Below, piece by piece: positions 1 to 64,000 of a DNA stretch of 64,000 bases; the first letter of the stretch is position 1; every line of letters starts with the position of its first letter. The notes under the pieces are model-generated. The model was not told the DNA's origin, did not search any database, and was given only the letters and a program-made list of their open reading frames with translations. The translations under genes and the position numbers were made by a program. The stretch lies in contig DUMU01000048.1 of NCBI GenBank assembly GCA_012839805.1, positions 62,001 through 126,000 of the forward strand. Reading direction: 5' to 3'. The DNA comes from Bacillota bacterium (GTDB lineage Bacteria; Bacillota; Limnochordia; Limnochordales; DUMU01).

Positions 1-789
1 ACCGACGGCCTAGTTTTGCTGCTTGCCCTTCTGTTTGCCGGTAGTGCTGCTTATTACGAAGAGGCAATCTCCGGCGGACGACCGCTCCCGCCGTTCGTAT
101 ACGCGCAAGTACCAATCCTTTGGTTTGTGGGCCCTCTTTGTGCTGCCTGGGGAGTAGCTAGCCTGCTGTCATATACTCGTTTGGCATACACGGGACAACC
201 TGCGCCCGTGCGTCAAGTCCTGCGAGTGGGCCTCAGGGACATTTGGCGAACTTTGCTCGTTATACTGGCTATAGCTGTGATATTAATCGGTGTCAGCTTG
301 ATCGGTGCTTTCCTCGCTCTGCTACCTATAATCAGGATACTCGCCGCACCGGCACTGTTCCCCTTTCTTTTCTACGTACTCGCCAGGTACTCGCTGGCAC
401 TGCCCGCGCACTTGTTCGAACGTTTACCACTACGGAGTTCGTTGCAACGGGGCTGGGATCTCGCCGGGACAAGAGTTTGGCACGTGTTGGGCTTCTATAT
501 TATCGTCTACTTGATCACATTCGGTCTCACACTGCTTATGTCACTAGCAGGCGCCCCTCTTATGGCGCTGGTACCGGATAAGACCGTTACACCTATCTGG
601 CTGGCGGTGCTACTGTACCTACTGGTCTTTGCGCCGCTTTATATAACAACTAGCAATTGGATGATAGTATCGTGCGGTCTGCTGTTCCTCGAGCTACGTG
701 ACGAGCAAGAGGGCTACGATATATGGCAAAGGCTCAGAGCAATAGAGGAAAGCCGGGGTTTCCCGGCGTCGCCAAGCCAGCCTTCCTAA
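1..789 (+). CDS. Integral membrane protein, 5'-truncated by window edge
   Basis: Frame 1 is open from the first base, so the gene probably starts upstream of the window; a TTG at 16 could also serve. The 260 or so visible residues hold about five hydrophobic segments, including a long one around residues 78-120, separated by short basic loops (RVGLRDIWRT, HLFERLPLRSSLQRGWDLAG). This layout resembles the membrane domain found in glycerophosphodiester phosphodiesterase-type membrane proteins and in uncharacterised proteins that sit at the head of MoxR clusters. No catalytic motif is visible. It overlaps the next gene by 67 bp, which suggests co-transcription with the MoxR cluster. The function is unknown; a membrane-scaffold role in the cluster is inference only. 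Confidence 0.75.
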   Translation, partial: TDGLVLLLALLFAGSAAYYEEAISGGRPLPPFVYAQVPILWFVGPLCAAWGVASLLSYTRLAYTGQPAPVRQVLRVGLRDIWRTLLVILAIAVILIGVSLIGAFLALLPIIRILAAPALFPFLFYVLARYSLALPAHLFERLPLRSSLQRGWDLAGTRVWHVLGFYIIVYLITFGLTLLMSLAGAPLMALVPDKTVTPIWLAVLLYLLVFAPLYITTSNWMIVSCGLLFLELRDEQEGYDIWQRLRAIEESRGFPASPSQPS

Positions 790-1736
790 CCGGCTTCGAG
801 AGAACCGTGACCGGCGGGCCACCGGCGGGCATCGTTCTACTGGTCGTAGCAGTCCTACTGGCGGTAACGACTCGGGCGGTAGCGGTTCTCCTGACGGGAA
901 CAGCTCTGCTAGCAACCGCTGTTCCCGTGGCAGCAGTCGTAGCCGGGGCAGAAGCAAGGGGCATAACGACGACCCCCAACACGGTAGCAGCGGAGGAAAA
1001 CACGGTCGCCCCGCCGTGGCCGGAGCTGCCATCACCCGAGGAGATCCAACGGCGCGCGGCCGAGATCTTGGCCGGGCCCAAGTATGCACCGCCCCGGTGG
1101 CAAACGTGGGTGCGCCAGGCGCGCGAGTCTTGGAGCGGCCTGTGGGCACGACTACGGGCACGACTAGGGACGCGAGAAGACAGGCAGGAAGATGGTTCCG
1201 CTTCAGCCAGCTCCGCTTCCGCATCACGCTGGAGAAACCGTATCGAGCTAGTCGCAGTGGCGGCGGGTGCCCTTGTGGTGCTGATTCTGGGCTATTGGGT
1301 GGCAAGACGGTATCGCGTCTCTCTCTTGGGTCTCGCGCGTATCCGGACCCCGGATTCCGGGCCGCCCAACTCACCGCAGTCCAGGGCCGGGGCCAGAGGC
1401 GGGCCGGGCCGGTCAAAAGAGGCTAGTCCCTGGCCCGCAGCCGACCGGTTGGCAGCCGACGGCGATTACCTAGAGGCGTTGCGCTTGATTTATAAGGAAT
1501 TGCTTGCTGCCTGGGAGAAACGACGTCTGGTGGCAGATCACCAGTACCGCACGGACCGGCAGGTCGGCGAGTTGATTTGCCAGTTCGCACCCAAACTCTA
1601 CCCCGAGTTCATGTCGCTGAGCCGGATCTACGCGAGTTGCTGGTATGGCAGAGTACCGGCCTCACCGGAGATCTTTGCCGAGTTTCGCCGCCGGGCCCAA
1701 CGCCTGATGGAAGGGAGCAATTCCCTGCCGCGATGA
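723..1736 (+). CDS. DUF4129 domain membrane protein of the MoxR cluster
   Basis: This is a 337-aa protein with one or two hydrophobic segments near the N-terminus (about residues 35-75), a charged linker, a second transmembrane segment around 175-195 and a soluble C-terminal domain. The last 100 residues, from AADRLAADGDYLEALRLIYKELL to the FRRRAQRLM end, match the DUF4129 pattern, a helical domain after the last transmembrane segment. The ATG at 723 follows an AAGAGGG ribosome-binding site (about 707-713), although it lies 67 bp inside the preceding gene. Its stop overlaps the next start as ATGA. DUF4129 genes typically accompany MoxR, DUF58 and DUF4350 genes, as here; the biochemical role is not known. 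Confidence 0.8.
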   Translation: MAKAQSNRGKPGFPGVAKPAFLTGFERTVTGGPPAGIVLLVVAVLLAVTTRAVAVLLTGTALLATAVPVAAVVAGAEARGITTTPNTVAAEENTVAPPWPELPSPEEIQRRAAEILAGPKYAPPRWQTWVRQARESWSGLWARLRARLGTREDRQEDGSASASSASASRWRNRIELVAVAAGALVVLILGYWVARRYRVSLLGLARIRTPDSGPPNSPQSRAGARGGPGRSKEASPWPAADRLAADGDYLEALRLIYKELLAAWEKRRLVADHQYRTDRQVGELICQFAPKLYPEFMSLSRIYASCWYGRVPASPEIFAEFRRRAQRLMEGSNSLPR

Positions 1737-3220
1737 GGAGCAGGTACGAAAGGTCCATGAAGCATGAAAGCCGCGAAAAGCCCGAGAGACCCATGAGGCC
1801 CACCAGGCCCGCGAGACGCGAGAGGCTCTTCACCGCGGCGATAGTATTGGCCGGCCTGCTGCTTCTCGTGACCCCGTTGGCCAACTGGCTCCTGAACTAC
1901 GAGCCGCAACGGTTCCGCTGGGACGGCCGCGGCCCGCGGGGCATGGGTGCTGCCCGGCAACTGCTAGAAGAGCTCGGCTTCGTGGTGGTGGAGGTTCACC
2001 TTGGTGAACTGAGCAAACTGAGTGAACCGGGCGAGCCCGGTACCCTCCTTCTCTTTCCCCAACAGCCTGACTGGGAGTGGACAATAGAGGAGCGGGAGAA
2101 TATCCGCAAGTGGACGGAGGCAGGAGGTTCAGTAGTGATCTTCTTGTCCTCACCTGAGCTGACCGTCCCTTATCTCCTTAGCCCCGATATACGAGAGGGG
2201 ATGAGTTCGGGCCGAACCGGCAGTCGCCGGACATTTCTCGCCCGGGTCACAAGGCATCCAGGGATAGCGCCCGGGGACTCGCTGCAGGGTATCAAGACGA
2301 TCAGCCTCACCTTTGAGTGGTTGCGGTTCGACCCGGAGATGTGGAACGGCATGAACCCCTCCCGGAAGATGAACGTGCTGGCCGAGGATGATCTCGGACC
2401 TATGGTGGTGGCCGTGCCGGGAAGTATCTACGGGGATAACCGACCGGCTGCCGACCGGCCACCGCCGGGTTGGACGATACTGGTGATGGGAACCGACCTC
2501 ATCACCAACGAAGGCTTGGCCAAAGAGGACAATGCTGCCTTCCTCGTTCAGCTCTTGCACGGTCTGGGCAACCGCCGGGTGGTGGCAGACGTGGCACTAC
2601 TCGGAGAGCCGGCCACAGCAGGACGAGCCGGTGAATCGCCAAGGGCGGTTGCCATCGTCGGGTTGCCTCCAGTTCTATTCCTGCAGCTCTTGGTCCTGTT
2701 CGGGCTCACGATGATCTCTGTGGGGCAACGCTTCGGCCCGCTCCGTCCTCTGCCAACCGCCAGCGAAAGCATCCCCCTTCCCTATCATGTCGGGCTGGGT
2801 CGTCTCTACGCCCGCATCGGCCACCCGGTTCTCCTGATCGAACCCCTGTACCACGAGACTGCGAACCTCTGGCGTCTGGCAGTTCGGCGCGGGGAGCTCG
2901 AGCGGCGCCTCGGGCCGCCCGTAGTTCAAGAGGAGTGGCGCAAGCGGCTCGAGGCGGCAGCGGCAGCCGTGCGTGACGGCGCAGCCACACCCAGCAGGCG
3001 GTACCGTACCTGGGGCCGGGGCGGGCGCAAGCTAAAGCAGCTGTTGCAGACCGTTCAGGATCTCGAGCGGTTACGCCGGCTTCTAGCCGCCCCGCTGCAC
3101 AACTCTGCGCCGCTGCACAGCTCCCCACCGCTTGGTAACTCCGTACCGGTGCACGACGGTGCACGACTCCGCCACTCTCCCACCGTGTCACTCCACCACC
3201 GAATGGAGCACCGGAGGTGA
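1733..3220 (+). CDS. DUF4350 domain-containing membrane protein
   Basis: The start is set by an ATGA overlap with the DUF4129 gene (ATG 1733, TGA 1734-1736); the frame is open upstream to 1577, but that part lies over the previous gene. Further in-frame ATGs, such as 1757, are possible. After a basic leader there is one transmembrane segment (about residues 28-46, IVLAGLLLLVTPLANWLL), then an extracytoplasmic Rossmann-like DUF4350 region (WDGRGPRGMGAARQLLEELG ... LLLFPQQP ... GGSVVIFLS), a second transmembrane segment (about residues 310-330) and a cytoplasmic tail. The C-terminus carries four degenerate six-residue repeats. DUF4350 proteins are regular partners of MoxR ATPases; their molecular activity is undescribed. 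Confidence 0.8.
   Translation: MRSRYERSMKHESREKPERPMRPTRPARRERLFTAAIVLAGLLLLVTPLANWLLNYEPQRFRWDGRGPRGMGAARQLLEELGFVVVEVHLGELSKLSEPGEPGTLLLFPQQPDWEWTIEERENIRKWTEAGGSVVIFLSSPELTVPYLLSPDIREGMSSGRTGSRRTFLARVTRHPGIAPGDSLQGIKTISLTFEWLRFDPEMWNGMNPSRKMNVLAEDDLGPMVVAVPGSIYGDNRPAADRPPPGWTILVMGTDLITNEGLAKEDNAAFLVQLLHGLGNRRVVADVALLGEPATAGRAGESPRAVAIVGLPPVLFLQLLVLFGLTMISVGQRFGPLRPLPTASESIPLPYHVGLGRLYARIGHPVLLIEPLYHETANLWRLAVRRGELERRLGPPVVQEEWRKRLEAAAAAVRDGAATPSRRYRTWGRGGRKLKQLLQTVQDLERLRRLLAAPLHNSAPLHSSPPLGNSVPVHDGARLRHSPTVSLHHRMEHRR
3092..3163 (+). repeat. Four degenerate 18-bp tandem repeats in the DUF4350 gene
   Basis: Four consecutive 18-bp units encode PLHNSA, PLHSSP, PLGNSV and PVHDGA near the C-terminus of the DUF4350 protein. 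The first two units are the most alike at DNA level (ccgctgcacaactctgcg and ccgctgcacagctcccca). The pattern suggests slippage-driven growth of a disordered tail; copy number may vary between strains. Confidence 0.7.
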
Positions 3221-3228
3221 ATATAAGC

Positions 3229-4214
<986 letters not shown>

Positions 4215-4218
<4 letters not shown>

Positions 4219-5681
4219 GGATGAGAGGCAAGTTCGGGTGGAGGAAGTGGTGGCCGGGGAAGTGGGATTGGGTGGTTGTACCTACGCCCCGGGCCCTCGC
4301 CCTGGCCGCCGCAGGGCTTCTATCAACCGCGATCTCATGGTGGTTGCGCTGGGGCTGGTATTTTCTGGTTCTCCTCGCCTTTGTCGTCGACGCTGCTTTT
4401 GCTGTGCGCACCTCGTTCAGAGGACGACGGCAATTGCCCCCCCGGCTGGGGAGGGGCAATGCCGCGACCATCCGCCTGGAAGTGGTACGGGAGCGGGGAT
4501 GGTGTCGTGAGTTGCAGCTGGTAGATGCCTATCCGGACGGCTGGGAAGTAACGCCTCCGTCTTCCTTCCCCGTCACGCTCCGCTTCCCAAATCCGGGCGG
4601 CACGGCTACGGCGGCCGGCGTCTCCTCCACCAGCATCATCACCTACCAGGTGATTCCCTCCCACCGCGGTGAACATCGTTTCGGCCCGCTCTACCTCCGC
4701 TGGACCGGGCCGCTCGGGCTCGCCCGCCGGCAGGTCGCCCTTGATACCCTTGCCACCACCGTTCCCGTCTACCCCGACCTCGCCTCCCTCTCGCGGGTCA
4801 ACCTCATAGACTGGCAACGCCGGGTGGCCGGGGAAGCCCATCACGCCCGTCCCTGGACCCAGCCGGCCTTCTTCCACGGGCTGCGGGAATACCTGCCCGG
4901 CGACGCGTACCGCCACATCAACTGGAAGGCAACCGCTCGCCGGGGTTTTCCGGTGGTCAACGAATACGAGTTGCCCCGCCGCCGGCGGTTGTTGATCGTG
5001 CTCGAAGCCGGACGTACCGCCTCTCTCGACCGTTACGGCCGCCCCCGGTTGGAAGTGGACGTGGACGCGGCGCTTGCCCTGGCGGCTACCGCCTTGTTGG
5101 TCGGTGACGAAGTCGGGTTCATTGCCTTTGCTGAACGGCCGCTTCACGTGCTCGCCCCGTCCCCCGGTGAAAAGCAACTCGGTGCTCTGCTCCACGCCCT
5201 CGCTCACCTCAGCCCCGTACCCAGCGAGGCCAACTATCGGTTCCTCACCGCCTGGGTCGATAATGCGAGCGGCTTTCGCGATGCAGAGCTGGTAATGGTG
5301 TTTGGCCAGCCGGCCGCCCGAGGGGCAGCTGTTGAACAGGAAGCTTTCTTCCGCTCCCTGCTGGACCGGGGACAACGCCCGGCGCTGCTGTTTCACCGCG
5401 ATCACCGCCTCGAGGAGGCGGCGACCGCCTGGCCCGGTAACCTCCTGGTTGCGTATGAGAAAGCGGCAGCGCTCGAGGAATTGGCAAGACAGCGCCTGGT
5501 ACAGGAGCGCCTGCGCCGGCTGGGAGTTGTAGTGTATGAGACCGCGGGCCGGGCCACCGCGACCTCTACTCCAGTCCGTCCTGCTCCTACCGACGATGCG
5601 ATAATCATCTACGCCCGGATGCGGAGCGACGAACCACGGGCGCAAACACCAAAAGGGCAGCCAGCAGTTCAATCAAGGTGA
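4215..5681 (+). CDS. DUF58 domain-containing protein, MoxR partner
   Basis: This 488-aa protein has two adjacent transmembrane segments (about residues 27-65), an extracytoplasmic beta-rich stretch and the diagnostic DUF58 segment GLREYLPGDAYRHINWKATA (about residues 222-241), followed by a vWA-like core (LLIVLEAGRTAS ... LEVDVDAALALAATALLVGDEVGFIAFA). The start overlaps the MoxR stop as ATGA. It probably binds the MoxR ATPase and transmits its action to a membrane substrate; that is known of the family, and the substrate here is unknown. Its 3' end overlaps the 3' end of the convergent SpoIIM gene by about 77 bp. Confidence 0.9.
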
Positions 5682-6633
5682 ATCCGCCGGCCAGAGCATA
5701 TTTGAATTCTACCGAGAAAAGCGTTGGTCGCGGTGATATGAACCCCTCGACCCCGGCAGCCAGCACCAGCATGGCGATCACCGTGAGCAGCGCCGGCACC
5801 ATGTTGCGGGCATGGCGGACCAGCAAGGGCAGGCGGGGATACGGTCCGGGCCGGATTAGCGCACCGGCAATGTACAGGCCGCTAGCGCCGGCAAGCCAGA
5901 CTGCGGGGAGCTCCACGACACCGTGGGGAAGGATGACGCTCCAGAAGAGGGCAGCCTGGTCGCCCCGGGCCGCGGCTGCTCCCAATGCCCCCAGGATGAT
6001 ACCATTGTAGAAAAGGACCATGGCGGTGCCCAACCCCCAGGTCAGCCCGAGGGCGAACGCCAGCATCGCCACGCGGACGTTATTGGTGAGCACATAGGCG
6101 GACAGCTCCGGAGCATTGAGAGTGCGCGAGGGGCCAGACACCTCGGGTGAGCCCGTGGCATCGGAGACGGCATCCTCAGATCCCGTACGCTCGCTTTGCC
6201 AGCGGGATTGCTGGAGCTCCCGGGCCAGTTGCCGCACCGGCGGAGTGAGTGCCCGCACTCCCCAAGGATCCTGGCGCAGCCAAGCCCAGCTCCCGTAGGC
6301 CGCTCCCAACCCGTACAAGAGGGCCGCAACCATGAAAGCGCGGGCCAAGGGGCGCAGCCAGACCCGGGGGGCGGGGGAAGCGGCCTCTGTAGCGTGGGCG
6401 GTCAGCAGACGGTGCGCACGAGTGACTATGGTCTGGAGGTTGTTCACAAGCTGGTCGGCGGGGTAATATTGCTTCAGGTAAGCAAGATCTGCCACGGCTG
6501 CCTGATAAAGTGGACCGAGCCGCCGCACCTCATCCGGAGTGAGGCTGCCCGGCGCTTCGTCGAGCCGCTCGACCAGCATTTGCAAGGCGAGCCAGTCCGG
6601 CCGCCGGCTTTCCACGAATCGGAGTTTGGACAT
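5605..6633 (-). CDS. SpoIIM / DUF95 family membrane protein
   Basis: The protein has 342 aa. The N-terminal 90 residues are soluble and helical (MSKLRFVESRRPDWLALQML ... LYQAAVADLAYLKQYYP), the conserved start of SpoIIM/DUF95 proteins; about five transmembrane segments follow, with the conserved FYNGIILGALGAAA and LPHGVVELPAVWLAGASGL stretches. SpoIIM in Bacillus helps septal peptidoglycan remodelling during engulfment, but paralogues beside MoxR/RDD genes are common in non-sporulating bacteria too. An inserted acidic linker (about residues 155-180) is less usual. It is convergent with DUF58 and divergent from the RDD gene; the DUF58/SpoIIM/RDD grouping is a known neighbourhood. Confidence 0.9.
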   Translation of the reverse strand: MSKLRFVESRRPDWLALQMLVERLDEAPGSLTPDEVRRLGPLYQAAVADLAYLKQYYPADQLVNNLQTIVTRAHRLLTAHATEAASPAPRVWLRPLARAFMVAALLYGLGAAYGSWAWLRQDPWGVRALTPPVRQLARELQQSRWQSERTGSEDAVSDATGSPEVSGPSRTLNAPELSAYVLTNNVRVAMLAFALGLTWGLGTAMVLFYNGIILGALGAAAARGDQAALFWSVILPHGVVELPAVWLAGASGLYIAGALIRPGPYPRLPLLVRHARNMVPALLTVIAMLVLAAGVEGFISPRPTLFSVEFKYALAGGFTLIELLAALLVFAPVVRRSASGRR

Positions 6634-6649
6634 AGAGCCTCTCTTTGCC

Positions 6650-6684
6650 CGTTTTTCCGTCTCGTGCTCGTTTTTCCGTCTCGT
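6650..6684. repeat. 16-bp direct repeat in the spoIIM/RDD divergent promoter region
   Basis: CGTTTTTCCGTCTCGT occurs twice, at 6650-6665 and 6669-6684, separated by gct. It lies between the divergent SpoIIM and RDD genes, about 60 bp before the RDD start. It could be a tandem regulator site or a small duplication; the sequence alone cannot decide. Confidence 0.75.
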
Positions 6685-6740
6685 CGGGCAGGTACGCTGA
6701 TTACACCCGCGTCAACCACTACTCAAGGGAGGACGTGACC

Positions 6741-7574
6741 ATGACCAGCGTAAACCCGGACGCCACCACCCGTGACCGCCAAACAATCCTGACTCTTGAA
6801 GGGGTACGGCTCGACCTCGAGGTTGCTGGTATCGCGTCCCGTGCCGGTGCGACGGCGATCGACACCCTCTTGCAAGCCCTGCCCGTGCTTGCGCTCGGTC
6901 TGGCGATCAAACACTCCGGCTGGTTGAACCGGCCCGACTTGCGCTCCTGGATGACAGCCTTGCTGGCTCTGACCGGTTTCACCGTATTCCTCGGCTACCC
7001 AACCCTCTTTGAACGGCTTTGGGACGGCCAGACCCCGGGCAAACGCCTGCTAGGTTTCCGCGTTACCCAACTGGACGGGACGAGTGTTCCTTTCTCGGCC
7101 ACCGTCATACGGAACCTGCTCCGGGTCGTTGATTTCCTCCCCGCCCTCTACCTGCTCGGCCTGGCGGTGGCCGCCTTCAGCCGTCACAGTCGCCGGTTGG
7201 GCGACTGGCTGGCGGGCACCATCGTCCTCCGCGAGCACCGCATCGCCCCGGCCGAGTTGCCGTTTGCCCGCGACCCGCACATGGATCAATCGCCCCGCGC
7301 AGAGTACCGGCAATCCTTGATAAATCTTCTTGAAAGCCGGATCGACCGGCTCTCTCCTGAGGAGATCTCGCTCTTGCACCAATTCTTCGACCGGAGGCAA
7401 CAATTCCCTGCTGGAACCCGCGACACTCTTGCCGGGGAACTGGCCGCCCACTTCCGTCGCGTGCTGCAACTCCCGCTTTCCTCGTCTTGGACCGGCGTTG
7501 ACTCGCCGGTAGACCGGTTTAGGAGCGAGGAGTTTCTGGAAATCCTGATGCAACTGCTGTGGGAGAAGAGGTGA
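6741..7574 (+). CDS. RDD family membrane protein
   Basis: The frame is open from 6645, but ATG 6741 follows GGGAGGA (6728-6734) and gives a normal N-terminus. The 277-aa protein has an RDD domain in the first 150 residues: GIASRAGATAIDTLLQALPV (first helix, Arg and Asp conserved), a second hydrophobic helix and LWDGQTPGKRLLGFRVTQLDG, the family signature. A third helix carries RRLGDWLAGTIVL. The C-terminal 120 residues are soluble and helical (SRIDRLSPEEISLLHQFFDRR). RDD proteins often neighbour SpoIIM and MoxR genes; some act as cation/proton antiporters, but the role here is not known. Confidence 0.9.
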   Translation: MTSVNPDATTRDRQTILTLEGVRLDLEVAGIASRAGATAIDTLLQALPVLALGLAIKHSGWLNRPDLRSWMTALLALTGFTVFLGYPTLFERLWDGQTPGKRLLGFRVTQLDGTSVPFSATVIRNLLRVVDFLPALYLLGLAVAAFSRHSRRLGDWLAGTIVLREHRIAPAELPFARDPHMDQSPRAEYRQSLINLLESRIDRLSPEEISLLHQFFDRRQQFPAGTRDTLAGELAAHFRRVLQLPLSSSWTGVDSPVDRFRSEEFLEILMQLLWEKR

Positions 7575-7723
7575 TCGCGCACAAGGTCCACCGAACCAGG
7601 CACTTCGGACTTCCTCCCGGGTCACCTCGGCAAACTCGCCCGGGTATCGAGCCTCCACGCTCCAGCTGCTGAGTACGCACCAGCGCATGCCTCAACCATC
7701 CTTTCGGCCCTACGCTTGGGTGC

Positions 7724-9022
7724 CTACTTTCCACCGGCCAGGAGTCCCGGCAGGAAGGAGCCGGCGAGCAAGGCGCAGGTGAGCCCGACGATCATGAGAA
7801 CGGTTGCCCAGACGATCAGGTTGTAGATGGGGCCGTTCGTGTGGGGCCCCATGAGGCGGTGGTTATTGACCAGTCGAAGCATGAAAAGCAGGATGACGGG
7901 GAGCAGGAAGCCGTTTACGTCCTGCGCGAAGAGCATCAGTTTCACGAGGGAGATGCGGGGGATCAGGGGCAGGAGCGCGCCGATCCCCAAGATCGACGTG
8001 AACAGCCAGAAGAAAATGGGCGCCTCCCGCCAGGCCCGGTTGACACTGCGTTCGAAGCCGAAGGCCTCGCTGATGGCGTAGGCCGTGGAAAGCGGCAATA
8101 TGGCCGCCCCCAGGAACGAGGCCGCGAACAGGCCGGAGGCGAAGAGCACGGAGGCGTAATGGCCGGCAAAGGGTTCAAGGGCGCGCGCGGCATCACCCGC
8201 CTGGGTGATCTGGATGCCGTGGGGAAAGAGGGTGGCGGCGGTGTCGACGATGATGAAGAATGCGACCAGGTCAGACCAGAGCGACCCCAGGGTGACGTCC
8301 CAGCGGACATAGCGCAAATCTTGCGCGGTGAGGCCTTTGTCGACCACCGAAGCTTGCAGGTAAAACTGCATCCACGGGGTGATGGTCGTTCCTACCATGC
8401 CCACGAAGAGGAGCAGGAAATGAGTGTCCCAGCGGAAGCTGGGCACCACGGCGTGCCGCAAAACGGTGGGCCACTCGGGCCGGATCAAGAAGCCCGATAT
8501 GATATAGGTAACGAAGGCCAGGGACACGGCCAGGAAAATCCGTTCCAAACGCCGGTACGACCCGGTGGTGACCGACACCCAGACTACAATCGCCATCAGG
8601 GGTATGGTGATCCAGCGGGCCACGCCGAAGATCTCCAGGCTCGCGGCCATGCCGGCGAACTCGGAGGCGGTGGTGGCCAGATTGGCCACGAGCAGGGTGA
8701 GCATGGCCAGAAAGGCAGGCTTTACCCCGAATTCCTCGCGGATGAGGTCAGCAAGACCTCGTCCTGTTACTGTCCCCAGGCGAGCCGCCATCTCCTGGAT
8801 GACGATCAGGCTGATGGTGACCAGGATCAGCCCCCAGATCATCTCGTAGCCGAAAGTAGCCCCGACGGTCGCGTAAGTGGTCACCCCACCCGCGTCGTTG
8901 TCTGCGTTGGCAGTGATGAGACCCGGCCCGATGACCGAGAGAATGATGAGCAGGCGCTGCAGGCTAAATCGCCTGGTACTCAGCCGGCCAACCCAGCGAG
9001 CGTTGGAACGTCCCGTGCTCAT
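7724..9022 (-). CDS. Nramp-family divalent metal transporter, atypical motifs
   Basis: This is a 432-aa polytopic protein with about eleven hydrophobic segments and clear Nramp/SLC11 architecture. In TM1 the canonical DPGN is replaced by DNDAGG (NADNDAGGVTTYATVGA), and in TM6, where manganese/iron Nramps have MPH, the sequence reads GTTITPWMQFY. Loss of the metal-binding methionine is the mark of the NRAMP-related magnesium transporters (NRMT). The ATG at 9022 overlaps the TGA of the upstream gene (ATGA), and that upstream gene encodes an MgtE-N/CBS protein, which also points to Mg2+. The family is certain; Mg2+ specificity is inferred from the motifs and the neighbour. Confidence 0.9.
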   Translation of the reverse strand: MSTGRSNARWVGRLSTRRFSLQRLLIILSVIGPGLITANADNDAGGVTTYATVGATFGYEMIWGLILVTISLIVIQEMAARLGTVTGRGLADLIREEFGVKPAFLAMLTLLVANLATTASEFAGMAASLEIFGVARWITIPLMAIVVWVSVTTGSYRRLERIFLAVSLAFVTYIISGFLIRPEWPTVLRHAVVPSFRWDTHFLLLFVGMVGTTITPWMQFYLQASVVDKGLTAQDLRYVRWDVTLGSLWSDLVAFFIIVDTAATLFPHGIQITQAGDAARALEPFAGHYASVLFASGLFAASFLGAAILPLSTAYAISEAFGFERSVNRAWREAPIFFWLFTSILGIGALLPLIPRISLVKLMLFAQDVNGFLLPVILLFMLRLVNNHRLMGPHTNGPIYNLIVWATVLMIVGLTCALLAGSFLPGLLAGGK

Positions 9023-10329
9023 GACCGCCACCACCCACGGCGGGCGGGCCGGAAGATCTCGTCCGCGTGCTCGCTCAAAGCGACGACCCCTACGAGACGC
9101 CCGTCCTCGTCGATGACGGGTAGCGCCAGCAAGTCGTACTTGGCAAGCAGTTCACCCACGGTACGGCGATCATCGGTAGCCCGGACCGCCACCGGATTGG
9201 GATGCATGATCTCTCCGAGAGGCTGTTCGGGCGGGGCGATCACCAGATCCCGCAAGGAGACCGTCCCGAGGAGGTGCCTCTCGTCGTCGATGACGTAGAG
9301 GTAGTAAGCTTCTTCCGCCGGCGGCCGCAGGCGCCGCAGGGTCGCGATAGTCTCATCCGCCGTCATCTGGCGGGGGAAAGCCATGAAGTCCGTGCTCATG
9401 AAGCGCCCGGCGGTGTCCTCCGGGTACTCCAGCAATGCCCGAACCTGTTCCCCCTGCTCGGGGTGCATCGCCCCGAGCAGCGCCGTAGCCCGGTCGGCGC
9501 GCAGTTCACTCAGAATGGCCGCAGCATCATCAGGCGACAGGGACTGCAGGAGTCTTAGCACATGCTCGGGCGTGAGGCGGGCAAGCATCTGCTCCCGGGC
9601 CTCGGGTTCGACCTCGGTCAGCGTCTCGGCGGCGACGGCCGGGTCGAGAGCACCGAGGAGGGCGGTCCGTTCCCGAGTGTGCAGGGCTTCCAGGATGTCG
9701 GCCAGGTCGGCCGGCCGCAGGCGGGCCAGGCGTTCATAGGGCACACCCAGATGGAGGCGGCCGTTACCCTCCAATTCAATCCGCTGAACATCCTGCCAGC
9801 GAATGAGAGTATCCGGCAGCCGCAAGCCGAAATGACTCTCGGCAAAGTGAACGAGTGGCCGCAATCCGAGACGCCGCAGCAACCCTCGCAGCCCCACGTC
9901 GACCGCGACCAGGCGTAAGGTATCACCGATTTCGGTGAACTTTACGTCGTTGACGCGTACTACTCGCAAGCCGTTGAGGTCGACGATTTGTTTGTCGAAG
10001 AGGGTGCGGCGAACCGGGAGCCACTCCGAGGGTACGGGCGGCGGGGGGGACGGCGGCGTGGCGACCGGTGGCAGCGAATCGATCCCCACCGACAGCGAGA
10101 GGTACTGGCGAACCAGCACCTGCACGCACCGCCAGGGAACGAGCCGAAACGGCAGCGGGCCGCGCCAAAGCCAGGAGCTGGCCTGCACCTGCAGCGCGAC
10201 GACGGGAGGCAGCTCCTCTTTGCCGAGCTGCACGAAGATTTCGGTTACTCGCCCCAACCGGCGGCCGCGGTTGTCCACCACCGTCTTGGCCAGGAGGCGG
10301 CTCGCATGGATTTCCGGCACTACTCCCAT
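9019..10329 (-). CDS. PRC-barrel / MgtE-N / CBS-domain protein, regulator of the Nramp partner
   Basis: A 436-aa soluble protein. Two PRC-barrel-like units come first (about residues 8-80, LLAKTVVDNRGRRLGRVTEI; about 110-195, FDKQIVDLNGLRVVRVNDVK). They are followed by an MgtE N-terminal superhelical domain (about 205-300, RLRPADLADILEALHTRERT ... LSPDDAAAILSELRADRATA) and a pair of CBS domains (about 310-425, ending LLALPVIDEDGRLVGVV). In MgtE the N and CBS domains sense Mg2+ and gate the channel; here they are detached from any pore and coupled to an Nramp-type pore instead. The frame is open to 10401, but the ATG at 10329 has a GGGGAGAGGG site and begins right before the first domain. Confidence 0.9.
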   Translation of the reverse strand: MGVVPEIHASRLLAKTVVDNRGRRLGRVTEIFVQLGKEELPPVVALQVQASSWLWRGPLPFRLVPWRCVQVLVRQYLSLSVGIDSLPPVATPPSPPPPVPSEWLPVRRTLFDKQIVDLNGLRVVRVNDVKFTEIGDTLRLVAVDVGLRGLLRRLGLRPLVHFAESHFGLRLPDTLIRWQDVQRIELEGNGRLHLGVPYERLARLRPADLADILEALHTRERTALLGALDPAVAAETLTEVEPEAREQMLARLTPEHVLRLLQSLSPDDAAAILSELRADRATALLGAMHPEQGEQVRALLEYPEDTAGRFMSTDFMAFPRQMTADETIATLRRLRPPAEEAYYLYVIDDERHLLGTVSLRDLVIAPPEQPLGEIMHPNPVAVRATDDRRTVGELLAKYDLLALPVIDEDGRLVGVVALSEHADEIFRPARRGWWRS

Positions 10330-10519
10330 CCGGCATCGCCCTCTCCCCTTTCCACCCCGCGGCAGTATCGTTCTCCCCCCGGCCCTGCCCGGCCCTATCA
10401 TGCCCCGGAGCCCTTCACGAACCCGGGGGTTGGGATACGGAGAAGCGAATGCCCATCTATCGTACGCCCGGCCGGTTGGTAGAGCAATCCCCGCCCTTAC
10501 CTACCGTGGCCGGATCTTG

Positions 10520-11569
10520 TTACCCCGGTTGAATCGTGATCGAACCATTGCTGGTTTCCAGGTCTAGCTCCAGCCCGGCTGAACCGGCAGCCGCCTCCGC
10601 ACCCAAAAACCCTTCGACGTAATGATGTCCGTGTTCGTGAACGAAACGCCGGAAAACGAGGGGGGCAGCTTCCACCTGCACCCTTCCCATCCGGGTTTGC
10701 GCGCGGAAGAAAATGCACGGCACCGACCCGGCCGGAATGGCCACCTTGATACTGCCGTTAGACGTAGCGATCCTCCAATGCCCCCGGCCCGGGGATTCCC
10801 CCACCCGGACTCTCACCCCACCGTTGGTGGTGGTGGCTTCCCCCCGCGTCGCCTCCAGGCCGTCCAACCTGATGCTCCCGTTTTCGGTGGCTATCCGCAC
10901 GTACTCGGCGGCCAGACCCTCCGCGGAGGCTCCCCCGTTTTGCGTCTCCAAGGTGACAGTGGAACACCGGAGCCCGTGGCCCAATACGCCCACAGAACCA
11001 TTTTCGCTCGCCAACGCGATCTGATAGCGGTGGTCTCGAGGAAGAGCCAGCTCTATGTGGAGACCGTATAGCCCCGGGTCGGTCAGGTCTAGCTGGATGC
11101 CGCCCTCGCTCCGGCCGGCCTCCACCAGCGAGTCGAGCCAATCCCGGCTCTCCCCTCCTTCCGCCGTCCCGGGCCGAGTCCCGGCCGGGTGGCGCACGCG
11201 CCCGTGAAGGCGCAGGAGATACTCGTTTTCGTCCGTACCCGTAACCTTGATCGAGCCGTTACGAGTAGCGAGCCGGATCAGAATGGGGGCCTGGTCTGAA
11301 GGCGTCGCTTCCATTTCAGGAGTGCCGAACCGTCCCCGGTACTCCCTATGAACCAGCACCCCCGCCTCCTGCAGGCGGCCGACGATTTGGGCCACGCTCT
11401 CTTCGATCTTCCGTCCCCATTCCCCGGTTTTCCAAGGTTCCCAAGCCTTGGTCTCTCGCTCGGCCTCCCGCTCCCGCTCTTTCACAGCCTCGAGGAGGGC
11501 CACCGCCTGTTCCGCCGTTATCTTGCCTTGCTCGAGCATTTTCAGGATCATCAGGCGCTCCTCGTTCAT
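10520..11569 (-). CDS. DUF4097 beta-repeat protein with YvlB-like N-terminus
   Basis: The 349-aa protein starts at ATG 11569, preceded by GGGGAGGAG; the open frame upstream to 11773 has no ribosome-binding site. The N-terminal 45 residues (NEERLMILKMLEQGKITAEQ) are the short helical domain found at the front of YvlB-type proteins. The rest is a beta-solenoid-like DUF4097 array with seven spaced Asn-Gly turns: TRNGSIKV, SENGSVGV, TQNGGASA, TENGSIRL, TTNGGVRV, TSNGSIKV and TSNGSITI. No signal peptide or membrane segment is seen. Family members are linked to envelope-stress regulons in Bacillus, but their function is undefined. It is monocistronic here. Confidence 0.85.
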   Translation of the reverse strand: MNEERLMILKMLEQGKITAEQAVALLEAVKEREREAERETKAWEPWKTGEWGRKIEESVAQIVGRLQEAGVLVHREYRGRFGTPEMEATPSDQAPILIRLATRNGSIKVTGTDENEYLLRLHGRVRHPAGTRPGTAEGGESRDWLDSLVEAGRSEGGIQLDLTDPGLYGLHIELALPRDHRYQIALASENGSVGVLGHGLRCSTVTLETQNGGASAEGLAAEYVRIATENGSIRLDGLEATRGEATTTNGGVRVRVGESPGRGHWRIATSNGSIKVAIPAGSVPCIFFRAQTRMGRVQVEAAPLVFRRFVHEHGHHYVEGFLGAEAAAGSAGLELDLETSNGSITIQPG

Positions 11570-11821
11570 GGTCGACTCCTCCCCTCTACCTCTATCCGAT
11601 TGCTTCGTCTCCCACCCTTGTTTCGCCGCCACCCATCGCGCTCCTTTCGACCTGAGAAGCAGAACCAGGCTTAGGTGGCGCCTCCAGGGGCACCCGTTCT
11701 TACTACCGCATAGAGTGGTCAACGGACCCACCTGTTCCACCACCGGCTCACGCAGCCCGGTACGTTCAGCCATGGGGACCTAGCATGGGGATCTAGAGAT
11801 GGGTCGAGGTACACGGGAGAG

Positions 11822-13123
11822 ATGGCCATGCCTTGGGACGAGACTCGCGATACGGGCGAAATAGACCGGGAAGGCGGGCGTGGCGAGCAGTACGGCCAGG
11901 GCCAGATGCGCGAAGCCGGGCCGGGATTCAGGAGCACCCAGCTTCCCCCGCGGCCAGCGGGACCGCCGCCCCCGCCCTGCCCCGGCGGCCGGATCATAAC
12001 CGTACGCCCGGGCGACACGCTGTTTTTGCTGGCCCGGCGCTACGGCACGACCGTGGCCGCCCTCCGGGCGGCCAACCCGCAGATCACCGATCCCAACCGG
12101 ATTCAGGTGGGGCAGCGCCTCTGTATTCCCGGGGTGGTCACACCCCCGCCCCCGGCCCCGCCAGCGCCGCCCCCGCCCGCACCGCCTCGACCGCCGGGAG
12201 CCCCGCCCTCGCCCCTCCCGCCCGACCTCGCCGCCCCGCCCAGCCCCTCCTACGACCACGCCACCATGATGCAGGAACTGCGTGCCCTCACCGCCCGCTA
12301 CCCGTTCCTGCAGATGGGAGTGATTGGTTATTCCGTGCTGGGGCGGCCGCTACCGTTCATCCGGTTTGGCCGCGGGGCTCGTAACATACACGTTAACGGC
12401 GCGCATCACGCCAATGAGTGGATAACCTCACCCCTCCTTGTCAGGTTCGTCGCCGCTTTCGCCCAGAGCTACGAACGGGGCGCAGCGGTGGGCGGAATCT
12501 CCGCCGCCCAACTTTTCAACGGGGCGACCTACTGGATAGTACCGATGGTGAACCCGGACGGGGTGGAGATAGTTCAACACGGGGTTTCGCCCGATCACCC
12601 CTTCTATTCGCTGCTCATCCGGGCCAACCGCGGCTCCACCAACTTTCGCTTTTGGAAGGCGAACATCCGGGGAGTGGACCTTAACCGTAACTACCCCGCC
12701 TACTGGGATCGGGCACGGGCGCAAGGGCCACCCGGGCCGGCCTCCGAGGACTACGCCGGCACGGCCCCCCTCTCCGAACCGGAGTCGGCGGCCATCGCCG
12801 CGTTGACCCGCGCCCGCCCCTACCGGTTGGTATGTGCCTACCATGCTGCCGGCCAGGTGATCTATTGGAACTTTCTCAATCTGGCTCCGCCCGAAGCAGC
12901 CCGGATCGCCCGGGAGATGGCGGCCCGCTCCGGCTATACGCCGGTCGCGGAAAGCCCGCCGGAAGCGCTGTACGGGGGCTACAAGGACTGGTTCATCCTG
13001 GCTTACCGGCGGCCCGGATTTACGGTCGAGGTGGGGCTCGGGCGGCCGCCCCTGCCGGTATCCCAGTTCCCGGATATCTACTATCGCAATATCCCGCTCC
13101 TGGCCTACCTGGGGGTAGCCTGA
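11822..13123 (+). CDS. LysM–M14 zinc peptidase, probable gamma-D-glutamyl-diamino acid endopeptidase
   Basis: The 433-aa protein has a LysM domain (about residues 58-103, ITVRPGDTLFLLARRYGTTV), a Pro-rich linker (105-142) and an M14 carboxypeptidase domain (145-433). Zinc ligands are visible as HHANE (H196, E199) and YHAAG (H341), substrate-binding residues as DLNRNYP (N288/R289) and the catalytic Glu as E403 in FTVEVG. This arrangement matches endopeptidase I of Lysinibacillus sphaericus spores, which cuts the gamma-D-Glu–diaminopimelate bond of peptidoglycan stem peptides. There is no signal peptide, so it may act on the spore cortex or on recycled muropeptides, or be released on lysis. An in-frame ATG at 11828 is an alternative start. 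Confidence 0.92.
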   Translation: MAMPWDETRDTGEIDREGGRGEQYGQGQMREAGPGFRSTQLPPRPAGPPPPPCPGGRIITVRPGDTLFLLARRYGTTVAALRAANPQITDPNRIQVGQRLCIPGVVTPPPPAPPAPPPPAPPRPPGAPPSPLPPDLAAPPSPSYDHATMMQELRALTARYPFLQMGVIGYSVLGRPLPFIRFGRGARNIHVNGAHHANEWITSPLLVRFVAAFAQSYERGAAVGGISAAQLFNGATYWIVPMVNPDGVEIVQHGVSPDHPFYSLLIRANRGSTNFRFWKANIRGVDLNRNYPAYWDRARAQGPPGPASEDYAGTAPLSEPESAAIAALTRARPYRLVCAYHAAGQVIYWNFLNLAPPEAARIAREMAARSGYTPVAESPPEALYGGYKDWFILAYRRPGFTVEVGLGRPPLPVSQFPDIYYRNIPLLAYLGVA

Positions 13124-13464
13124 GCCGGGCCCGGGGCCGGTGGCCCGGCAGCTGGTGATGGTGACTGGGCCGATCCGCCGGCCATGGCGGTAGTAAGCTT
13201 AGTAAAGCCCGCACCACTCGCATCGAGCGGCTCGTATTCGATATCGACGTAGGGGTAAAGCTTCTTGAAACCGGCGACGAGTTCACGAAAGAGCGGGCCC
13301 TCATTAGGCCGGGGAAACTCCATGAAACGGATGGTCACCCGCTCTTCTCCTCCGGCGGCGGCGACCGTCCTCTGATCGTTGGGAACAACGGGGATCAATA
13401 CCGCCAGGCCAGCGGCGAGCAGTGTCAGCAAAGCCAAGAATAGTCCATGTCGCCTCTTTACCAT
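13105..13464 (-). pseudogene. 5' remnant of a sugar-type solute-binding protein gene
   Basis: The first 95 or so codons encode a signal peptide (MVKRRHGLFLALLTLLAAGL) and the first lobe of an extracellular family-1 SBP (VTIRFMEFPRPNEGPLFREL, then FKKLYPYVDIEYEP). The reading frame loses the family at AGGSA: intact relatives in this window continue PDV/PDI there, whereas this one runs into SQSPSPAAG-type low-complexity sequence over the 3' end of the M14 gene. At 119 aa it is about a quarter of family length, so it is a truncated gene. A good ribosome-binding site is retained (ggaggcgag-type, just upstream). See the finding linking it to the 3' stub at 51853. Confidence 0.75.
13124..13149. terminator. 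Stem-loop after the LysM–M14 gene
   Basis: The 8-bp arms gccgggcc and ggcccggc are perfectly complementary around a 10-nt loop, immediately after the stop codon. No U-tract follows. A terminator or 3'-end stabilising role is likely, and it lies antisense within the 3' end of the SBP remnant. Confidence 0.55.
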
Positions 13465-13556
13465 CTTTTCCTCGCCTCCTTTGCTCTGAAGGATTCGCCG
13501 GCGCTCGCGGCGGGAAGCACGAGGCTAACCCGCCTCGCTCGCATGCCCGTATTGCG

Positions 13557-13585
13557 TTGACGCGATTATAACGACCGGCTATGGT
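13557..13585 (+). promoter_or_regulatory. Putative sigma-A-type promoter
   Basis: TTGACG (13557-13562), a 17-bp spacer and TATGGT (13580-13585) precede the gene at 13675 by 89 bp. The -35 box differs by one base from consensus; the -10 box is a weaker match. Confidence 0.5.
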
Positions 13586-13674
13586 GAACGTAGTAAGCCG
13601 GGCGAACGGCTGTTGCCAGGTGACCAACCGTCCAGTCTCGAAATTGCCGCCAGCGCATGGAGGTGTCAAAGGAA

Positions 13675-14364
13675 ATGAAACAAAGCATGTTAGTGTGCGC
13701 GGCCGGGCTCTTGTTGTTGCTGCTATGGGCCATGCCATTTCGATGCTTTGCCTCTGAGACTTGGACAGTGCTTGTGGATGACGAATTTGATACCGCTTTA
13801 GATCAAGATGTGTGGCGAATCTATAGAAACTCTCGGGGAGGTGAAGTGCTGGTTACCGATGGTCAGCTTCGTATTCTCGACGTTGATCCTGGGTCGAGGC
13901 AATTGGGGATAATGTTGAGTCATCCGATTGATTTAACCGGTAAGACCACTGCCATAGAAATAGCCTACGTCGAAGCAGGACACAGCGAGCAGAACCCCGG
14001 TTTTTGGAATGATCCTACCGTGGAGAATGCGGATGTGTGGTTCTCGCCGGGTTTTCGGCTCACCGTATATCCAACCGGCTTCGAGACGATTTCCATCGCC
14101 GCCGGCGATGCCTGGTTTGACCCGGAGAGCGCCTATGAGATGGTATATCCCGCAACCCTCACCTGGATCATCACCCACCGGAAGGGCGATCTTTTCGACG
14201 TAACGGTACTGGTTGATGGGGTAGAAGCCTATAGCGGCGAGCTCCACCTGGCGAGCGTAGATCCGACGTCTGTCTATTTCTATTTCTACATTTCCAATGC
14301 CGATGAACACGACCTTGTCACCGCTGTAGAACGCATTACCATCCGGCAGGAACCACGGCGCTAG
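13675..14364 (+). CDS. Secreted jelly-roll (concanavalin-like) protein of unknown function
   Basis: The 229-aa protein starts at ATG 13675, with GGAGGTG 10 bp upstream; ATG 13657 is in frame but has no ribosome-binding site. A signal peptide covers residues 1-27 (LVCAAGLLLLLLWAMPF, then cleavage near FAS). The mature part begins WTVLVDDEFDTALDQDVWRI, which resembles the opening strand of GH16-like and LamG-like sandwich folds, and ends with a typical final strand (LVTAVERITIRQ). No EIDxxE catalytic motif is present, so it is probably a binding or structural protein, not a GH16 enzyme. The coding sequence is visibly richer in A/T than its neighbours, a hint of separate origin. It lies just upstream of the GHL10 glycosidase on the same strand. 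Confidence 0.7.
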   Translation: MKQSMLVCAAGLLLLLLWAMPFRCFASETWTVLVDDEFDTALDQDVWRIYRNSRGGEVLVTDGQLRILDVDPGSRQLGIMLSHPIDLTGKTTAIEIAYVEAGHSEQNPGFWNDPTVENADVWFSPGFRLTVYPTGFETISIAAGDAWFDPESAYEMVYPATLTWIITHRKGDLFDVTVLVDGVEAYSGELHLASVDPTSVYFYFYISNADEHDLVTAVERITIRQEPRR

Positions 14365-14457
14365 ATTGCACGCGCCTTTCGCCACCGGCCGCCAAGTATC
14401 ATACGTATTAGTATCAGGAGGAGGAAAGCTTGCAAGTTCAGGAGGGGGAAAGGCCGC

Positions 14458-16419
14458 ATGCTTTGGAAAGCTCAAACGACGCGGATTAAGTGTCTAACCC
14501 GGGGCATCGTCGCGCCGCTCGCCGTGATCTCCCTGGCCATGGCGGTCGCCCCGGTCGCCCTGAAGGCCGGCGGCAGCTCGTCCTCACCGCTTCCTTTACC
14601 GCCTGCCGCCTCCGACGCCTGGCGACGCATCCAGTCGATCTGGCCCGAGCTCGCAGAGCTTGCGGCCGAAGCCCCGGCCTGGGCCATCGTCGGCGCCGTG
14701 GCACCGGGCTGGGAGGAGGATTGGCAGCGTGCCCAAAACCTTCATGACCGCTTGGCCACGAGCCTGGCCGCCGGCGCCGCCTCCACCCAGCCCCCCGGCG
14801 AGTCCCTGGCCGATGCCGTCTACCAACTGGAGGCCGAAATCCCCGTCCTCTACACCCGCCTCCTTCCCTCCCGCTCCGTGGAGATCCGCATTCTGCCTGT
14901 GGATGCCGGTTCATTCACGCAGTTCGCACTGGCCGGCAATATCGATCTTCTCGTGAGAATGGCCAAGAGCGCCGGGTTCAACGCGATCTTCCTCGAAACG
15001 CTGCGGGACGACGGTTACCTCGTCTACCCATCGACCTGGGGGGAAGAAGCCCCTGAACTTGCCGCCACCCGCCGGGATGCTTTCGCCGAACTGATCGAGG
15101 AGGCACACAACGAGAGTATTGCCGTCTTCCCGTGGATCAAGCTTCTGTTTGCCACCGCCAACGGAGAGCTCGGTCCTGTCATCAGCAAGCACCCGGACTG
15201 GGCAGCCGTTCAACAGAATGGCAAGATACAGACGGTTCCGTATAACTTCGTTTGGTTCAACCCCGCCCACCCGGAAGTACGGGATTTCCTGACGTCGCAA
15301 ATCAAAGATCTGGCAGAGCGCTATGAGATAGATGGTATACAACTCGATTACGTAAGGTATCCTAACAACTACGGGACCGACCTCGACTATAGCTACGATC
15401 CGGTCACCATCGAACAATTCAAGCAGCTTTATGGTTTTGACCCGAAACAACTCCCCCCGATCCCGGCTGAACGGCGAGCGAGCTCCACTTTCCGCCCCGA
15501 TGACCTGCCGGAGGAATACCAGAGCTGGAATGCCTTCCGGCAGGAGATCATCACGAGCCTGCTTACCCGAGTAGTACGAGAAGCGCGGGCCGTTCGCCCG
15601 GGCTTACCCGTTTCCGTCGCACCCTTCGTCGCCACCTGGGGTGGCGGCACGTACCAGCAAGCATTGCTATGGCATCAAAACTGGCCCGTTTGGTTGGAAC
15701 GACGCCTCCCGAATCTCCTTTCTCCGCTGACCTATACGGATAGAGCGGCCGTCCTCGATCGGGAGTTGTCCCGCGTCGAAGAGCTGGCCCATGGCCGGGC
15801 GATCATCGCCCCGAGCCTTTCCGTCTCGGCGGCCAATGACTCCGAGTGGGGCTCGCTCGGCTTGCTTCAGCAGATCCGGGTGGTTCAGCGGCACGGAGCC
15901 GCAGGCTACCGGGTGTTCGCCTTCCCCCACCTGCGCGCCGACAACTGGTACTCGCTGCGCACCGGTCCGTTCCGTCGCCCGGCCCTCAATCCCGTTCTCC
16001 AGCCGGCCGAAGCGGTGGCAACCCTTCTTGAGGAGTTCACCACGCTCTTGCAGGAGATCGAGAGAGCTCGCGGTGAGATGAGCCAGGCCGCCGCTGAGAT
16101 GGACGAAACCGACGGCGAGACGGACAAGACCGGCGGTGAACCGGCCTCCGGTGTCGCTAAGCTCCCGCCCGCCAACCGGTGGACTGCCCAATTCCGTTCC
16201 CGGCTGGCAGCGCTCCCGCAGGGAGCCCGGGAACCGGCCTCGTACCGGGATTGGCTTGCCCTCGAACGTGCGGTGGCCTCAATGTTGGCCACGGCATCAG
16301 ACCACACCGTGGCGGCAGCCGAGAGCGTCGCCAGGCAGATCCTGCTCGAGACGATGGCCATCGCCCAAGCTGAGCTCTGGCGTCTGCGCCCAGCAGGTTT
16401 GGGCTACCAGGAGAACTGA
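14458..16419 (+). CDS. GHL10/DUF187-type family 10 glycosylhydrolase-like protein, secreted
   Basis: A 653-aa protein with a signal peptide (about residues 1-37, APLAVISLAMAVAPVALKAG). The core (about 140-500) is a GHL10/DUF187 TIM barrel: SAGFNAIFLETLRDDGYLVY, then IAVFPWIKLLFATANGE, the conserved IDGIQLDYVRYPNNYG with its Asp and Tyr-Arg, and PGLPVSVAPF. The last 150 residues are helical, with a Glu/Asp/Thr-rich hinge. Family members are predicted glycosidases (some act on exopolysaccharides or glycosaminoglycans); the substrate is unknown. The upstream region carries two similar Shine-Dalgarno stretches, caggaggaggaaag and caggagggggaaag; the second, 9 bp before the ATG, fits this start. 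Confidence 0.85.
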   Translation: MLWKAQTTRIKCLTRGIVAPLAVISLAMAVAPVALKAGGSSSSPLPLPPAASDAWRRIQSIWPELAELAAEAPAWAIVGAVAPGWEEDWQRAQNLHDRLATSLAAGAASTQPPGESLADAVYQLEAEIPVLYTRLLPSRSVEIRILPVDAGSFTQFALAGNIDLLVRMAKSAGFNAIFLETLRDDGYLVYPSTWGEEAPELAATRRDAFAELIEEAHNESIAVFPWIKLLFATANGELGPVISKHPDWAAVQQNGKIQTVPYNFVWFNPAHPEVRDFLTSQIKDLAERYEIDGIQLDYVRYPNNYGTDLDYSYDPVTIEQFKQLYGFDPKQLPPIPAERRASSTFRPDDLPEEYQSWNAFRQEIITSLLTRVVREARAVRPGLPVSVAPFVATWGGGTYQQALLWHQNWPVWLERRLPNLLSPLTYTDRAAVLDRELSRVEELAHGRAIIAPSLSVSAANDSEWGSLGLLQQIRVVQRHGAAGYRVFAFPHLRADNWYSLRTGPFRRPALNPVLQPAEAVATLLEEFTTLLQEIERARGEMSQAAAEMDETDGETDKTGGEPASGVAKLPPANRWTAQFRSRLAALPQGAREPASYRDWLALERAVASMLATASDHTVAAAESVARQILLETMAIAQAELWRLRPAGLGYQEN

Positions 16420-16588
16420 AGCAAGACGGCCTGACCGCCGGAAAGGAGCTCCCGCCGCCTCACCCGGGTTGCCCTCAACACTCTCGTCGAGCGAGCGTAG
16501 CCCCGGTGGGGCTAGGGTAGCAAGTGACCCACCCCTTGAAAGTAATTCAGCATGTCCTTAACGATGTAAACCAGCCGGCGCAATGATA

Positions 16589-16617
16589 TTGACAAAGCCC
16601 GGCCTGATCGGTAATAT
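16589..16617 (+). promoter_or_regulatory. Near-consensus sigma-A promoter for the ABC pair
   Basis: TTGACA (16589-16594, perfect -35), a 17-bp spacer and TAATAT (16612-16617, close to TATAAT) lie 39 bp before the TTG start of the first ABC gene. This is the best promoter seen in the window and suggests strong constitutive expression of the ABC pair. Confidence 0.75.
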
Positions 16618-16655
16618 TCTTAAGCGGCAGATTAACATGGTGCAGGAGGCACGCC

Positions 16656-18602
16656 TTGGCTCGAGTACACCACCTGCTTCTCCGGCTCCTCCGGGAAAGC
16701 CGCCCCTATTACCCTTATTACGTTCCCATCGCGCTCGGGCTGATCGCGGCGTCCGTCGCCGATCTCGGGATCACCGACGGGCTGCGACGCCTGGTCGATG
16801 CGGCAGCCCGGCGGAGCCTCCCTCTACTCTGGCAGGGTCTCGCCATCGGCGCCGGGGGCTTCACTATCTCGGCGCTGCTTTCCTTCGGCGTCGGTTACCT
16901 GCAAGCCTGGGTGGATCAGATCAGCGGCTCGGCACGGCAGCGAGAACTCGTGCGGAGAGTTCACCAGGTGCACTTCGACTACTGCCTGAACCAGCCCTCA
17001 GGTGATCTCATCACCCGCCTGCTCAACAACGCATACGGCGCGCAGGCCGGTCTCAATAGCGCCGCCGTCCGCGTGGTTCGCCATACGGCCGAGGCAGCGG
17101 CTACCCTTACCTACCTGCTGGTTCTCCAATGGCAGCTCGCCCTGGGTACTTTGGTGACCGCGTCCGCCGCCCCCCTCGTCCTGAACTTGGCGAGCCCCTT
17201 CATGCGCCGGCTGTGGGAGGAACGGTTCAAGCAGGAAGGGAAGCTATCGGCGTTCGTTCAAGAGGCGGTGCAAGGAGCGGAGGTTAGCCGGGCCCTTTTG
17301 CTCCATCGCTGGATACTGGCTCGCTTTGATGAACTGTACCGGCCGCTCTTGCGGCTCGCCCGGCGCAGTGAGCTCTGGAATCGCGCCGTGGAGTCCTCGG
17401 GCCTGGTCCTGCTGCTCGCCGGGCTTTTCTTCGTGCTGGGTTACGGCGGGCTGATGGCCACTCGTGGACTTGTCACCGCCGGCACCGTCGCCGCCTTCCT
17501 GGTTAGCTTCGAGCGGCTTTCCTGGCCGATCCAGGGCCTGCTGCGCATCTGGCCGGACCTGCAGCAGTCGCTGGCTGCAGCCGCGCGGGTGTACGAGCTG
17601 GTAGATGAACCGCCCGCACCGGGAATGGATGACCGTTCCACACCGGCAGTGGCGGTGGTGGCCCCGGTTGCAGCCTCAGAATCTGGGTCCTTGGGAGCGA
17701 CCCGGATCGAGCGCATCGAGTTCGACCACGTAACGTTCACATATCCGGGACGGAAAGAGCCCGTGCTACACGATATCACGTTTACTATCCCCGGCGGTCG
17801 CTTCACCGCCATCGTGGGCGAAACCGGAAGCGGGAAGACGACCATCATCCGGCTTTTGCTGCGCCTCTTTGATCCCGATTCCGGTTCAATCAAGGTTGCT
17901 TTTGGTCAGGGCGGAAGCACACGGGTAGCCGACCTGCGGGACTTGCCCCTTGCCGCCTGGCGCCGGCTCATCGGTTATGTGCCTCAAGAGCCGGTGCTCT
18001 TCTCCGGCACGCTCGAGGAGAACATTCGACTTGGCGATTGGCGCGGCCGGACGGGAACGACAGAGACAGATATCGAGGCCGCGGCCGCGACGCTGGCGAG
18101 GACGACGACGCCCGGGCCGGCGGGAGCGGTGCATTCAGGAAGCCTGGTCGCCGAAAGGGAGGACCGCCTGCCGGCTGCCATATCCCTCGCCCACCTCGAA
18201 GAGCTGATCGCCAGGCTCCCCGAGGGACTAGAGACTCCCGTGGGTGAGAAGGGAGCTCGCCTTTCGGGAGGAGAACGGCAGCGAGTAGCCATTGCCAGAG
18301 CCGCGTATCGTGACCCCGCCCTCCTCCTGCTGGATGAGGCCACCTCTTCCCTGGACAACGTTAATGAGCGGCTGGTCCAGCAGGCTCTCTTCGGCCTGAG
18401 CCGGGGACGGACGACCGTGGCGGTCGCCCACCGGCTCTCCACCGTGGTAGGAGCGGATCAAATCCTGGTCATAGATGGTGGCCGTCTAGCCGAGCAGGGA
18501 AAGCATTCGGAGTTGCTTGCCGCAAAAGGGCGTTACTACGAGTTGTTTACCGCCGGCCAGGTGATGGGTTCGGAGGTGGCCGGCTTGGTACAAGGAGTCT
18601 GA
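16656..18602 (+). CDS. ABC transporter, exporter-type half-transporter (permease + ATPase)
   Basis: The 648-aa protein starts at TTG 16656, preceded by GCAGGAGG. The N-terminal half (about residues 15-310) is a six-helix ABC type-I exporter domain; the C-terminal half (about 350-640) is the ATPase, with Walker A GETGSGKT (about 388), the Q-loop, signature LSGGERQ (about 538), Walker B LLLLDEATSSLD and a conserved switch His in AVAHRLS. A Pro/Ser/Ala linker joins them. An acidic/Gly-rich insertion (about 460-500) before the signature is longer than usual. It is followed after 32 bp by a second half-transporter, so the two probably form a heterodimeric exporter of a lipid, peptide or drug. This is not a sugar importer. 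Confidence 0.95.
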   Translation: MARVHHLLLRLLRESRPYYPYYVPIALGLIAASVADLGITDGLRRLVDAAARRSLPLLWQGLAIGAGGFTISALLSFGVGYLQAWVDQISGSARQRELVRRVHQVHFDYCLNQPSGDLITRLLNNAYGAQAGLNSAAVRVVRHTAEAAATLTYLLVLQWQLALGTLVTASAAPLVLNLASPFMRRLWEERFKQEGKLSAFVQEAVQGAEVSRALLLHRWILARFDELYRPLLRLARRSELWNRAVESSGLVLLLAGLFFVLGYGGLMATRGLVTAGTVAAFLVSFERLSWPIQGLLRIWPDLQQSLAAAARVYELVDEPPAPGMDDRSTPAVAVVAPVAASESGSLGATRIERIEFDHVTFTYPGRKEPVLHDITFTIPGGRFTAIVGETGSGKTTIIRLLLRLFDPDSGSIKVAFGQGGSTRVADLRDLPLAAWRRLIGYVPQEPVLFSGTLEENIRLGDWRGRTGTTETDIEAAAATLARTTTPGPAGAVHSGSLVAEREDRLPAAISLAHLEELIARLPEGLETPVGEKGARLSGGERQRVAIARAAYRDPALLLLDEATSSLDNVNERLVQQALFGLSRGRTTVAVAHRLSTVVGADQILVIDGGRLAEQGKHSELLAAKGRYYELFTAGQVMGSEVAGLVQGV

Positions 18603-18634
18603 GGAGCAGGTCTACCCCGAGGAGCTCGAAGAGA

Positions 18635-20542
18635 ATGAGTGACCACGCTAACCCTGCCACCCCCATCCCAACCACCAGGCCGGCGTCTCTCCCATCCTCA
18701 GACCGGCCCATGGCGCTTTTCAAGGAGATCTTCCGCCGGGTGCTGCCGTTCTGGCCGTACTGGGCGGTGGGCACGTTCTGCACTCTGGCCATAAGCTGGT
18801 TTACGGTGGGCATTGCCGCCATGCAGAAGGACGTACTGGACCTCGCCGCCGCCGGGCGTCTCGGGGAGCTATATCGAATCCTGGTTGTCTGGGGCATCGG
18901 TCTTGGGGCGGCTTTCGTAGTGGGTCAAGCGGGCTGGTTTATGGTGAACTACGCTTCGGTCCTGAGCACGTTTGCTTTCCGGCGTGAGATGCTCTCGCAC
19001 GTCAACCTCCTGCCGCTTGGGGCGGTGGAGGAACGTTCGAGCGGCGATCTGGTCTCGCGAGTGCATTCCGATACGGCCAGGGCCGTCGGCAGCCTTGCCG
19101 GGAATGTGGCGGCAGCCGCGGAAACGGTACTGACGGCGGTGATGGCTTTCGTATACCTTGCCCGCATCCATCTTCCCTTGAGCATCGTAGTGACTTTGAC
19201 CGGCCCCCTTTTCTTCCTGGTGGGCCGGCTCTTCGATCGCCGGATCCGGGCTCAGAGCGAGGCACTGCAGAAAAACGATGCTGCCCTCCGTTCCTTCCTG
19301 CAGGAAGATCTGCAGGGAATGGAAACAGTGCGGGCCTACGGCCTGGAGGATTGGGCCCTGCAACGCTTCGTTGAACTGCGTGAAGAGAACAAACGCCTCA
19401 GCTTACAGCTGGCTATCACCAACCACCTCCTCCGACAGGTGAACAATGTCACTTATGTGTTGTTCAGCATACTCGTCTCGGCGGTGGTCGCGCTCGCGGC
19501 CATCGCCGGCAGTCTTACCGCCGGGTCGCTCCTAGCCTTCTTGATCCTGATCAACCGGGTTACCGGGCCATTCGCCCAGGCTTCGAACATTTGGGGGAAC
19601 GTGCAGGAGTCGCTGGGTGCCGCTCGCCGGATCTTCGAAATTCGCAGCCTTCCGGTGGAGCTCGACCCGGCCACCTTGGCCTCGCCATCGCCTCCACCTC
19701 CGCCATCCGCATCACCGGCGTCATCGCCGCTACCGCCGGCATCACCGGCCTCACCGGCCTTACCGCCTTCACCGCCGCCGGCGCGGCCACGGTCGTCTTC
19801 CGAGACTCCCGCTCTCGAGTTCAGTAACGTTACCTTTGGTTATCCGGGCCGTCCCCCTCTTTTCGAGAACCTCTCCTTCATCGTACGGCCGGGCGAGGTG
19901 GTAGGGCTGGTGGGTGCGAGCGGAACGGGAAAAACCACCGTGGCTCGGCTGGCCCTGGGGCTGTACGTTCCGACCCCCGGCCGGGGGTCGGTGCGGGTCT
20001 TCGGCCACGACACCCGTTGGGAGCTCGCCCGAGCCCGTTCGCTGGCCGCCTACGTCCCCCAGCGCACCTTCCTTTTCAGCGGGACGGTAGCGGAGAACGT
20101 TATCGCTGCCGCCCCGGCGTCGGCCGTCGCCCTTGCCGGGCTCGACCTGCTGGCCGCCGAGTTGCCCCAGGGGATAGATACGCAAGTCGGAGAACAGGGA
20201 ATGCAGATCTCGGGCGGACAACGGCAACGGGTTGCTCTGGCGCGAGCTCTGATTCGCCAACCCCGTCTCTTGGTTCTGGATGAGGCGACCAGCAGCCTGG
20301 ACAACGAGACTGAGGCCGTCATCCAGCGCCTCATCAATGCGTACCGGGAAAGAACCGGGGCCGCCGTGCTGGTGATCGCGCACCGCCTTACCACTGTGGT
20401 GAACGCCGACCGGATTCTCGTCCTGGACGGCGGCCGCATCGTCGAAGAGGGAACTCATGCCGAGCTGCTGGCACGAGGCGGCGTCTATGCGCGTCAATGG
20501 CACACTCTCTCCGACCGCCCCCAAACTTCACCAACTCCATAA
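18635..20542 (+). CDS. ABC transporter, exporter-type half-transporter (partner of preceding gene)
   Basis: A 635-aa protein with a type-I exporter membrane domain (about residues 30-335) and an ATPase domain (about 390-630): Walker A GASGTGKT (about 427), signature ISGGQRQRVALARAL (about 525), Walker B LLVLDEATSSLD and switch His in VIAHRLT. Between the domains lies a Pro/Ser/Ala-rich linker of about 45 residues (about 348-390), unusually long and of low complexity. In heterodimeric exporters one ATPase site is often degenerate; here the key motifs look intact in both partners by eye. Start ATG 18635 follows a GAGGAG-containing leader. Confidence 0.95.
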   Translation: MSDHANPATPIPTTRPASLPSSDRPMALFKEIFRRVLPFWPYWAVGTFCTLAISWFTVGIAAMQKDVLDLAAAGRLGELYRILVVWGIGLGAAFVVGQAGWFMVNYASVLSTFAFRREMLSHVNLLPLGAVEERSSGDLVSRVHSDTARAVGSLAGNVAAAAETVLTAVMAFVYLARIHLPLSIVVTLTGPLFFLVGRLFDRRIRAQSEALQKNDAALRSFLQEDLQGMETVRAYGLEDWALQRFVELREENKRLSLQLAITNHLLRQVNNVTYVLFSILVSAVVALAAIAGSLTAGSLLAFLILINRVTGPFAQASNIWGNVQESLGAARRIFEIRSLPVELDPATLASPSPPPPPSASPASSPLPPASPASPALPPSPPPARPRSSSETPALEFSNVTFGYPGRPPLFENLSFIVRPGEVVGLVGASGTGKTTVARLALGLYVPTPGRGSVRVFGHDTRWELARARSLAAYVPQRTFLFSGTVAENVIAAAPASAVALAGLDLLAAELPQGIDTQVGEQGMQISGGQRQRVALARALIRQPRLLVLDEATSSLDNETEAVIQRLINAYRERTGAAVLVIAHRLTTVVNADRILVLDGGRIVEEGTHAELLARGGVYARQWHTLSDRPQTSPTP

Positions 20543-20573
20543 GCCTCACCGGCGGGGCACGGACGGCTGAAGA

Positions 20574-20596
20574 GTAGGCACCGGCGCGGTGCTTAC
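20574..20596. terminator. Stem-loop after the ABC pair
   Basis: gtaggcaccg and cggtgcttac form a 10-bp stem with one G·U pair and a 3-nt loop, 32 bp after the stop of the second ABC gene. Only a short U-poor tail follows. It separates the ABC operon from the SBP/GH16 operon. Confidence 0.6.
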
Positions 20597-20710
20597 TTGA
20601 GCCCGCATTCTCTACGACATCGTGCCGGCCAGGCTTCGTCGAAGCCTCTTTGGAACATAGTCTCCGCGGATTCACAGAAGGAGATCGGTCCTCCGTGGCG
20701 AATCATTGTC

Positions 20711-20724
20711 TGGGAGCGCTCTCA
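20711..20724. promoter_or_regulatory. CebR/CelR-like LacI-family operator
   Basis: TGGGAGCGCTCTCA matches 13 of 14 bases of the operator known for the cellobiose/cellotriose-responsive LacI-family repressors CebR and CelR (TGGGAGCGCTCCCA). It lies 37 bp before the start of the SBP gene at 20761, a normal repressor position. A sister site is at 30232. Confidence 0.65.
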
Positions 20725-20760
20725 CGCCCCTCACCCTAACCCACGGAGGTGCACGGGATC

Positions 20761-22155
20761 ATGAGAAGGTGCGTCGGAAGGAAAGTCTGCGCTGCCCGTT
20801 CGTTCGGCTCGGGTCTCGGATTGGGCCTCCCGGCAATGCTCGTAACCTTGTGCGTGGCTGTCGCTACCATCGTCGGTGCCGGCGGTATCGTGGCCGCTGC
20901 TGCCGCCGCAGCTACCGCTGGCAGTGCTGCTAGCTCCGGGACTGCTTCCGGGCAGATCGTCATCCGCATGTATTCCGGCATGGATAAGACCCACACCATC
21001 TTCGAGCAGTACCTGCGGATGTATGAAAAGCTCCACCCCAACGTGAAAGTGGAGAACCTCGGGTATGAATGGGACGTCAACAAATTGACCACGCTCTTCG
21101 TGGCCGGTAACGCGCCGGACATCATCCAGCACGGCACCGGTTATATCCTGGACCTCTACCGCGAGGGGTTCATCGCCCCCGTACCGGCTGCTTTCGCTGC
21201 CCGGCTAACTGAGGCATGGTACCCTGTTTTCAACCTTGCCCTTACCTACGAGGGCAGGCTGATCGGGGTGCCGGCGGAGAACACGGTCAGCGGCCTTTGG
21301 TATAACAACGACGTGCTGGCTGAAGCCGGCATAGCTTCACTGCCCCGCAACTTCGACGAGCTCGAGAAGGTTGGGGCCAAGCTTGCCAAATTCGCCGCCG
21401 ACGGGAGGCTCCAGCGGGCGGCGCTGGTAGAGCAGGGCGAGTGGTGGAGCTTCAACCACTTTGGCTGGGTCACGTTCAAGGCGCTGGGAGGCAGAATCTT
21501 CGACCAGCAGGGCAAGCTGGTGCTGGACGGTCAGCCGCTGCGGGACCTGCTCGCGATCGTGCCGCGCTGGATCGGTCCCCAGGGTTTCATGAGACAGGGT
21601 TGGAACGACCAGCTGGTCCGCTTCTTCAAAGGCGAGATCGGGATGGGCTTCGGCTATCTCTGGTGGGCCCGCCAGATCCAGAATAACTACAAAGGTGACT
21701 ACCTCAAGGCTTTCGGGGTAGGTGTTTTCCCGCAGGGGCCGGGAGGAGAGTATGGTGCTCTCCACTATGCCCACGCGTACGCCGTCAACAAGTTCAGCAA
21801 GCATCAGGATGAGGCATGGAAGCTGCTGGAATGGCTCGTCCTGCAGCCGGTGGAGGGCATCACCCCGCTCGGGCACTCCCTTGCCCCCAATTCGCTGCCC
21901 GTGATCCGGGCCGACTTTAACACCTCTGTTTACGACGTGTACCGGCCGTGGATGGCGGGGTTCATCAGCAACCTGCAGTATGCCTGGACGGGCTCGCAGT
22001 TCCGGATCTACGGGCTTGATGCCGACAACGTCGATTTCGCCAACGCCATCTGGCAGGTGCGGGATGGAAAGGTCAGCCCGGCGCAGGCGATAGCAGACCT
22101 GGTTCAGAAGGTGCAGAACAAGATAAACGAGTTCCAAGCGGCTAAGAAGAAGTAG
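20761..22155 (+). CDS. Extracellular solute-binding protein (family 1, sugar type)
   Basis: The 464-aa protein starts at ATG 20761, 9 bp after CGGAGGTG; an in-frame GTG at 20749 is less likely. It has a long Ala-rich signal region (about residues 17-55) without a lipobox, then the family-1 fold: IRMYSGMDKTHTIFEQYLRM, the landmark FVAGNAPDIIQHGTG, and VSGLWYNNDVLAEAGIASLP (the GIPWNTD-type sugar-site region). Such proteins capture oligosaccharides for an ABC importer, but no permease gene follows. The next gene is a secreted GH16 glucanase, so beta-1,3/1,4-gluco-oligosaccharides are the likely ligand (inference). Confidence 0.92.
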   Translation: MRRCVGRKVCAARSFGSGLGLGLPAMLVTLCVAVATIVGAGGIVAAAAAAATAGSAASSGTASGQIVIRMYSGMDKTHTIFEQYLRMYEKLHPNVKVENLGYEWDVNKLTTLFVAGNAPDIIQHGTGYILDLYREGFIAPVPAAFAARLTEAWYPVFNLALTYEGRLIGVPAENTVSGLWYNNDVLAEAGIASLPRNFDELEKVGAKLAKFAADGRLQRAALVEQGEWWSFNHFGWVTFKALGGRIFDQQGKLVLDGQPLRDLLAIVPRWIGPQGFMRQGWNDQLVRFFKGEIGMGFGYLWWARQIQNNYKGDYLKAFGVGVFPQGPGGEYGALHYAHAYAVNKFSKHQDEAWKLLEWLVLQPVEGITPLGHSLAPNSLPVIRADFNTSVYDVYRPWMAGFISNLQYAWTGSQFRIYGLDADNVDFANAIWQVRDGKVSPAQAIADLVQKVQNKINEFQAAKKK

Positions 22156-22284
22156 CCTAACGTAACCGAGCAAGCTTCGGGCGGCCTCTGCTTCGGTACG
22201 GCGGTGCGGTTGGCATCTCACCGTTGGCGTCCGTATCGGGCCGGGCAGGGGCCGCCCATCACGGCGAATTAGGAGGCCATCGAC

Positions 22285-23226
22285 ATGGACGTATGGGACA
22301 CGTGTGCATTGGTCCTGACGCTGGTTGCAGCCATGCTCCTGACAATGACGGTGACAGGAACGGTGGCGATAAGCACAAGCGGCCGGGCTTGGGCGGCCGC
22401 CCCCCGCTCCGACCGAGAACCGCCGGTAGAAGGTCAGCCTGACGATTTGGCCAGCGACGGGTGGAGGCTGGTGTGGAGCGATGAGTTTAACGGGCCGGAG
22501 ATCGACCGGTCCGTGTGGACGTTCATGACGGGGAACGGTCACGCCTACGGGAATCCCGGCTGGGGGAACGCTGAACTGCAATGCTACACCGACCGCCCCG
22601 CCAACGCCTACATCGCCGATGGCAAGCTAGTGATAAAGGCGCTACGCGAGACCTGCTCCGACCGGTACGGCACTTACTCTTACACTTCAGCCCGGTTGAC
22701 CACGAAGGGCCGGGTTAGCGTCAAGTACGGCCGGATCGAGGTAAGAGCAAAACTCCCTGAGGGAAAGGGCATCTGGCCGGCCATCTGGATGCTGGGCGAC
22801 GACATCGACACCAAAGGCTGGCCCGCCTGCGGCGAGATCGACATCATGGAACTCGTCGGCCACAAACCCGGCACGGTGTATGGCACGCTCCACGGCCCGC
22901 TCTCGGGCGGTACGGGCATCGGCGGCTCATACACCCTGCCCGGCGGGCGGAAGTTCTCAGAAGATTTCCATGTTTTTGCCCTCGAGTGGACGGAACGCGA
23001 ACTGCGTTGGTACGTGGACGGTGAACTCTATCATGTTGTTAGCAAGGATCGGATGCCGCGCAGTTACGCTGAACGGGAGTGGGTCTACGACCATCCATTC
23101 TACTTCATTCTGAACGTAGCGGTGGGCGGCCGCTGGCCCGGCTACCCGGACGAAACTACCACTTTCCCGCAAACGATGGAGATCGACTACCTCCGGGTCT
23201 ACCAGCCCGCATCCCCCAGCCTGTGA
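22285..23226 (+). CDS. GH16 endo-beta-1,3(4)-glucanase (laminarinase type), secreted
   Basis: A 313-aa protein with a signal peptide (about residues 1-38, ending GRAWAAA) and a single GH16 domain. The catalytic strand GEIDIMEL provides the nucleophile E184, the helper D186 and the acid/base E189; substrate-site aromatics are in GIWPAIWMLG. The opening VWSDEFNGPEIDRSVWTF and the WTERELRWYVDGELYH strand are typical laminarinase features, so hydrolysis of internal beta-1,3-glucan bonds (laminarin, curdlan or mixed-linkage glucan) is expected. AGGAGG sits 9 bp before the ATG. It is downstream of an SBP under a CebR/CelR-like operator. Confidence 0.95.
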   Translation: MDVWDTCALVLTLVAAMLLTMTVTGTVAISTSGRAWAAAPRSDREPPVEGQPDDLASDGWRLVWSDEFNGPEIDRSVWTFMTGNGHAYGNPGWGNAELQCYTDRPANAYIADGKLVIKALRETCSDRYGTYSYTSARLTTKGRVSVKYGRIEVRAKLPEGKGIWPAIWMLGDDIDTKGWPACGEIDIMELVGHKPGTVYGTLHGPLSGGTGIGGSYTLPGGRKFSEDFHVFALEWTERELRWYVDGELYHVVSKDRMPRSYAEREWVYDHPFYFILNVAVGGRWPGYPDETTTFPQTMEIDYLRVYQPASPSL

Positions 23227-23285
23227 GTCTCTCCGACGGGGCGACGTCACGGTTGGTAGCGGGCCACCGCCACCCTTACCGGACC

Positions 23286-23320
23286 GGATGGCGCCGGGCT
23301 CGGTCAGCCCGGCGCCATCC
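23286..23320. terminator. Bidirectional stem-loop between GH16 and GH3 genes
   Basis: A perfect 15-bp stem (left arm 23286-23300, right arm 23306-23320) with loop cggtc sits between the convergent GH16 and GH3 genes. No U-tract on either strand. The position and the stem strength support a two-way terminator. Confidence 0.8.
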
Positions 23321-23438
23321 CCGGCTTCCTGGCCTATTTTGAAGCCGAGTTCGCCGTTCAGCCCTGGCTCCCGGTCTCTGTCATTGCGGGTGTCTCCCGA
23401 GCGGCGAGTGCAACAGGCACCAGAGATGTTGCCGGCCG

Positions 23439-26003
23439 CTAGCGCGGCGTCTCCGCCGCCACGGTGAACGATCCGGTCAGCCGAATATCGCGTGACGAGC
23501 TCCCGATCAGGATGTTGAATTGACCTGGCTCGACGACCCACTGGCGCTGCTCGACATCGTAGAAAGCCAGAGCGCTCGGGTCGAGGTCAAATGTGACCGT
23601 CCTGGTTTCCCCCGGGTTCAAGAACACCTTGGCGAAGCCCTTGAGCTCCTTGACCGGGCGCTCGACGGAAGCCTCGGGGTCCTGCACGTAAAGCTGCGCC
23701 ACTTCCGCACCTGCCATCTTGCCGGTGTTGGTCACGTTGAAGGAGATGGTGACATGCCCGTCCGGGGAGATCCGGACCGGCGTTATCTGAAGACGGTTGA
23801 ATTCGAACGTGGTGTAGGAGAGTCCGTAACCGAACGGGAATCGCGGCTCTATGTTTTCGCGGTCGAAGTGGCGGTAGCCGACGAAGATCCCTTCATTGTA
23901 CTTTACGTGGCCGGCAACACCGGGGTAGTACTCCTCGTTCGCAGCCATCGGGTAGTCTTCCCAGCGTTTTGGGAAGGTGACCGGCAACTTGCCAGACGGA
24001 TTGACCTTACCGAGAAGTACGTCAGCGACCGCGTTGCCTACCTCTTGACCCCCGTACCAGACCTCCAACAGGGCCGGCACGTGGTCAACCCAGGACTCGA
24101 TGAAGACGGGGCCCCCGGTGTTGAGGACGACCACGGTGTTCGGATTGGCTGCGGCGACGGCCCGGATCAGCTCGTTCTGACGGCCGGGCAACTCGTTGGT
24201 CTCACGGTCAGCCCCCTCACTCCGCCAATCGCTGGCGAAGATAATGGCCACGTCGGCCTGCTTGGCCAGCTCAACCGCCTCAACGATATCGGGGTCCATT
24301 TCGTCTTGCGCGAGAGGTGTCTTCCAGCCGAGCTGGATTACGGCATCGCCCTGGTTTTCGTAGTATTCCAGGCGGATCGTGTAGCTCTTGCCACCCTCAA
24401 GCTGGATCTTAGCGACGCTGGTAGTTGCAGCATGATCGCTCCAGTTATTTATGACCAGCTTACCATCCACCCAGAGTCTTGCACCGTCGTCACTTGTCGT
24501 TCCGAACTCATACTCACCAGTCACGGGGGCGATCACTTTCCCCGTCCAGCGTACGGAAAAATTGTCGCTGCCAATACCTTGGCCCGGCCCTCCAGCGCCC
24601 CAGTCGAAATTGACCTCACGGTCGATGCGGGTAAGCGCAGGTCGGCCCTGCAGACGCCGGTTCGGGAAGTACTCGGCCTTCAGCCCTTGTTTACCCTCTT
24701 CCCCTTCCGGTATCAGGTAAGCTGCGTCGATGGGGGTAAGGGGAGACCTGCCGAGCCCAGGTCCTTCCGCATACCGAACAACAGGGATATGGGAGGCAAG
24801 GGCATCCAAAGGACTGACCGTATAGAAGGGGTCGACACGGGAGCTACCGCCCCCACCCGCCAAAGGAATGGCCGCGTGCGGTCCAATCAGGGCCACTCGC
24901 TTAACTTTCCCGGGGTCTAGAGGAAGGAGTCCGCCGTCATTCTTCAGCAGGACAATCCCTTCCCTTTCCACCTGCAAAGCGTCCCGGCCGTGAGCCCGCA
25001 TATCGATCTCCCTTGGTTCACGAGGGGTGTTAAAGAGACCGATAGCGAACATGGCTCGCAGTACACGGCCCGCCATCTCGTCGATCTGCTCCTCGCTCAC
25101 TGCACCGTCCCGGACGGCTTCCACCAGGTTGAAGCCGAAGTAAGCGCTGCCGGGCATCTCAACATCCAGCCCGTTCCGGGCAGCCTCCACGGTGCTGTGG
25201 GTCGCGCCCCAGTCAGAGACGACGAACCCCTTAAAGCCCCATTCGTCTTTGAGGATCTCCTTCTGGAGATGCGCGTGCTCGGTGCAGTAGACGCCATTCA
25301 CGCGATTGTAGGCCGACATTACCGACCAGACACCGGCCTCCTGAACGGCGGCCTGGAAGGCAGGCAGGTAAATCTCTCTCAAAGTCCGTTCATCCACGTC
25401 GGCACTGATGTCGAAGCGCTGGTACTCCTGGTTATTAGCGGCATAGTGCTTGACGGTCGCTATAACACCCTGGCTTTGTACGCCCCGAATATAGGCGACG
25501 GCCATGCGGCTTACGAGATATGGATCTTCTCCAAACCCCTCAAAGTTCCGACCACCTTGAGGAATCCGCAGGATATTGACCATCGGTCCGAGAAGCTGGG
25601 CACGGCCTTTGGCCTTGACTTCATCGCCAATGTCTTCTCCCACCTTGTGAATCAAGTCGGGGTTCCAGGTCGCAGCCATGGCGATGGAGGCGGGAAAGGC
25701 TGTGGCCTTGCCGCGGCGGACGCCAACAGGGCCGTCCTCCATGGTCAGGGCGGGAATGCCGAGCCGCTCATTGCCGGCAATATACCCTGTCGCACCTTGC
25801 CCGGTAACCCCGTGCAAGAGATCCACTTTCTCCTCAAGGGTCATCCGGCTCAGTAGGTCAGCCACACGGGCTTCAATGGGGGCGGAGGGATCCTTGTAAA
25901 CGGGTTCATATGAACTGGCGACGGCTATCGTATCAAGGAGTACTCCCAGAGCAAGAAACGTACAGGTGACGAATACGCCCGACAAGCTCCGAGTACGAGC
26001 CAT
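23439..26003 (-). CDS. GH3 beta-glucosidase with inserted PA14 domain, secreted
   Basis: The start is ATG 26003, seven bases after AAGGAGGTC; the longer open frame to 26138 has no site. The 854-aa protein has a signal peptide (about residues 1-30), the GH3 N-terminal barrel with KHYAANNQE (about 185-193) and the nucleophile in VVSDWGA (D264), the GH3 C-terminal sandwich split by a PA14 domain (about 438-565, GLKAEYFPNRRLQGRPAL ... TTSDDGARLWVDGKLVINNW) and an Fn3-like tail. PA14 insertion in this place is known in GH3 beta-glucosidases, where it shapes the entrance to the active site. It should remove terminal glucose from beta-gluco-oligosaccharides. Third gene of the SBP/GH35-like/GH3 operon. 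Confidence 0.95.
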   Translation of the reverse strand: MARTRSLSGVFVTCTFLALGVLLDTIAVASSYEPVYKDPSAPIEARVADLLSRMTLEEKVDLLHGVTGQGATGYIAGNERLGIPALTMEDGPVGVRRGKATAFPASIAMAATWNPDLIHKVGEDIGDEVKAKGRAQLLGPMVNILRIPQGGRNFEGFGEDPYLVSRMAVAYIRGVQSQGVIATVKHYAANNQEYQRFDISADVDERTLREIYLPAFQAAVQEAGVWSVMSAYNRVNGVYCTEHAHLQKEILKDEWGFKGFVVSDWGATHSTVEAARNGLDVEMPGSAYFGFNLVEAVRDGAVSEEQIDEMAGRVLRAMFAIGLFNTPREPREIDMRAHGRDALQVEREGIVLLKNDGGLLPLDPGKVKRVALIGPHAAIPLAGGGGSSRVDPFYTVSPLDALASHIPVVRYAEGPGLGRSPLTPIDAAYLIPEGEEGKQGLKAEYFPNRRLQGRPALTRIDREVNFDWGAGGPGQGIGSDNFSVRWTGKVIAPVTGEYEFGTTSDDGARLWVDGKLVINNWSDHAATTSVAKIQLEGGKSYTIRLEYYENQGDAVIQLGWKTPLAQDEMDPDIVEAVELAKQADVAIIFASDWRSEGADRETNELPGRQNELIRAVAAANPNTVVVLNTGGPVFIESWVDHVPALLEVWYGGQEVGNAVADVLLGKVNPSGKLPVTFPKRWEDYPMAANEEYYPGVAGHVKYNEGIFVGYRHFDRENIEPRFPFGYGLSYTTFEFNRLQITPVRISPDGHVTISFNVTNTGKMAGAEVAQLYVQDPEASVERPVKELKGFAKVFLNPGETRTVTFDLDPSALAFYDVEQRQWVVEPGQFNILIGSSSRDIRLTGSFTVAAETPR

Positions 26004-26112
26004 CAAAGAGACCTCCTTACGTTTGGGGGCGGCCGCATACCGCTCGGTCTGGCAGGGCTGCGGAGTTGCCGGGAGCCTTCCGCAGCGCCTGACTCCACTT
26101 GATGGGAGGGCG

Positions 26113-28608
26113 TCATTCCCACTGCCCCGGGACATCATCCGGGGTGAGGATTTCGGCCGTACCGTCAGTGTTCCTTACCCAGACCGCGAAGTTGGTCTCG
26201 GCAGTAAAGCGTTGCGGCCGGTCTTCATCCGGCCCGCCTTGCGGAGTGAGGGTCACATCGATCCCGCCAAAGCCGGCCAAGGCCGCTCCCAACCATTGCC
26301 CTTGCTTCAGGTGGAGTATGGAGACCCGCCCCGGCGAAAGGATGGTCTTCAACTCCCAGCCCCGTCCCTGCTCGTCCGGGAAATTGACTGCGAGGCGCTG
26401 CGGTCGGCCCGAGCGGTTGACGAGGAAGAGGAATGTGCCGCCCTCACCGGTTCGGCGGAATACAATCACCTCCTCCCCGAGCCTGCCGGCCGGCAGGGGG
26501 GTCTTGGAAGACAGGTCGGTCACCCGGATAGCCGGAATTACTCCTGCCTGCTCCAACCAACGAGCGAGCCCGACCCCGTCGCCACCCTGCTGCGGCACCT
26601 GATTGGCCAGGCCCAGATCGGCGGGGGCCACGGCGGTACCGAGGACCTCAGCCAGCAACTCGAAAGGTTGGAAATCCTCATCAAACTCCGGCATCTGCCC
26701 GATCAGGAGCAGCCGCCCCCCGGTGCGCGCAAATCCGGCCAGTGCCTCCTGTTCGTGACGACCCAGATAATCCCAGGACCAGAAGATAACCGCCTGATAC
26801 CGTGACAGATCCGCTGCCGAGGCCCGCGTCAGATCGACCAGCTCGAATTCCACCCCGTTCTTGAGTAGGGCCCCCATGAGCAACTGCGTCGATGCCCAGG
26901 CATCCGCCACCGGCGGCTGGCCTTCCGGCAACGTCTCCATCTCCCGCCCCACGAGGCGCGCGACCGTATGGGCCGGCAGCTTACCCCACTCCCGGTAGAC
27001 TCGTTCCTCGTTATAGTGAGCATAGTAGGCGATGGCTACCGAGGCCGGCATCCGTGTCTGCACCAGATCCGCTCCGCTGCGCTCCAGGAAAAGCGAGAGC
27101 CGCCTGAGCGATTCATAGGCCGCCGACCCCGTCTCTCCCTGTGCCCCAATCGGCGCGGAACCGGGATACGGAAGCGGGCTGTTGCTGTATGGCTCACCGC
27201 CAACCAGCGGATTGTACGATCCATTGACCACCGGGTAGATGTTGACCCCGTTGAGCACCGTCGTGACATAGCGGGTGAGAAAGTCGAACTCCCCCTCGCT
27301 TCCCCATCCCCAGTTGATTTCGGGGGCATAAAGCGGCGAATTGGGGGCGCGGGCTGCTAGCAGTTGGGCTCGGAAGAGGCCCCGCACGAAGTCGGCATAT
27401 GAACGGAGCGGATGTTGGGGCAGCCAGTAATTCACACCCACCCACATGATGGAGTCCATAGCAGCATAGTCCGTAGGCGCTTCATCTTCCAGCATGAGGA
27501 AGTTCTGATAGAAGGGAACGTGAATCCCCGCCCGGTGCAGGAGTTCCCCGTACACCCGCAATGTCTCCGCCCCATACCAGTTCTTGAATTGCACCCAATC
27601 GCGGAAAGGCAGCCACCGAGCAAGTCTATCCGTAGAGGGGGTAGTGCCCACTGCGACCGCTCGTTCCCGTCCCGGCGGTAACACCTGTTCCCAGCTGGTG
27701 TAGTCGCGGTCGTGCAAGGCGTTGTACCGGGCGAGCGTCCGGTAACGCTCCCTGAGCCAGTGGCGGTAAAGCTCGATTTCGGCCGGGTTGTAGCCCCAGG
27801 AGTACGGGTCGGCCAGCTCGCTTGTGCTGTAGGGGATCTCGTTCTCCACCTGAACGGCCAGAAGTGGCCCGGCCGGCGCCTGCCAGCCCCGCAATACCTC
27901 GGCCACCCTTTCGAACCAGTCGGCTACGGCCGCCACGTAAGCAGGGTGTAGATAGGCCGGCAACGGCTTTCCGTCCTGCCGGAAGCCGACCTGACGCCCG
28001 GCGGCGTCGAGCGTTACCGTCTCCGGGTGTTGGCTCGTGAACCAATCCGGGATTCCGCCGTGCTTTACCTCAGCACAGATGAAAGGCCCCGGTTTGGCAA
28101 TGGCATACATCCCCCGCTCGCGGATGAGTTGAAGCAGATACACAAGATTGCGGTTGGGATCGGTCTGCCCGGTAAAATCCGCCTGCCCGGGGGCTGGCAT
28201 GTGCCAGTTCCACGGAACGTAGAACGTAACGATCTTCACGCCCGCGGCTTTAACCTTGTCCAGGCGATCGGGCCACTCGGAGGCTGGAATACGGTAGTAG
28301 GGAAACTCCCCGGACAGCAAAAAGACGGGTTCTCCGTTCAAGAGGAAGTACCTGTCCGCTGCCTTCAAGGAGTGGCCGGTATGTGTTTCTAACGCCCCGC
28401 GCACTGCATCGCTACTCCTTTCCGCCGCATAACCCTGGAACATCGGACCTGTGGCCGGAGGAAACCACTGGAATAGCAGCGCCAAAACCAGCGCCGTTCC
28501 GGACGGCGCCCACCGGCTTATTCGAGACAATGGGCCCGGCGACGTCACGCAAGCCGCCCCCTTCGCCCCGAGCTGAAAAAGCGGGCGGAGGAGAGACGCG
28601 CGGCTCAT
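26113..28608 (-). CDS. GH35-like beta-galactosidase family protein, secreted
   Basis: An 831-aa protein. After a basic leader there is a hydrophobic segment (about residues 36-50), then a GH35-type TIM barrel: YFLLNGEPVFLLSGEFPYYR, KAAGVKIVTFYVPWNWHMPA, AKPGPFICAEVKHGGIPDW and the acid/base strand LLAVQVENEIPY (E257 likely). A nucleophile candidate is in LYAPEINWGWG. The C-terminal third has GH42-like trimerisation and beta features (SAADLSRYQAVIFWSWDYLG, GRLLLIGQMPEFDEDF). Family members cut terminal beta-galactosides and, in some bacteria, other beta-glycosides; adjacency to GH3 and an SBP suggests a beta-linked heteroglycan. No strong ribosome-binding site precedes ATG 28608. Confidence 0.85.
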   Translation of the reverse strand: MSRASLLRPLFQLGAKGAACVTSPGPLSRISRWAPSGTALVLALLFQWFPPATGPMFQGYAAERSSDAVRGALETHTGHSLKAADRYFLLNGEPVFLLSGEFPYYRIPASEWPDRLDKVKAAGVKIVTFYVPWNWHMPAPGQADFTGQTDPNRNLVYLLQLIRERGMYAIAKPGPFICAEVKHGGIPDWFTSQHPETVTLDAAGRQVGFRQDGKPLPAYLHPAYVAAVADWFERVAEVLRGWQAPAGPLLAVQVENEIPYSTSELADPYSWGYNPAEIELYRHWLRERYRTLARYNALHDRDYTSWEQVLPPGRERAVAVGTTPSTDRLARWLPFRDWVQFKNWYGAETLRVYGELLHRAGIHVPFYQNFLMLEDEAPTDYAAMDSIMWVGVNYWLPQHPLRSYADFVRGLFRAQLLAARAPNSPLYAPEINWGWGSEGEFDFLTRYVTTVLNGVNIYPVVNGSYNPLVGGEPYSNSPLPYPGSAPIGAQGETGSAAYESLRRLSLFLERSGADLVQTRMPASVAIAYYAHYNEERVYREWGKLPAHTVARLVGREMETLPEGQPPVADAWASTQLLMGALLKNGVEFELVDLTRASAADLSRYQAVIFWSWDYLGRHEQEALAGFARTGGRLLLIGQMPEFDEDFQPFELLAEVLGTAVAPADLGLANQVPQQGGDGVGLARWLEQAGVIPAIRVTDLSSKTPLPAGRLGEEVIVFRRTGEGGTFLFLVNRSGRPQRLAVNFPDEQGRGWELKTILSPGRVSILHLKQGQWLGAALAGFGGIDVTLTPQGGPDEDRPQRFTAETNFAVWVRNTDGTAEILTPDDVPGQWE

Positions 28609-28652
28609 CTTTTACAGAAGCAGGCGCTCTTCTCCGCCCCGGATTCTTCTCA

Positions 28653-29957
28653 TCACTTAAGGCCCATGATCTGCTTTACCTGCGGCATGATCGCGGCGAG
28701 GGCCTCGTCCACGCCTATCCTGCCGTTGAACATCTCCCAGAAGGGTCCCCACGTAGCGTCCATCACTTTACCGAACTCCGGAAAGACCGGTTCGAGGTAA
28801 CCGTGTTGCACGGCCTCGACGAAGATCATGTTGTGTTCGGGCGGGGTGGAATTGATGAACTCCTTGGAGGTGGCAGCCGAAATGCGCGAAGGTAGCACCT
28901 GGCCGCGAGCCGCCAGCTTGAGCTGCGCCTGCGGGCTGGCGAGCCACTTGAGGAGTCGCCAGGCCGCCTGCTTTTTGGTGGAGCCGGCAGAGATCACGTA
29001 AACGCCGGTGAAGAGGGCCGTGCCCTGCCGCACCTTGTAGGGCATCACTACCGCATCGAAGTTGAACTTTTCAGTCTTCCGAAGTCCCGGCACTACCCAG
29101 CGCCCCGAAGGATACATCGCCGCCTGTCCCTGTACGAAGAGCCCCCAGTGACCACCGAGAGCGTTAGCCTGGTCCGGGCTGGGCACGACCTTGTGAACGT
29201 GGATGAGGTCGCAGAAGAACTTCAAACCCTCCCGGGCCTGGGGCGAATCGAAGCGCGGTTCCTTGTAGTCGGGAGAAAAGATCTCACCACCGTTGGTCAG
29301 GATCCAGGGGAACCATAGGCCCCACCACCAGTCCGTGCTCATGCCATACCGAGGTGTCGGAGCGTTCGGTGCACTCAACTTACGGGAAACCGAGAGGAAA
29401 TTGTCCCAGGTCCATGCCTTCCGGTCATGGTAGTCGTTGGGAGACAGCAGACCAGCGTTGGAGAAACTATCAACGTTATAGTAGAGCACGAGCGGGGAAA
29501 CGTCGCGCGGGATTCCGTAAAGCCCTCCCTGCCAACGGAAGGGGTTGACAATGCTTGGGAAGAAGTCGGCGAGCTTGAAGTCAGGGTCCTTTTCGATGAA
29601 CGGTGTGAGATCCGCCAGCGCACCATCCCGTATCAATTGTGCGGAGTTCGTGCCTCCGTACCAGAAGATGTCAGGCGCAGTGCCGGTGGCGATCATGGAT
29701 ATGATCTTTTCGAAGTAATTGCCGGTAAGCTCCAGGAACTCGACCTTCACATCTTTGTTCGCTGCCTGGAAGTCTTCGATTAAGGCCCGGTAATTGGCCA
29801 CCTCTTCCACGTCACCGGTCATCATGCTAAAACTGATCTTGGTTACGGCAGCACCGCTGCTTGTTGTACTCGCCGCCAGGGTGGGAGCACCTGAAAGCAA
29901 TTGCCCCACCAGTAAAAAGAGCGACAGCGTCGAGACCAGGTTTATCGTCTTTCTCAT
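28653..29957 (-). CDS. Extracellular solute-binding protein (family 1, sugar type)
   Basis: The 434-aa protein starts at ATG 29957 after AAAGGAG. Its signal peptide (about residues 1-29, LVSTLSLFLLVGQLLSGAPT) has no Cys. Landmarks are SMIATGTAPDIFWYGGTN and LYGIPRDVSPLVLYYNVDSF, the latter the typical sugar-SBP stretch. First gene of a three-gene minus-strand operon, SBP–GH35-like–GH3, with 44 bp and 109 bp gaps. No permease genes are present in or near the operon. A CebR/CelR-like site lies 275 bp upstream. Confidence 0.92.
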   Translation of the reverse strand: MRKTINLVSTLSLFLLVGQLLSGAPTLAASTTSSGAAVTKISFSMMTGDVEEVANYRALIEDFQAANKDVKVEFLELTGNYFEKIISMIATGTAPDIFWYGGTNSAQLIRDGALADLTPFIEKDPDFKLADFFPSIVNPFRWQGGLYGIPRDVSPLVLYYNVDSFSNAGLLSPNDYHDRKAWTWDNFLSVSRKLSAPNAPTPRYGMSTDWWWGLWFPWILTNGGEIFSPDYKEPRFDSPQAREGLKFFCDLIHVHKVVPSPDQANALGGHWGLFVQGQAAMYPSGRWVVPGLRKTEKFNFDAVVMPYKVRQGTALFTGVYVISAGSTKKQAAWRLLKWLASPQAQLKLAARGQVLPSRISAATSKEFINSTPPEHNMIFVEAVQHGYLEPVFPEFGKVMDATWGPFWEMFNGRIGVDEALAAIMPQVKQIMGLK

Positions 29958-30468
29958 GATTTACACTCCTTTCCGGTATGGAATTGCGCAGCGTCCAAGC
30001 CAATGAGCCGACCTGACCACGTCTAAATCCCTGCGGACAAACTACCAAGGTGTGAGACGCCTCTTCCTTCTTCCTACCCTCCGTTCCCCCCGACACACCT
30101 CCTCTCCTGAACGAAGCTCCGTATAGGTAACCCTCTGCCACACACCGGGCGCGAAGAAAGCAATGCGGGCTCTCGGCGGTGACACGATGGTGGCCAAGGT
30201 TCCGGCGACAACGCGATGGAGACCGCCGTCGTGGGAACGCTCCCAAATGATAATTCGCCGCGGTCACCCAGTTTCCTTCTGCGAATCTCTCATTGGCCAA
30301 GATCCACCCGCACCCGCAAGTCGGCCGGGCAAGTGAGCCGTGGCGCGGGGACAATGGGGCCCGCGTCCTCGCCCGGTCAACCCGTTGGCGAGACCCGCAA
30401 GCAGGCCCTGGCAACACCGCCTTCGCTTCACATGCTAGAATCAGCGTGAAGAGAGGAGGGACTTGCTT
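29958..30468. other. Divergent intergenic region between SBP operon and MntA/HepT
   Basis: About 510 bp with no convincing gene on either strand. It holds a CebR/CelR-like operator at 30232-30245. A TAGAAT hexamer (30436-30441) might be the -10 box for the toxin-antitoxin pair, but no matching -35 box is seen. Confidence 0.6.
30232..30245. promoter_or_regulatory. CebR/CelR-like LacI-family operator
   Basis: TGGGAACGCTCCCA differs by one base (A for G at position 6) from the CebR/CelR operator. It lies upstream of the minus-strand SBP–GH35-like–GH3 operon and shares 12 of 14 bases with the site before the SBP at 20761. Confidence 0.65.
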
Positions 30469-30933
30469 TTGGAAGAAGGCTTCCGGCTGGAAGAAGCCAT
30501 CCGAACCTTTTTTGCGGACAAGGATGTGGAGCTCGTATACCTCTTCGGATCGCGTGCCGCGGGGAGGAATACTGAAGATAGCGACGTTGATGTGGCGGTC
30601 CTCCTGCAGTATCCACCGCACCGGGCCAGTTCTCTTTCGGAAGCAGAAGCCCGCCTGCAACTCCGCCTCGATTGGAGCGGGGAGCTCGGCCGCATTCTCG
30701 GGCTCCCGGTCGATCTCATCCTGCTCGACGATGCACCTCCACTTTTGGCAATGGAGGTAATCGACGGGGGCCGGGTGCTCTGGGAGCGCCCGGGTACACC
30801 CAGGATTTCATATGAAGTGCAGGTGGCAAGCTGCTACATGGATACCGCACCTCTCCGTCACTTCTTCAACAAAGCCTATATCCCCAGCTCTCAGCCGGAA
30901 GCGGATATTCTCGCAGGGGGGAATTGTTCATGA
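30469..30933 (+). CDS. mntA: MntA-type nucleotidyltransferase antitoxin
   Basis: A roughly 154-aa protein with the minimal nucleotidyltransferase signature GSX10DXD: FGSRAAGRNTEDSDVDVAVL. MntA antitoxins AMPylate the partner HepT toxin on tyrosine to switch it off. TTG 30469 is chosen because AGAGGAGGG (30451-30459) lies about nine bases upstream; TTG 30463 is in frame but too close to it. The C-terminus is somewhat longer than the usual 100-140 aa. The stop overlaps the hepT start as ATGA, so the pair is translationally coupled. Confidence 0.85.
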   Translation: MEEGFRLEEAIRTFFADKDVELVYLFGSRAAGRNTEDSDVDVAVLLQYPPHRASSLSEAEARLQLRLDWSGELGRILGLPVDLILLDDAPPLLAMEVIDGGRVLWERPGTPRISYEVQVASCYMDTAPLRHFFNKAYIPSSQPEADILAGGNCS

Positions 30934-31385
30934 CCGAAGACGTGGTACGGGATCGGCTGGCCCACATCGGCTACTGCCTACATCTTCTCGACCGGATTAG
31001 GACCATGTCTTTCGAAGAGTGGCACTCCGATCCCTGGGTGTATGCCGGCAGCCTCCGTTATCTCCAGGAGGCCATAGAAGCTGCCCTTGACGTAGCGCAG
31101 TACCTGGATCGCGCTCATGGCTGGGGGCGTCCGAAAGAGTACGGAGAGGCCATGCGCATTTGTACCGAGCATCTAAGAATGGATGAAGCCACTCGCACCC
31201 GCCTTGTATCCATGGCCAGGTTTAGGAATATCCTGGTTCACGAATATGCCGATCTGGACGACCGGCTGGTCTTCAGCCTTCTGACCCATCGCCTGGACGA
31301 TCTGTCCGTGTTTTCTCAGGCCGTGGATCGCTTTCTGTCTGCCGATCGGCAGTCAAGAGCCGGTGACGACGTACGAAGCGAGTAA
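30930..31385 (+). CDS. hepT: HepT-type (DUF86) HEPN toxin
   Basis: A 151-aa helical HEPN protein with the RX4HXY RNase motif in RFRNILVHEYADLDD (R99, H104, Y106). The Tyr is the residue AMPylated by MntA in characterised pairs. ATG 30930 overlaps the end of mntA. HepT toxins cleave RNA (mRNA or the 4-nt end of tRNA) when free. The pair is placed between two polysaccharide operons on the opposite strand and may stabilise this accessory region. Confidence 0.9.
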   Translation: MTEDVVRDRLAHIGYCLHLLDRIRTMSFEEWHSDPWVYAGSLRYLQEAIEAALDVAQYLDRAHGWGRPKEYGEAMRICTEHLRMDEATRTRLVSMARFRNILVHEYADLDDRLVFSLLTHRLDDLSVFSQAVDRFLSADRQSRAGDDVRSE

Positions 31386-31388
31386 CCA

Positions 31389-31421
31389 CGGCCGGCCGCC
31401 CGAGAAGAAGGTGGCCGGCCG
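31389..31421. terminator. Bidirectional stem-loop between hepT and GH94 genes
   Basis: A 12-bp stem with one G·U pair (cggccggccgcc / ggtggccggccg) and a 9-nt loop lies between the convergent hepT and GH94 genes. There is no U-tract. Confidence 0.7.
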
Positions 31422-31431
31422 GTGACAGCGC

Positions 31432-33990
31432 CTACTTCCCCAAGACGACCTCCACCGTGTGAATTGCCTCCTTGCCGCCACCCGTGCCGGCAGGCCCGCT
31501 TTTGCTTGTGCCCGTGCCCTCCACTTCACGGACCGCGATGACCACGCCGTCGTTTTCACCCTCAGCCATACTCTCACCCGCACTCCTGCCGGCGCTGCCC
31601 GCACCCGGGCCTTCTCCGGCCCGGTCAACCACCAGCCGGCCGTTCACCCAGACCTGCTTCACGCCGCGGGACACATGGTCGGGGTTTCGCACCCGGATTA
31701 CATACGTTGCGCCCCGGAACTGCCGGCGCACCGTGAACCCGTCCCACTCCGCCGGCACACAAGGATCGATTCTCAGCCCTTCGTACTCCGGCCTGATCCC
31801 CAGGAGCCATTCGGTGCTCACCCGGAAGAGCCAGGCCGCGGAGCCCGTGTACCAGGTCCAGCCGCCCTCGCCAAAGGTGGGAGCATCCGGCCCGGCTACG
31901 TGCCCCGGCGTCACGTATGGCTCGACCTTGTAGAGGTCGGGCTGGAGACCCCGGTAGACCGGGCAAAACGAACGGTAAAGCTGCCAGGCCCATTCGTCCT
32001 CGTGAGCTCGCACCGCCGCCCAGACCGCCCACGTCGCGGCATGGGTATACATTCCGCCATTCTCCCGTACGCCCGGCGCGTACCGGCTCAGATACCCGAT
32101 ACTCTCGTCCGGTTGGTGGTAAGCCGGCCACAGCAGGAGCGGCCCGTACTCACGGGCCAGGTACTCCTTGACGGCTCCTAGAGCCGCCGCGCGACGTTCA
32201 CCCTCGGCGGTGTCGTTGATGATGGCCCAGGTTTGGGCGTTCAAAAAGATTCGCGCCTCCTCGTTGGCAGCACTGCCCACCAGCGCCCCCTCATCCGTCG
32301 TCGCCCGCCAATACCACCGGCCGTCCCAGCCATAGCGGTTAACTGCTGCTTTGAGCGCCCTGGCCTCCTGCTCGTACCGTTCCTTGGTCTGCAAGTCACC
32401 CACGCGCCGGGCCACCTCGGCAAACTCCCGGAGCACGCCGTAGAGGAAATGCGCCAACCAGATGCTCTCGCCCCTGCCCTCTGCCCCCACCGCGTTCATG
32501 CCGTCGTTCCAATCGCCGTCCCCGATGAGCGGAAGTCCCCTCGGGCTGAGGCGGGCGAGCGAGTAGTCTATGGCCGCCCGGCAGTGTTGATATAGCGAAC
32601 TGCCCTCCTGCCGGGGGGCGCTGCTACCAGCATCCTGGCAGTCGTCCAGGTAAGGAATCGTCTCCGATAGAAACGCCCAGTCGCCGGTCTCTTTCAGGTA
32701 GTTCACCACCACAAACGGCAGCCAGAGGCGATTATCGGAGATCCGGTTGGCAAGCCCTGCCTCGGAAATCGGATGCCACCAGTGGAGCACGTTCCCCGCC
32801 CGGAACTGGTGGGCGGCGTGCAGGCGGATCTGCGCCTTGGTCAACTCAGGAGCGATCGGCAGGAAGACCTGGCTGTCCTGAAGCTGATCCCGGAAGCCGT
32901 ACGCCCCGCCGGTCTGGTAATAGGCCGTACGGCCCCAGAGCCGCCCGGAGATGGCCTGGTACTTGAGCCAGGTGTTGGTAAGCAGGTTGAAGGCGGGGTC
33001 GGGCGTCTCGACCACCATCGTGTCCAGTAGAGAGCGCCAAAAGTCTCGGGTCCTGGCCAACGACCGCTCGGCCTCCGCCACTGACTTGTACTTATGGATC
33101 AGGCCGTCGGCCTCCGGCCTCTTTCCTCGCTCTATCGCCCCGAGGACGAAAACCAGGGTGCACGTCTCGCCCGGGCGCAATTCCACCCGGTGGTGGAGGC
33201 TTGCCACCGCGTCGCCCCAGCGGCCCACCTTTCCTGATAGCCTTCCCTCCCGCACCGCCTTCGGTGCTACCAGACTCCCATACCTTCCCAAAAACGCCTC
33301 TTTATCGGCTTCGTAGCCGGCCGGAAGTTCACTTGTGCTGTGGAACGCCAAGTACTCCCAATCACGATTCCAGTGTTGTCCCTTGCGGTTGGGTAGCTCC
33401 CAGAGATGCTTCGTCGCCCACAGAGTGCCGCTTTCCGCCTCATACCAGGTCTCGATGAACGTCTTGTGGAATTCCCGGTGCCAATCCGGTGCAGCACCAA
33501 GGAGCCATTCAAAATAGGAGAAGAGGGAAAGGCGGCGTGCCTCTACACCTGCCCCTTCGTTCGTCAGGCGAACCAGCCAGATCTCGAGCGGCTCGCCGGG
33601 AGGCACGAAAACCACCAGTTCACTCTGGATCCCCCGGTAAACACTGGTGAACTGTGTGTATCCGATCCCATGTCGAGCTTCATAACTGGATGGCGTGTAA
33701 CCGACCGGTTTCCAGGTGACCGACCAGATCTCCCCCGTATCGTCGTCCCGCACGTACAGGTACTTACCCCAGTCATCCCGCACCAGGTCCTGTTCCCAAC
33801 GGGTGATACGATTCAGCGATGCATGGATCTTCCAGCTGTATCCCCCGCCCGTCTGGGAGATCACCAGCCCGTAGTCACCCGGGCGAGGACAGATCACGTT
33901 CACCCACGGGCGAGGTGTGTCCGGGCGCTTGATCACATACTCGTCCCGCTCGTCGTCGAAGTAGCCGTATTCCGTTTCAAAGTAATGCAT
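31432..33990 (-). CDS. GH94 family phosphorylase (cellobiose phosphorylase-like)
   Basis: The 852-aa protein starts at the ATG 33990; a GGTGGGGGG stretch precedes it and the upstream open frame looks non-coding. The N-terminus YGYFDDERDEYVIKRPDT, then PWVNVI, is close to cellobiose phosphorylases. The (alpha/alpha)6 barrel has the catalytic-acid motif GDWNDGMN (Asp near residue 493) and the conserved ENGGMYTHAATW. There is no signal peptide: the enzyme is cytoplasmic and would split imported beta-gluco-disaccharides or oligosaccharides with phosphate into alpha-glucose-1-phosphate and the shorter sugar. Linkage (beta-1,4, -1,3 or -1,2) cannot be read from these motifs. It needs imported substrate, so an importer must exist elsewhere. 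Confidence 0.92.
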   Translation of the reverse strand: MHYFETEYGYFDDERDEYVIKRPDTPRPWVNVICPRPGDYGLVISQTGGGYSWKIHASLNRITRWEQDLVRDDWGKYLYVRDDDTGEIWSVTWKPVGYTPSSYEARHGIGYTQFTSVYRGIQSELVVFVPPGEPLEIWLVRLTNEGAGVEARRLSLFSYFEWLLGAAPDWHREFHKTFIETWYEAESGTLWATKHLWELPNRKGQHWNRDWEYLAFHSTSELPAGYEADKEAFLGRYGSLVAPKAVREGRLSGKVGRWGDAVASLHHRVELRPGETCTLVFVLGAIERGKRPEADGLIHKYKSVAEAERSLARTRDFWRSLLDTMVVETPDPAFNLLTNTWLKYQAISGRLWGRTAYYQTGGAYGFRDQLQDSQVFLPIAPELTKAQIRLHAAHQFRAGNVLHWWHPISEAGLANRISDNRLWLPFVVVNYLKETGDWAFLSETIPYLDDCQDAGSSAPRQEGSSLYQHCRAAIDYSLARLSPRGLPLIGDGDWNDGMNAVGAEGRGESIWLAHFLYGVLREFAEVARRVGDLQTKERYEQEARALKAAVNRYGWDGRWYWRATTDEGALVGSAANEEARIFLNAQTWAIINDTAEGERRAAALGAVKEYLAREYGPLLLWPAYHQPDESIGYLSRYAPGVRENGGMYTHAATWAVWAAVRAHEDEWAWQLYRSFCPVYRGLQPDLYKVEPYVTPGHVAGPDAPTFGEGGWTWYTGSAAWLFRVSTEWLLGIRPEYEGLRIDPCVPAEWDGFTVRRQFRGATYVIRVRNPDHVSRGVKQVWVNGRLVVDRAGEGPGAGSAGRSAGESMAEGENDGVVIAVREVEGTGTSKSGPAGTGGGKEAIHTVEVVLGK

Positions 33991-34062
33991 ACTCGCCCCC
34001 CACCTTAATCCGGGCGGCTCGGCCGGCCACCCTTGACCGCCGGGCGGCCCTCCACGAGCAAA

Positions 34063-34085
34063 GGCAGGGGCTGTGTGCCCCTGCC
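34063..34085 (-). terminator. Stem-loop between the PF10091 and GH94 genes
   Basis: ggcaggggc and gcccctgcc form a perfect 9-bp stem with a 5-nt loop in the 167-bp gap; on the minus strand it is followed by a short T run (tttgctcg). It may partly terminate module C transcripts before GH94. Confidence 0.6.
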
Positions 34086-34157
34086 AATACACCTTTTGCG
34101 CCGCTGTACCGCACGCTTGAGACCTCAGCCCGGGCCGGCGCTGCCCACGGCTTCCCA

Positions 34158-36071
34158 TCAGAACCCCAGATCTGACCGGTAAGCGGGCGTTACCGCATAG
34201 TCAGCCTTCTTGTCCACGAATCCGGCCAGCTCCAGGCTCCGCCGGACGTACTCGTTTTTCATCATGAGCTTCCAGATCAGGCCCGAGCGATAGTTCTCGA
34301 GCATGAGCAGGACGACACCCTCGTCGATGCCGATGAACTCCGTCGAGTACCAGTCGAGATCAACGTTGAAGGCACTCACGAAGCCGTAACGCCCCCAAAC
34401 CAGCGGCCCGTGCTTTTCCAGCATGCCCCGGATGGAGCGCAGGGCGAGGTCCGGCACGAGCGGCAGCGAGGCAACTGAGGCATACGGCGCGATCGTCCCG
34501 TCATGATTGCCCGGGCTCGCCCCATAGGCCCGGTACCCTCCCGGTCCGTCGGAAGCGCTGAGGCCCCATATATCCTCGTCGTACGTATGGTACTTATCCT
34601 TCAGACGGATCGAAAACGCCCGGTTCCGCTGGGCCGCCAGCACGGCGTTGTTCCAGTAGTTCGCGTAGTAGTCTTCCTTGTCCCGCAGGTCGATCCAGGC
34701 GAGCGGGTAAAGGTAGGTGAAGAGAACCTCGTTGGGCTCAAATATGTAGTCCCGGGTCGCCGGCCGTAACATCGCGTCCCAGGCGCTCGCCGGTATCGGA
34801 TGGGTAGGTGAACCGAGGGCCAGCAAGTATAGCAACAGCCCCTCGTTGAACTGTTCCCACCGGGCCCGGATGAATCCGGCCCTGGGCAGCCACCCCATGG
34901 AGGGCGTCTCGCCCCCGGCCATCATCCACTCCCAGTCCACTTGCCGGTAGAGCTGGTCGGCCAGGGTCTCAACCTCTGTCCCTGCGAAGTACTCACCGGC
35001 CACCAGCGCTCCGGCAATAAAGAGAGCGGTATCGATCGAGGACAGTTCACTGTCACGAACGCGGCGGCCGCTGCTCATATCCACAAAGTGGTAGAAGAAA
35101 CCCCGGTAACCTTCTACCCCACCGCCCGCAAAGGTTCGCAGGGTGGTTAATGCCCGCTCGTATCCCTGCTCCCGGGAGATCCAACCCCTCTCGGCGCCCA
35201 CCACGATCGCGCCGAGTCCGAAGCCGACCGCGGCGATGCTCGACGGCGAATCGGCCGTACTTCTATCCTTGACCAGGCCGTTTTCCGGGTTGACCTCGTT
35301 CCAGAAGTAGTCGAATGCCCTCCGGGCAATGACGTCGATCAACTCGCCGTCGGGGAGCTTGGTCAGTTGGGTCACCTCTTCCCTAATCTCGGGGGACACA
35401 CGCTCGAGGAGCTGCGCCCTGGTCATCACCAGCTCGGGCGGCGCTTTCTCCACCCTGATCCCGTCCAGGTAAAACGGCTCGCTCAGCGGCACTTTGTTGC
35501 CTTCCGCATCAAACCCGGCGAAAGCCAGGTATACCACGTACCGGTTGCCCGGCTGAACCTTCCACATGATAGGCGGCAACTCGTAGCGAATCTCGTTCCA
35601 TCCGGGGTGAACCTTCGTCTCGGAGAAAACACCACCCACCCAGCTCCAACCGGAGGTTACATCTGCCATACCGAGGAAGTACATGGTGGAGTTGAGCCGG
35701 TTCTCGGGCGGCAGGTACACATTGAGGTATACGATACCTCCCTCGGCCCAGGCGGCCACCCGCTCCCGCTCCAGGGGTAATGCCACCTTGGTCTCGGCCG
35801 AGTTCCCGCTGGGGATTACCTTCATCGAATGCGTACCCTGAATCTTCACCCGGTCACTCAGCTCGAACCGGGCGCCCGTATTGTCGTTGTGGAAAGTGCC
35901 GATCTCGGTTTCGGAGTCCATGGTCCAAATCCACCGGAATTGGTCCTCCGCCGTCGCCGCCCCGTTCACGGCAGCTGCGACCAGGCCGAAACTACCCCCG
36001 GGGATCGCCAAGCCCAAAAGGACCATGAGGACCAGAAGGACGCGCGCGGGTGTAAGCGATCTGGCTTTCAC
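34158..36071 (-). CDS. Secreted PF10091 (glycoamylase-like, GH144-related) glucanase with N-terminal binding domain
   Basis: The 637-aa protein starts at GTG 36071 behind AGGAGG. A signal peptide (about residues 1-34) is followed by a beta-sandwich domain (about 44-210, WTMDSETEIGTFHNDNTGAR ... PFYLDGIRVEKA), then a PF10091 (alpha/alpha)6 domain (about 240-630) with FDYFWNEVNPENGLVKDRS, GYRGFFYHFVDMSSG, YDEDIWGLSASDGPGGYRAY and DGTIAPYASVASLP. PF10091 includes the GH144 endo-beta-1,2-glucanases, so a secreted endo-glucanase is likely; beta-1,2 specificity is inference. The N-terminal domain is nearly duplicated as a separate gene just upstream (36148-36762). Confidence 0.88.
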   Translation of the reverse strand: MKARSLTPARVLLVLMVLLGLAIPGGSFGLVAAAVNGAATAEDQFRWIWTMDSETEIGTFHNDNTGARFELSDRVKIQGTHSMKVIPSGNSAETKVALPLERERVAAWAEGGIVYLNVYLPPENRLNSTMYFLGMADVTSGWSWVGGVFSETKVHPGWNEIRYELPPIMWKVQPGNRYVVYLAFAGFDAEGNKVPLSEPFYLDGIRVEKAPPELVMTRAQLLERVSPEIREEVTQLTKLPDGELIDVIARRAFDYFWNEVNPENGLVKDRSTADSPSSIAAVGFGLGAIVVGAERGWISREQGYERALTTLRTFAGGGVEGYRGFFYHFVDMSSGRRVRDSELSSIDTALFIAGALVAGEYFAGTEVETLADQLYRQVDWEWMMAGGETPSMGWLPRAGFIRARWEQFNEGLLLYLLALGSPTHPIPASAWDAMLRPATRDYIFEPNEVLFTYLYPLAWIDLRDKEDYYANYWNNAVLAAQRNRAFSIRLKDKYHTYDEDIWGLSASDGPGGYRAYGASPGNHDGTIAPYASVASLPLVPDLALRSIRGMLEKHGPLVWGRYGFVSAFNVDLDWYSTEFIGIDEGVVLLMLENYRSGLIWKLMMKNEYVRRSLELAGFVDKKADYAVTPAYRSDLGF

Positions 36072-36147
36072 CGGGCATGCCTCCTATTACTGTGGCTTTC
36101 TCTCCGCAGAGAGACTTCCCCCAACTATGTTTCAACACTCACAACTG

Positions 36148-36762
36148 CTACGGTTGAACTGCCTTCTCCACCCGGATTCCATCCAGATAGAATGGTTCGG
36201 TAAGCGGAACCTTGTTATTGTTGGCGTCGAATCCGGCGAAGGCAAAATACAGGATGTAGCGGCCGCCGGCGTCCACCTTTTGCATGGGTTCGGCCAAGGT
36301 GAAGCGGACCTCGTTCCAACCGGGCTTTACCTCAGTCTTGGAGAACACTCCTTCTACCCAGGACCAGCCGCTCGTTACGTTGGCCATGCCGAGGAAAAAC
36401 ATTCTCGGGTTCAGCTTGTTCTCGGGGGGCAAATACACATTGAGAACCACGGTGTCGTTCCCAACCCAGGCTGCCAGCTTCTCGCCCTCGAGTGGTATGG
36501 CCAGCTTGGTCTCTATGGCACTACCGCTTGGTATTACGGCCACGGAATGCTTACCCTCGATCACGTACTCGCTACTCAGCTTGAACTTGGCACCCGTGTT
36601 ATCGTTCGTGTAGGTGAAGACCTCACCCATCGTTTCCATGGTCCATAGGTATTGAGGGGTTGGGTCGGCACCAAATGTACCCGCAGCAGAAATGACTACC
36701 GCAAAGGCCGTCAGTCCCAGCAGTGTCACGACAAACCTTACACCCCGTCCGATTCCCATCAT
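36148..36762 (-). CDS. Stand-alone secreted carbohydrate-binding-like domain
   Basis: A 204-aa protein: signal peptide (about residues 1-32, ending FGA) plus one beta-sandwich domain. It aligns throughout with residues 40-210 of the neighbouring PF10091 enzyme, sharing NDNTGA, VIPSG, ETK, LNVYLPPEN, FLGMA, VTSGWSW, PGWNE, AFAGFDA and EPFYLDGIRVEKA. I infer a carbohydrate-binding module that arose by duplication of, or was the source for, the enzyme's own module. Start ATG 36762 has AGGAGG eight bases upstream. Second gene of module C, between the SBP and the glucanase. Confidence 0.8.
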   Translation of the reverse strand: MMGIGRGVRFVVTLLGLTAFAVVISAAGTFGADPTPQYLWTMETMGEVFTYTNDNTGAKFKLSSEYVIEGKHSVAVIPSGSAIETKLAIPLEGEKLAAWVGNDTVVLNVYLPPENKLNPRMFFLGMANVTSGWSWVEGVFSKTEVKPGWNEVRFTLAEPMQKVDAGGRYILYFAFAGFDANNNKVPLTEPFYLDGIRVEKAVQP

Positions 36763-36865
36763 CCAGGCCCCCTCCTTTTTTGTCAGTCGTCGTCTGGCCT
36801 GTCCCGGGCTCCTCTCCGGAAGGATGGCCCGGGCCGGTAAGAGACTGCGCCACGTGTCGCCGGCA

Positions 36866-38158
36866 TCAAGTCGTCCTTAGCAACTGCGTAGCCTTCTGCG
36901 CTTCACCGGTTACCGCCTGTTCGAGAGTCTGCTTACCCTCCAGGGTCGCCCGCATGGCGTTTTCGATCCCTGCCAAGACGTCGGCGAGCTTGTTGGCATT
37001 GGCCGGGAAAGGCACCGTTTCGCTGGCTGCAGCAAGGAAGATGAGCCAGCGCGGGTCGTCCTTCCAGGGGGCAAAGCCTTTGATCACGGAGATGCGGGCC
37101 GGCTGGTGGGAGTTGATGCGGGAGATCTCTGCCATCCTCTCCGGTTCCGTGATGAATTCGATGAATTTCCACGCCGCCTCTGGATGCTTGCTCGTACGCG
37201 AGATGGCCCATTTGTTCACGAAGAGCATACCGGATCGGTTAACCTTCTTCGGGGGCAACGCCACTCCCAGGGCCGCCACGTTCGCCGGATCCGCCTGCTG
37301 CATCTGCCCGAGCACCCAGGCTCCCGCATAACCCATGGCTGACGTACCGGTTACCACCGACTCGGCGCCTTTCCACGGCGACCCCCATGGCCCTGCAACC
37401 TTGTACCGTTGGGAAAGATCCACTACGAACTGCATAGCCTCGATAGCAGCCGGGGAGTCGTAAGCAGCCCTCATGCCATCAGGAGTAACGAAGCGCGCCC
37501 CGTTTTGGAGTATGAAGATGCCTACGACGGACCAGTGCGGCCACAAATTGATTGCATCACGCTTGAACTCGCCCTTTTCGTCCCGGATAACCAGCTTCTT
37601 GCTGAATTCTACCAGCTCATCCCAGGTGGCAGGCGGGTGGCGAGAATCGAGGCCGGCTAGCTCGAAGAAGTCCTTCCGATAGAATAGGGTTCGCTGGTCC
37701 AAACGATAAGGAATGGTGTAAAGTTTGCCGTCGATGGTACCGTCCATCAGCGCCGGCGGCGGATAGTCGGCCAAACCTTCCCATTGGTCGGCCCATTGAT
37801 TCAGCGGCCGCACCATGCCCGCCCGTACGTAACTGCCGAGAAGCTCCCCGCCCACGGTGAAGACGTCCGGTGCCCTGCCCGAAGCAAATAGCACCGGGAC
37901 CTTGCTTAGGTAGGTATTCCAGTCAGCGAGCTGGATGTCGACTTTGATTCCGGTAGCTTTCTCAAAAGCAGGTTTAAGGACTTTCTGATACCACTCCGCG
38001 GCCTGTGGGTTTTCCGCCTCGGGAGTCATGACGGTTATGGAGGTATCCGCACACGTTCCCACAGAAGTGAAAGCGACCGCGGACAGGCCAACGGCAGTCA
38101 ACCCAATCAACCAGGACGAGATCCTCATCCGGCGACTCGGTACTGCTCGCATTGCCAT
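36866..38158 (-). CDS. Extracellular solute-binding protein (family 1, sugar type)
   Basis: The 430-aa protein starts at ATG 38158, seven bases after GGAGGG; the open frame to 38275 has no site. Its signal peptide (about residues 11-36, ISSWLIGLTAVGLSAVAFTS) is followed by VGTCAD, where the Cys lacks a proper lipobox (Thr at -1). Landmarks are LFASGRAPDVFTVGG and LYTIPYRLDQRTLFYRKDFF. It sits directly downstream of a LacI gene and upstream of the binding-domain/glucanase/phosphorylase genes, so a beta-gluco-oligosaccharide ligand is likely. No permease genes accompany it. Confidence 0.92.
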   Translation of the reverse strand: MAMRAVPSRRMRISSWLIGLTAVGLSAVAFTSVGTCADTSITVMTPEAENPQAAEWYQKVLKPAFEKATGIKVDIQLADWNTYLSKVPVLFASGRAPDVFTVGGELLGSYVRAGMVRPLNQWADQWEGLADYPPPALMDGTIDGKLYTIPYRLDQRTLFYRKDFFELAGLDSRHPPATWDELVEFSKKLVIRDEKGEFKRDAINLWPHWSVVGIFILQNGARFVTPDGMRAAYDSPAAIEAMQFVVDLSQRYKVAGPWGSPWKGAESVVTGTSAMGYAGAWVLGQMQQADPANVAALGVALPPKKVNRSGMLFVNKWAISRTSKHPEAAWKFIEFITEPERMAEISRINSHQPARISVIKGFAPWKDDPRWLIFLAAASETVPFPANANKLADVLAGIENAMRATLEGKQTLEQAVTGEAQKATQLLRTT

Positions 38159-38192
38159 CTCGTTTCCCTCCTTTGGCTCATGCGAGTTGAGA

Positions 38193-38203
38193 ACACGTGT
38201 GCA
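38193..38203. promoter_or_regulatory. Possible LacI operator half-match upstream of the SBP
   Basis: ACACGTGTGCA has the CACGTG core and one TGC arm of the perfect palindrome found upstream of the adjacent lacI gene (39422-39435). It lies 35 bp before the SBP start. The match is partial, so this is a tentative site. Confidence 0.35.
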
Positions 38204-38280
38204 TCCATCTAAACACCCTCTCTTACCGTGCTGTTGATGTCTCCAGTGTCTCACCCCCCTTCTCACCGCTGGCAACCGTC

Positions 38281-39357
38281 CTATCCCGCGGTTTTGGCCA
38301 GACTGCCTGGCCGTTCTCTCGCCTCGGTGAGTGGCGCCAGCGGTGGCCTGGCTGTTGACTCCCGTACGACTAACTCGGCTTTGAGGAGCACTTCCTGGCT
38401 GCCGGAACGACGCCGCCGGTTGAGCCGCTCGATGAGCAGCCGGGCAGCGGCTTCTCCCATCTCCTCGATGGGCTGGTGAACCGTGGTCAGCGCCGGCCGC
38501 AGGTAGGCAGCGGATTCGATGTCGTCGTAGCCTACCACCGAGACGTCCTCGGGAACAGCGAGGCCCCTGGCTTGCAAAGCCGCGATCCCTCCCAGGGCCA
38601 CCCGATCGTTATAGGCGAAGATCGCCGTGGGCCACGAATCAGCAGACAGGGAAAAGAGTTGCCGCACCGCGGTGGCCCCGGCCTCTTCAGTGTAGCCCCC
38701 CGGTACGACCAGGGCCGGGTCGAAAGCCACGCCGGCCGACGCCAGGGCATCGCGGTACCCCTGCAGGCGCTCCCGGTTTTCGCGGGATTCTTTCGGCCCG
38801 GTTACGAAGGCAATACGCCGGTGCCCCAGGTCCAAGAGGTGCCGGGTTGCCTGCAGGGCCCCGTCCCGGTTGTCAACCCGCACCGAGTCTATGCCCAGAC
38901 CGAGGATCTGCGGTTCGAGCAGCACTACGGGGGTTTTCTGGCTGATGATTTCGAGCAGAGCTGCCTTGGGCAGGCGTCGAGCCATCAGGATCAGCCCGTC
39001 TACCCGCTGCTCCGAGACCTGGGCCAGCGCGTCCAACTCCCGGCGACGCTCGGCATGCGTCAGGTAGAGGGAGAGACCAAACCCCGCCTCGTAGGTGACC
39101 CGATCGACCCCATCGACGATGCGGCCGAAAAACATGTCTGCCACCACCGGGATTACCAGACCGATCGCCTGCATCCGGCGGGAGACCAGCCCCCGGGCCG
39201 CTACGTTGGGCCGGTAGCCGAGGCGCTCCACCGCCTCCATCACCCGGCTCCGGGTCTCGGGACTGATGCGGGGATCGTTGTGAATGGCCCGGGAGACCGT
39301 CGAATGGGCTACCCCCAGCTCCCTGGCTATATCCTTGATCGTCACTGCCATGGCCAT
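38281..39357 (-). CDS. LacI-family transcriptional regulator
   Basis: A 358-aa repressor with an N-terminal HTH (TIKDIARELGVAHSTVSRAI) and hinge helix (YRPNVAARGLVSR), then a periplasmic-binding-protein-like effector domain (IGLVIPVVADMFFGRIVDGV, VDGLILMARR, VSVVGYDDIESAAYLRPALT). Likely ligand is an oligosaccharide released by module C. ATG 39357 or 39351 may be used; neither has a strong ribosome-binding site. A perfect 14-bp palindrome 65 bp upstream suggests autoregulation. The gene is followed after 122 bp by the module C SBP on the same strand. Confidence 0.93.
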   Translation of the reverse strand: MAMAVTIKDIARELGVAHSTVSRAIHNDPRISPETRSRVMEAVERLGYRPNVAARGLVSRRMQAIGLVIPVVADMFFGRIVDGVDRVTYEAGFGLSLYLTHAERRRELDALAQVSEQRVDGLILMARRLPKAALLEIISQKTPVVLLEPQILGLGIDSVRVDNRDGALQATRHLLDLGHRRIAFVTGPKESRENRERLQGYRDALASAGVAFDPALVVPGGYTEEAGATAVRQLFSLSADSWPTAIFAYNDRVALGGIAALQARGLAVPEDVSVVGYDDIESAAYLRPALTTVHQPIEEMGEAAARLLIERLNRRRRSGSQEVLLKAELVVRESTARPPLAPLTEARERPGSLAKTAG

Positions 39358-39712
39358 CGCCCGCGGCCTCGTCCCCGCCCCGTTGGTTGAACTTCCCTTG
39401 CCGGTTCCGCTTCTCCAGCTATGCTCACGTGAGCACAAATCAAGAATAGGTTACCTCGTTTGCTATGACCCGTCAAGCGGTTCTTCGGCCGGAAGTTGTC
39501 CGGTGGTCCGAGGCCGGGGCCGGGGGGTGACCCCTTCGTCTGGGCACCGGGCGCGGGGGCTTCCTCCAGGTACATCCAGCCTTTAGGCGATCGGGGGATC
39601 GCCCACAGGTACTTGACAGACACCCGACCGGCAGGGATTCGAGCGGCGCCGGGCTAAATGCTTACGGTCGAGAGTTCGCTGACCGCTTGCAACACCGAAG
39701 GGGGCACTCCGT
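39358..39712. other. Divergent intergenic region, lacI / discoidin–DUF4855 gene
   Basis: About 355 bp without a gene. It contains the palindrome at 39422-39435 and a TTGACA hexamer (39613-39618) on the plus strand, for which I could not find a matching -10 box at normal spacing. Confidence 0.5.
39422..39435. promoter_or_regulatory. Perfect palindromic operator candidate for the module C LacI protein
   Basis: TGCTCACGTGAGCA is a perfect 14-bp inverted palindrome, 65 bp before the lacI start. Length, symmetry and central CG step are typical of LacI-family operators. It is also in the divergent promoter region of the gene at 39713. Confidence 0.6.
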
Positions 39713-41671
39713 ATGAACCTTGGAAGCTTGATAAACACCCCGGGAACGATTACTGGGTGGACGGAGTTGCTAGTCCTGAGCCTCGCAATCGCCATCGTAA
39801 TGGCACCACCAGCAACGGCCAGAGCCGCTGCCGGTGCCGCTGCTTCCCAAGAACCAGCAGTCCCGGGCGAAGTTCCCGCATCGTTGCCCCGGCCTTCCGC
39901 CCAGCTTGTCAACCTGGCCCTGCACCGCCCCTATAGGGTAGTGGCAACCGCCCCCGACCCGGTCTGGCAGGAGACAGAGAGCCGGAATTACCCGGATGCT
40001 GGGGGCACAGAATTGACCGATGGCGTATTCGCCCCCAAGGGGTCATCCTTTTCTCATCCGGCATGGCAGGGTTGGCAAAACCAGGAGTCCCGAATTGTCA
40101 CCATTGATTTGGGCAGACCGGCCACGCTCCACCGCGTCGCTGCCAACTTCCTGCAATATAGCCCGGCCGGCATCTGGTTTCCGGAGCAGATTCGTGTTTC
40201 GACGTCCCTCGATGGCTACGACTGGTCGCCCCCGGTCACCGCTCCCTCAACCATACCGCTCAACCAATCCGGTCTGCTGACCCAAACCATTACGGTAGAA
40301 TTGCTCACCCAGCCCCGCGCCCGCTACGTTCAACTCGAGGTACCCACCGGTGTCTGGATCTTCATTGACGAGGTCCAGGTCTTAGGGATGCCGGCGAGCG
40401 AAATCATTCAGGTTCAGCAGTCCGGTCGGACAGGCGCAACCGGCGACAGCAGCCCGGCTGGTGAGTGCCTGACCGAACTCGATCTCATAGTGCAACAACG
40501 CCGGGGACTGCTGCAGCCGCTCCCCGACCGTGGCTGGCTGCCCGCAGGTGCACCGGAGGCAGCGGGTGCCCGCCACATCGCGCTGATCTACTCCAGCGGC
40601 GACCCGGCCAAGCCTAGCAACCTGGACCTAACCCACTTCATGCCCTATGTCGCTTACATAGACCAACAGTGGCAAATCCGGGATACCATGTTCGACACCC
40701 TCCTCTTCCTGCCGATCGGTCGGCTTCCCAGCGGACGAGACTATGGCAACATCGAAAAGCCCTCGCTTCTCGTCGACTGGCAGGGATATCTCGACGAGCT
40801 CTTCCGCCCCGATTTCCAGCTGGCCGCGGCCGATCAGGCCGTGGCGGCGGCCTGGCAGAAGCTTGACGACCTCGCCCTGTCAGAGGCGTATGCTCAGGCC
40901 GAGGCCGAGACAGCAACCGAGATCGAGACCATAGCCGATACTGCGGGCGAGACCACTCCCAGACCCCGGGCGGCGGCCGGTCCCCGTCACCCGGAACGCG
41001 TCAAAGTGATAATCGCCATCCCGTTCCCCAGCCCCCGCGTTCGGAACTTCGGCACGCTGCCAGGTGACAGCCGGCCCCTCAACTTTGCCGACCCGGGCCA
41101 GGGGCAAGCAGCGCGAGAGCAGGCAGTGCGCTGGTACATCGACGAGGTGCTCGCCCGCTGGCAGGCGGCAGGATTCCAATACCTAGAGCTGATCGGCTTC
41201 TACTGGTTCCGAGAGGTCGTCGAGCCCTATGACCGGGCCATCGTCCAGAATACCGCTGCTTATATCCACGCTCTAGGCTACCGGTTCTTCTGGATCCCCT
41301 ATTACCAGGCGCGGGGGTTCAAGGAGTGGGATCGGCTGGGCTTTGACGTCGCGATGATGCAGCCCAATCTCTCTTTCTCCCCCATTCCGCCCGAACAGGC
41401 AGAGGTCCGTCTGGCCATGGCCGCGCAACTGGCCCGCCGTTATGGCATGGGCCTGGAGATCGAGCTTCACTGGACTCTCACCGACCCGGTCAACCGGGCC
41501 AAATATCTGGCATACCTTGCGGCCGGGCGCAAGCTGGGCTACATGACCGGCGCCGTACTCTCGTACTACCAGTCCGTGGATAGCCTGGCACAGGCAATGA
41601 TCAGTTCTGACCCCAACATACGGGCGCTTTACGACGAAACCTACCGGTTCATCAAGGGATTACAACCGTAG
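39713..41671 (+). CDS. Secreted discoidin-like (F5/8C) + DUF4855 protein
   Basis: A 652-aa protein with a signal region (about residues 18-40), a discoidin/F5-8 type C-like sandwich (about 65-235, NLALHRPYRVVATAPDPVWQ ... IVTIDLGRPATLHRVAANFL ... RYVQLEVPTGVWIFIDEVQV) and a DUF4855 domain (about 285-650, ARHIALIYSSGDPAKPSNLD, PSLLVDWQGYLDELF, FQYLELIGFYWFREVVEP, FFWIPYYQARGFKEWDRLGF). DUF4855 looks like a TIM-barrel glycosidase-type fold and usually occurs with sugar-binding modules; its substrate is unknown. A Glu/Thr-rich insert sits at about 395-420. AGGGGG lies eight bases before the ATG. Confidence 0.85.
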   Translation: MNLGSLINTPGTITGWTELLVLSLAIAIVMAPPATARAAAGAAASQEPAVPGEVPASLPRPSAQLVNLALHRPYRVVATAPDPVWQETESRNYPDAGGTELTDGVFAPKGSSFSHPAWQGWQNQESRIVTIDLGRPATLHRVAANFLQYSPAGIWFPEQIRVSTSLDGYDWSPPVTAPSTIPLNQSGLLTQTITVELLTQPRARYVQLEVPTGVWIFIDEVQVLGMPASEIIQVQQSGRTGATGDSSPAGECLTELDLIVQQRRGLLQPLPDRGWLPAGAPEAAGARHIALIYSSGDPAKPSNLDLTHFMPYVAYIDQQWQIRDTMFDTLLFLPIGRLPSGRDYGNIEKPSLLVDWQGYLDELFRPDFQLAAADQAVAAAWQKLDDLALSEAYAQAEAETATEIETIADTAGETTPRPRAAAGPRHPERVKVIIAIPFPSPRVRNFGTLPGDSRPLNFADPGQGQAAREQAVRWYIDEVLARWQAAGFQYLELIGFYWFREVVEPYDRAIVQNTAAYIHALGYRFFWIPYYQARGFKEWDRLGFDVAMMQPNLSFSPIPPEQAEVRLAMAAQLARRYGMGLEIELHWTLTDPVNRAKYLAYLAAGRKLGYMTGAVLSYYQSVDSLAQAMISSDPNIRALYDETYRFIKGLQP

Positions 41672-42008
41672 GCTCTACTACACGGGAAGCGCGAGGCGCT
41701 GCAGAAGCGCAGGCCGGTCCTGGTGGTGTGGGACAAGATCGATCGCTTCCGCCTCGCCCCTACCGACAGCCCGGCGCGGGAGAGGGCCGGCGGGGCCGGG
41801 ATGACCGCAAGAGTGCGGGAAGGGGTAGACGCAAGGGCGAGGGCAAAAACGGGGGCGAAGGCAAAGAGAACGGCAACCGTTGCTGCGTCCCAAGCACTTC
41901 TCCGGCCCGGGAAACGGCCCGGGACGGAGGCGATGACCCAGGGCTGGTCGCGGGGTGCACGGTGCGGTACGGGGACTGGCGGCCTGGCCGCAGCCCCCGC
42001 ACATCTGA
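41672..42008. other. Convergent intergenic region with a possible coding remnant
   Basis: About 337 bp between the DUF4855 gene and the SBP remnant. No intact gene is seen. A plus-strand frame reads HGKREALQKRRPVLVVWDKI, then DRFRL, at about 41678-41755, which has the look of an exposed beta-strand of a lyase or hydrolase sandwich and may be debris of a lost gene. The rest is Ala/Gly/Arg-rich and unconvincing. Confidence 0.35.
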
Positions 42009-42206
42009 TCACTTCCGCTGCCTGGCCCAGTAATCGTCCAGCAGCTGCTGCACTTTCTCGTCGAGCAACGTCAAAGCCGTCGACACTTCTACTTTCATGT
42101 CTTTGATGTCCCTTTCGGTACTGGTCCGGAGATTGTAGATCTCCTGAAACGCCGGATGCCAGGGTTCAGGTGCGGCCGCGTACGGCAGGCCCTTGATAAA
42201 GACCAT
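42009..42206 (-). pseudogene. C-terminal 65 codons of the SBP gene cut off by an in-frame TGA
   Basis: This segment is in the same frame as the SBP at 42207-43376, directly after a single TGA. It encodes MVFIKGLPYAAAPEPWHPAF and further residues ending LLDEKVQQLLDDYWARQRK, exactly what the C-terminus of a family-1 SBP looks like. It is unlikely to be translated alone, since no ribosome-binding site precedes its ATG. Confidence 0.8.
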
Positions 42207-43376
42207 TCAGTCCACATCCCGCCTGATCTCGGCCATCTCTTTGACCCACATTGTAACCCCTTCGGCTGTAGGCGGGATCGCCCGCAGCCCCCTTATCGAG
42301 AGCCTTGGCAATACATCGGGCTGCGAGATGAACTTCACCCACTCCCAGGCCAATTCCTTGTTGGGAGAGCTTGCTACTATGTTGATGGTGTCCAAGTACA
42401 GCAGCACTTTCGGGCCAGCCGGGCCGCGGGGCTTGGCGGCCAGATCCCAGTTCAGTCTGGGCAGGTCGATCAAGTTGCGGTAACGGCTGGTGAAATCGAT
42501 AAGCATACCGACTTTACCCGTTGGGAAACCTACCCCGCCCAACGCCTGGGTCACCCGCTGCTGGTACGTTGGCGTCAAGCCATTCCGGTAAAGGCTCTGG
42601 AGATATTCAAAACCGGTCTTCATCTGGGGGGAGTCAAAAAGTGCGGTCCGCAGGTCGGCGCTGAATTGCTCGGCGCCGAACGACCTCAGAAAGACCAGGG
42701 TGTTACCCACCCCGTCCATTCCCCAGATTTCTGGCGTGCCGTCCCCGTTGGTGTCCTTCGTGATCTTCTTGGCATAGTTGACGTACTTATCCCAAGTCCA
42801 ACTGGGATCATCATACGAATGCGGAGGTTCGGGGAGGCCGGCTTGGTCCAGCAGATCCTTGTTGTAGAAGACGGCATCAGTGTAGATGCCGACCGGCATA
42901 CCGTAACGTATGCCCTTCCAGGATGTCTCCTTCCAAACTGCCTCGAAGTACTTGCTGGTATCGACATGATCCCGCGCAATTAGCGGATCGAGGTCCAACC
43001 AGACCCCCTGATCCAGATAGTCCAGAGTTAGCCCCGGTACGACTGCGTCGGGCGGGGAACCGGCCGCCAGCAGGGTGTTGAATTTGGGCACCCACGGCCA
43101 AACAACCGGCAGGTATTGAACCTTGATCTCGGGGTGTTTCTTTTCGAACTCCTGGCGGATCTTTTCCTGTTCTGGTAGCTGCGTCTCCTCGGCTGCACCG
43201 GTAAAGATAACTATCTTTTTGACCTGAGTTTGGGCTGCCCGTACCGACTGATGCGGACCGGGCAGGCATGAGGCCAGCCCGAGCAGGGTTGGGAGCAACA
43301 GCAGGAGTAAAAACCCAGATCGCGGCTGCCCTCCCCGGCTCCCTGACCGGCTGACACCACGCCCGAACATTCGCAT
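42207..43376 (-). CDS. Extracellular solute-binding lipoprotein, truncated by an in-frame TGA
   Basis: 389 aa before the stop; the whole family-1 protein would be 455 aa. The signal peptide ends in a true lipobox (LGLASC), the only one among the SBPs here. Landmarks are LLAAGSPPDAVVPGLT and RYGMPVGIYTDAVFYNKDLL. The stop reads GAC-TGA-ATG where the frame otherwise continues through a perfect SBP C-terminus, consistent with a TGG (Trp) to TGA change. The missing last 65 residues normally pack on the C-lobe, so the product may be unstable. A ribosome-binding site (GGAGGTG) precedes ATG 43376. No permease genes are adjacent. Confidence 0.8.
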   Translation of the reverse strand: MRMFGRGVSRSGSRGGQPRSGFLLLLLLPTLLGLASCLPGPHQSVRAAQTQVKKIVIFTGAAEETQLPEQEKIRQEFEKKHPEIKVQYLPVVWPWVPKFNTLLAAGSPPDAVVPGLTLDYLDQGVWLDLDPLIARDHVDTSKYFEAVWKETSWKGIRYGMPVGIYTDAVFYNKDLLDQAGLPEPPHSYDDPSWTWDKYVNYAKKITKDTNGDGTPEIWGMDGVGNTLVFLRSFGAEQFSADLRTALFDSPQMKTGFEYLQSLYRNGLTPTYQQRVTQALGGVGFPTGKVGMLIDFTSRYRNLIDLPRLNWDLAAKPRGPAGPKVLLYLDTINIVASSPNKELAWEWVKFISQPDVLPRLSIRGLRAIPPTAEGVTMWVKEMAEIRRDVD

Positions 43377-43824
43377 AACGTTTCACCTCCATTTGACACC
43401 AGGTTTCGATAGTTACCCAGGTATTACAGAAGTGAAGCTTGTTTCCTGCCTCTCCTCCGGCCCCACCTGGTACCCACTATCAACGATCGCGTCCCGGTAC
43501 AGCCGGAGGACCACAAGAGAAAACGGCGAGAAAGCGGCCGCTCCCAGGAAAACGGCGAGCAGCACGTCACCTGTGACAAGCGGCATCAGTTTCAGGTGCA
43601 CGCCTCGGATGTCCGAACAGTTCCGCTGCCTAGCAGGACAAGTCTGTCCTGCCCGTGACAGGGCTTCTGATACTTCTCGCGGAACTTAATACCGGCTCGC
43701 AGCCAGCAAGTGACTCCTTTGTGAGCCAGTACAAGACTCGACCGCGAACCAAGAGGAATTCGACACGCGGCCGGGCGAGAGCCTGACGACGTGAGGAACA
43801 TGCGAAAGGAGAATCCACCAGCAG
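43377..43824. other. Divergent intergenic region, SBP / GH36-like remnant
   Basis: About 448 bp without a convincing gene on either strand. It should carry promoters for both neighbours; I could not define boxes with confidence. Confidence 0.5.
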
Positions 43825-45011
43825 ATGAAACTCATCCAGATCGTGGAGCCTACGGGCGATGGACAAAGTACACCAGCGCAAGGCCGAGAATTGGCCCTGA
43901 TCCGGCAAAACGGGGTTGTCGTCGCCCGCGTTCTGGCAGCCGGCGCCGGCATTGGCCGGGGAGCGGACGATTGTGCCCTCAACCGCTGGCAGGTTAGCGC
44001 AGCCCCCGGTTCGGGCGAGACCATCCCGCCCACCCCGGAAGACCCGGCTGCTGAAACCCCGCCGGAAGGGAAGGCAGAGGGTGGCGGGGTTGCCGCTGAC
44101 TCGCCGGAAACCGTCGTAGCTGTGGTGGCTTATGATGCGGAAGGACGCCCTATCACAGATCAGGCCCATGGTCAACAGCCGCCCCCTCGTCCCGCCGTGG
44201 AACTCTCTCTGGCCATAGATGCCCGTGAAGAGACACCGTTGCAGCATAGCAACCCGGCTGCGACTGCAAGCCGGGTCACTCCCCCCGGTACGCCCGGTGT
44301 CACCGGAGCAACCGGCATCTCCACCTGGGTCGCCCGGCTCACCGGCCGGATGACCCTCGAGGTCATCGCCAGGCGGGGAGGATTCGACGGCCGGCAGACA
44401 GCCTTTCTCCGCCTGCGGATTCCCCAAGCACGCCAGATCCACGCCAGCTACCTCTTCTCCGACTGGTGGACCCGTCCGGCCTTTCCCCGGCAGATGGCAG
44501 ACGTTCCGACACGCACCCAGTTTCTGCTTTGGGAACGCACCAACGGGCTCTTCTGCTGCCTTATACCGCTGGTGAACGGTGAGCTGCGAGCCAGTCTGCA
44601 GGGAGCGGCCACCGGCGCCGATCCCCGCACCAGTGGCCCTACCGGTACCAGTACCGGTGCGAGCTTCGCCCCTCCGGCAGGGGGTGACTTTACCGCCGAG
44701 GACCTGGACATCATGGTGGCCACGGAGAAATCTGGTCTGAACTCGTTCGCGGGCGTCCTCTTTGTACTAGGGGCCGGTCCCGACCCCTACTCCCTGGTCA
44801 AAGCCGTCTACACCCGGGCACTGCAAACCCTTAACCTGCGCGAGGCTGCAGGCAAGCCGGTCGTCACTCTTGCGCCAGCCCCCCTCCACGTCGCCCGCGG
44901 CCGGGAGGAGAAACCTTATCCGGCAGGCTCTCCTGGCGGTGGTTGGATGGCTGGCTCGAAGTGGAGATTCCAGCGGCAGTCCGGCGGCCGGTCGTGGAAA
45001 TTACCTGGTGA
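43825..45011 (+). pseudogene. GH36-like (raffinose synthase/Sip1-type) remnant lacking its catalytic domain
   Basis: The first 365 or so codons match the N-terminal sandwich of raffinose-synthase/seed-imbibition-type GH36 proteins: SYLFSDWWTRPAFPRQMADV, then TQFLLWERTNGLFCCLIPL, and FAGVLFVLGAGPDPYSLVKA. At REEKPYP (about 44917) intact relatives enter the TIM barrel (YLGWCSWDAF-type). Here the frame instead runs through Gly/Ser-rich sequence into the antisense of the next gene (to 45162). Shifting frame at that point gives WLDGWLEVEIPAAVRRPVVE plus ITW and a stop (TGA 45009-45011), a plausible native C-terminus. So an internal deletion appears to have removed the whole catalytic domain. The start is supported only weakly. 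Confidence 0.6.
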
Positions 45012-45018
45012 CCAATGG

Positions 45019-45055
45019 CTGCCCGGGCCGGAGGAGCAAGATCCGGCCCGGGCAG
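45019..45055. terminator. Bidirectional stem-loop between the GH36-like remnant and module D
   Basis: A perfect 14-bp stem (45019-45032 with 45042-45055) with a 9-nt loop lies eight bases after the inferred native stop of the remnant and 26 bp from the stop of the convergent gene. No U-tract. Its position supports the inferred old gene end at 45011. Confidence 0.8.
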
Positions 45056-45080
45056 TTCACCCCGCGTTGCTACCGCTTTC

Positions 45081-46490
45081 CTACTTGACCGGCACTACCG
45101 TGACCGGGCCAAGTTCCGCACTGTGCTTCTCCAGCCAGCGGATGGCGCTCTCGAGGTCTTGAGCCTGGTAGAGGTTGTACCAGTTATCCCACTCGAAAAC
45201 CTCGCCGGGCTCGGCATGCAGAGGCCAATCGCCCTTCGCCATGTCGGGCTCGAGTTTCACCTGGATGCCGTGGTCGAGGCGGCGCTGTACTATCTCCGTC
45301 GCTACCCAGCGGAAGTAGATGGTCCGCCACTCACTCTCCAGCTGCCAGCCCAGCCCCTTGATCTTGCCCGCCAGATCCTCGGCCACCGGCGGCGGGTTGA
45401 CGACTATCTCCGCCACCCCCATACCGCTTTGGGCAGAGTAGTTGGTCCGCCATTTCTCGACGCTGGCGAATATATAGGAAGCGCCCCAGAAAGGTGGCTG
45501 CGGCCCCCGGGCATCGGCAAAGGCGATGAATGGTTTGCCGTCGACCTCCACCACCGCGCCCTTCTCCCGATAGTAGTCAACGCTGCTTCTGCCTTCCTCT
45601 TCCGCAAAGTCGAGCCAGCGGAAAGGCGCCAGCACGTGCCGGGCATCCTTGGCGTCTGCCATCACCGCGTTGACGATGGTACCCAGTTTGGTGAAATCAG
45701 TGTACGCCTTCACCAGTGCCGTCGTGTGTACGCGGATGTCACCGGTGGGATAGATGGCAACGACCACATTGACCCGCAGGCCGGGGAAGACGTCGCTGGC
45801 ATACTGCTGGACCACCGTGGCCCGTACCGGGCTCTTCTTGAGCACGGCACCCTTCACTATCCTCAAGGGCTCCTCCAGTGTGGTCCGCTCCTCGTGCGGC
45901 CCCAGGCTTCCGCCCGACCAGTAACGGCTGCCGGGAAAGCCGGCATATCGGACCATCCCGAGATCCTTGACATAGGTTTGCTCCACACCGGCAAACCGGG
46001 TAACGTTCACCAGCCCGAACGGCGTGACGGTAGCCGCCAGCTTCCCGTCCGTGGTGGTGATGTTCACCTCACGATTGGGTCCCGTCTCGATGGTGAATTG
46101 GTCCGGATACTGGGCGGGATCTGCCCATTCGTCGTCGGTCACCCGGATGGTCACCGGGCCGGTGGCGAGGAAGGCAATCTCGTCCACCCGGGATAGTTCA
46201 CCGGAAAGGTCGATATCGTCAATCTGGAAGGGAATCTCATTACCGGCTTGATCGAGGACCCGCAACGAATCCCAGTTCACGAAGAAGTCCTTGTCAAGCT
46301 GGTCACGCACCTCCCCTACGGGAACAGCGACCGGAACCGGCTTACCACTGTTACTTACCACGTTTACCGTGAAACTACGCTCATCTGCGGATACGGTCGC
46401 CGCCCCCGCACCCAAAAACAGGGCCAGGACGGTGAGCAGCAAAACGGCATGCTTGCGGCTTGTCAGCTTCTCCTCGCGTTTTGCCATCAT
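45081..46490 (-). CDS. Secreted protein of unknown function (module D)
   Basis: The 469-aa protein starts at ATG 46490 after AAAGGGG; the longer open frame is not supported. The signal peptide is about residues 15-37 (AVLLLTVLALFLGAGAAT, then SADE). The mature protein is beta-rich: FTVNVVSNSGKPVPVAVPVG, then FFVNWDSLRVLDQAGNEIPF, QIDDID, a central stretch VVQQYASDVFPGLRVNVVVA and a C-terminus rich in Trp and Tyr (EPGEVFEWDNWYNLYQAQDL). The start resembles the N-terminal sandwich of proteins found near polysaccharide lyases, but I do not recognise the family. It is last in the toroid–LacI–SBP operon, so it probably handles the same glycan. Confidence 0.75.
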   Translation of the reverse strand: MMAKREEKLTSRKHAVLLLTVLALFLGAGAATVSADERSFTVNVVSNSGKPVPVAVPVGEVRDQLDKDFFVNWDSLRVLDQAGNEIPFQIDDIDLSGELSRVDEIAFLATGPVTIRVTDDEWADPAQYPDQFTIETGPNREVNITTTDGKLAATVTPFGLVNVTRFAGVEQTYVKDLGMVRYAGFPGSRYWSGGSLGPHEERTTLEEPLRIVKGAVLKKSPVRATVVQQYASDVFPGLRVNVVVAIYPTGDIRVHTTALVKAYTDFTKLGTIVNAVMADAKDARHVLAPFRWLDFAEEEGRSSVDYYREKGAVVEVDGKPFIAFADARGPQPPFWGASYIFASVEKWRTNYSAQSGMGVAEIVVNPPPVAEDLAGKIKGLGWQLESEWRTIYFRWVATEIVQRRLDHGIQVKLEPDMAKGDWPLHAEPGEVFEWDNWYNLYQAQDLESAIRWLEKHSAELGPVTVVPVK

Positions 46491-46592
46491 GTTGATACCC
46501 CTTTCCTTGGATTGAATTCCCGTACGCGCTTCGCCGGACCAACGCTTGGATCCCAAGTCGCCGCGCCATCTGTGAGAGCCCTTCACCCCCCG

Positions 46593-47903
46593 TCAAAAGA
46601 GAAGTTTGTCGACTCGCTCGACAGCGGTGGTTACCGCTGCCTCCACCGACTTCTTGCCGGTGACGGCGGCAACGAACTCTTCACTTAGAGCTCGGAAGAT
46701 CTCCGGGACGTTGGGAACGATGTCGAGCCCTCGCGTGTGGGCCATATTCAGCGCAAACGGCACGCTGAGCGGGTTGGCCCGGAACCAGCTGGCGAACGCT
46801 TCGTGGCGGGCCAAGTCCTCGCGCACCGGGAAGCGCCCGCTTTCCAGGAGCACCCGTTCGTTTTCGGGCTCCAGCATGAACTTGAGAAACTCCCAGCCTT
46901 CCTTGGGATGGGCCGCCTGTTTGGGAATGGCCAGCCCTTTCATGTTGAAGTACGTATAAGGAGGCTGAGGTCCGCTATAGTCATCGGGAACGAGAATCGG
47001 AGCCACGTTCCACTTGAACTTAGCCTGATCGCGATAAAGTACGACGGCCACTTGACCGTAGCGCTGGGTGAAAATGCGCTGCTGTACGAAACCGTCCCCA
47101 CTGATGGGTTCTTGCGGGGTGAACTTGTAGCGGATCATGTCGGCGAAGAATTGGAAGACGTTCCGGGCGTACTGGTTGTCGAAAGCAGCCCGGTTATTGC
47201 GCACCAGCGTCCGACCGCCCGAAGCTGCCAGGTAGAAAGCGTAGAAATCACCTATGCGCAGATCCCAGGGGTCGACCGTCAGGCCGATATCGATACTGGC
47301 TACCTTCAGCGCCTGGAGCTTGCGGCTGAGCTCGATGAACTTGCCGTAGGTCCGGGGGAAGGAGGGCCATCCGACCCGCTCCATCAGGTCTTCGTTATAT
47401 TCCATCATCGTGATTTCCGCCTGCCAGGGAATCAGGTAATAGTGGGAGTCGCGCAGGCGGTAGTTGCGGGTGATGTTGTGAGCCGTCCGCTTTTCCAGCA
47501 CGGGCCAAAAGTCGGGAAACTGGTCGAGAGGGAGCAGTGCCCCGTCTTGGGCAAAACTCGCCATCGGCCCGGCGGCCATCGCCGTATACAGGTCGGGCGC
47601 CGTCCCGCCGGCCATGCGGATCAGCAGGATCTGTTCGGCCACGCTCCCCTCGGGGATCATCTCCACCTTGACCTGGACGTCCTTGTGGGTCGCGTTCCAG
47701 CGCTCGGCGATGGCGGCCACCACATCGTACTCGGACTGGGCGGGGCCGGTAAGAACCTGGACCGTGACGGGCGCCGCGCTCACCAGCGCCGCTCGCCCCA
47801 TACCCATCGACGCCAACAGGGCGAACCCCGTCCCGATCACCATCACCAGAACCGGGTTAGGAACCGGCATCAGCCTCGAGCGTTTCGCCGTCCGTATACG
47901 CAT
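46593..47903 (-). CDS. Extracellular solute-binding protein (family 1, sugar type)
   Basis: A 436-aa protein starting at ATG 47903 with AAAGGAG upstream. The signal peptide (about residues 17-44, PVLVMVIGTGFALLASMGMG) has no Cys. Landmarks are IRMAGGTAPDLYTAMAAG and the YLIPWQAEITMMEYNEDLM sugar-site stretch. It lies between a LacI gene and a secreted protein of unknown family, without permeases. Confidence 0.92.
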   Translation of the reverse strand: MRIRTAKRSRLMPVPNPVLVMVIGTGFALLASMGMGRAALVSAAPVTVQVLTGPAQSEYDVVAAIAERWNATHKDVQVKVEMIPEGSVAEQILLIRMAGGTAPDLYTAMAAGPMASFAQDGALLPLDQFPDFWPVLEKRTAHNITRNYRLRDSHYYLIPWQAEITMMEYNEDLMERVGWPSFPRTYGKFIELSRKLQALKVASIDIGLTVDPWDLRIGDFYAFYLAASGGRTLVRNNRAAFDNQYARNVFQFFADMIRYKFTPQEPISGDGFVQQRIFTQRYGQVAVVLYRDQAKFKWNVAPILVPDDYSGPQPPYTYFNMKGLAIPKQAAHPKEGWEFLKFMLEPENERVLLESGRFPVREDLARHEAFASWFRANPLSVPFALNMAHTRGLDIVPNVPEIFRALSEEFVAAVTGKKSVEAAVTTAVERVDKLLF

Positions 47904-47987
47904 GCCACCAGCTCCTTTCTAGCCGGCCGTACCGGGTACCGGCTCGAGTACCTGCTTTTCATCGAGTTCACCAGCTATCCTGAAACC

Positions 47988-49157
47988 TCAACCCTTGCTC
48001 CTGGCGCGGCGATCCCCGGCCTGATCCACAGCTACGGCGTTCGATAGAACACCGCCCTCGGCCGGCACGGCCGCGCAGCCGCAGGACTGCCGGACGACCA
48101 ACCTCGTTCCCACCAGCACCGTTTCCCCGATCCCGGCGGGGCCCCCAGGGAATGTACCGTCCACCCCTTCGCTTCTCTGCACTTCCCGCCCCCTTTCCAC
48201 CATCTCGAGCAATATGCGTGCCGCTACCGCCCCGACGTAGTCGGTAAAAACCCGCACGGTGGTGAGCGCAGGCCTCGCCTCCGCTGCCATGGCCACATCG
48301 TCGAAACCCACTATCGCCACATCCCGCGGTACTTCGAGTCCGTTCTCGCGGGCCGCCCGCAAGGCCCCGAGGGCCATCGCATCATTCACGCAGAAAATCG
48401 CTTCTGGTACCGGCTCACCCTCTTTCTGGCACTCCTCCCACAAGCGCGAGAATGCCTGGTAACCGCTGAGTTCCGTAGTTTCGTGCATTTCCACGACCCT
48501 GGCCACACCTTCGGCTCCGGCAAGCGCAAGAGTGCTGGCGTAGCCCGAATAGCGACTCCGGCTGCTCGGCCATTCGAGCGGCCCCGAAAGACAAGCGAAG
48601 CGCCGATACCCATGCCCCAGGAGATGCTGAACCGCCTGCACCGCACCCCCCTGGTCATCTCCTGCCACCACCGGGACGTCTGGCATCTCCTGGAACCGGT
48701 TGTCAATCAGCACCATCGGCAACCCTTGCGCCGCCACCTGCCGGGCGAGCTCGAAGGGAACTTCGGGACCGGCCAGCAGGAAACCGCCGAAACGACCGCC
48801 GGCTACCATGCGCAGGAGGTGGTCCAGCTCCATCTCGCCCACGGGGAGCGGCACCAGGTGGTACCCGCGCCGTCCCAGCTCGGCGCTGGCCGAGTAAAGC
48901 ACCACGGAGTAGAAGGGATCTTCGTTACGGCGCACCCGGTGGTAGCGCACGATGAAGCCGAAGGAATCGGGCCGGGCCGAAGTGAGCCGGCGTGCCGAAG
49001 CGTTGGGGACGAACCCCAGGCTGGAAGCGGCGGCCAGAACCCGCCCGCGGGTCGCCTCTCCCGCCCCTCCTTTACCGTTGAGGACACGGGAGACGGTGGC
49101 CACCGATACCCCCGCTTTCGCCGCCACATCCCGGATGGTGAACCGTCCCACGGCCAT
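47988..49157 (-). CDS. LacI-family transcriptional regulator (module D)
   Basis: The 389-aa protein has an N-terminal HTH (RFTIRDVAAKAGVSVATVSR) and hinge (FVPNASARRLTSARP), then the sugar-sensing domain (GFLLAGPEVPFELARQVAAQ, DDQGGAVQAVQHLLGHGYRR, VAIVGFDDVAMAAEARPALT). The C-terminus is extended by about 30 residues with a Cys-Gly-Cys (VVRQSCGCAAVPAEGG), a motif often seen at the end of this class of LacI proteins. It lies inside the module D operon between the toroid protein and the SBP and probably senses the transported sugar. Confidence 0.93.
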   Translation of the reverse strand: MAVGRFTIRDVAAKAGVSVATVSRVLNGKGGAGEATRGRVLAAASSLGFVPNASARRLTSARPDSFGFIVRYHRVRRNEDPFYSVVLYSASAELGRRGYHLVPLPVGEMELDHLLRMVAGGRFGGFLLAGPEVPFELARQVAAQGLPMVLIDNRFQEMPDVPVVAGDDQGGAVQAVQHLLGHGYRRFACLSGPLEWPSSRSRYSGYASTLALAGAEGVARVVEMHETTELSGYQAFSRLWEECQKEGEPVPEAIFCVNDAMALGALRAARENGLEVPRDVAIVGFDDVAMAAEARPALTTVRVFTDYVGAVAARILLEMVERGREVQRSEGVDGTFPGGPAGIGETVLVGTRLVVRQSCGCAAVPAEGGVLSNAVAVDQAGDRRARSKG

Positions 49158-49232
49158 CGTCGCCTCTGCTTAACCGTTTTCTCTTTCGTTACGTTAATTG
49201 GATTCGACGGTTCCGGGCCAATTCCTTCCCGC

Positions 49233-50972
49233 TCACCGGTAGTGGTAGTCGATCACCACGCCGTCGACGAGTAGCTTGTTACCTTCGATGCTGAGGCGGC
49301 CGCCGGCCGGAGTCACCACGATGACGGCCGCCGCTTTCCCGGGCAAGCTGAAACTGCTTTCTCCGGAAAGAGCCCGGCGGATGAACTGCTTGCCCACGGC
49401 ATCATACAAGTCGTGCCGTCCCTCGCCTACGTCGATGAGAACCGTCTTGGCTTCTGGATAGGGGTTGTAGTAGAGGTAAGTAGGATACGCAGGGGAATGG
49501 AAGAAGTCCGTCGCCAGGAGATCCAACTGCAAAATCCCGTCCACGTTCGTTTTGGCTACGATGCCTCCCAGAATCCCCACGTGTGAGCTTCCGTATAGTG
49601 CAAAGTCGGTGGCCGCCCAGCCGGAACGCCGCGCGTCGCCGGTCGCATAGGGGGTTTGGCCCTGCCACTCTCTACGTAACCCCTCGTAAGCGATTACGCT
49701 ATCCGTGTCTTCTCTCCAGTCTTCGCTCGATTGGTGTTGCCCGGGCAGGTACTTGCGGTAGAACAAGCGGGCACTGCTCGCCAGGTTGAGCACCCACTTA
49801 CCCAGCGACCGGGCATAGCGCGGTGCGTAGCGGGCAATGGGCACCAGGGCACCGGCCATCTGGAAAGTATTCATCGCAAAGGCATAGCCGCCGCCGTCGG
49901 TTAGACTCCCCACCAGGCCGTCCACCGGGTAACGCCCCCAGGTGCCCGTGATCACCCCCCATCCCGGCCGCGCGTCCGATGGACCAAAGCACCAGTTGAG
50001 TAGCTTGTCCAGATCGTACTGCCGGCCTAACTCCGCGTTGAGGCGGGCGGCAAGATAAGCACCGAAGGGCAACAGGACTTCGTAAAAGGGATTCACTCCC
50101 AGGGAATCGAGGTATTCCATGGCCCGGTCCGCCGCCTGCAGGAAACGCTCTTCACCAAAGGTGACATAGGCCATATATTCAAGCCACGCGATGCCGGCGG
50201 CGGCGTCCGGTTCAGTCCAGCGCCCGTTCCACACCGGCGCATTACGAGCAAAGTCGAACGCCGTGTAATCGAAATCCGGCCGGCCATCCCTTCCCACCAG
50301 CCGCTCGACGGCCTGGTGGAAGCGGTCGGCCGTCTCATACATCATTTCCCGCAGGCTGAGGCTCCCGCCGCCGTATCGCAAAGGTAGGGGAATCTCGGCT
50401 ACCTGGGGGTACTTGTCGATGAGGCCAAAAAAGAGGATCGATGGGTAAATCTCATACCAGAAACTGTTCCCCGAGCGCCCGCCGATGTTATTTAGCACCA
50501 CCCGCTGCGACTCATCCGGATTGAAGAACGGCGCAGCCATGAGCACCCAGTTGTGACCGTACTGGTTGCTTTTGTCGATACCGACGAGCGTCGCCCCGAG
50601 CAGGGCAGCCAGCACGTTGATCGCTTCCTGGCTGCCGGGGCGTTGCCGGTAATCGCCCACGTAGCTGGGAAGGAAAAAGGTATCCAGGTCGAAGGGGCGC
50701 CGGCTCGTGTCCCACTGCAGTAGCGGCAGGTACTCTCCGGCAGGCCGCGGATTCCCTCCAGGGGCTGCTGAACCGAAGACCAGCGAATCGTACTCACGGG
50801 CCACCTGCCGCCAATCCCTCATGATGTACGGCGATGGCAAGTCCGGCATCAACTCGATACGGGCCACCCCCTCCCCGGCCGCCGCTGCTTCCAGGGAAGC
50901 AAGGTTGCCGGTGATCATCCAAAGGACTGTGACTAATACCGGTACGGCGAACAACTCCATATTGAACTTCAA
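49233..50972 (-). CDS. Secreted protein of unknown family, probable (alpha/alpha) toroid
   Basis: About 579 aa. TTG 50972 lies near a GGGAGGGAGAG stretch; the nearby in-frame ATG at 50960 is an alternative. A signal region is followed by repeated helix pairs rich in aromatic residues: GHNWVLMAAPFFNPDESQRV, SFWYEIYPSILFFGLIDKYP, GIAWLEYMAYVTFGEERFLQ, PFYEVLLPFGAYLAARLNAE, GGGYAFAMNTFQMAGALVPI. A C-terminal beta portion ends SLPGKAAAVIVVTPAGGRLS. The pattern is like glycosidases or lyases of the (alpha/alpha)6 class, but I do not recognise the family. As first gene of the LacI/SBP operon it is the likely enzyme of module D. Confidence 0.75.
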   Translation of the reverse strand: MKFNMELFAVPVLVTVLWMITGNLASLEAAAAGEGVARIELMPDLPSPYIMRDWRQVAREYDSLVFGSAAPGGNPRPAGEYLPLLQWDTSRRPFDLDTFFLPSYVGDYRQRPGSQEAINVLAALLGATLVGIDKSNQYGHNWVLMAAPFFNPDESQRVVLNNIGGRSGNSFWYEIYPSILFFGLIDKYPQVAEIPLPLRYGGGSLSLREMMYETADRFHQAVERLVGRDGRPDFDYTAFDFARNAPVWNGRWTEPDAAAGIAWLEYMAYVTFGEERFLQAADRAMEYLDSLGVNPFYEVLLPFGAYLAARLNAELGRQYDLDKLLNWCFGPSDARPGWGVITGTWGRYPVDGLVGSLTDGGGYAFAMNTFQMAGALVPIARYAPRYARSLGKWVLNLASSARLFYRKYLPGQHQSSEDWREDTDSVIAYEGLRREWQGQTPYATGDARRSGWAATDFALYGSSHVGILGGIVAKTNVDGILQLDLLATDFFHSPAYPTYLYYNPYPEAKTVLIDVGEGRHDLYDAVGKQFIRRALSGESSFSLPGKAAAVIVVTPAGGRLSIEGNKLLVDGVVIDYHYR

Positions 50973-51852
50973 CGCTCTCCCTCCCTGCCCGGCCCGATGG
51001 TCGTTCGGCCTCAAACCGCTTCTCTCAATGGGGCTGTCGTTGAACGCGCGAGTGCAACTGGCGGGTGGGGCGGGCCAGTTCTCTTTGGAGATAATACCCC
51101 AGACCCGTGAACCATGCGTTCTGCGCTCCCGGGCGTAATGGTGGTTGCTCCTTCACGTCGCTTCAGTCCGCCCCGGCCGGCCACAAGCTGTGAAGAACCA
51201 GCTCCGCCAGGTGGCTCCCGGCCTGATGCCCCACTTCGAAGGTGAGCGCGGCCTGCCCGAGGAACGAGGAAACTGGTGGGGACGGGCGAAGCGGCAGGAA
51301 GCGGATGGTGCGGGCTCAAGGGGGGCGGCCGAGGCTGCGGGAGCTGCGGCGGCATCAGCATCGACATCGGGTTCATTCATAGCCGACTTGCTGAACGTGG
51401 GGGAATCGGTCTGGCGTAGCGTGGAGGCGGGGGACTATGGCTTCCGTTCATCCTGCAGGGGATTATGTTGGCGCGGCGGGGGGCGCTGGCGGCCGCAGAC
51501 AGGCGCGCCGGCCGATGCTTACCCCGATGTTTGCATTCGCGTTTGCGTCGACGTAGACGCCGACGCGAAGGCTGGCGCCAGAGTCGGCGCCGGTAATAAT
51601 TAGGTTGGAGCGAGCGCTGAGGCAGACGACGTCAACCGAAGCGAGCCAAGCCGGTGCGCTGGAATGCATGGTGCTGTGAGTTGGTGTCCCCAGGAAGCCG
51701 AAAGAGGGTAGGGTGCTTTCCGGGTGTCTCGCGACCTGACCGTCAAAACCGAAATGATCGGACTGGGCAGAGATGTCTGTAGCAGGCAGGAAACGCCGCC
51801 TTGGAGCTAAAATACATGTTAATGTGAACTAGGCGTGGCCTAAGTTTGGGCG
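50973..51852. other. Long stretch without a recognisable gene
   Basis: About 880 bp. A plus-strand open frame at 51145-51603 (152 codons) reads as Ala/Gly/Arg-rich sequence with an Asp/Ala run near its end and shows no family resemblance, so I do not call it. The segment lies directly before the SBP 3' stub and may be decayed DNA from the event that left that stub. Confidence 0.5.
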
Positions 51853-52134
51853 TTGACCGCTCCGGAGACCTTGATGAAGTTTGACATGCTGATGGGATTG
51901 CCGTCGCCACGCTATTCGACCGTAGCGGCCATGGTTAAAGAGAATCCAGCCATGCGCTTCTCCTACCAGGTGCTGGAACTTGCCCGCCGCTACCCGGTTT
52001 CCCCGGAGGCCGATCGCCTGACGCGGGTTTGGGCGGCTTACTACCAGAAGATCCTCAAGGGTGAACAAAGCCCGGAGAACGCGATGGCCAGCGCAGCCGA
52101 CGAGTGGAACCAAGTGCTGAAGGCCTATCGCTGA
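51853..52134 (+). pseudogene. 3' remnant of a sugar-type solute-binding protein gene
   Basis: 93 codons ending YYQKILKGEQSPENAMASAA, then DEWNQVLKAYR, the canonical helix at the C-terminus of family-1 SBPs (compare WNQAMTGDLSPEDALKQAAA in the SBP at 52666). No N-lobe, signal peptide or ribosome-binding site precedes it. It is on the plus strand while all neighbours are on the minus strand. Confidence 0.75.
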
Positions 52135-52665
52135 CAATCCTAGCGGCCTATCGTTGAGAGTAGCCAAGGACGACCAATATCTGCGATCGGTGGTGCAGCA
52201 GCTAAAACGAGCAGGGGAGCGGCATGCCGCTCCCCTGCGGTTCACGAGGCTTCTCCTACAGCGCTGATCAGCAGGCATGGCTCCTCGGCTACTGTAGACC
52301 AGCGAGCAGAAGCGGCAGACGCCGGTGGGCATCGTGGTAGCGGCGGTAACGTTGCTATCCTACGGATGACACCGTTCCGGGCCTCACGTGATCCCGACCC
52401 ACCGCGGCACTGGGCTTGATCGACCGGTGGGACTCAGCGAGTCGAAAGTAGTCCGCCCTCCGCGAGGCTTGAAGTCGCAGCCAAAGGCGTTGCTGAGCTA
52501 GACCTGCCGCCTCTGCGGAGGGCTGCGCCTTCTCGCGAGTGAGGGACGGCGACATGTTCACGGCCAAAGAAGCCCCTTGAGAAGCTCATCAAACGGCCGT
52601 ACCACAGCGAGAGGAAGGGGCAGCCCCCCTCCCCTCTTGCCACTACGATACCGCTGCTACTTGAA
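52135..52665. other. Intergenic region with a large palindrome and no recognisable gene
   Basis: About 531 bp. The only clear element is the palindrome at 52211-52238. Short open frames on both strands are compositionally unconvincing. Confidence 0.5.
52211..52238. terminator. 28-bp perfect palindrome, possible terminator
   Basis: The arms gcaggggagcggca and tgccgctcccctgc are exact inverse complements with no spacer. On the minus strand the palindrome is followed by tcgttttag, so a factor-independent terminator for the minus-strand SBP operon ending at 52666 is possible, though it lies 430 bp downstream. Confidence 0.6.
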
Positions 52666-54081
52666 CTACTTCCGACTCTTCCAGTACTCGTCCAGCCGCT
52701 GCTGCGCCTTGGCGGCCGCCTGCTTGAGCGCGTCCTCCGGTGAGAGATCGCCGGTCATAGCCTGATTCCAGGCTGTATAGTAGGCCTGCTGGATATCCCG
52801 ATGGACCGGTGTGATAGGGATGGTCACGTCTTTTTCCATCACCTTTATCACCTGCGGCCAAAGCGGATTGACCTTAAGGTAGTCGGGGTTGAGATTGTAG
52901 GCGATTACCGGTGATGGCCGCTTCTGCTGCAGCATGAACCATCCTGCGCCCTCCCTTTCCACCGTGAACCACTCAAGCAGCAGGAAGGCTGCGTACTTGC
53001 GGGCGTCGTTGCCCGTCTCCGGCAGGACATACCCCCAGCCGCCTTCTACCACGCCATGGGATTCCGCCTTCGGGTTGTTGGCGTTGTAGGGCATCGAGCC
53101 GATGCCGTAACGGATGCCCTTGGCCTGATCATCTATCCAGAAGAAAGCGGAGACGTTGGTCCACCAAATGGCCTCGACACCCGAGTAGAAGGGAGCGGTA
53201 TTGGCGAACCGGGAGTAGATGCGGTCGATTTGAGCTTTGCCGCGGTTTACCTGGTTGGTGAAGCTGACGGCAAACCCGAGCGCCTCGACGCCTTCGCTGC
53301 TATCGAACGTTATCTTGCGCAGGTCGCGAGAGATGTACTCGCCGGCATTCGAGTAGAGCATAGGCAAGAAAAGTTGCGGATGCCGGCTCATTTGACCGCC
53401 GTAACGCACCAGTTGACCGTCTTTGAACTCAACCAGCTTCTGAGAGAAGCTGGCGAACTCCTGCCAGGTAAGGGGGGCGCGGTCGGGAAGTCCCGCCTCT
53501 TCGAACCGGTCACGGTTGTAGATTACCAGGAAGTTGGTGGCGCCGCCGCTCGGAGTTGGGAGCGCCCAGGTCTTACCGTTCACCAGGAAGCTGCCGATGT
53601 CCGCCGGGAAAAATATATCTTTGGTGACCTTCCTTTCAACCATGAAACTATCGAGAGGGACGAGTGCACCCGCATCGATGAATGATGGGATGTCGGTGCG
53701 GGGCAGCATAACTACATCCGGTGGTGAACCGCCTGCAAGAGTGGCAGTAAACTTGGTGGTGATTCCCCAAGTCGTATGTAGCTGCCGGCTTACTTTGATC
53801 CAAGGGTAGGCGGCTTCGAAGTCCTTGACCAGCCTCTCTGCGAGTTCGTAGCGCGGGCCGTCCCAGACGTCCCAGAGGATGATGGTTACAGGTTTCTGGC
53901 CGGAACGCAGCGGACGGTCTTTCCACGACATCACGGCCTTGGTCCAGTCACTCGCGGTGGCGGAAGCGGCCAGGGCAACCCCGGATGACGGCGGGAGGGC
54001 GACGAGCATTGCCGCCCCGACCGCCACAGGCAGCGATGCCATCAGAGCCAGTGCGTTAGCCTTTTTCAACCCAGCCAGCAT
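52666..54081 (-). CDS. Extracellular solute-binding protein (family 1, sugar type)
   Basis: The 471-aa protein uses ATG 54081, eight bases after AAAGGAG; ATG 54087 is too close to that site. The signal region is about residues 8-38 (ALALMASLPVAVGAAMLVAL), without a lipobox. Landmarks are TLAGGSPPDVVMLPRTD and the C-terminal helix WNQAMTGDLSPEDALKQAAA. It is the last gene of module E and follows another SBP after only 48 bp, so the two may bind different products of the same lyase. Confidence 0.92.
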   Translation of the reverse strand: MLAGLKKANALALMASLPVAVGAAMLVALPPSSGVALAASATASDWTKAVMSWKDRPLRSGQKPVTIILWDVWDGPRYELAERLVKDFEAAYPWIKVSRQLHTTWGITTKFTATLAGGSPPDVVMLPRTDIPSFIDAGALVPLDSFMVERKVTKDIFFPADIGSFLVNGKTWALPTPSGGATNFLVIYNRDRFEEAGLPDRAPLTWQEFASFSQKLVEFKDGQLVRYGGQMSRHPQLFLPMLYSNAGEYISRDLRKITFDSSEGVEALGFAVSFTNQVNRGKAQIDRIYSRFANTAPFYSGVEAIWWTNVSAFFWIDDQAKGIRYGIGSMPYNANNPKAESHGVVEGGWGYVLPETGNDARKYAAFLLLEWFTVEREGAGWFMLQQKRPSPVIAYNLNPDYLKVNPLWPQVIKVMEKDVTIPITPVHRDIQQAYYTAWNQAMTGDLSPEDALKQAAAKAQQRLDEYWKSRK

Positions 54082-54129
54082 GTTCATTCTCCTTTCTACA
54101 CATGCAATGAGGCCATTCCCTGAGCCCCG

Positions 54130-55416
54130 CTACCGCCGCGGCTCTTTGTCGAGCAGCTTCTGGATCTCGTCAGCCATTTGGGTTGCCACCTGATCCGCCG
54201 GTATCTCGGCGGCCCACAGCATGCGCTGGTATCTCCAGATAATTGCATTGAGCTCGTCTTGCTGGATTATACTGGGCCACAGGCGGCCGTATACAGCAGC
54301 CTGGAAACGGGCTAGCAATTGCGATCGGAAGGGGTCGTTCGGCGGTATCGACGCTTGTACCGTCGACCTCAACACGGGCGTGGTCAGGCGGCTCATACGG
54401 GCATTGATCTCCTGACCCGGCGGGCCCGAATACCATTTGACAAACTCCCACGCCTCCTGCGGGTATTTTGTACCGGAAAAAACGACACCGCCGTCGAACA
54501 AGACTCGTGTTGCCTCCCGGACCTTCTTGGGCCACACACCCACGCTCCAGTTAAACCTGAGCTGGCCCGCGATGAAAGCAGGGAACTTCCAACCGCCATC
54601 GCCGTACATGGCGATCTGACCCTGGGCAAACATTTCTAGGGCAGAGATCTTCAAAGCGCCAGGGGGCGGTTGCACCCGAAAGCGGTGCATGAGATCCTGC
54701 GCAAACTTCAGTCCCTGAACAGCGCCAGGCTGGTTGATAAGCGCCTTCCGCCGGTCACCGCTCATCACCTCACCGCCTGCCTGCCATACCCAGTGAATCC
54801 ACTCACCCCGGTCGGCATATCCGTAGCGATCCGGCCCGGTCAAGCGCATCGCCACCTGAACGAATTGATCCCAACTCCAGGGCGAATCCGGCCGCTTAAT
54901 CCCGGCAGCATCGAACATATCCGCATTGTAGTAAAGCACTATCGGGTTAAAAGCGTTGGGAAGGCCGTACATTCCTCCCTCGTACTCGTACCCTTGTAGC
55001 AGAATCGGAACATAGTCGTTTTTCCACGACTGGAACTGCTCATCTTTATCCATATATGGCTTGAGGTTGAGAAGAGACCCACGGTTGACCCACTGGGGGA
55101 TATCCGTAAATGACAACCAGAAAACGTCAGGCGCCTCTCCCGCAGCTAGCATGGTAAGCACTTTGGAAGCATAACCAGAAGGAACGTTGGTCCAGTCTAT
55201 CTTAATGTTCGGATGACTTGCCTCAAACGCTTTGATCTGGGCCTCAGTAATTGGGACGTTCTTCACGTCCGACCAAGTAACGAACTTAAGAGTGACTGGC
55301 GAGGCAGCGGCCGCCACGCCTACAAGAAGCCTAATACCTCCACTTGCTAAAATCGCTATAACAGCCGACACAACTACATCATGGAGAACCAATTTGGAGA
55401 TTCTCGAACTTCTCAC
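54130..55416 (-). CDS. Extracellular solute-binding protein (family 1, sugar type)
   Basis: The 428-aa protein starts at GTG 55416, eight bases after GAGAGGAGA; the open frame to 55440 includes that ribosome-binding site. The signal region (about residues 9-38, VLHDVVVSAVIAILASGGIR) has no Cys. Landmarks are MLAAGEAPDVFWLSFTD and MYGLPNAFNPIVLYYNADMF. It lies between the giant heparinase-like gene and a second SBP; an unsaturated uronic-acid oligosaccharide ligand is plausible from the context. Confidence 0.92.
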   Translation of the reverse strand: MRSSRISKLVLHDVVVSAVIAILASGGIRLLVGVAAAASPVTLKFVTWSDVKNVPITEAQIKAFEASHPNIKIDWTNVPSGYASKVLTMLAAGEAPDVFWLSFTDIPQWVNRGSLLNLKPYMDKDEQFQSWKNDYVPILLQGYEYEGGMYGLPNAFNPIVLYYNADMFDAAGIKRPDSPWSWDQFVQVAMRLTGPDRYGYADRGEWIHWVWQAGGEVMSGDRRKALINQPGAVQGLKFAQDLMHRFRVQPPPGALKISALEMFAQGQIAMYGDGGWKFPAFIAGQLRFNWSVGVWPKKVREATRVLFDGGVVFSGTKYPQEAWEFVKWYSGPPGQEINARMSRLTTPVLRSTVQASIPPNDPFRSQLLARFQAAVYGRLWPSIIQQDELNAIIWRYQRMLWAAEIPADQVATQMADEIQKLLDKEPRR

Positions 55417-55440
55417 GCCTGATTCTCCTCTCTTGACCAA

Positions 55441-55455
55441 AGTAGTTAGACTACT
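55441..55455. repeat. Inverted repeat upstream of the SBP gene
   Basis: agtagt-tag-actact is a perfect 6-3-6 inverted repeat in the 78-bp gap between the heparinase-like gene and the SBP, 25 bp before the GTG start. It could be a regulator site or RNA hairpin that sets the SBP level relative to the lyase. Confidence 0.55.
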
Positions 55456-55494
55456 CCCTCACCACTCCCTGTCCAATCGAAAACCATCAGCTTT

Positions 55495-58400
55495 TCACTT
55501 GCAGCGCAACAGCATCCTGCCACCTTCGCGTTCGACTGTCGCTAAGTCCACCTCCCACCATTTAGCCGTCTCGTCTCTGTTCACGGGCATCCAGCGCCCG
55601 GCAGCCGAATCCCAGCGCTCCCAGTACCCCGGCTGCACCTGGTCGGTCGCTCCCAACGGCTCGCCGGTCCACGCGAGACCCGCTGTACTCCGCACCATCC
55701 AGTACCGCCAGGGCTCCAGTCCCTCTTCCTCATACTTTTCCATCAACTTGGCAAAGACCAACTGCTGATCGACGACAAACGTGTCCCCGGCCTGCACCTC
55801 ATAGACGGCGATCGGATCCCCATTGCTGAAGCCACTGGTAGAGGCGAACCGGACGACTTTCAGGTCGCTGACAGTGACGATCGTGGTCTCGCCACCGGTG
55901 GCGAGGTTGCGGACCAGCCTGCCATCGTACACCCGCGTGCCCATCCCGTATTCCGCGGCGAAAGGCAGCGGCGTCCGTAAAGTGATGACGCGGCCCCCGA
56001 AGGCGATCCGGTCGATCTGGCCACGCGCCAGCTCCAATGAGCTATCACCCAATTCAATCACGGATCGTCCCTGCTCATCCCGGCTCACGCTAGTGATCGT
56101 GAACGCCGAATCCCGGGTGTACTTGGGGTTGCTGATGATCACTACGAGCCCTGCCAGTACCTGACCCAGCGGGAGCTGGGCGTCGGTCACCAGGCGGTTC
56201 CTGGCGTAGTCGACTTCCACTATCTTCCCGCGCCAGTGCACCGGAGCTCCTTCGGCAACGCTACCAGCTGCCGCCGGTCCGATCAGCCTCAGGTCCCAAT
56301 CGCCGAAAGAGAGCTCACTTCCGGCAATCAGTTGGGCGGAGACCGGGGCTCCATCCAGCTCGCGCACCACGGTCCAACGTGCGTCACTGGTGAGAGCCAG
56401 GGGCGGCTCAGTTGCCACCCGCGTCCCCCCCTGTCGCTGGGCCATCACATAATCGCGGGCCTTACCGCCGGCCATCTCCGGATTCAGGTCGAGAACCAAA
56501 CCCACACTCCCCTCGCCACCGGCCAAAGGCATGAGCTGGGACGATAAAACCACCGGTTTGCCTTCCCGATACGCTTGAATGACGGCCAGATAACGGGTCT
56601 CGGCGGAGACATCACCTGCTATCCCGCTGCCGACCCCGCCGGTATTGTCGTTCTCGCCGACAACGGGCACCTTACCTCTGGCTATGAAGAATCCAAACCG
56701 GCGAGTGCCGGAAAGATCGGGACCGATACCCTGATAGACCTCGAGAGGCCGGGAAGCGTATAACTCCAAATCCACCCGCGTCTGATACGCGTCTTGCAGC
56801 TCCCACCGGGCCACCACCGAACGACCTGGGGGAAGCTGAGCCGGCACTGTGCCTACCTCCGCATCAGCCGTGGCTTCTACGTCGACCTTTGCTTCTTCTT
56901 CGGCATCGCCCCGGGCCTTGAGGTCCGCTTCTGTCACCGCTTTCAAGTCGTAGATGAAGCCATAACCATTCTTGGGCGGGGCGGTCCAGTTGCGGGGCTG
57001 CACTCCCTCCGAAGCAACTCCGAGATCCCTGATCCTTTCGCCTGTGGCGATCCGCTCGCCCCAGCTTCGCCCCGGGGCATCCCAACTTGCCTCCGGCTGC
57101 GAAAGGCCTGATAGCGTCCAGACTCCGGGCAACGCCGCTACCTTCATCGGTGTACCGTTGGCGTCGAACAACGACAGCTTTGACGCTCGTGTATGGAATA
57201 CATAGTCATACGTCTGGCCACCTTGCAGGCGAAAGAGATCTATCCAGTACGATCCCATCGGCGCAAACGGATCAGCCAGTGCTTGGGGCGTTCGAACATC
57301 CAACTGCAGTACCGCCCGCCGGTATTCCTTTACTCCGTCCGCGGGTTGGAAGTTAGCCGCCGCATCCATCTCCACCAGCGAAACGGGCGCGTAAGGCGTC
57401 GATGTGGCAAAGGAGATAACCTTCGATCCCGGTCCGATCTGGAACAGGTTGTAATTCCGGTTCCGGTCTTCATTGACAACCACCAAGTTGTGCGCCACTT
57501 TGCGCACGCCCCAGCCCAGGTGCACCGCCGAACCGAACGTGCCATAGCCGATGTCCGCAGTGAGTTCCATACCAAATCCGTAGAGATTCAGCCCCAGCAC
57601 ATCGTCATGGGCGTGCGGCAGTGACGTACCACCCCGCAGTACCGCCGCCATCTGATTGAACGGCGTGCCTCCCCGCAGGATGGCCAACTGCGTGCCGCCA
57701 AAGAAAGCCGAGGGTGCCGGAGCGGCCGCCGACGCCCCTGTGGGCAGCGATGCTACCGCCAGCGATGAAGCGCCAGCCGCTGCAGGTTCCGCCCCAGAGA
57801 CGCAGGCCGGCCCCGCCACCGCTTGCAGCGCCGACGACACCAGTCGTTCATCCAGCTTCACGGCATGGAAGAGAGCCCAAATATCCCGCCGGGAACGGTC
57901 GAGCAAGTCGTTTAGCCGGTCAACGGTCTCCGGCGTGACCGGTTTGCCCAGGTCCGCGCGATAGTCCCATCCCGCGGCAGTAAGCAGCAGGGCGGCAAAG
58001 CGGCCGCGATCCGCTTCCGAAGGCGCATACGCCAGGAACTTCTCGGCGGCCGTCCTTTCGTCGGCCGGCAGATCGGGGCTGAAGTACACCTGCCCCCAGT
58101 CGGGCGCAGCATTGCCGAAGGCCGGCAGGTGCCCGGCCGCATCCACTCGCTGCCGCCAGCCCACCAGCAGCTTTTGCAACTTCGGGTGGGCAAAGAAATT
58201 GCCGCCATACGGGAATTGCGCCCGATCGGGATACGCGGACGGATCGGTAACCCGGAAATGGGCCGGATAGACCGGACCGCCGCCGGCCGCATCCCCTGCT
58301 GGCGCACCCGCTCGATAACGGGCCGGATCGTAGTGATACGCCACCTCAGCCATATCGAGGAACACGCCTTTGGTGAAGTTGGCGTAACTCAAAGAAGTCT

Positions 58401-59505
58401 CGTAGTACATGCCATCACGATCGATGGTGTTGCCAAAGAAGACGCCGAGCGCATCCATCCCCCACCTGATGTAATCGGGGACACCCAGAACGATGCCCAC
58501 CCCCAGCAACGCCCGGACCGCATCGGCCTCATGGTTGTGCAGGGAGGTGAGATTACCGCCCCGCAGGTTAAACTCGCCGAAGAGGTAATCTTCCAGCAAG
58601 TTTTGCTCGATGTTTTCCCGAACGGTAAAGCCCCCCGATTTTTGTTTGCCATAATTGTCGGGGTTCGTGGGGGAAACCTGGTGCATCCACGGGGTGTTGT
58701 ACAGGAGGTCGTAATCCCGCAGCAAGTGCATCTTGGAACGGTGGACGATGCTGGTGAGCCAGTGCAGCCGCCCCTCATCGCTGGTCTCGCTGCGTTGAAA
58801 GTCACGCGGGCCGATGGTGGTGGCGGACAGGGTGGCCAGCGCATCCAGGATGAGGATCGCCTTACGGGCATACTCGGGTTTACCGGTAAGAGCAAAAGCA
58901 TAGGCCAGGTCGTGTACTGCCCCCCGGTCGTTGCCCCAGCCGGCCAGTTCATTAGTAACGTTGGCGTTCCAGACCCCCCGCAGATAGTACCGGACGCCGT
59001 TGATTACCACACCCTTGCCTTCATCGTGGTAGGGCGACTTGGGGTCGGCGAAATTGATTATGTGCCCCTGGGGACAGCGCAACACCCCGGCGGCATCCAG
59101 GGAAGCCACGCCGCCACCGCCGAAGGAAGGCCAGGGTGTGCCACACACTGGGCAACCGGCGATCCCGTAAGCAAAGACCGATCCCCGGGGTGGAATCACG
59201 CTGAGCAGCCACTCATCAGACCGCCGGACCCACTGGTCGGCCCGGGCGACCACCTCGCGTGCCAACTGCCTGGCCCACGGCTCGGTGGCTATCCTTGCCC
59301 GGGCCCTCACAATATCCTCGGTTGTAATGTAGAGGCCCACTTTGGGCACCACGGTTATCGTCGCATCCGTCGTCGTCAACTGCGAATCCACCGGTCCTTT
59401 GGGCTCCTGCGCTTGCAGAGCAGGAGTCACCATGGCCGCCGTGGCAACGAGCACTGCACCGACTGCCGCCATGTTCCATCCGAACTTTCTCAACCCACGT
59501 GTCAC
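55495..59505 (-). CDS. Very large secreted heparinase II/III-type polysaccharide lyase
   Basis: A 1336-aa protein with GTG start 59505, seven bases after GGGGAGGTG. Signal peptide about residues 1-32. An (alpha/alpha) toroid (about 55-560) contains a CPVCG ... RCPQGH zinc-ribbon-like pair (about 117-146) and HNHEADAVRALLG (about 325). A heparinase II/III sandwich (about 610-800) has TSLPHAHDDVLGLNLYGFGM and ADIGYGTFGSAVHLGWGVRK. The last 500 residues are additional beta-rich modules of unknown type. Heparinase II/III enzymes eliminate uronic-acid-containing glycans (heparin, alginate, ulvan-like). The length is about twice the family norm. First enzyme gene of module E. Confidence 0.88.
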   Translation of the reverse strand: MTRGLRKFGWNMAAVGAVLVATAAMVTPALQAQEPKGPVDSQLTTTDATITVVPKVGLYITTEDIVRARARIATEPWARQLAREVVARADQWVRRSDEWLLSVIPPRGSVFAYGIAGCPVCGTPWPSFGGGGVASLDAAGVLRCPQGHIINFADPKSPYHDEGKGVVINGVRYYLRGVWNANVTNELAGWGNDRGAVHDLAYAFALTGKPEYARKAILILDALATLSATTIGPRDFQRSETSDEGRLHWLTSIVHRSKMHLLRDYDLLYNTPWMHQVSPTNPDNYGKQKSGGFTVRENIEQNLLEDYLFGEFNLRGGNLTSLHNHEADAVRALLGVGIVLGVPDYIRWGMDALGVFFGNTIDRDGMYYETSLSYANFTKGVFLDMAEVAYHYDPARYRAGAPAGDAAGGGPVYPAHFRVTDPSAYPDRAQFPYGGNFFAHPKLQKLLVGWRQRVDAAGHLPAFGNAAPDWGQVYFSPDLPADERTAAEKFLAYAPSEADRGRFAALLLTAAGWDYRADLGKPVTPETVDRLNDLLDRSRRDIWALFHAVKLDERLVSSALQAVAGPACVSGAEPAAAGASSLAVASLPTGASAAAPAPSAFFGGTQLAILRGGTPFNQMAAVLRGGTSLPHAHDDVLGLNLYGFGMELTADIGYGTFGSAVHLGWGVRKVAHNLVVVNEDRNRNYNLFQIGPGSKVISFATSTPYAPVSLVEMDAAANFQPADGVKEYRRAVLQLDVRTPQALADPFAPMGSYWIDLFRLQGGQTYDYVFHTRASKLSLFDANGTPMKVAALPGVWTLSGLSQPEASWDAPGRSWGERIATGERIRDLGVASEGVQPRNWTAPPKNGYGFIYDLKAVTEADLKARGDAEEEAKVDVEATADAEVGTVPAQLPPGRSVVARWELQDAYQTRVDLELYASRPLEVYQGIGPDLSGTRRFGFFIARGKVPVVGENDNTGGVGSGIAGDVSAETRYLAVIQAYREGKPVVLSSQLMPLAGGEGSVGLVLDLNPEMAGGKARDYVMAQRQGGTRVATEPPLALTSDARWTVVRELDGAPVSAQLIAGSELSFGDWDLRLIGPAAAGSVAEGAPVHWRGKIVEVDYARNRLVTDAQLPLGQVLAGLVVIISNPKYTRDSAFTITSVSRDEQGRSVIELGDSSLELARGQIDRIAFGGRVITLRTPLPFAAEYGMGTRVYDGRLVRNLATGGETTIVTVSDLKVVRFASTSGFSNGDPIAVYEVQAGDTFVVDQQLVFAKLMEKYEEEGLEPWRYWMVRSTAGLAWTGEPLGATDQVQPGYWERWDSAAGRWMPVNRDETAKWWEVDLATVEREGGRMLLRCK

Positions 59506-59675
59506 TGCGATGCACCTCCCCGGCGGGTCGCTTCTGAAAGTGGGTGGGAGTTATCGCAAGAAGCGAGAGGTGGTTGATCGATTTACCCATTTGCTACTTT
59601 GCCCATTTGCCCGGCCCCCCAAGGGCCCCTTCCCGTTGGGGGCAGTCTCCAGCGCCCCTGCTACGGGCCGTCTCC

Positions 59676-59701
59676 GTTAGTCCTGTTCTGTTAGTCCTGT
59701 T
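59676..59701. repeat. 12-bp tandem direct repeat over the stop of the binding protein gene
   Basis: gttagtcctgtt occurs at 59676-59687 and 59690-59701, spanning the TAA stop at 59691-59693. A small duplication; no function is evident. Confidence 0.6.
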
Positions 59702-60305
59702 TCTCGAGGTAGATATTGTCAAAATAGGCTACGCCTTGGTTGGGCATGCTGCAGTAGACAAGCACCGTAACTGTCACTGCCTCTGCGGGTGCAGTGTTTT
59801 CTACGATCAGTTGAACTACCTGCCCCGTAACGCTGGTGGACGTGGCCTTGACGGCACTTTCGATGCGCTTCCCCTGGGCATTCCAAAACTCCAAATAGAG
59901 CATAGCCCATCCGGACTCGACGAAGACATCGGTAATCACCCCGTAGCGCGCCCCCGGGGTAACCGGCACCGGTTTGCTCCGCATACCGACACTTTGGCTC
60001 GGGCTCTGGTCGCTGATCTTCAGTGCCCACTGCCCGTCGGTTGCATGCTCGCGGACCAGAGACATCCATGCGCCGTTGGCGAACGGGGTCCAGCCCGGAA
60101 TCGTTCCGTCGCTTCCCAAGGGCTCCTCGAAACTGCAGTTCTCAATGAGAGACCCGGCCGCCCAAACCGGCACCGTCACGTTCCCCAATGCTACAAACAA
60201 CAACGTTACTGCTGCGACCAACGTCAAGCTGCTCCCGTACTGAAAGAACCCCTGCCGCCTGCCCCGATTTGGGAGGTCACTTTTCAAACTGGAAACCAAG
60301 CGCAT
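59691..60305 (-). CDS. Secreted CBM4/9-like carbohydrate-binding protein
   Basis: A 204-aa protein with a signal region (about residues 28-49, LTLVAAVTLLFVALGNVTVP, cleavage near VWAAG) and a single galactose-binding-like sandwich starting SLIENCSFEEPLGSDGTIPG, typical of CBM4/9/22-like domains, and ending with GVAYFDNIYLEKQ. Trp and Tyr residues at about 73, 80, 135 and 139 could form the sugar platform. No catalytic domain. It lies between a LacI gene and the giant lyase in module E and probably targets or captures the same polysaccharide. Confidence 0.8.
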   Translation of the reverse strand: MRLVSSLKSDLPNRGRRQGFFQYGSSLTLVAAVTLLFVALGNVTVPVWAAGSLIENCSFEEPLGSDGTIPGWTPFANGAWMSLVREHATDGQWALKISDQSPSQSVGMRSKPVPVTPGARYGVITDVFVESGWAMLYLEFWNAQGKRIESAVKATSTSVTGQVVQLIVENTAPAEAVTVTVLVYCSMPNQGVAYFDNIYLEKQD

Positions 60306-60538
60306 ACCGACACCTCCTTGCTTTTAGCTGCAACCTGAGCCATGTTTGCCGTTCAAGCCCCTACTGCACCCGTCCGGCACCGCCTACCGTGCACAGGAGA
60401 ATCCCGGGCAGCTAAAGGCCTTGACCCCGTCAACGGCGGTTGGTTCATCGGTTTACTTATTCGATATCGTTTGAGGTTTTCCTGCTGGATTGCTCGACCC
60501 GCTATTGGTCGAACCGGCCGGCGGAGAGAAAACGCCAT

Positions 60539-61873
60539 CTAACCCACTCGTAGGCTCGATTCCCGAACCACCAACCTGGGCCTGATGGCCACAACGCCGT
60601 CGCGGCTGATCAGGTGGCTCCCGTCGCCAAGCTGAGCGACCCGGCCATCCCCGTCACCGCCGGTTGCCCCCATCGCCCCGCTCTCTATATTGGCAACCTC
60701 TTCGTTCCCTGTTGCCTCGGTGACCTGACCCGGGGCCCGCCGCTGGGTCCGGTGACCGCCGCGGGCGTTCTCAAGAAACTGCTGTAGCAGACGGAGTGCG
60801 ACCGCGCCCGCTTCCTCCCAGTTAGGGTCAACGCTGGTTATTCGCGGCGAATGATGCGAGGCAACATCTGTGTTGTCATTCCCGACCACGGCCACATCCT
60901 GGGGAACGCGCAGGCCGGCCCGCAAGATCATGCTGATGGCACCGGCAGCCGCATAGTCGTTAACTGCGTAAAGACCGTCGAAACCGTAAGCCAAAAACGA
61001 TTGAACCGCCTGCGACCCGTCCTCCCAGCCAGGCCAGTTGGAAGGAGAGACATGTACCAATTCCGGGAGGTAGGGAAGCCCGACCCGGGCCAGAGCATCC
61101 CTGTAGCCGGCGTACCTTTCCGTGGCCGCGAGCGACGCCCCCGGACCGGTCATAACTGCCCCCACATAGGCTATCCGCCGGCACCCCTGCTCTGCCAGGT
61201 GCAGTACTGCCTCTTCGGCGCCGGTGCGGTAGTCGACGCGGACCCGCGGCAAGGTGAGGGGCACACCGGTACGTTCCGACAGAGCCCGATTGATGAGCAC
61301 AAGCGGAGTCTGCGTCCATTCCAGCAGGACAGAATCGTCACCCCAGGTCGAAGTCGACACGAAGATGATTCCGTCAACCAACAGGTCCGCCAGGAACTGG
61401 AGTGCCTCTCTCTCTGCCTCCGGATTGAAAGTGGTGTTGTGCAGGATCACGTGATATCCGTGCTGACGCGCCACCTGTTGGATGCCGCTCACCGTCCGGG
61501 CCAGCAGCGGGTGTTTGATGTCGGTGAGCAGGACGCCAATAGCGCCGGTACGGCATGTGCGCAGACTCCGCGCTAACCGGTTGGGCCGATACCCAAGCCG
61601 CTCCACCGCCTCCAATACCCGCTGGCGGGTAGCTGCGGATACCTTCTCGGGATGGGTCCCCGTGAGCACGAACGATACTGCCGTGGGGGAAACACCCGCC
61701 TCCCGAGCCACATCTCGGGCGGTGGGGCGGCCGCCTTCCGGCTTACGGCTGCGCCTGCCGGGAAACAGTTCAGCCTGGACGTCTCCATGGCCCGGCCAGG
61801 CGCGGCGCCTGCCACTTTTCGCCGGACCCTCTTTCCCGTCTTCTAAGCGGTCGGAGGTTCGTGAGTCTTCCAT
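60539..61873 (-). CDS. LacI-family transcriptional regulator with extended N-terminus and insert (module E)
   Basis: A 444-aa protein, about 100 residues longer than usual. A charged leader (about 1-48) precedes the HTH (PTARDVAREAGVSPTAVSFV) and hinge (YRPNRLARSLRTCR). The effector domain has VDGIIFVSTSTWGDD, VHLAEQGCRRIAYVG-like core and VAVVGNDNTDVASHHSPRIT. About 50 extra residues (about 370-420, Gly/Thr/Glu-rich) split the final segment before RPRLVVRESS. An internal start near residue 35-48 is possible. First gene of module E on the minus strand. Confidence 0.9.
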   Translation of the reverse strand: MEDSRTSDRLEDGKEGPAKSGRRRAWPGHGDVQAELFPGRRSRKPEGGRPTARDVAREAGVSPTAVSFVLTGTHPEKVSAATRQRVLEAVERLGYRPNRLARSLRTCRTGAIGVLLTDIKHPLLARTVSGIQQVARQHGYHVILHNTTFNPEAEREALQFLADLLVDGIIFVSTSTWGDDSVLLEWTQTPLVLINRALSERTGVPLTLPRVRVDYRTGAEEAVLHLAEQGCRRIAYVGAVMTGPGASLAATERYAGYRDALARVGLPYLPELVHVSPSNWPGWEDGSQAVQSFLAYGFDGLYAVNDYAAAGAISMILRAGLRVPQDVAVVGNDNTDVASHHSPRITSVDPNWEEAGAVALRLLQQFLENARGGHRTQRRAPGQVTEATGNEEVANIESGAMGATGGDGDGRVAQLGDGSHLISRDGVVAIRPRLVVRESSLRVG

Positions 61874-62280
61874 GGGTTCGCCCCCTTTGCCGCCTTCCGG
61901 TCGCCTACACGCGCCTGCGAAGATTCCCAGCCCGGTTCGGGCTCATCTTCGCCACGCTGCTGCCCATGCCGCCAGCTTGCAGGTTAATGTTTTCGCCAAG
62001 CCGGGTTAGTCCCCTCCACGCGCCCTGGTAAACATTATTCACCAACCAGCGCCCCATCGAGCGAGCTCGTATACTCCGTGCTTGACCAAGCATACGTAGA
62101 ACCGGCCGCGCGGAGAGATCGCCAAACCAACCCACCCTTCATCGGTTGTCAAAGGTATGACCCGGGTTATCTGCAGACTGTGCGGATCGATCAGAACTAT
62201 CGCCCCCGGGGCCGGTGACAGAACTCGACGAACTCTCCATGCGGGCCCAAAGGGGTATTTGTGTGCTACTATACCCCGGG
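61874..62280. other. Divergent intergenic region with hairpin, lacI / glycosyltransferase
   Basis: About 400 bp. A compound inverted repeat at 61919-61950 pairs gaagat with atcttc and agcccg with cgggct around a gtt loop, 46 bp upstream of lacI. TGCTT-gacc-AAGCA near 62080 is a second, weaker repeat. The frame of the glycosyltransferase is open from a GTG at 62215. Confidence 0.5.
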
Positions 62281-63546
62281 ATGAACCAGGAGCGACCGGT
62301 AATCGCCATTCTCACCGCGCCGTTCGGGGCCGGGCACCAGCTGGCGGCCGAGGCGATCCGCCAGTCGGTGCAGGCAAGCTGTGGTGAGGCGCGGGTCTTC
62401 GATCCTTTTTCCCGTCTCCCCGCCGGGGCCGGCCAACGCCTGGTCCAGGCTTATCTTGACCTTCTCAGATACGCCCCCGATCTGTGGCGGCTTGTCTACA
62501 CCGGAACCGGGGACCTGCCTGCGCGTGACACCTTTCAAAATGTTCTCTCCCAAGGGCTCTGGCTGCTCTTAGGACCTATCCTCGAAAAGTGGATGCAAGA
62601 AAACCGGCCCCAGGTGGTTATTGCCACTCACCCTTTCACCGCGGCGCTGGTCGATGCCTGGCTTACGCTGCGGCGGGAGACGAAAGGGCGGAAAGGCCAT
62701 GCCCGGCGCCACGGTAGCTGCCGTGAGCAAGATGAACTCCCCTTTTTCGTGGTGACGACCGATTTCCTCCCACACCCTTTTTGGTTCTATCCGACCGTCA
62801 CCTGCTACTGCGTGGCTACCCCCGGTTCCGCCCGCCGCCTGCTGCAAGCGGGCATACCGGCCCACCGCATCAAGGTTACCGGCATCCCTGTCAGGGAGCA
62901 ATTCGTGACTCCGCCCGACCCTCAGACGGCACGAAACCGTATCGGCCTGGCCGGCTCGACCACCACTCCCTCAACGGGGTCGGAAGGCTCGACCGGCCCG
63001 GCCCCGCCTACCGATTCTGCAAATCGCGCCCCGCTGGTCTTGGTGATGGGCGGCGGGCTGGGGGTCGGTCGCTACACGCACATACTCCGTGGGTTGTTGA
63101 CCGTAGAGACCGCCTTGCACCTCGTCGTCTTCACCGGACGGAATCCCAAACTCCACCGCTATCTCCAACACTTTCTAGAGCAGTTTCCGTCTTCAAACCA
63201 CCGGGTCGATATTCTGCCATATACGGAAAACGTGGCCGACTGGATGGCGGTAGCCGATCTCCTAGTCACTAAACCGGGCGGTTTGACGTTAGCCGAAGGG
63301 TTGGCAGTCGGGGTGCCAATGGTACTGGTCGACCCGGTCCCGGGCCAGGAGGAGGAGAACGCAGAGTACCTGGCCGCAGCGGGCGCAGTCCTTACGGCCA
63401 CCCGTTGGCGGCTCCGGGCAGTTGTTCAGGAGCTCTTGACGCAGCAAGAGGTCCGTCTCAGGTTACGCCGGGCGGCCCGGGACCTGGCTCGTCCCGATGC
63501 CGCCCGGCGCATTGCCCAAATGGTTGCCGCGGCCGTAGATTCCTGA
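62281..63546 (+). CDS. Diacylglycerol glycosyltransferase-like protein (MGDG synthase/UgtP type, GT28)
   Basis: 421 aa from ATG 62281, which places the first strand VIAILTAPFGAGHQLAAEAI at the usual distance; GTG 62215 would add 22 residues. The N-lobe has the GxGH loop and ATHPFTAALVDAWL; the C-lobe has LVMGGGLGVGR, then KPGGLTLAEGLAVGVPMVLV and PGQEEENAEYL, the donor-binding region of MGDG-synthase/UgtP enzymes. These add glucose or galactose to diacylglycerol to make membrane glycolipids or lipoteichoic acid anchors. A Gly/Ser/Thr/Pro-rich insert lies between the lobes. Specificity is not predictable here. Confidence 0.9.
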   Translation: MNQERPVIAILTAPFGAGHQLAAEAIRQSVQASCGEARVFDPFSRLPAGAGQRLVQAYLDLLRYAPDLWRLVYTGTGDLPARDTFQNVLSQGLWLLLGPILEKWMQENRPQVVIATHPFTAALVDAWLTLRRETKGRKGHARRHGSCREQDELPFFVVTTDFLPHPFWFYPTVTCYCVATPGSARRLLQAGIPAHRIKVTGIPVREQFVTPPDPQTARNRIGLAGSTTTPSTGSEGSTGPAPPTDSANRAPLVLVMGGGLGVGRYTHILRGLLTVETALHLVVFTGRNPKLHRYLQHFLEQFPSSNHRVDILPYTENVADWMAVADLLVTKPGGLTLAEGLAVGVPMVLVDPVPGQEEENAEYLAAAGAVLTATRWRLRAVVQELLTQQEVRLRLRRAARDLARPDAARRIAQMVAAAVDS

Positions 63547-63625
63547 TTCTGACTGCGGGGAGATTCCCGGTGACTGCGGGGCGGCACTAAAGTGGAAGCA
63601 CGTGATACGCCGGGGAGGGATTCGG

Positions 63626-64000
63626 ATGCGCATCCGGGTAGGATGCTGCGGATTTCCGGAGAGACGGGCACTTTACTACCGCGAGTTTTCGGTGGTCGAA
63701 GTTCAGCAGACCTTCTACCAGTTGCCACGGCCCGCCACGGCCGGGCGGTGGCGCCAGGAAGCACCGCCGGGCTTTCTATTTGCGATGAAGGTCTGGCAGC
63801 TGATCACGCACGACTCTTCAAGCCCCACTTACCGGCGTTTACGGGAGCCCCTCGCGGGCCCACCCGGCGCTTATGGGTTCTTCCGGCCGACCCCGGAAGT
63901 CCGTTCCGCCTGGCTTCGCACGCTGGAAGTGGCACGGCACCTCGGTGCCTACCTGCTTCTCTTCCAGTGTCCCGCCCGGTTCACCCCCACGCCCGAGCAC
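63626..64000 (+). CDS. DUF72 family protein, 3'-truncated by window edge
   Basis: ATG 63626 follows GGGGAGGG six bases upstream, and 125 codons run to the window end without a stop. The start MRIRVGCCGFPERRALYYRE, then VVEVQQTFYQLPRPATAGRW and FLFAMKVWQLITH, matches the DUF72 (YecE-like) TIM-barrel family, whose biochemical function is unknown. It is 79 bp downstream of the glycosyltransferase on the same strand. Confidence 0.88.
   Translation, partial: MRIRVGCCGFPERRALYYREFSVVEVQQTFYQLPRPATAGRWRQEAPPGFLFAMKVWQLITHDSSSPTYRRLREPLAGPPGAYGFFRPTPEVRSAWLRTLEVARHLGAYLLLFQCPARFTPTPEH

Follow-up and report, generated by a model that had tools for sequence, protein, structure and literature searches.

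Judged by sequence, the first gene of a four-gene operon in a Limnochordales genome encodes a member of a widespread protein family, here called X, which is unassigned by Pfam, NCBIfam and the PDB. The explanation that we prefer, and to which we give an even chance, is that X is an (α/α)6 glycoside hydrolase of unassigned family working in a LacI-controlled module for the scavenging of β-mannosides, likely β-1,2-linked ones. X probably cuts a β-linked mannose chain, because members of its family usually adjoin enzymes for such chains. Phosphorylases acting on β-1,2-mannosides are already known from GH130 and GT108; what is new here is the link of the X family to β-mannosides.

Operon layout

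By the window we mean the whole stretch of 64,000 nucleotides that was analyzed. Its minus strand carries, between 45081 and 50972, four consecutive ORFs: X, a LacI-family regulator, a sugar ABC transporter SBP and a second protein, Y (Table 1). All four genes of the operon proposed in the sequence-only reading (toroid-like, LacI, SBP and β-rich) are therefore present, and the identities given to the LacI and SBP proteins are confirmed by clear Pfam matches.

Table 1. Genes of the operon, in window coordinates
Gene	Position	Strand	Description
X	49233–50972	-	579 aa from TTG; putative secreted toroid protein, candidate glycoside hydrolase
LacI-family regulator	47988–49157	-	Pfam PF00356, PF13377
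Sugar ABC transporter SBP	46593–47903	-	Pfam PF01547
Y	45081–46490	-	469 aa from ATG; β-rich, putative secreted, remote DUF4861 relative

The gaps between successive genes are approximately 75, 84 and 102 bp. The longest ORF of X runs to 51014 (TTG; 593 aa), and a GGAGGGAGA motif lies immediately upstream of the TTG at 50972; that of Y extends to 46586. X and Y both have a hydrophobic N-terminus, that is, a putative signal peptide. Neither is a chance ORF, since both are conserved across many unrelated genomes.

Sequence families and predicted folds of X and Y

X showed no match at E≤1 to Pfam or NCBIfam, and 15 aligned members of its family gave no convincing model in either collection. The commonest weak profile match (5 of the 15 members, best E 0.003) was to the C-terminus of D-glucuronyl C5-epimerase, which is a toroid domain too. 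No related solved sequence was found in the PDB, the only hit being a marginal one to the AGE family (E 0.06). The sequence-only reading had held that X belongs to no family that could be named, and that clear matches to known CAZy families would make this an ordinary locus; Pfam, NCBIfam and the PDB were all negative. It is possible, if rather doubtful, that X belongs to a CAZy-numbered glycoside hydrolase family which is missing from these three collections, a reading that overlaps with the one we prefer. New CAZy families are added yearly; against this stand the 15 members devoid of a model, the lack of a PDB relative, and a literature search which found no X-type enzyme, its coverage limited by search-term syntax.

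When bacterial genomes were scanned, X turned up at ten loci, which belong to Aerophobetes, Halanaerobiaceae, Limnochordales, Cohnella, Paenibacillus, Bacteroidales, Chitinophaga, a planctomycete MAG and an unclassified MAG. A profile search detected X in 5 of 348 genomes from the phylum of the window and in 17 of 345 from that of Chitinophaga, one of the latter being a weak match (E 5e-7). The homologs, which thus come from Bacillota, Bacteroidota, Aerophobetes and one planctomycete, share 37–76% identity with X in an alignment of 29 sequences. S-layer or T9SS sorting domains are present on some X homologs, which speaks for our preferred explanation, and LamG/PKD domains also occur. Three homologs (L002, L005 and L010) start too near an upstream stop to leave room for a signal peptide, which counts against a purely extracellular role and suggests that X proteins can act on imported oligosaccharides as well as in polymer cutting.

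The AlphaFold2 model of X (15 sequences, pLDDT 88.4) consists of a helical toroid followed by a C-terminal β-domain, and the toroid-like shape first claimed for this protein is upheld by both structure prediction and fold comparison. Its nearest Foldseek matches in the PDB are GH127, GH94, GH78, GH9, GH76 and AGE enzymes, together with mannose isomerase. All are distant (E down to 4e-6, TM no more than 0.38 when normalized by X, large rmsd), and as the scores are low the ranking carries little weight. We take X to be of the (α/α)6 fold class, without a close solved relative.

Conserved acidic residues, which the sequence-only reading had proposed to look for, were found: D76, E130, D147, E312, E444 and D460 (593-aa numbering) are invariant in all 29 X sequences. 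Many aromatic and polar residues are invariant as well, across phyla at 37–56% identity. By DSSP of the model E130, E312 and D460 are at or just before helix starts, the usual active-site position in (α/α)6 glycosidases. The same alignment has no conserved cysteine, none being shared by 60% of the homologs, and no invariant histidine of the kind used by AGE enzymes.

The histidine bears on the suggestion that X is a toroid-fold sugar epimerase or lyase rather than a hydrolase. The weak C5-epimerase matches, the AGE-family PDB hit, and the AGE epimerases and mannose isomerase among the fold matches all argue for it. These similarities are only toroid-level, the residue on which AGE enzymes rely is absent, and the partners of X in its loci are phosphorylases and mannosidases, not uronate enzymes; we therefore consider it improbable.

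Y is less clear. It matches DUF4861 (PF16153) at 12.7 bits, below the Pfam gathering cut-off of 22.3, over approximately 50 of 380 positions around a DDxDxxG segment. Five of nine aligned Y-family members show the same weak match (best E 6e-4). The view that Y has no nameable family thus stands insofar as there is no match above the cut-off, and has to be amended by this remote DUF4861 relationship; a literature search on DUF4861 found no paper in the library covered. Of 348 genomes from the phylum of the window, 10 encode a Y homolog. The AlphaFold2 model (pLDDT 62.7) is too weak for a firm fold call. It agrees with the β-rich nature claimed for Y, and its Foldseek matches to a GH38-family protein and to galactose mutarotases suggest, at low confidence, a mutarotase-like β-supersandwich. 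Residues invariant in nine Y sequences include E377, W379, R380, N382, W414, E417, E419 and R421. With such charged and aromatic residues Y may have a catalytic role; alternatively, it may be an accessory protein.

X and Y might instead be non-catalytic surface proteins which bind glycans, as would fit the S-layer and LamG/PKD domains of certain X homologs and the β-rich, low-confidence model of Y. To this we give very little credence: the six acids and many aromatic and polar residues of X are invariant across phyla, and some X homologs cannot accommodate a signal peptide.

Gene neighborhoods and the glycan they point to

Counted by genome, 21 of the 29 with X have a gene for a GH130 β-mannoside phosphorylase/mannosidase no more than 10 kb away from it. 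Given the genome sizes and the number of GH130 copies, 0.5 would be expected. Outside the Bacteroidota the count is 5 of 12 (expected 0.24). The nominal probabilities, 5e-32 for all genomes and 1e-6 outside the Bacteroidota, are indicative only as they ignore shared ancestry and use rough genome sizes. GH130 adjoins X in loci from Bacteroidota, Paenibacillus, Aerophobetes and other Bacillota, and a GH2 β-mannosidase is found in some X loci, including L062. Counting against a β-mannoside are the eight genomes, those of the window and its sister species among them, in which the 10 kb around X hold no GH130. In G020 both X and GH130 are near contig ends, so that linkage there could be hidden. A β-mannoside is, on this genomic evidence, the well supported substrate class of the X loci; the sequence-only reading had predicted a sugar product, naming no substrate, and the neighbors of the homologs now point to this class.

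Which linkage is involved was approached through the GH130 proteins, which in the loci with the best resolution fall in the β-1,2-mannoside branch. The partner of X in Chitinophaga scores 546 bits with Uhgb_MS, whose solved structure includes 1,2-β-mannobiose, and 323 with the β-1,2-mannobiose phosphorylase Lin0857, as against 109 for β-1,4-mannooligosaccharide phosphorylase. Nine other Bacteroidota partners are 54–77% identical to it. Near a Y homolog, the GH130 of L036 matches the β-1,2-mannobiose phosphorylase Teth514_1789 (7FIP) at 490 bits, and those of L031–L033 are 54–60% identical to the L036 protein. The GH130 of L002 is closer to 1,2-β-oligomannan phosphorylase than to others, yet distant. 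DUF1861 proteins are encoded at L003 (9794–10804), L018 (18515–19468) and L036 (3400–4341). The first two, which were searched, match Leishmania MPT-1, -2 and -4 at 162–209 bits. The Leishmania MPT enzymes are GT108 phosphorylases acting on the β-1,2-mannan mannogen (PMC8950772).

Against β-1,2 must be set a second group of Bacteroidota loci, in which X is long (~1050 aa) and, in the members scanned, has PKD, LamG and secretion-tail domains; several of the GH130 types in these loci are not clearly β-1,2. GH130 types thus differ between X loci, and while β-1,2 is the likeliest linkage, another is possible.

The same variation would be expected if X were a debranching glycosidase removing another sugar, for instance arabinofuranosyl or glucosyl side chains that several mannosides share, with GH130 then acting on the bared backbone. 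GH127 β-L-arabinofuranosidases do top the Foldseek list. Nevertheless the TM score by query length does not exceed 0.38 and the conserved cysteine used by GH127 is absent, and we regard debranching as unlikely.

Where contigs are long enough, Y homologs in L031–L036 adjoin GH130, GH5-like and TOR2 genes. TOR2 is a second toroid-like family with no Pfam assignment, and has weak GH9/GH88 matches below cut-off. It adjoins Y homologs at L031 6397–8625, L032 10289–12385, L033 6521–8551 and L036 6195–7985, and is encoded also in the Bacteroidota X loci L062, L067, L068, L070 and L071. Homology between X and TOR2 was considered and rejected; with an hhalign probability of 2% they are separate families at that sensitivity. 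In one Bacillota genus (L014–L018) X is preceded by genes for sugar ABC permeases and for a small secreted protein (~180 aa), and DUF1861 and GH130 genes are found further upstream.

The window genome and known systems

The operon itself contains no GH130, GT108, permease or GH5 gene. The genome encodes a single GH130, on another contig, which is nearest to 1,2-β-oligomannan phosphorylase (203 bits) and scores no more than 113 bits against characterized β-1,4 types. By BLAST ranking the best matches of the operon SBP outside its genus (approximately 150–230 bits) are SBPs of GH130/X/TOR2/Y loci, and the best other SBP of the window scores 65 bits; by sequence it belongs to the clade of those loci. 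The best matches of the operon LacI outside the genus are likewise the LacI proteins of GH130 loci L031, L032, L033 and L036, at scores only modestly above that of another LacI encoded in the window. The sister species keeps LacI, SBP and Y side by side but has X elsewhere, between housekeeping genes. This counts against the explanation that we prefer and makes the operon a loose combination of genes from a common set. Comparison of the regions that precede X and the operon in the window and sister genomes found no shared palindrome which might be a LacI operator.

Under our preferred explanation X would hydrolyze a β-mannosidic bond outside the cell, so shortening or releasing manno-oligosaccharides. 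The SBP would capture the product and deliver it to a permease whose gene is located in another part of the genome, and the only GH130, which despite being unlinked would serve the X module, would phosphorolyze it inside the cell to mannose 1-phosphate. Y would be a co-secreted helper or a second enzyme for the same glycan, and LacI would control the module. A bolder version, which we hold only tentatively, is that X founds a new glycoside hydrolase family depolymerizing or trimming β-1,2-mannan for GH130/GT108-type phosphorylases, and that Y is a further new secreted component of this pathway. The sequence-only reading had named this operon as a site for a new glycosidase or lyase family. For X this is favored by the absence of profile matches, the toroid fold, the invariant acids and the neighbors, and the case for Y is less clear.

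The genome has 79 SBP_bac_1 matches and 19 BPD_transp_1 permease matches, and a permease is found within 5 kb for only 7 of 78 SBPs. The window alone holds SBPs at 20749, 28653, 36866, 42207, 46593, 52666 and 54130 and no permease gene. A similar imbalance is seen in the sister species (73 versus 11), a family member (58 versus 23) and one genome from another family of the class (52 versus 8); other members of the order have 8–43 SBPs and from 43 to at least 109 permeases. These counts suggest that dozens of sugar SBPs share a few permeases. Two permease regions were inspected, on contigs C31 and C37; their permease pairs look oligopeptide-type and were rejected as partners of the orphan SBPs.

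Three further regions of the window deserve mention. Genes for a GH94 phosphorylase, a PF10091 (GH144-type) protein, an SBP and a LacI at 31432–39438 probably form a β-1,2-glucan module, parallel to the β-mannoside module. An 86-aa ORF at 51874–52134 (plus strand), which by eye resembles the C-terminal end of an SBP, is possibly a gene remnant between two modules. At 55495–59505 (minus strand) a protein of 1336 aa matches Alginate_lyase (E 5e-7) and, weakly, heparinase II/III C-terminal domains; together with the two SBPs downstream it probably makes up a polysaccharide lyase module.

β-1,2-Mannosides occur as Candida surface epitopes (PMC4264767) and as a Leishmania storage glycan (PMC8950772). 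The 2014 Thermoanaerobacter study identified no source of 1,2-β-oligomannan in that genus (PMC4264767). Our literature search found no description of an upstream enzyme releasing β-1,2-manno-oligosaccharides, nor any paper on an endo-β-1,2-mannanase, though commas in linkage names hampered it. X is a widespread and cloneable candidate for this step, which makes the question directly testable, and a specific β-1,2-mannoside enzyme would serve as an analytical tool.

Of known enzymes, the GH127/GH146 β-L-arabinofuranosidases resemble X in having a helical toroid and a β-domain and are its top Foldseek matches. Unlike them X is without the conserved catalytic/zinc-binding Cys, identity is approximately 10%, and neither X nor the 15 aligned members match PF07944, the GH127 catalytic domain, at E≤1; GH127 was accordingly rejected. 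GH94 cellobiose/cellodextrin phosphorylases share the (α/α)6 barrel (Foldseek TM 0.31–0.38). In GH94 the supersandwich is N-terminal, whereas the β-domain of X is C-terminal, and X matches neither PF17167 (catalytic) nor PF06165 (supersandwich), so that this family too was rejected. The GH144-type endo-β-1,2-glucanases offer a parallel in which a toroid enzyme is paired with a phosphorylase; membership of X was rejected for want of a PF10091 match. Also among the closest known systems is the Thermoanaerobacter sp. X-514 cluster (Teth514_1785–1796; PMC4264767), composed of GH130 β-1,2-mannoside phosphorylases, a sugar ABC transporter, a GH5 and two hypothetical proteins. The window operon differs from it in lacking GH130, permease and GH5, whereas Y-family loci L031–L034, with their GH5-like gene, resemble it.
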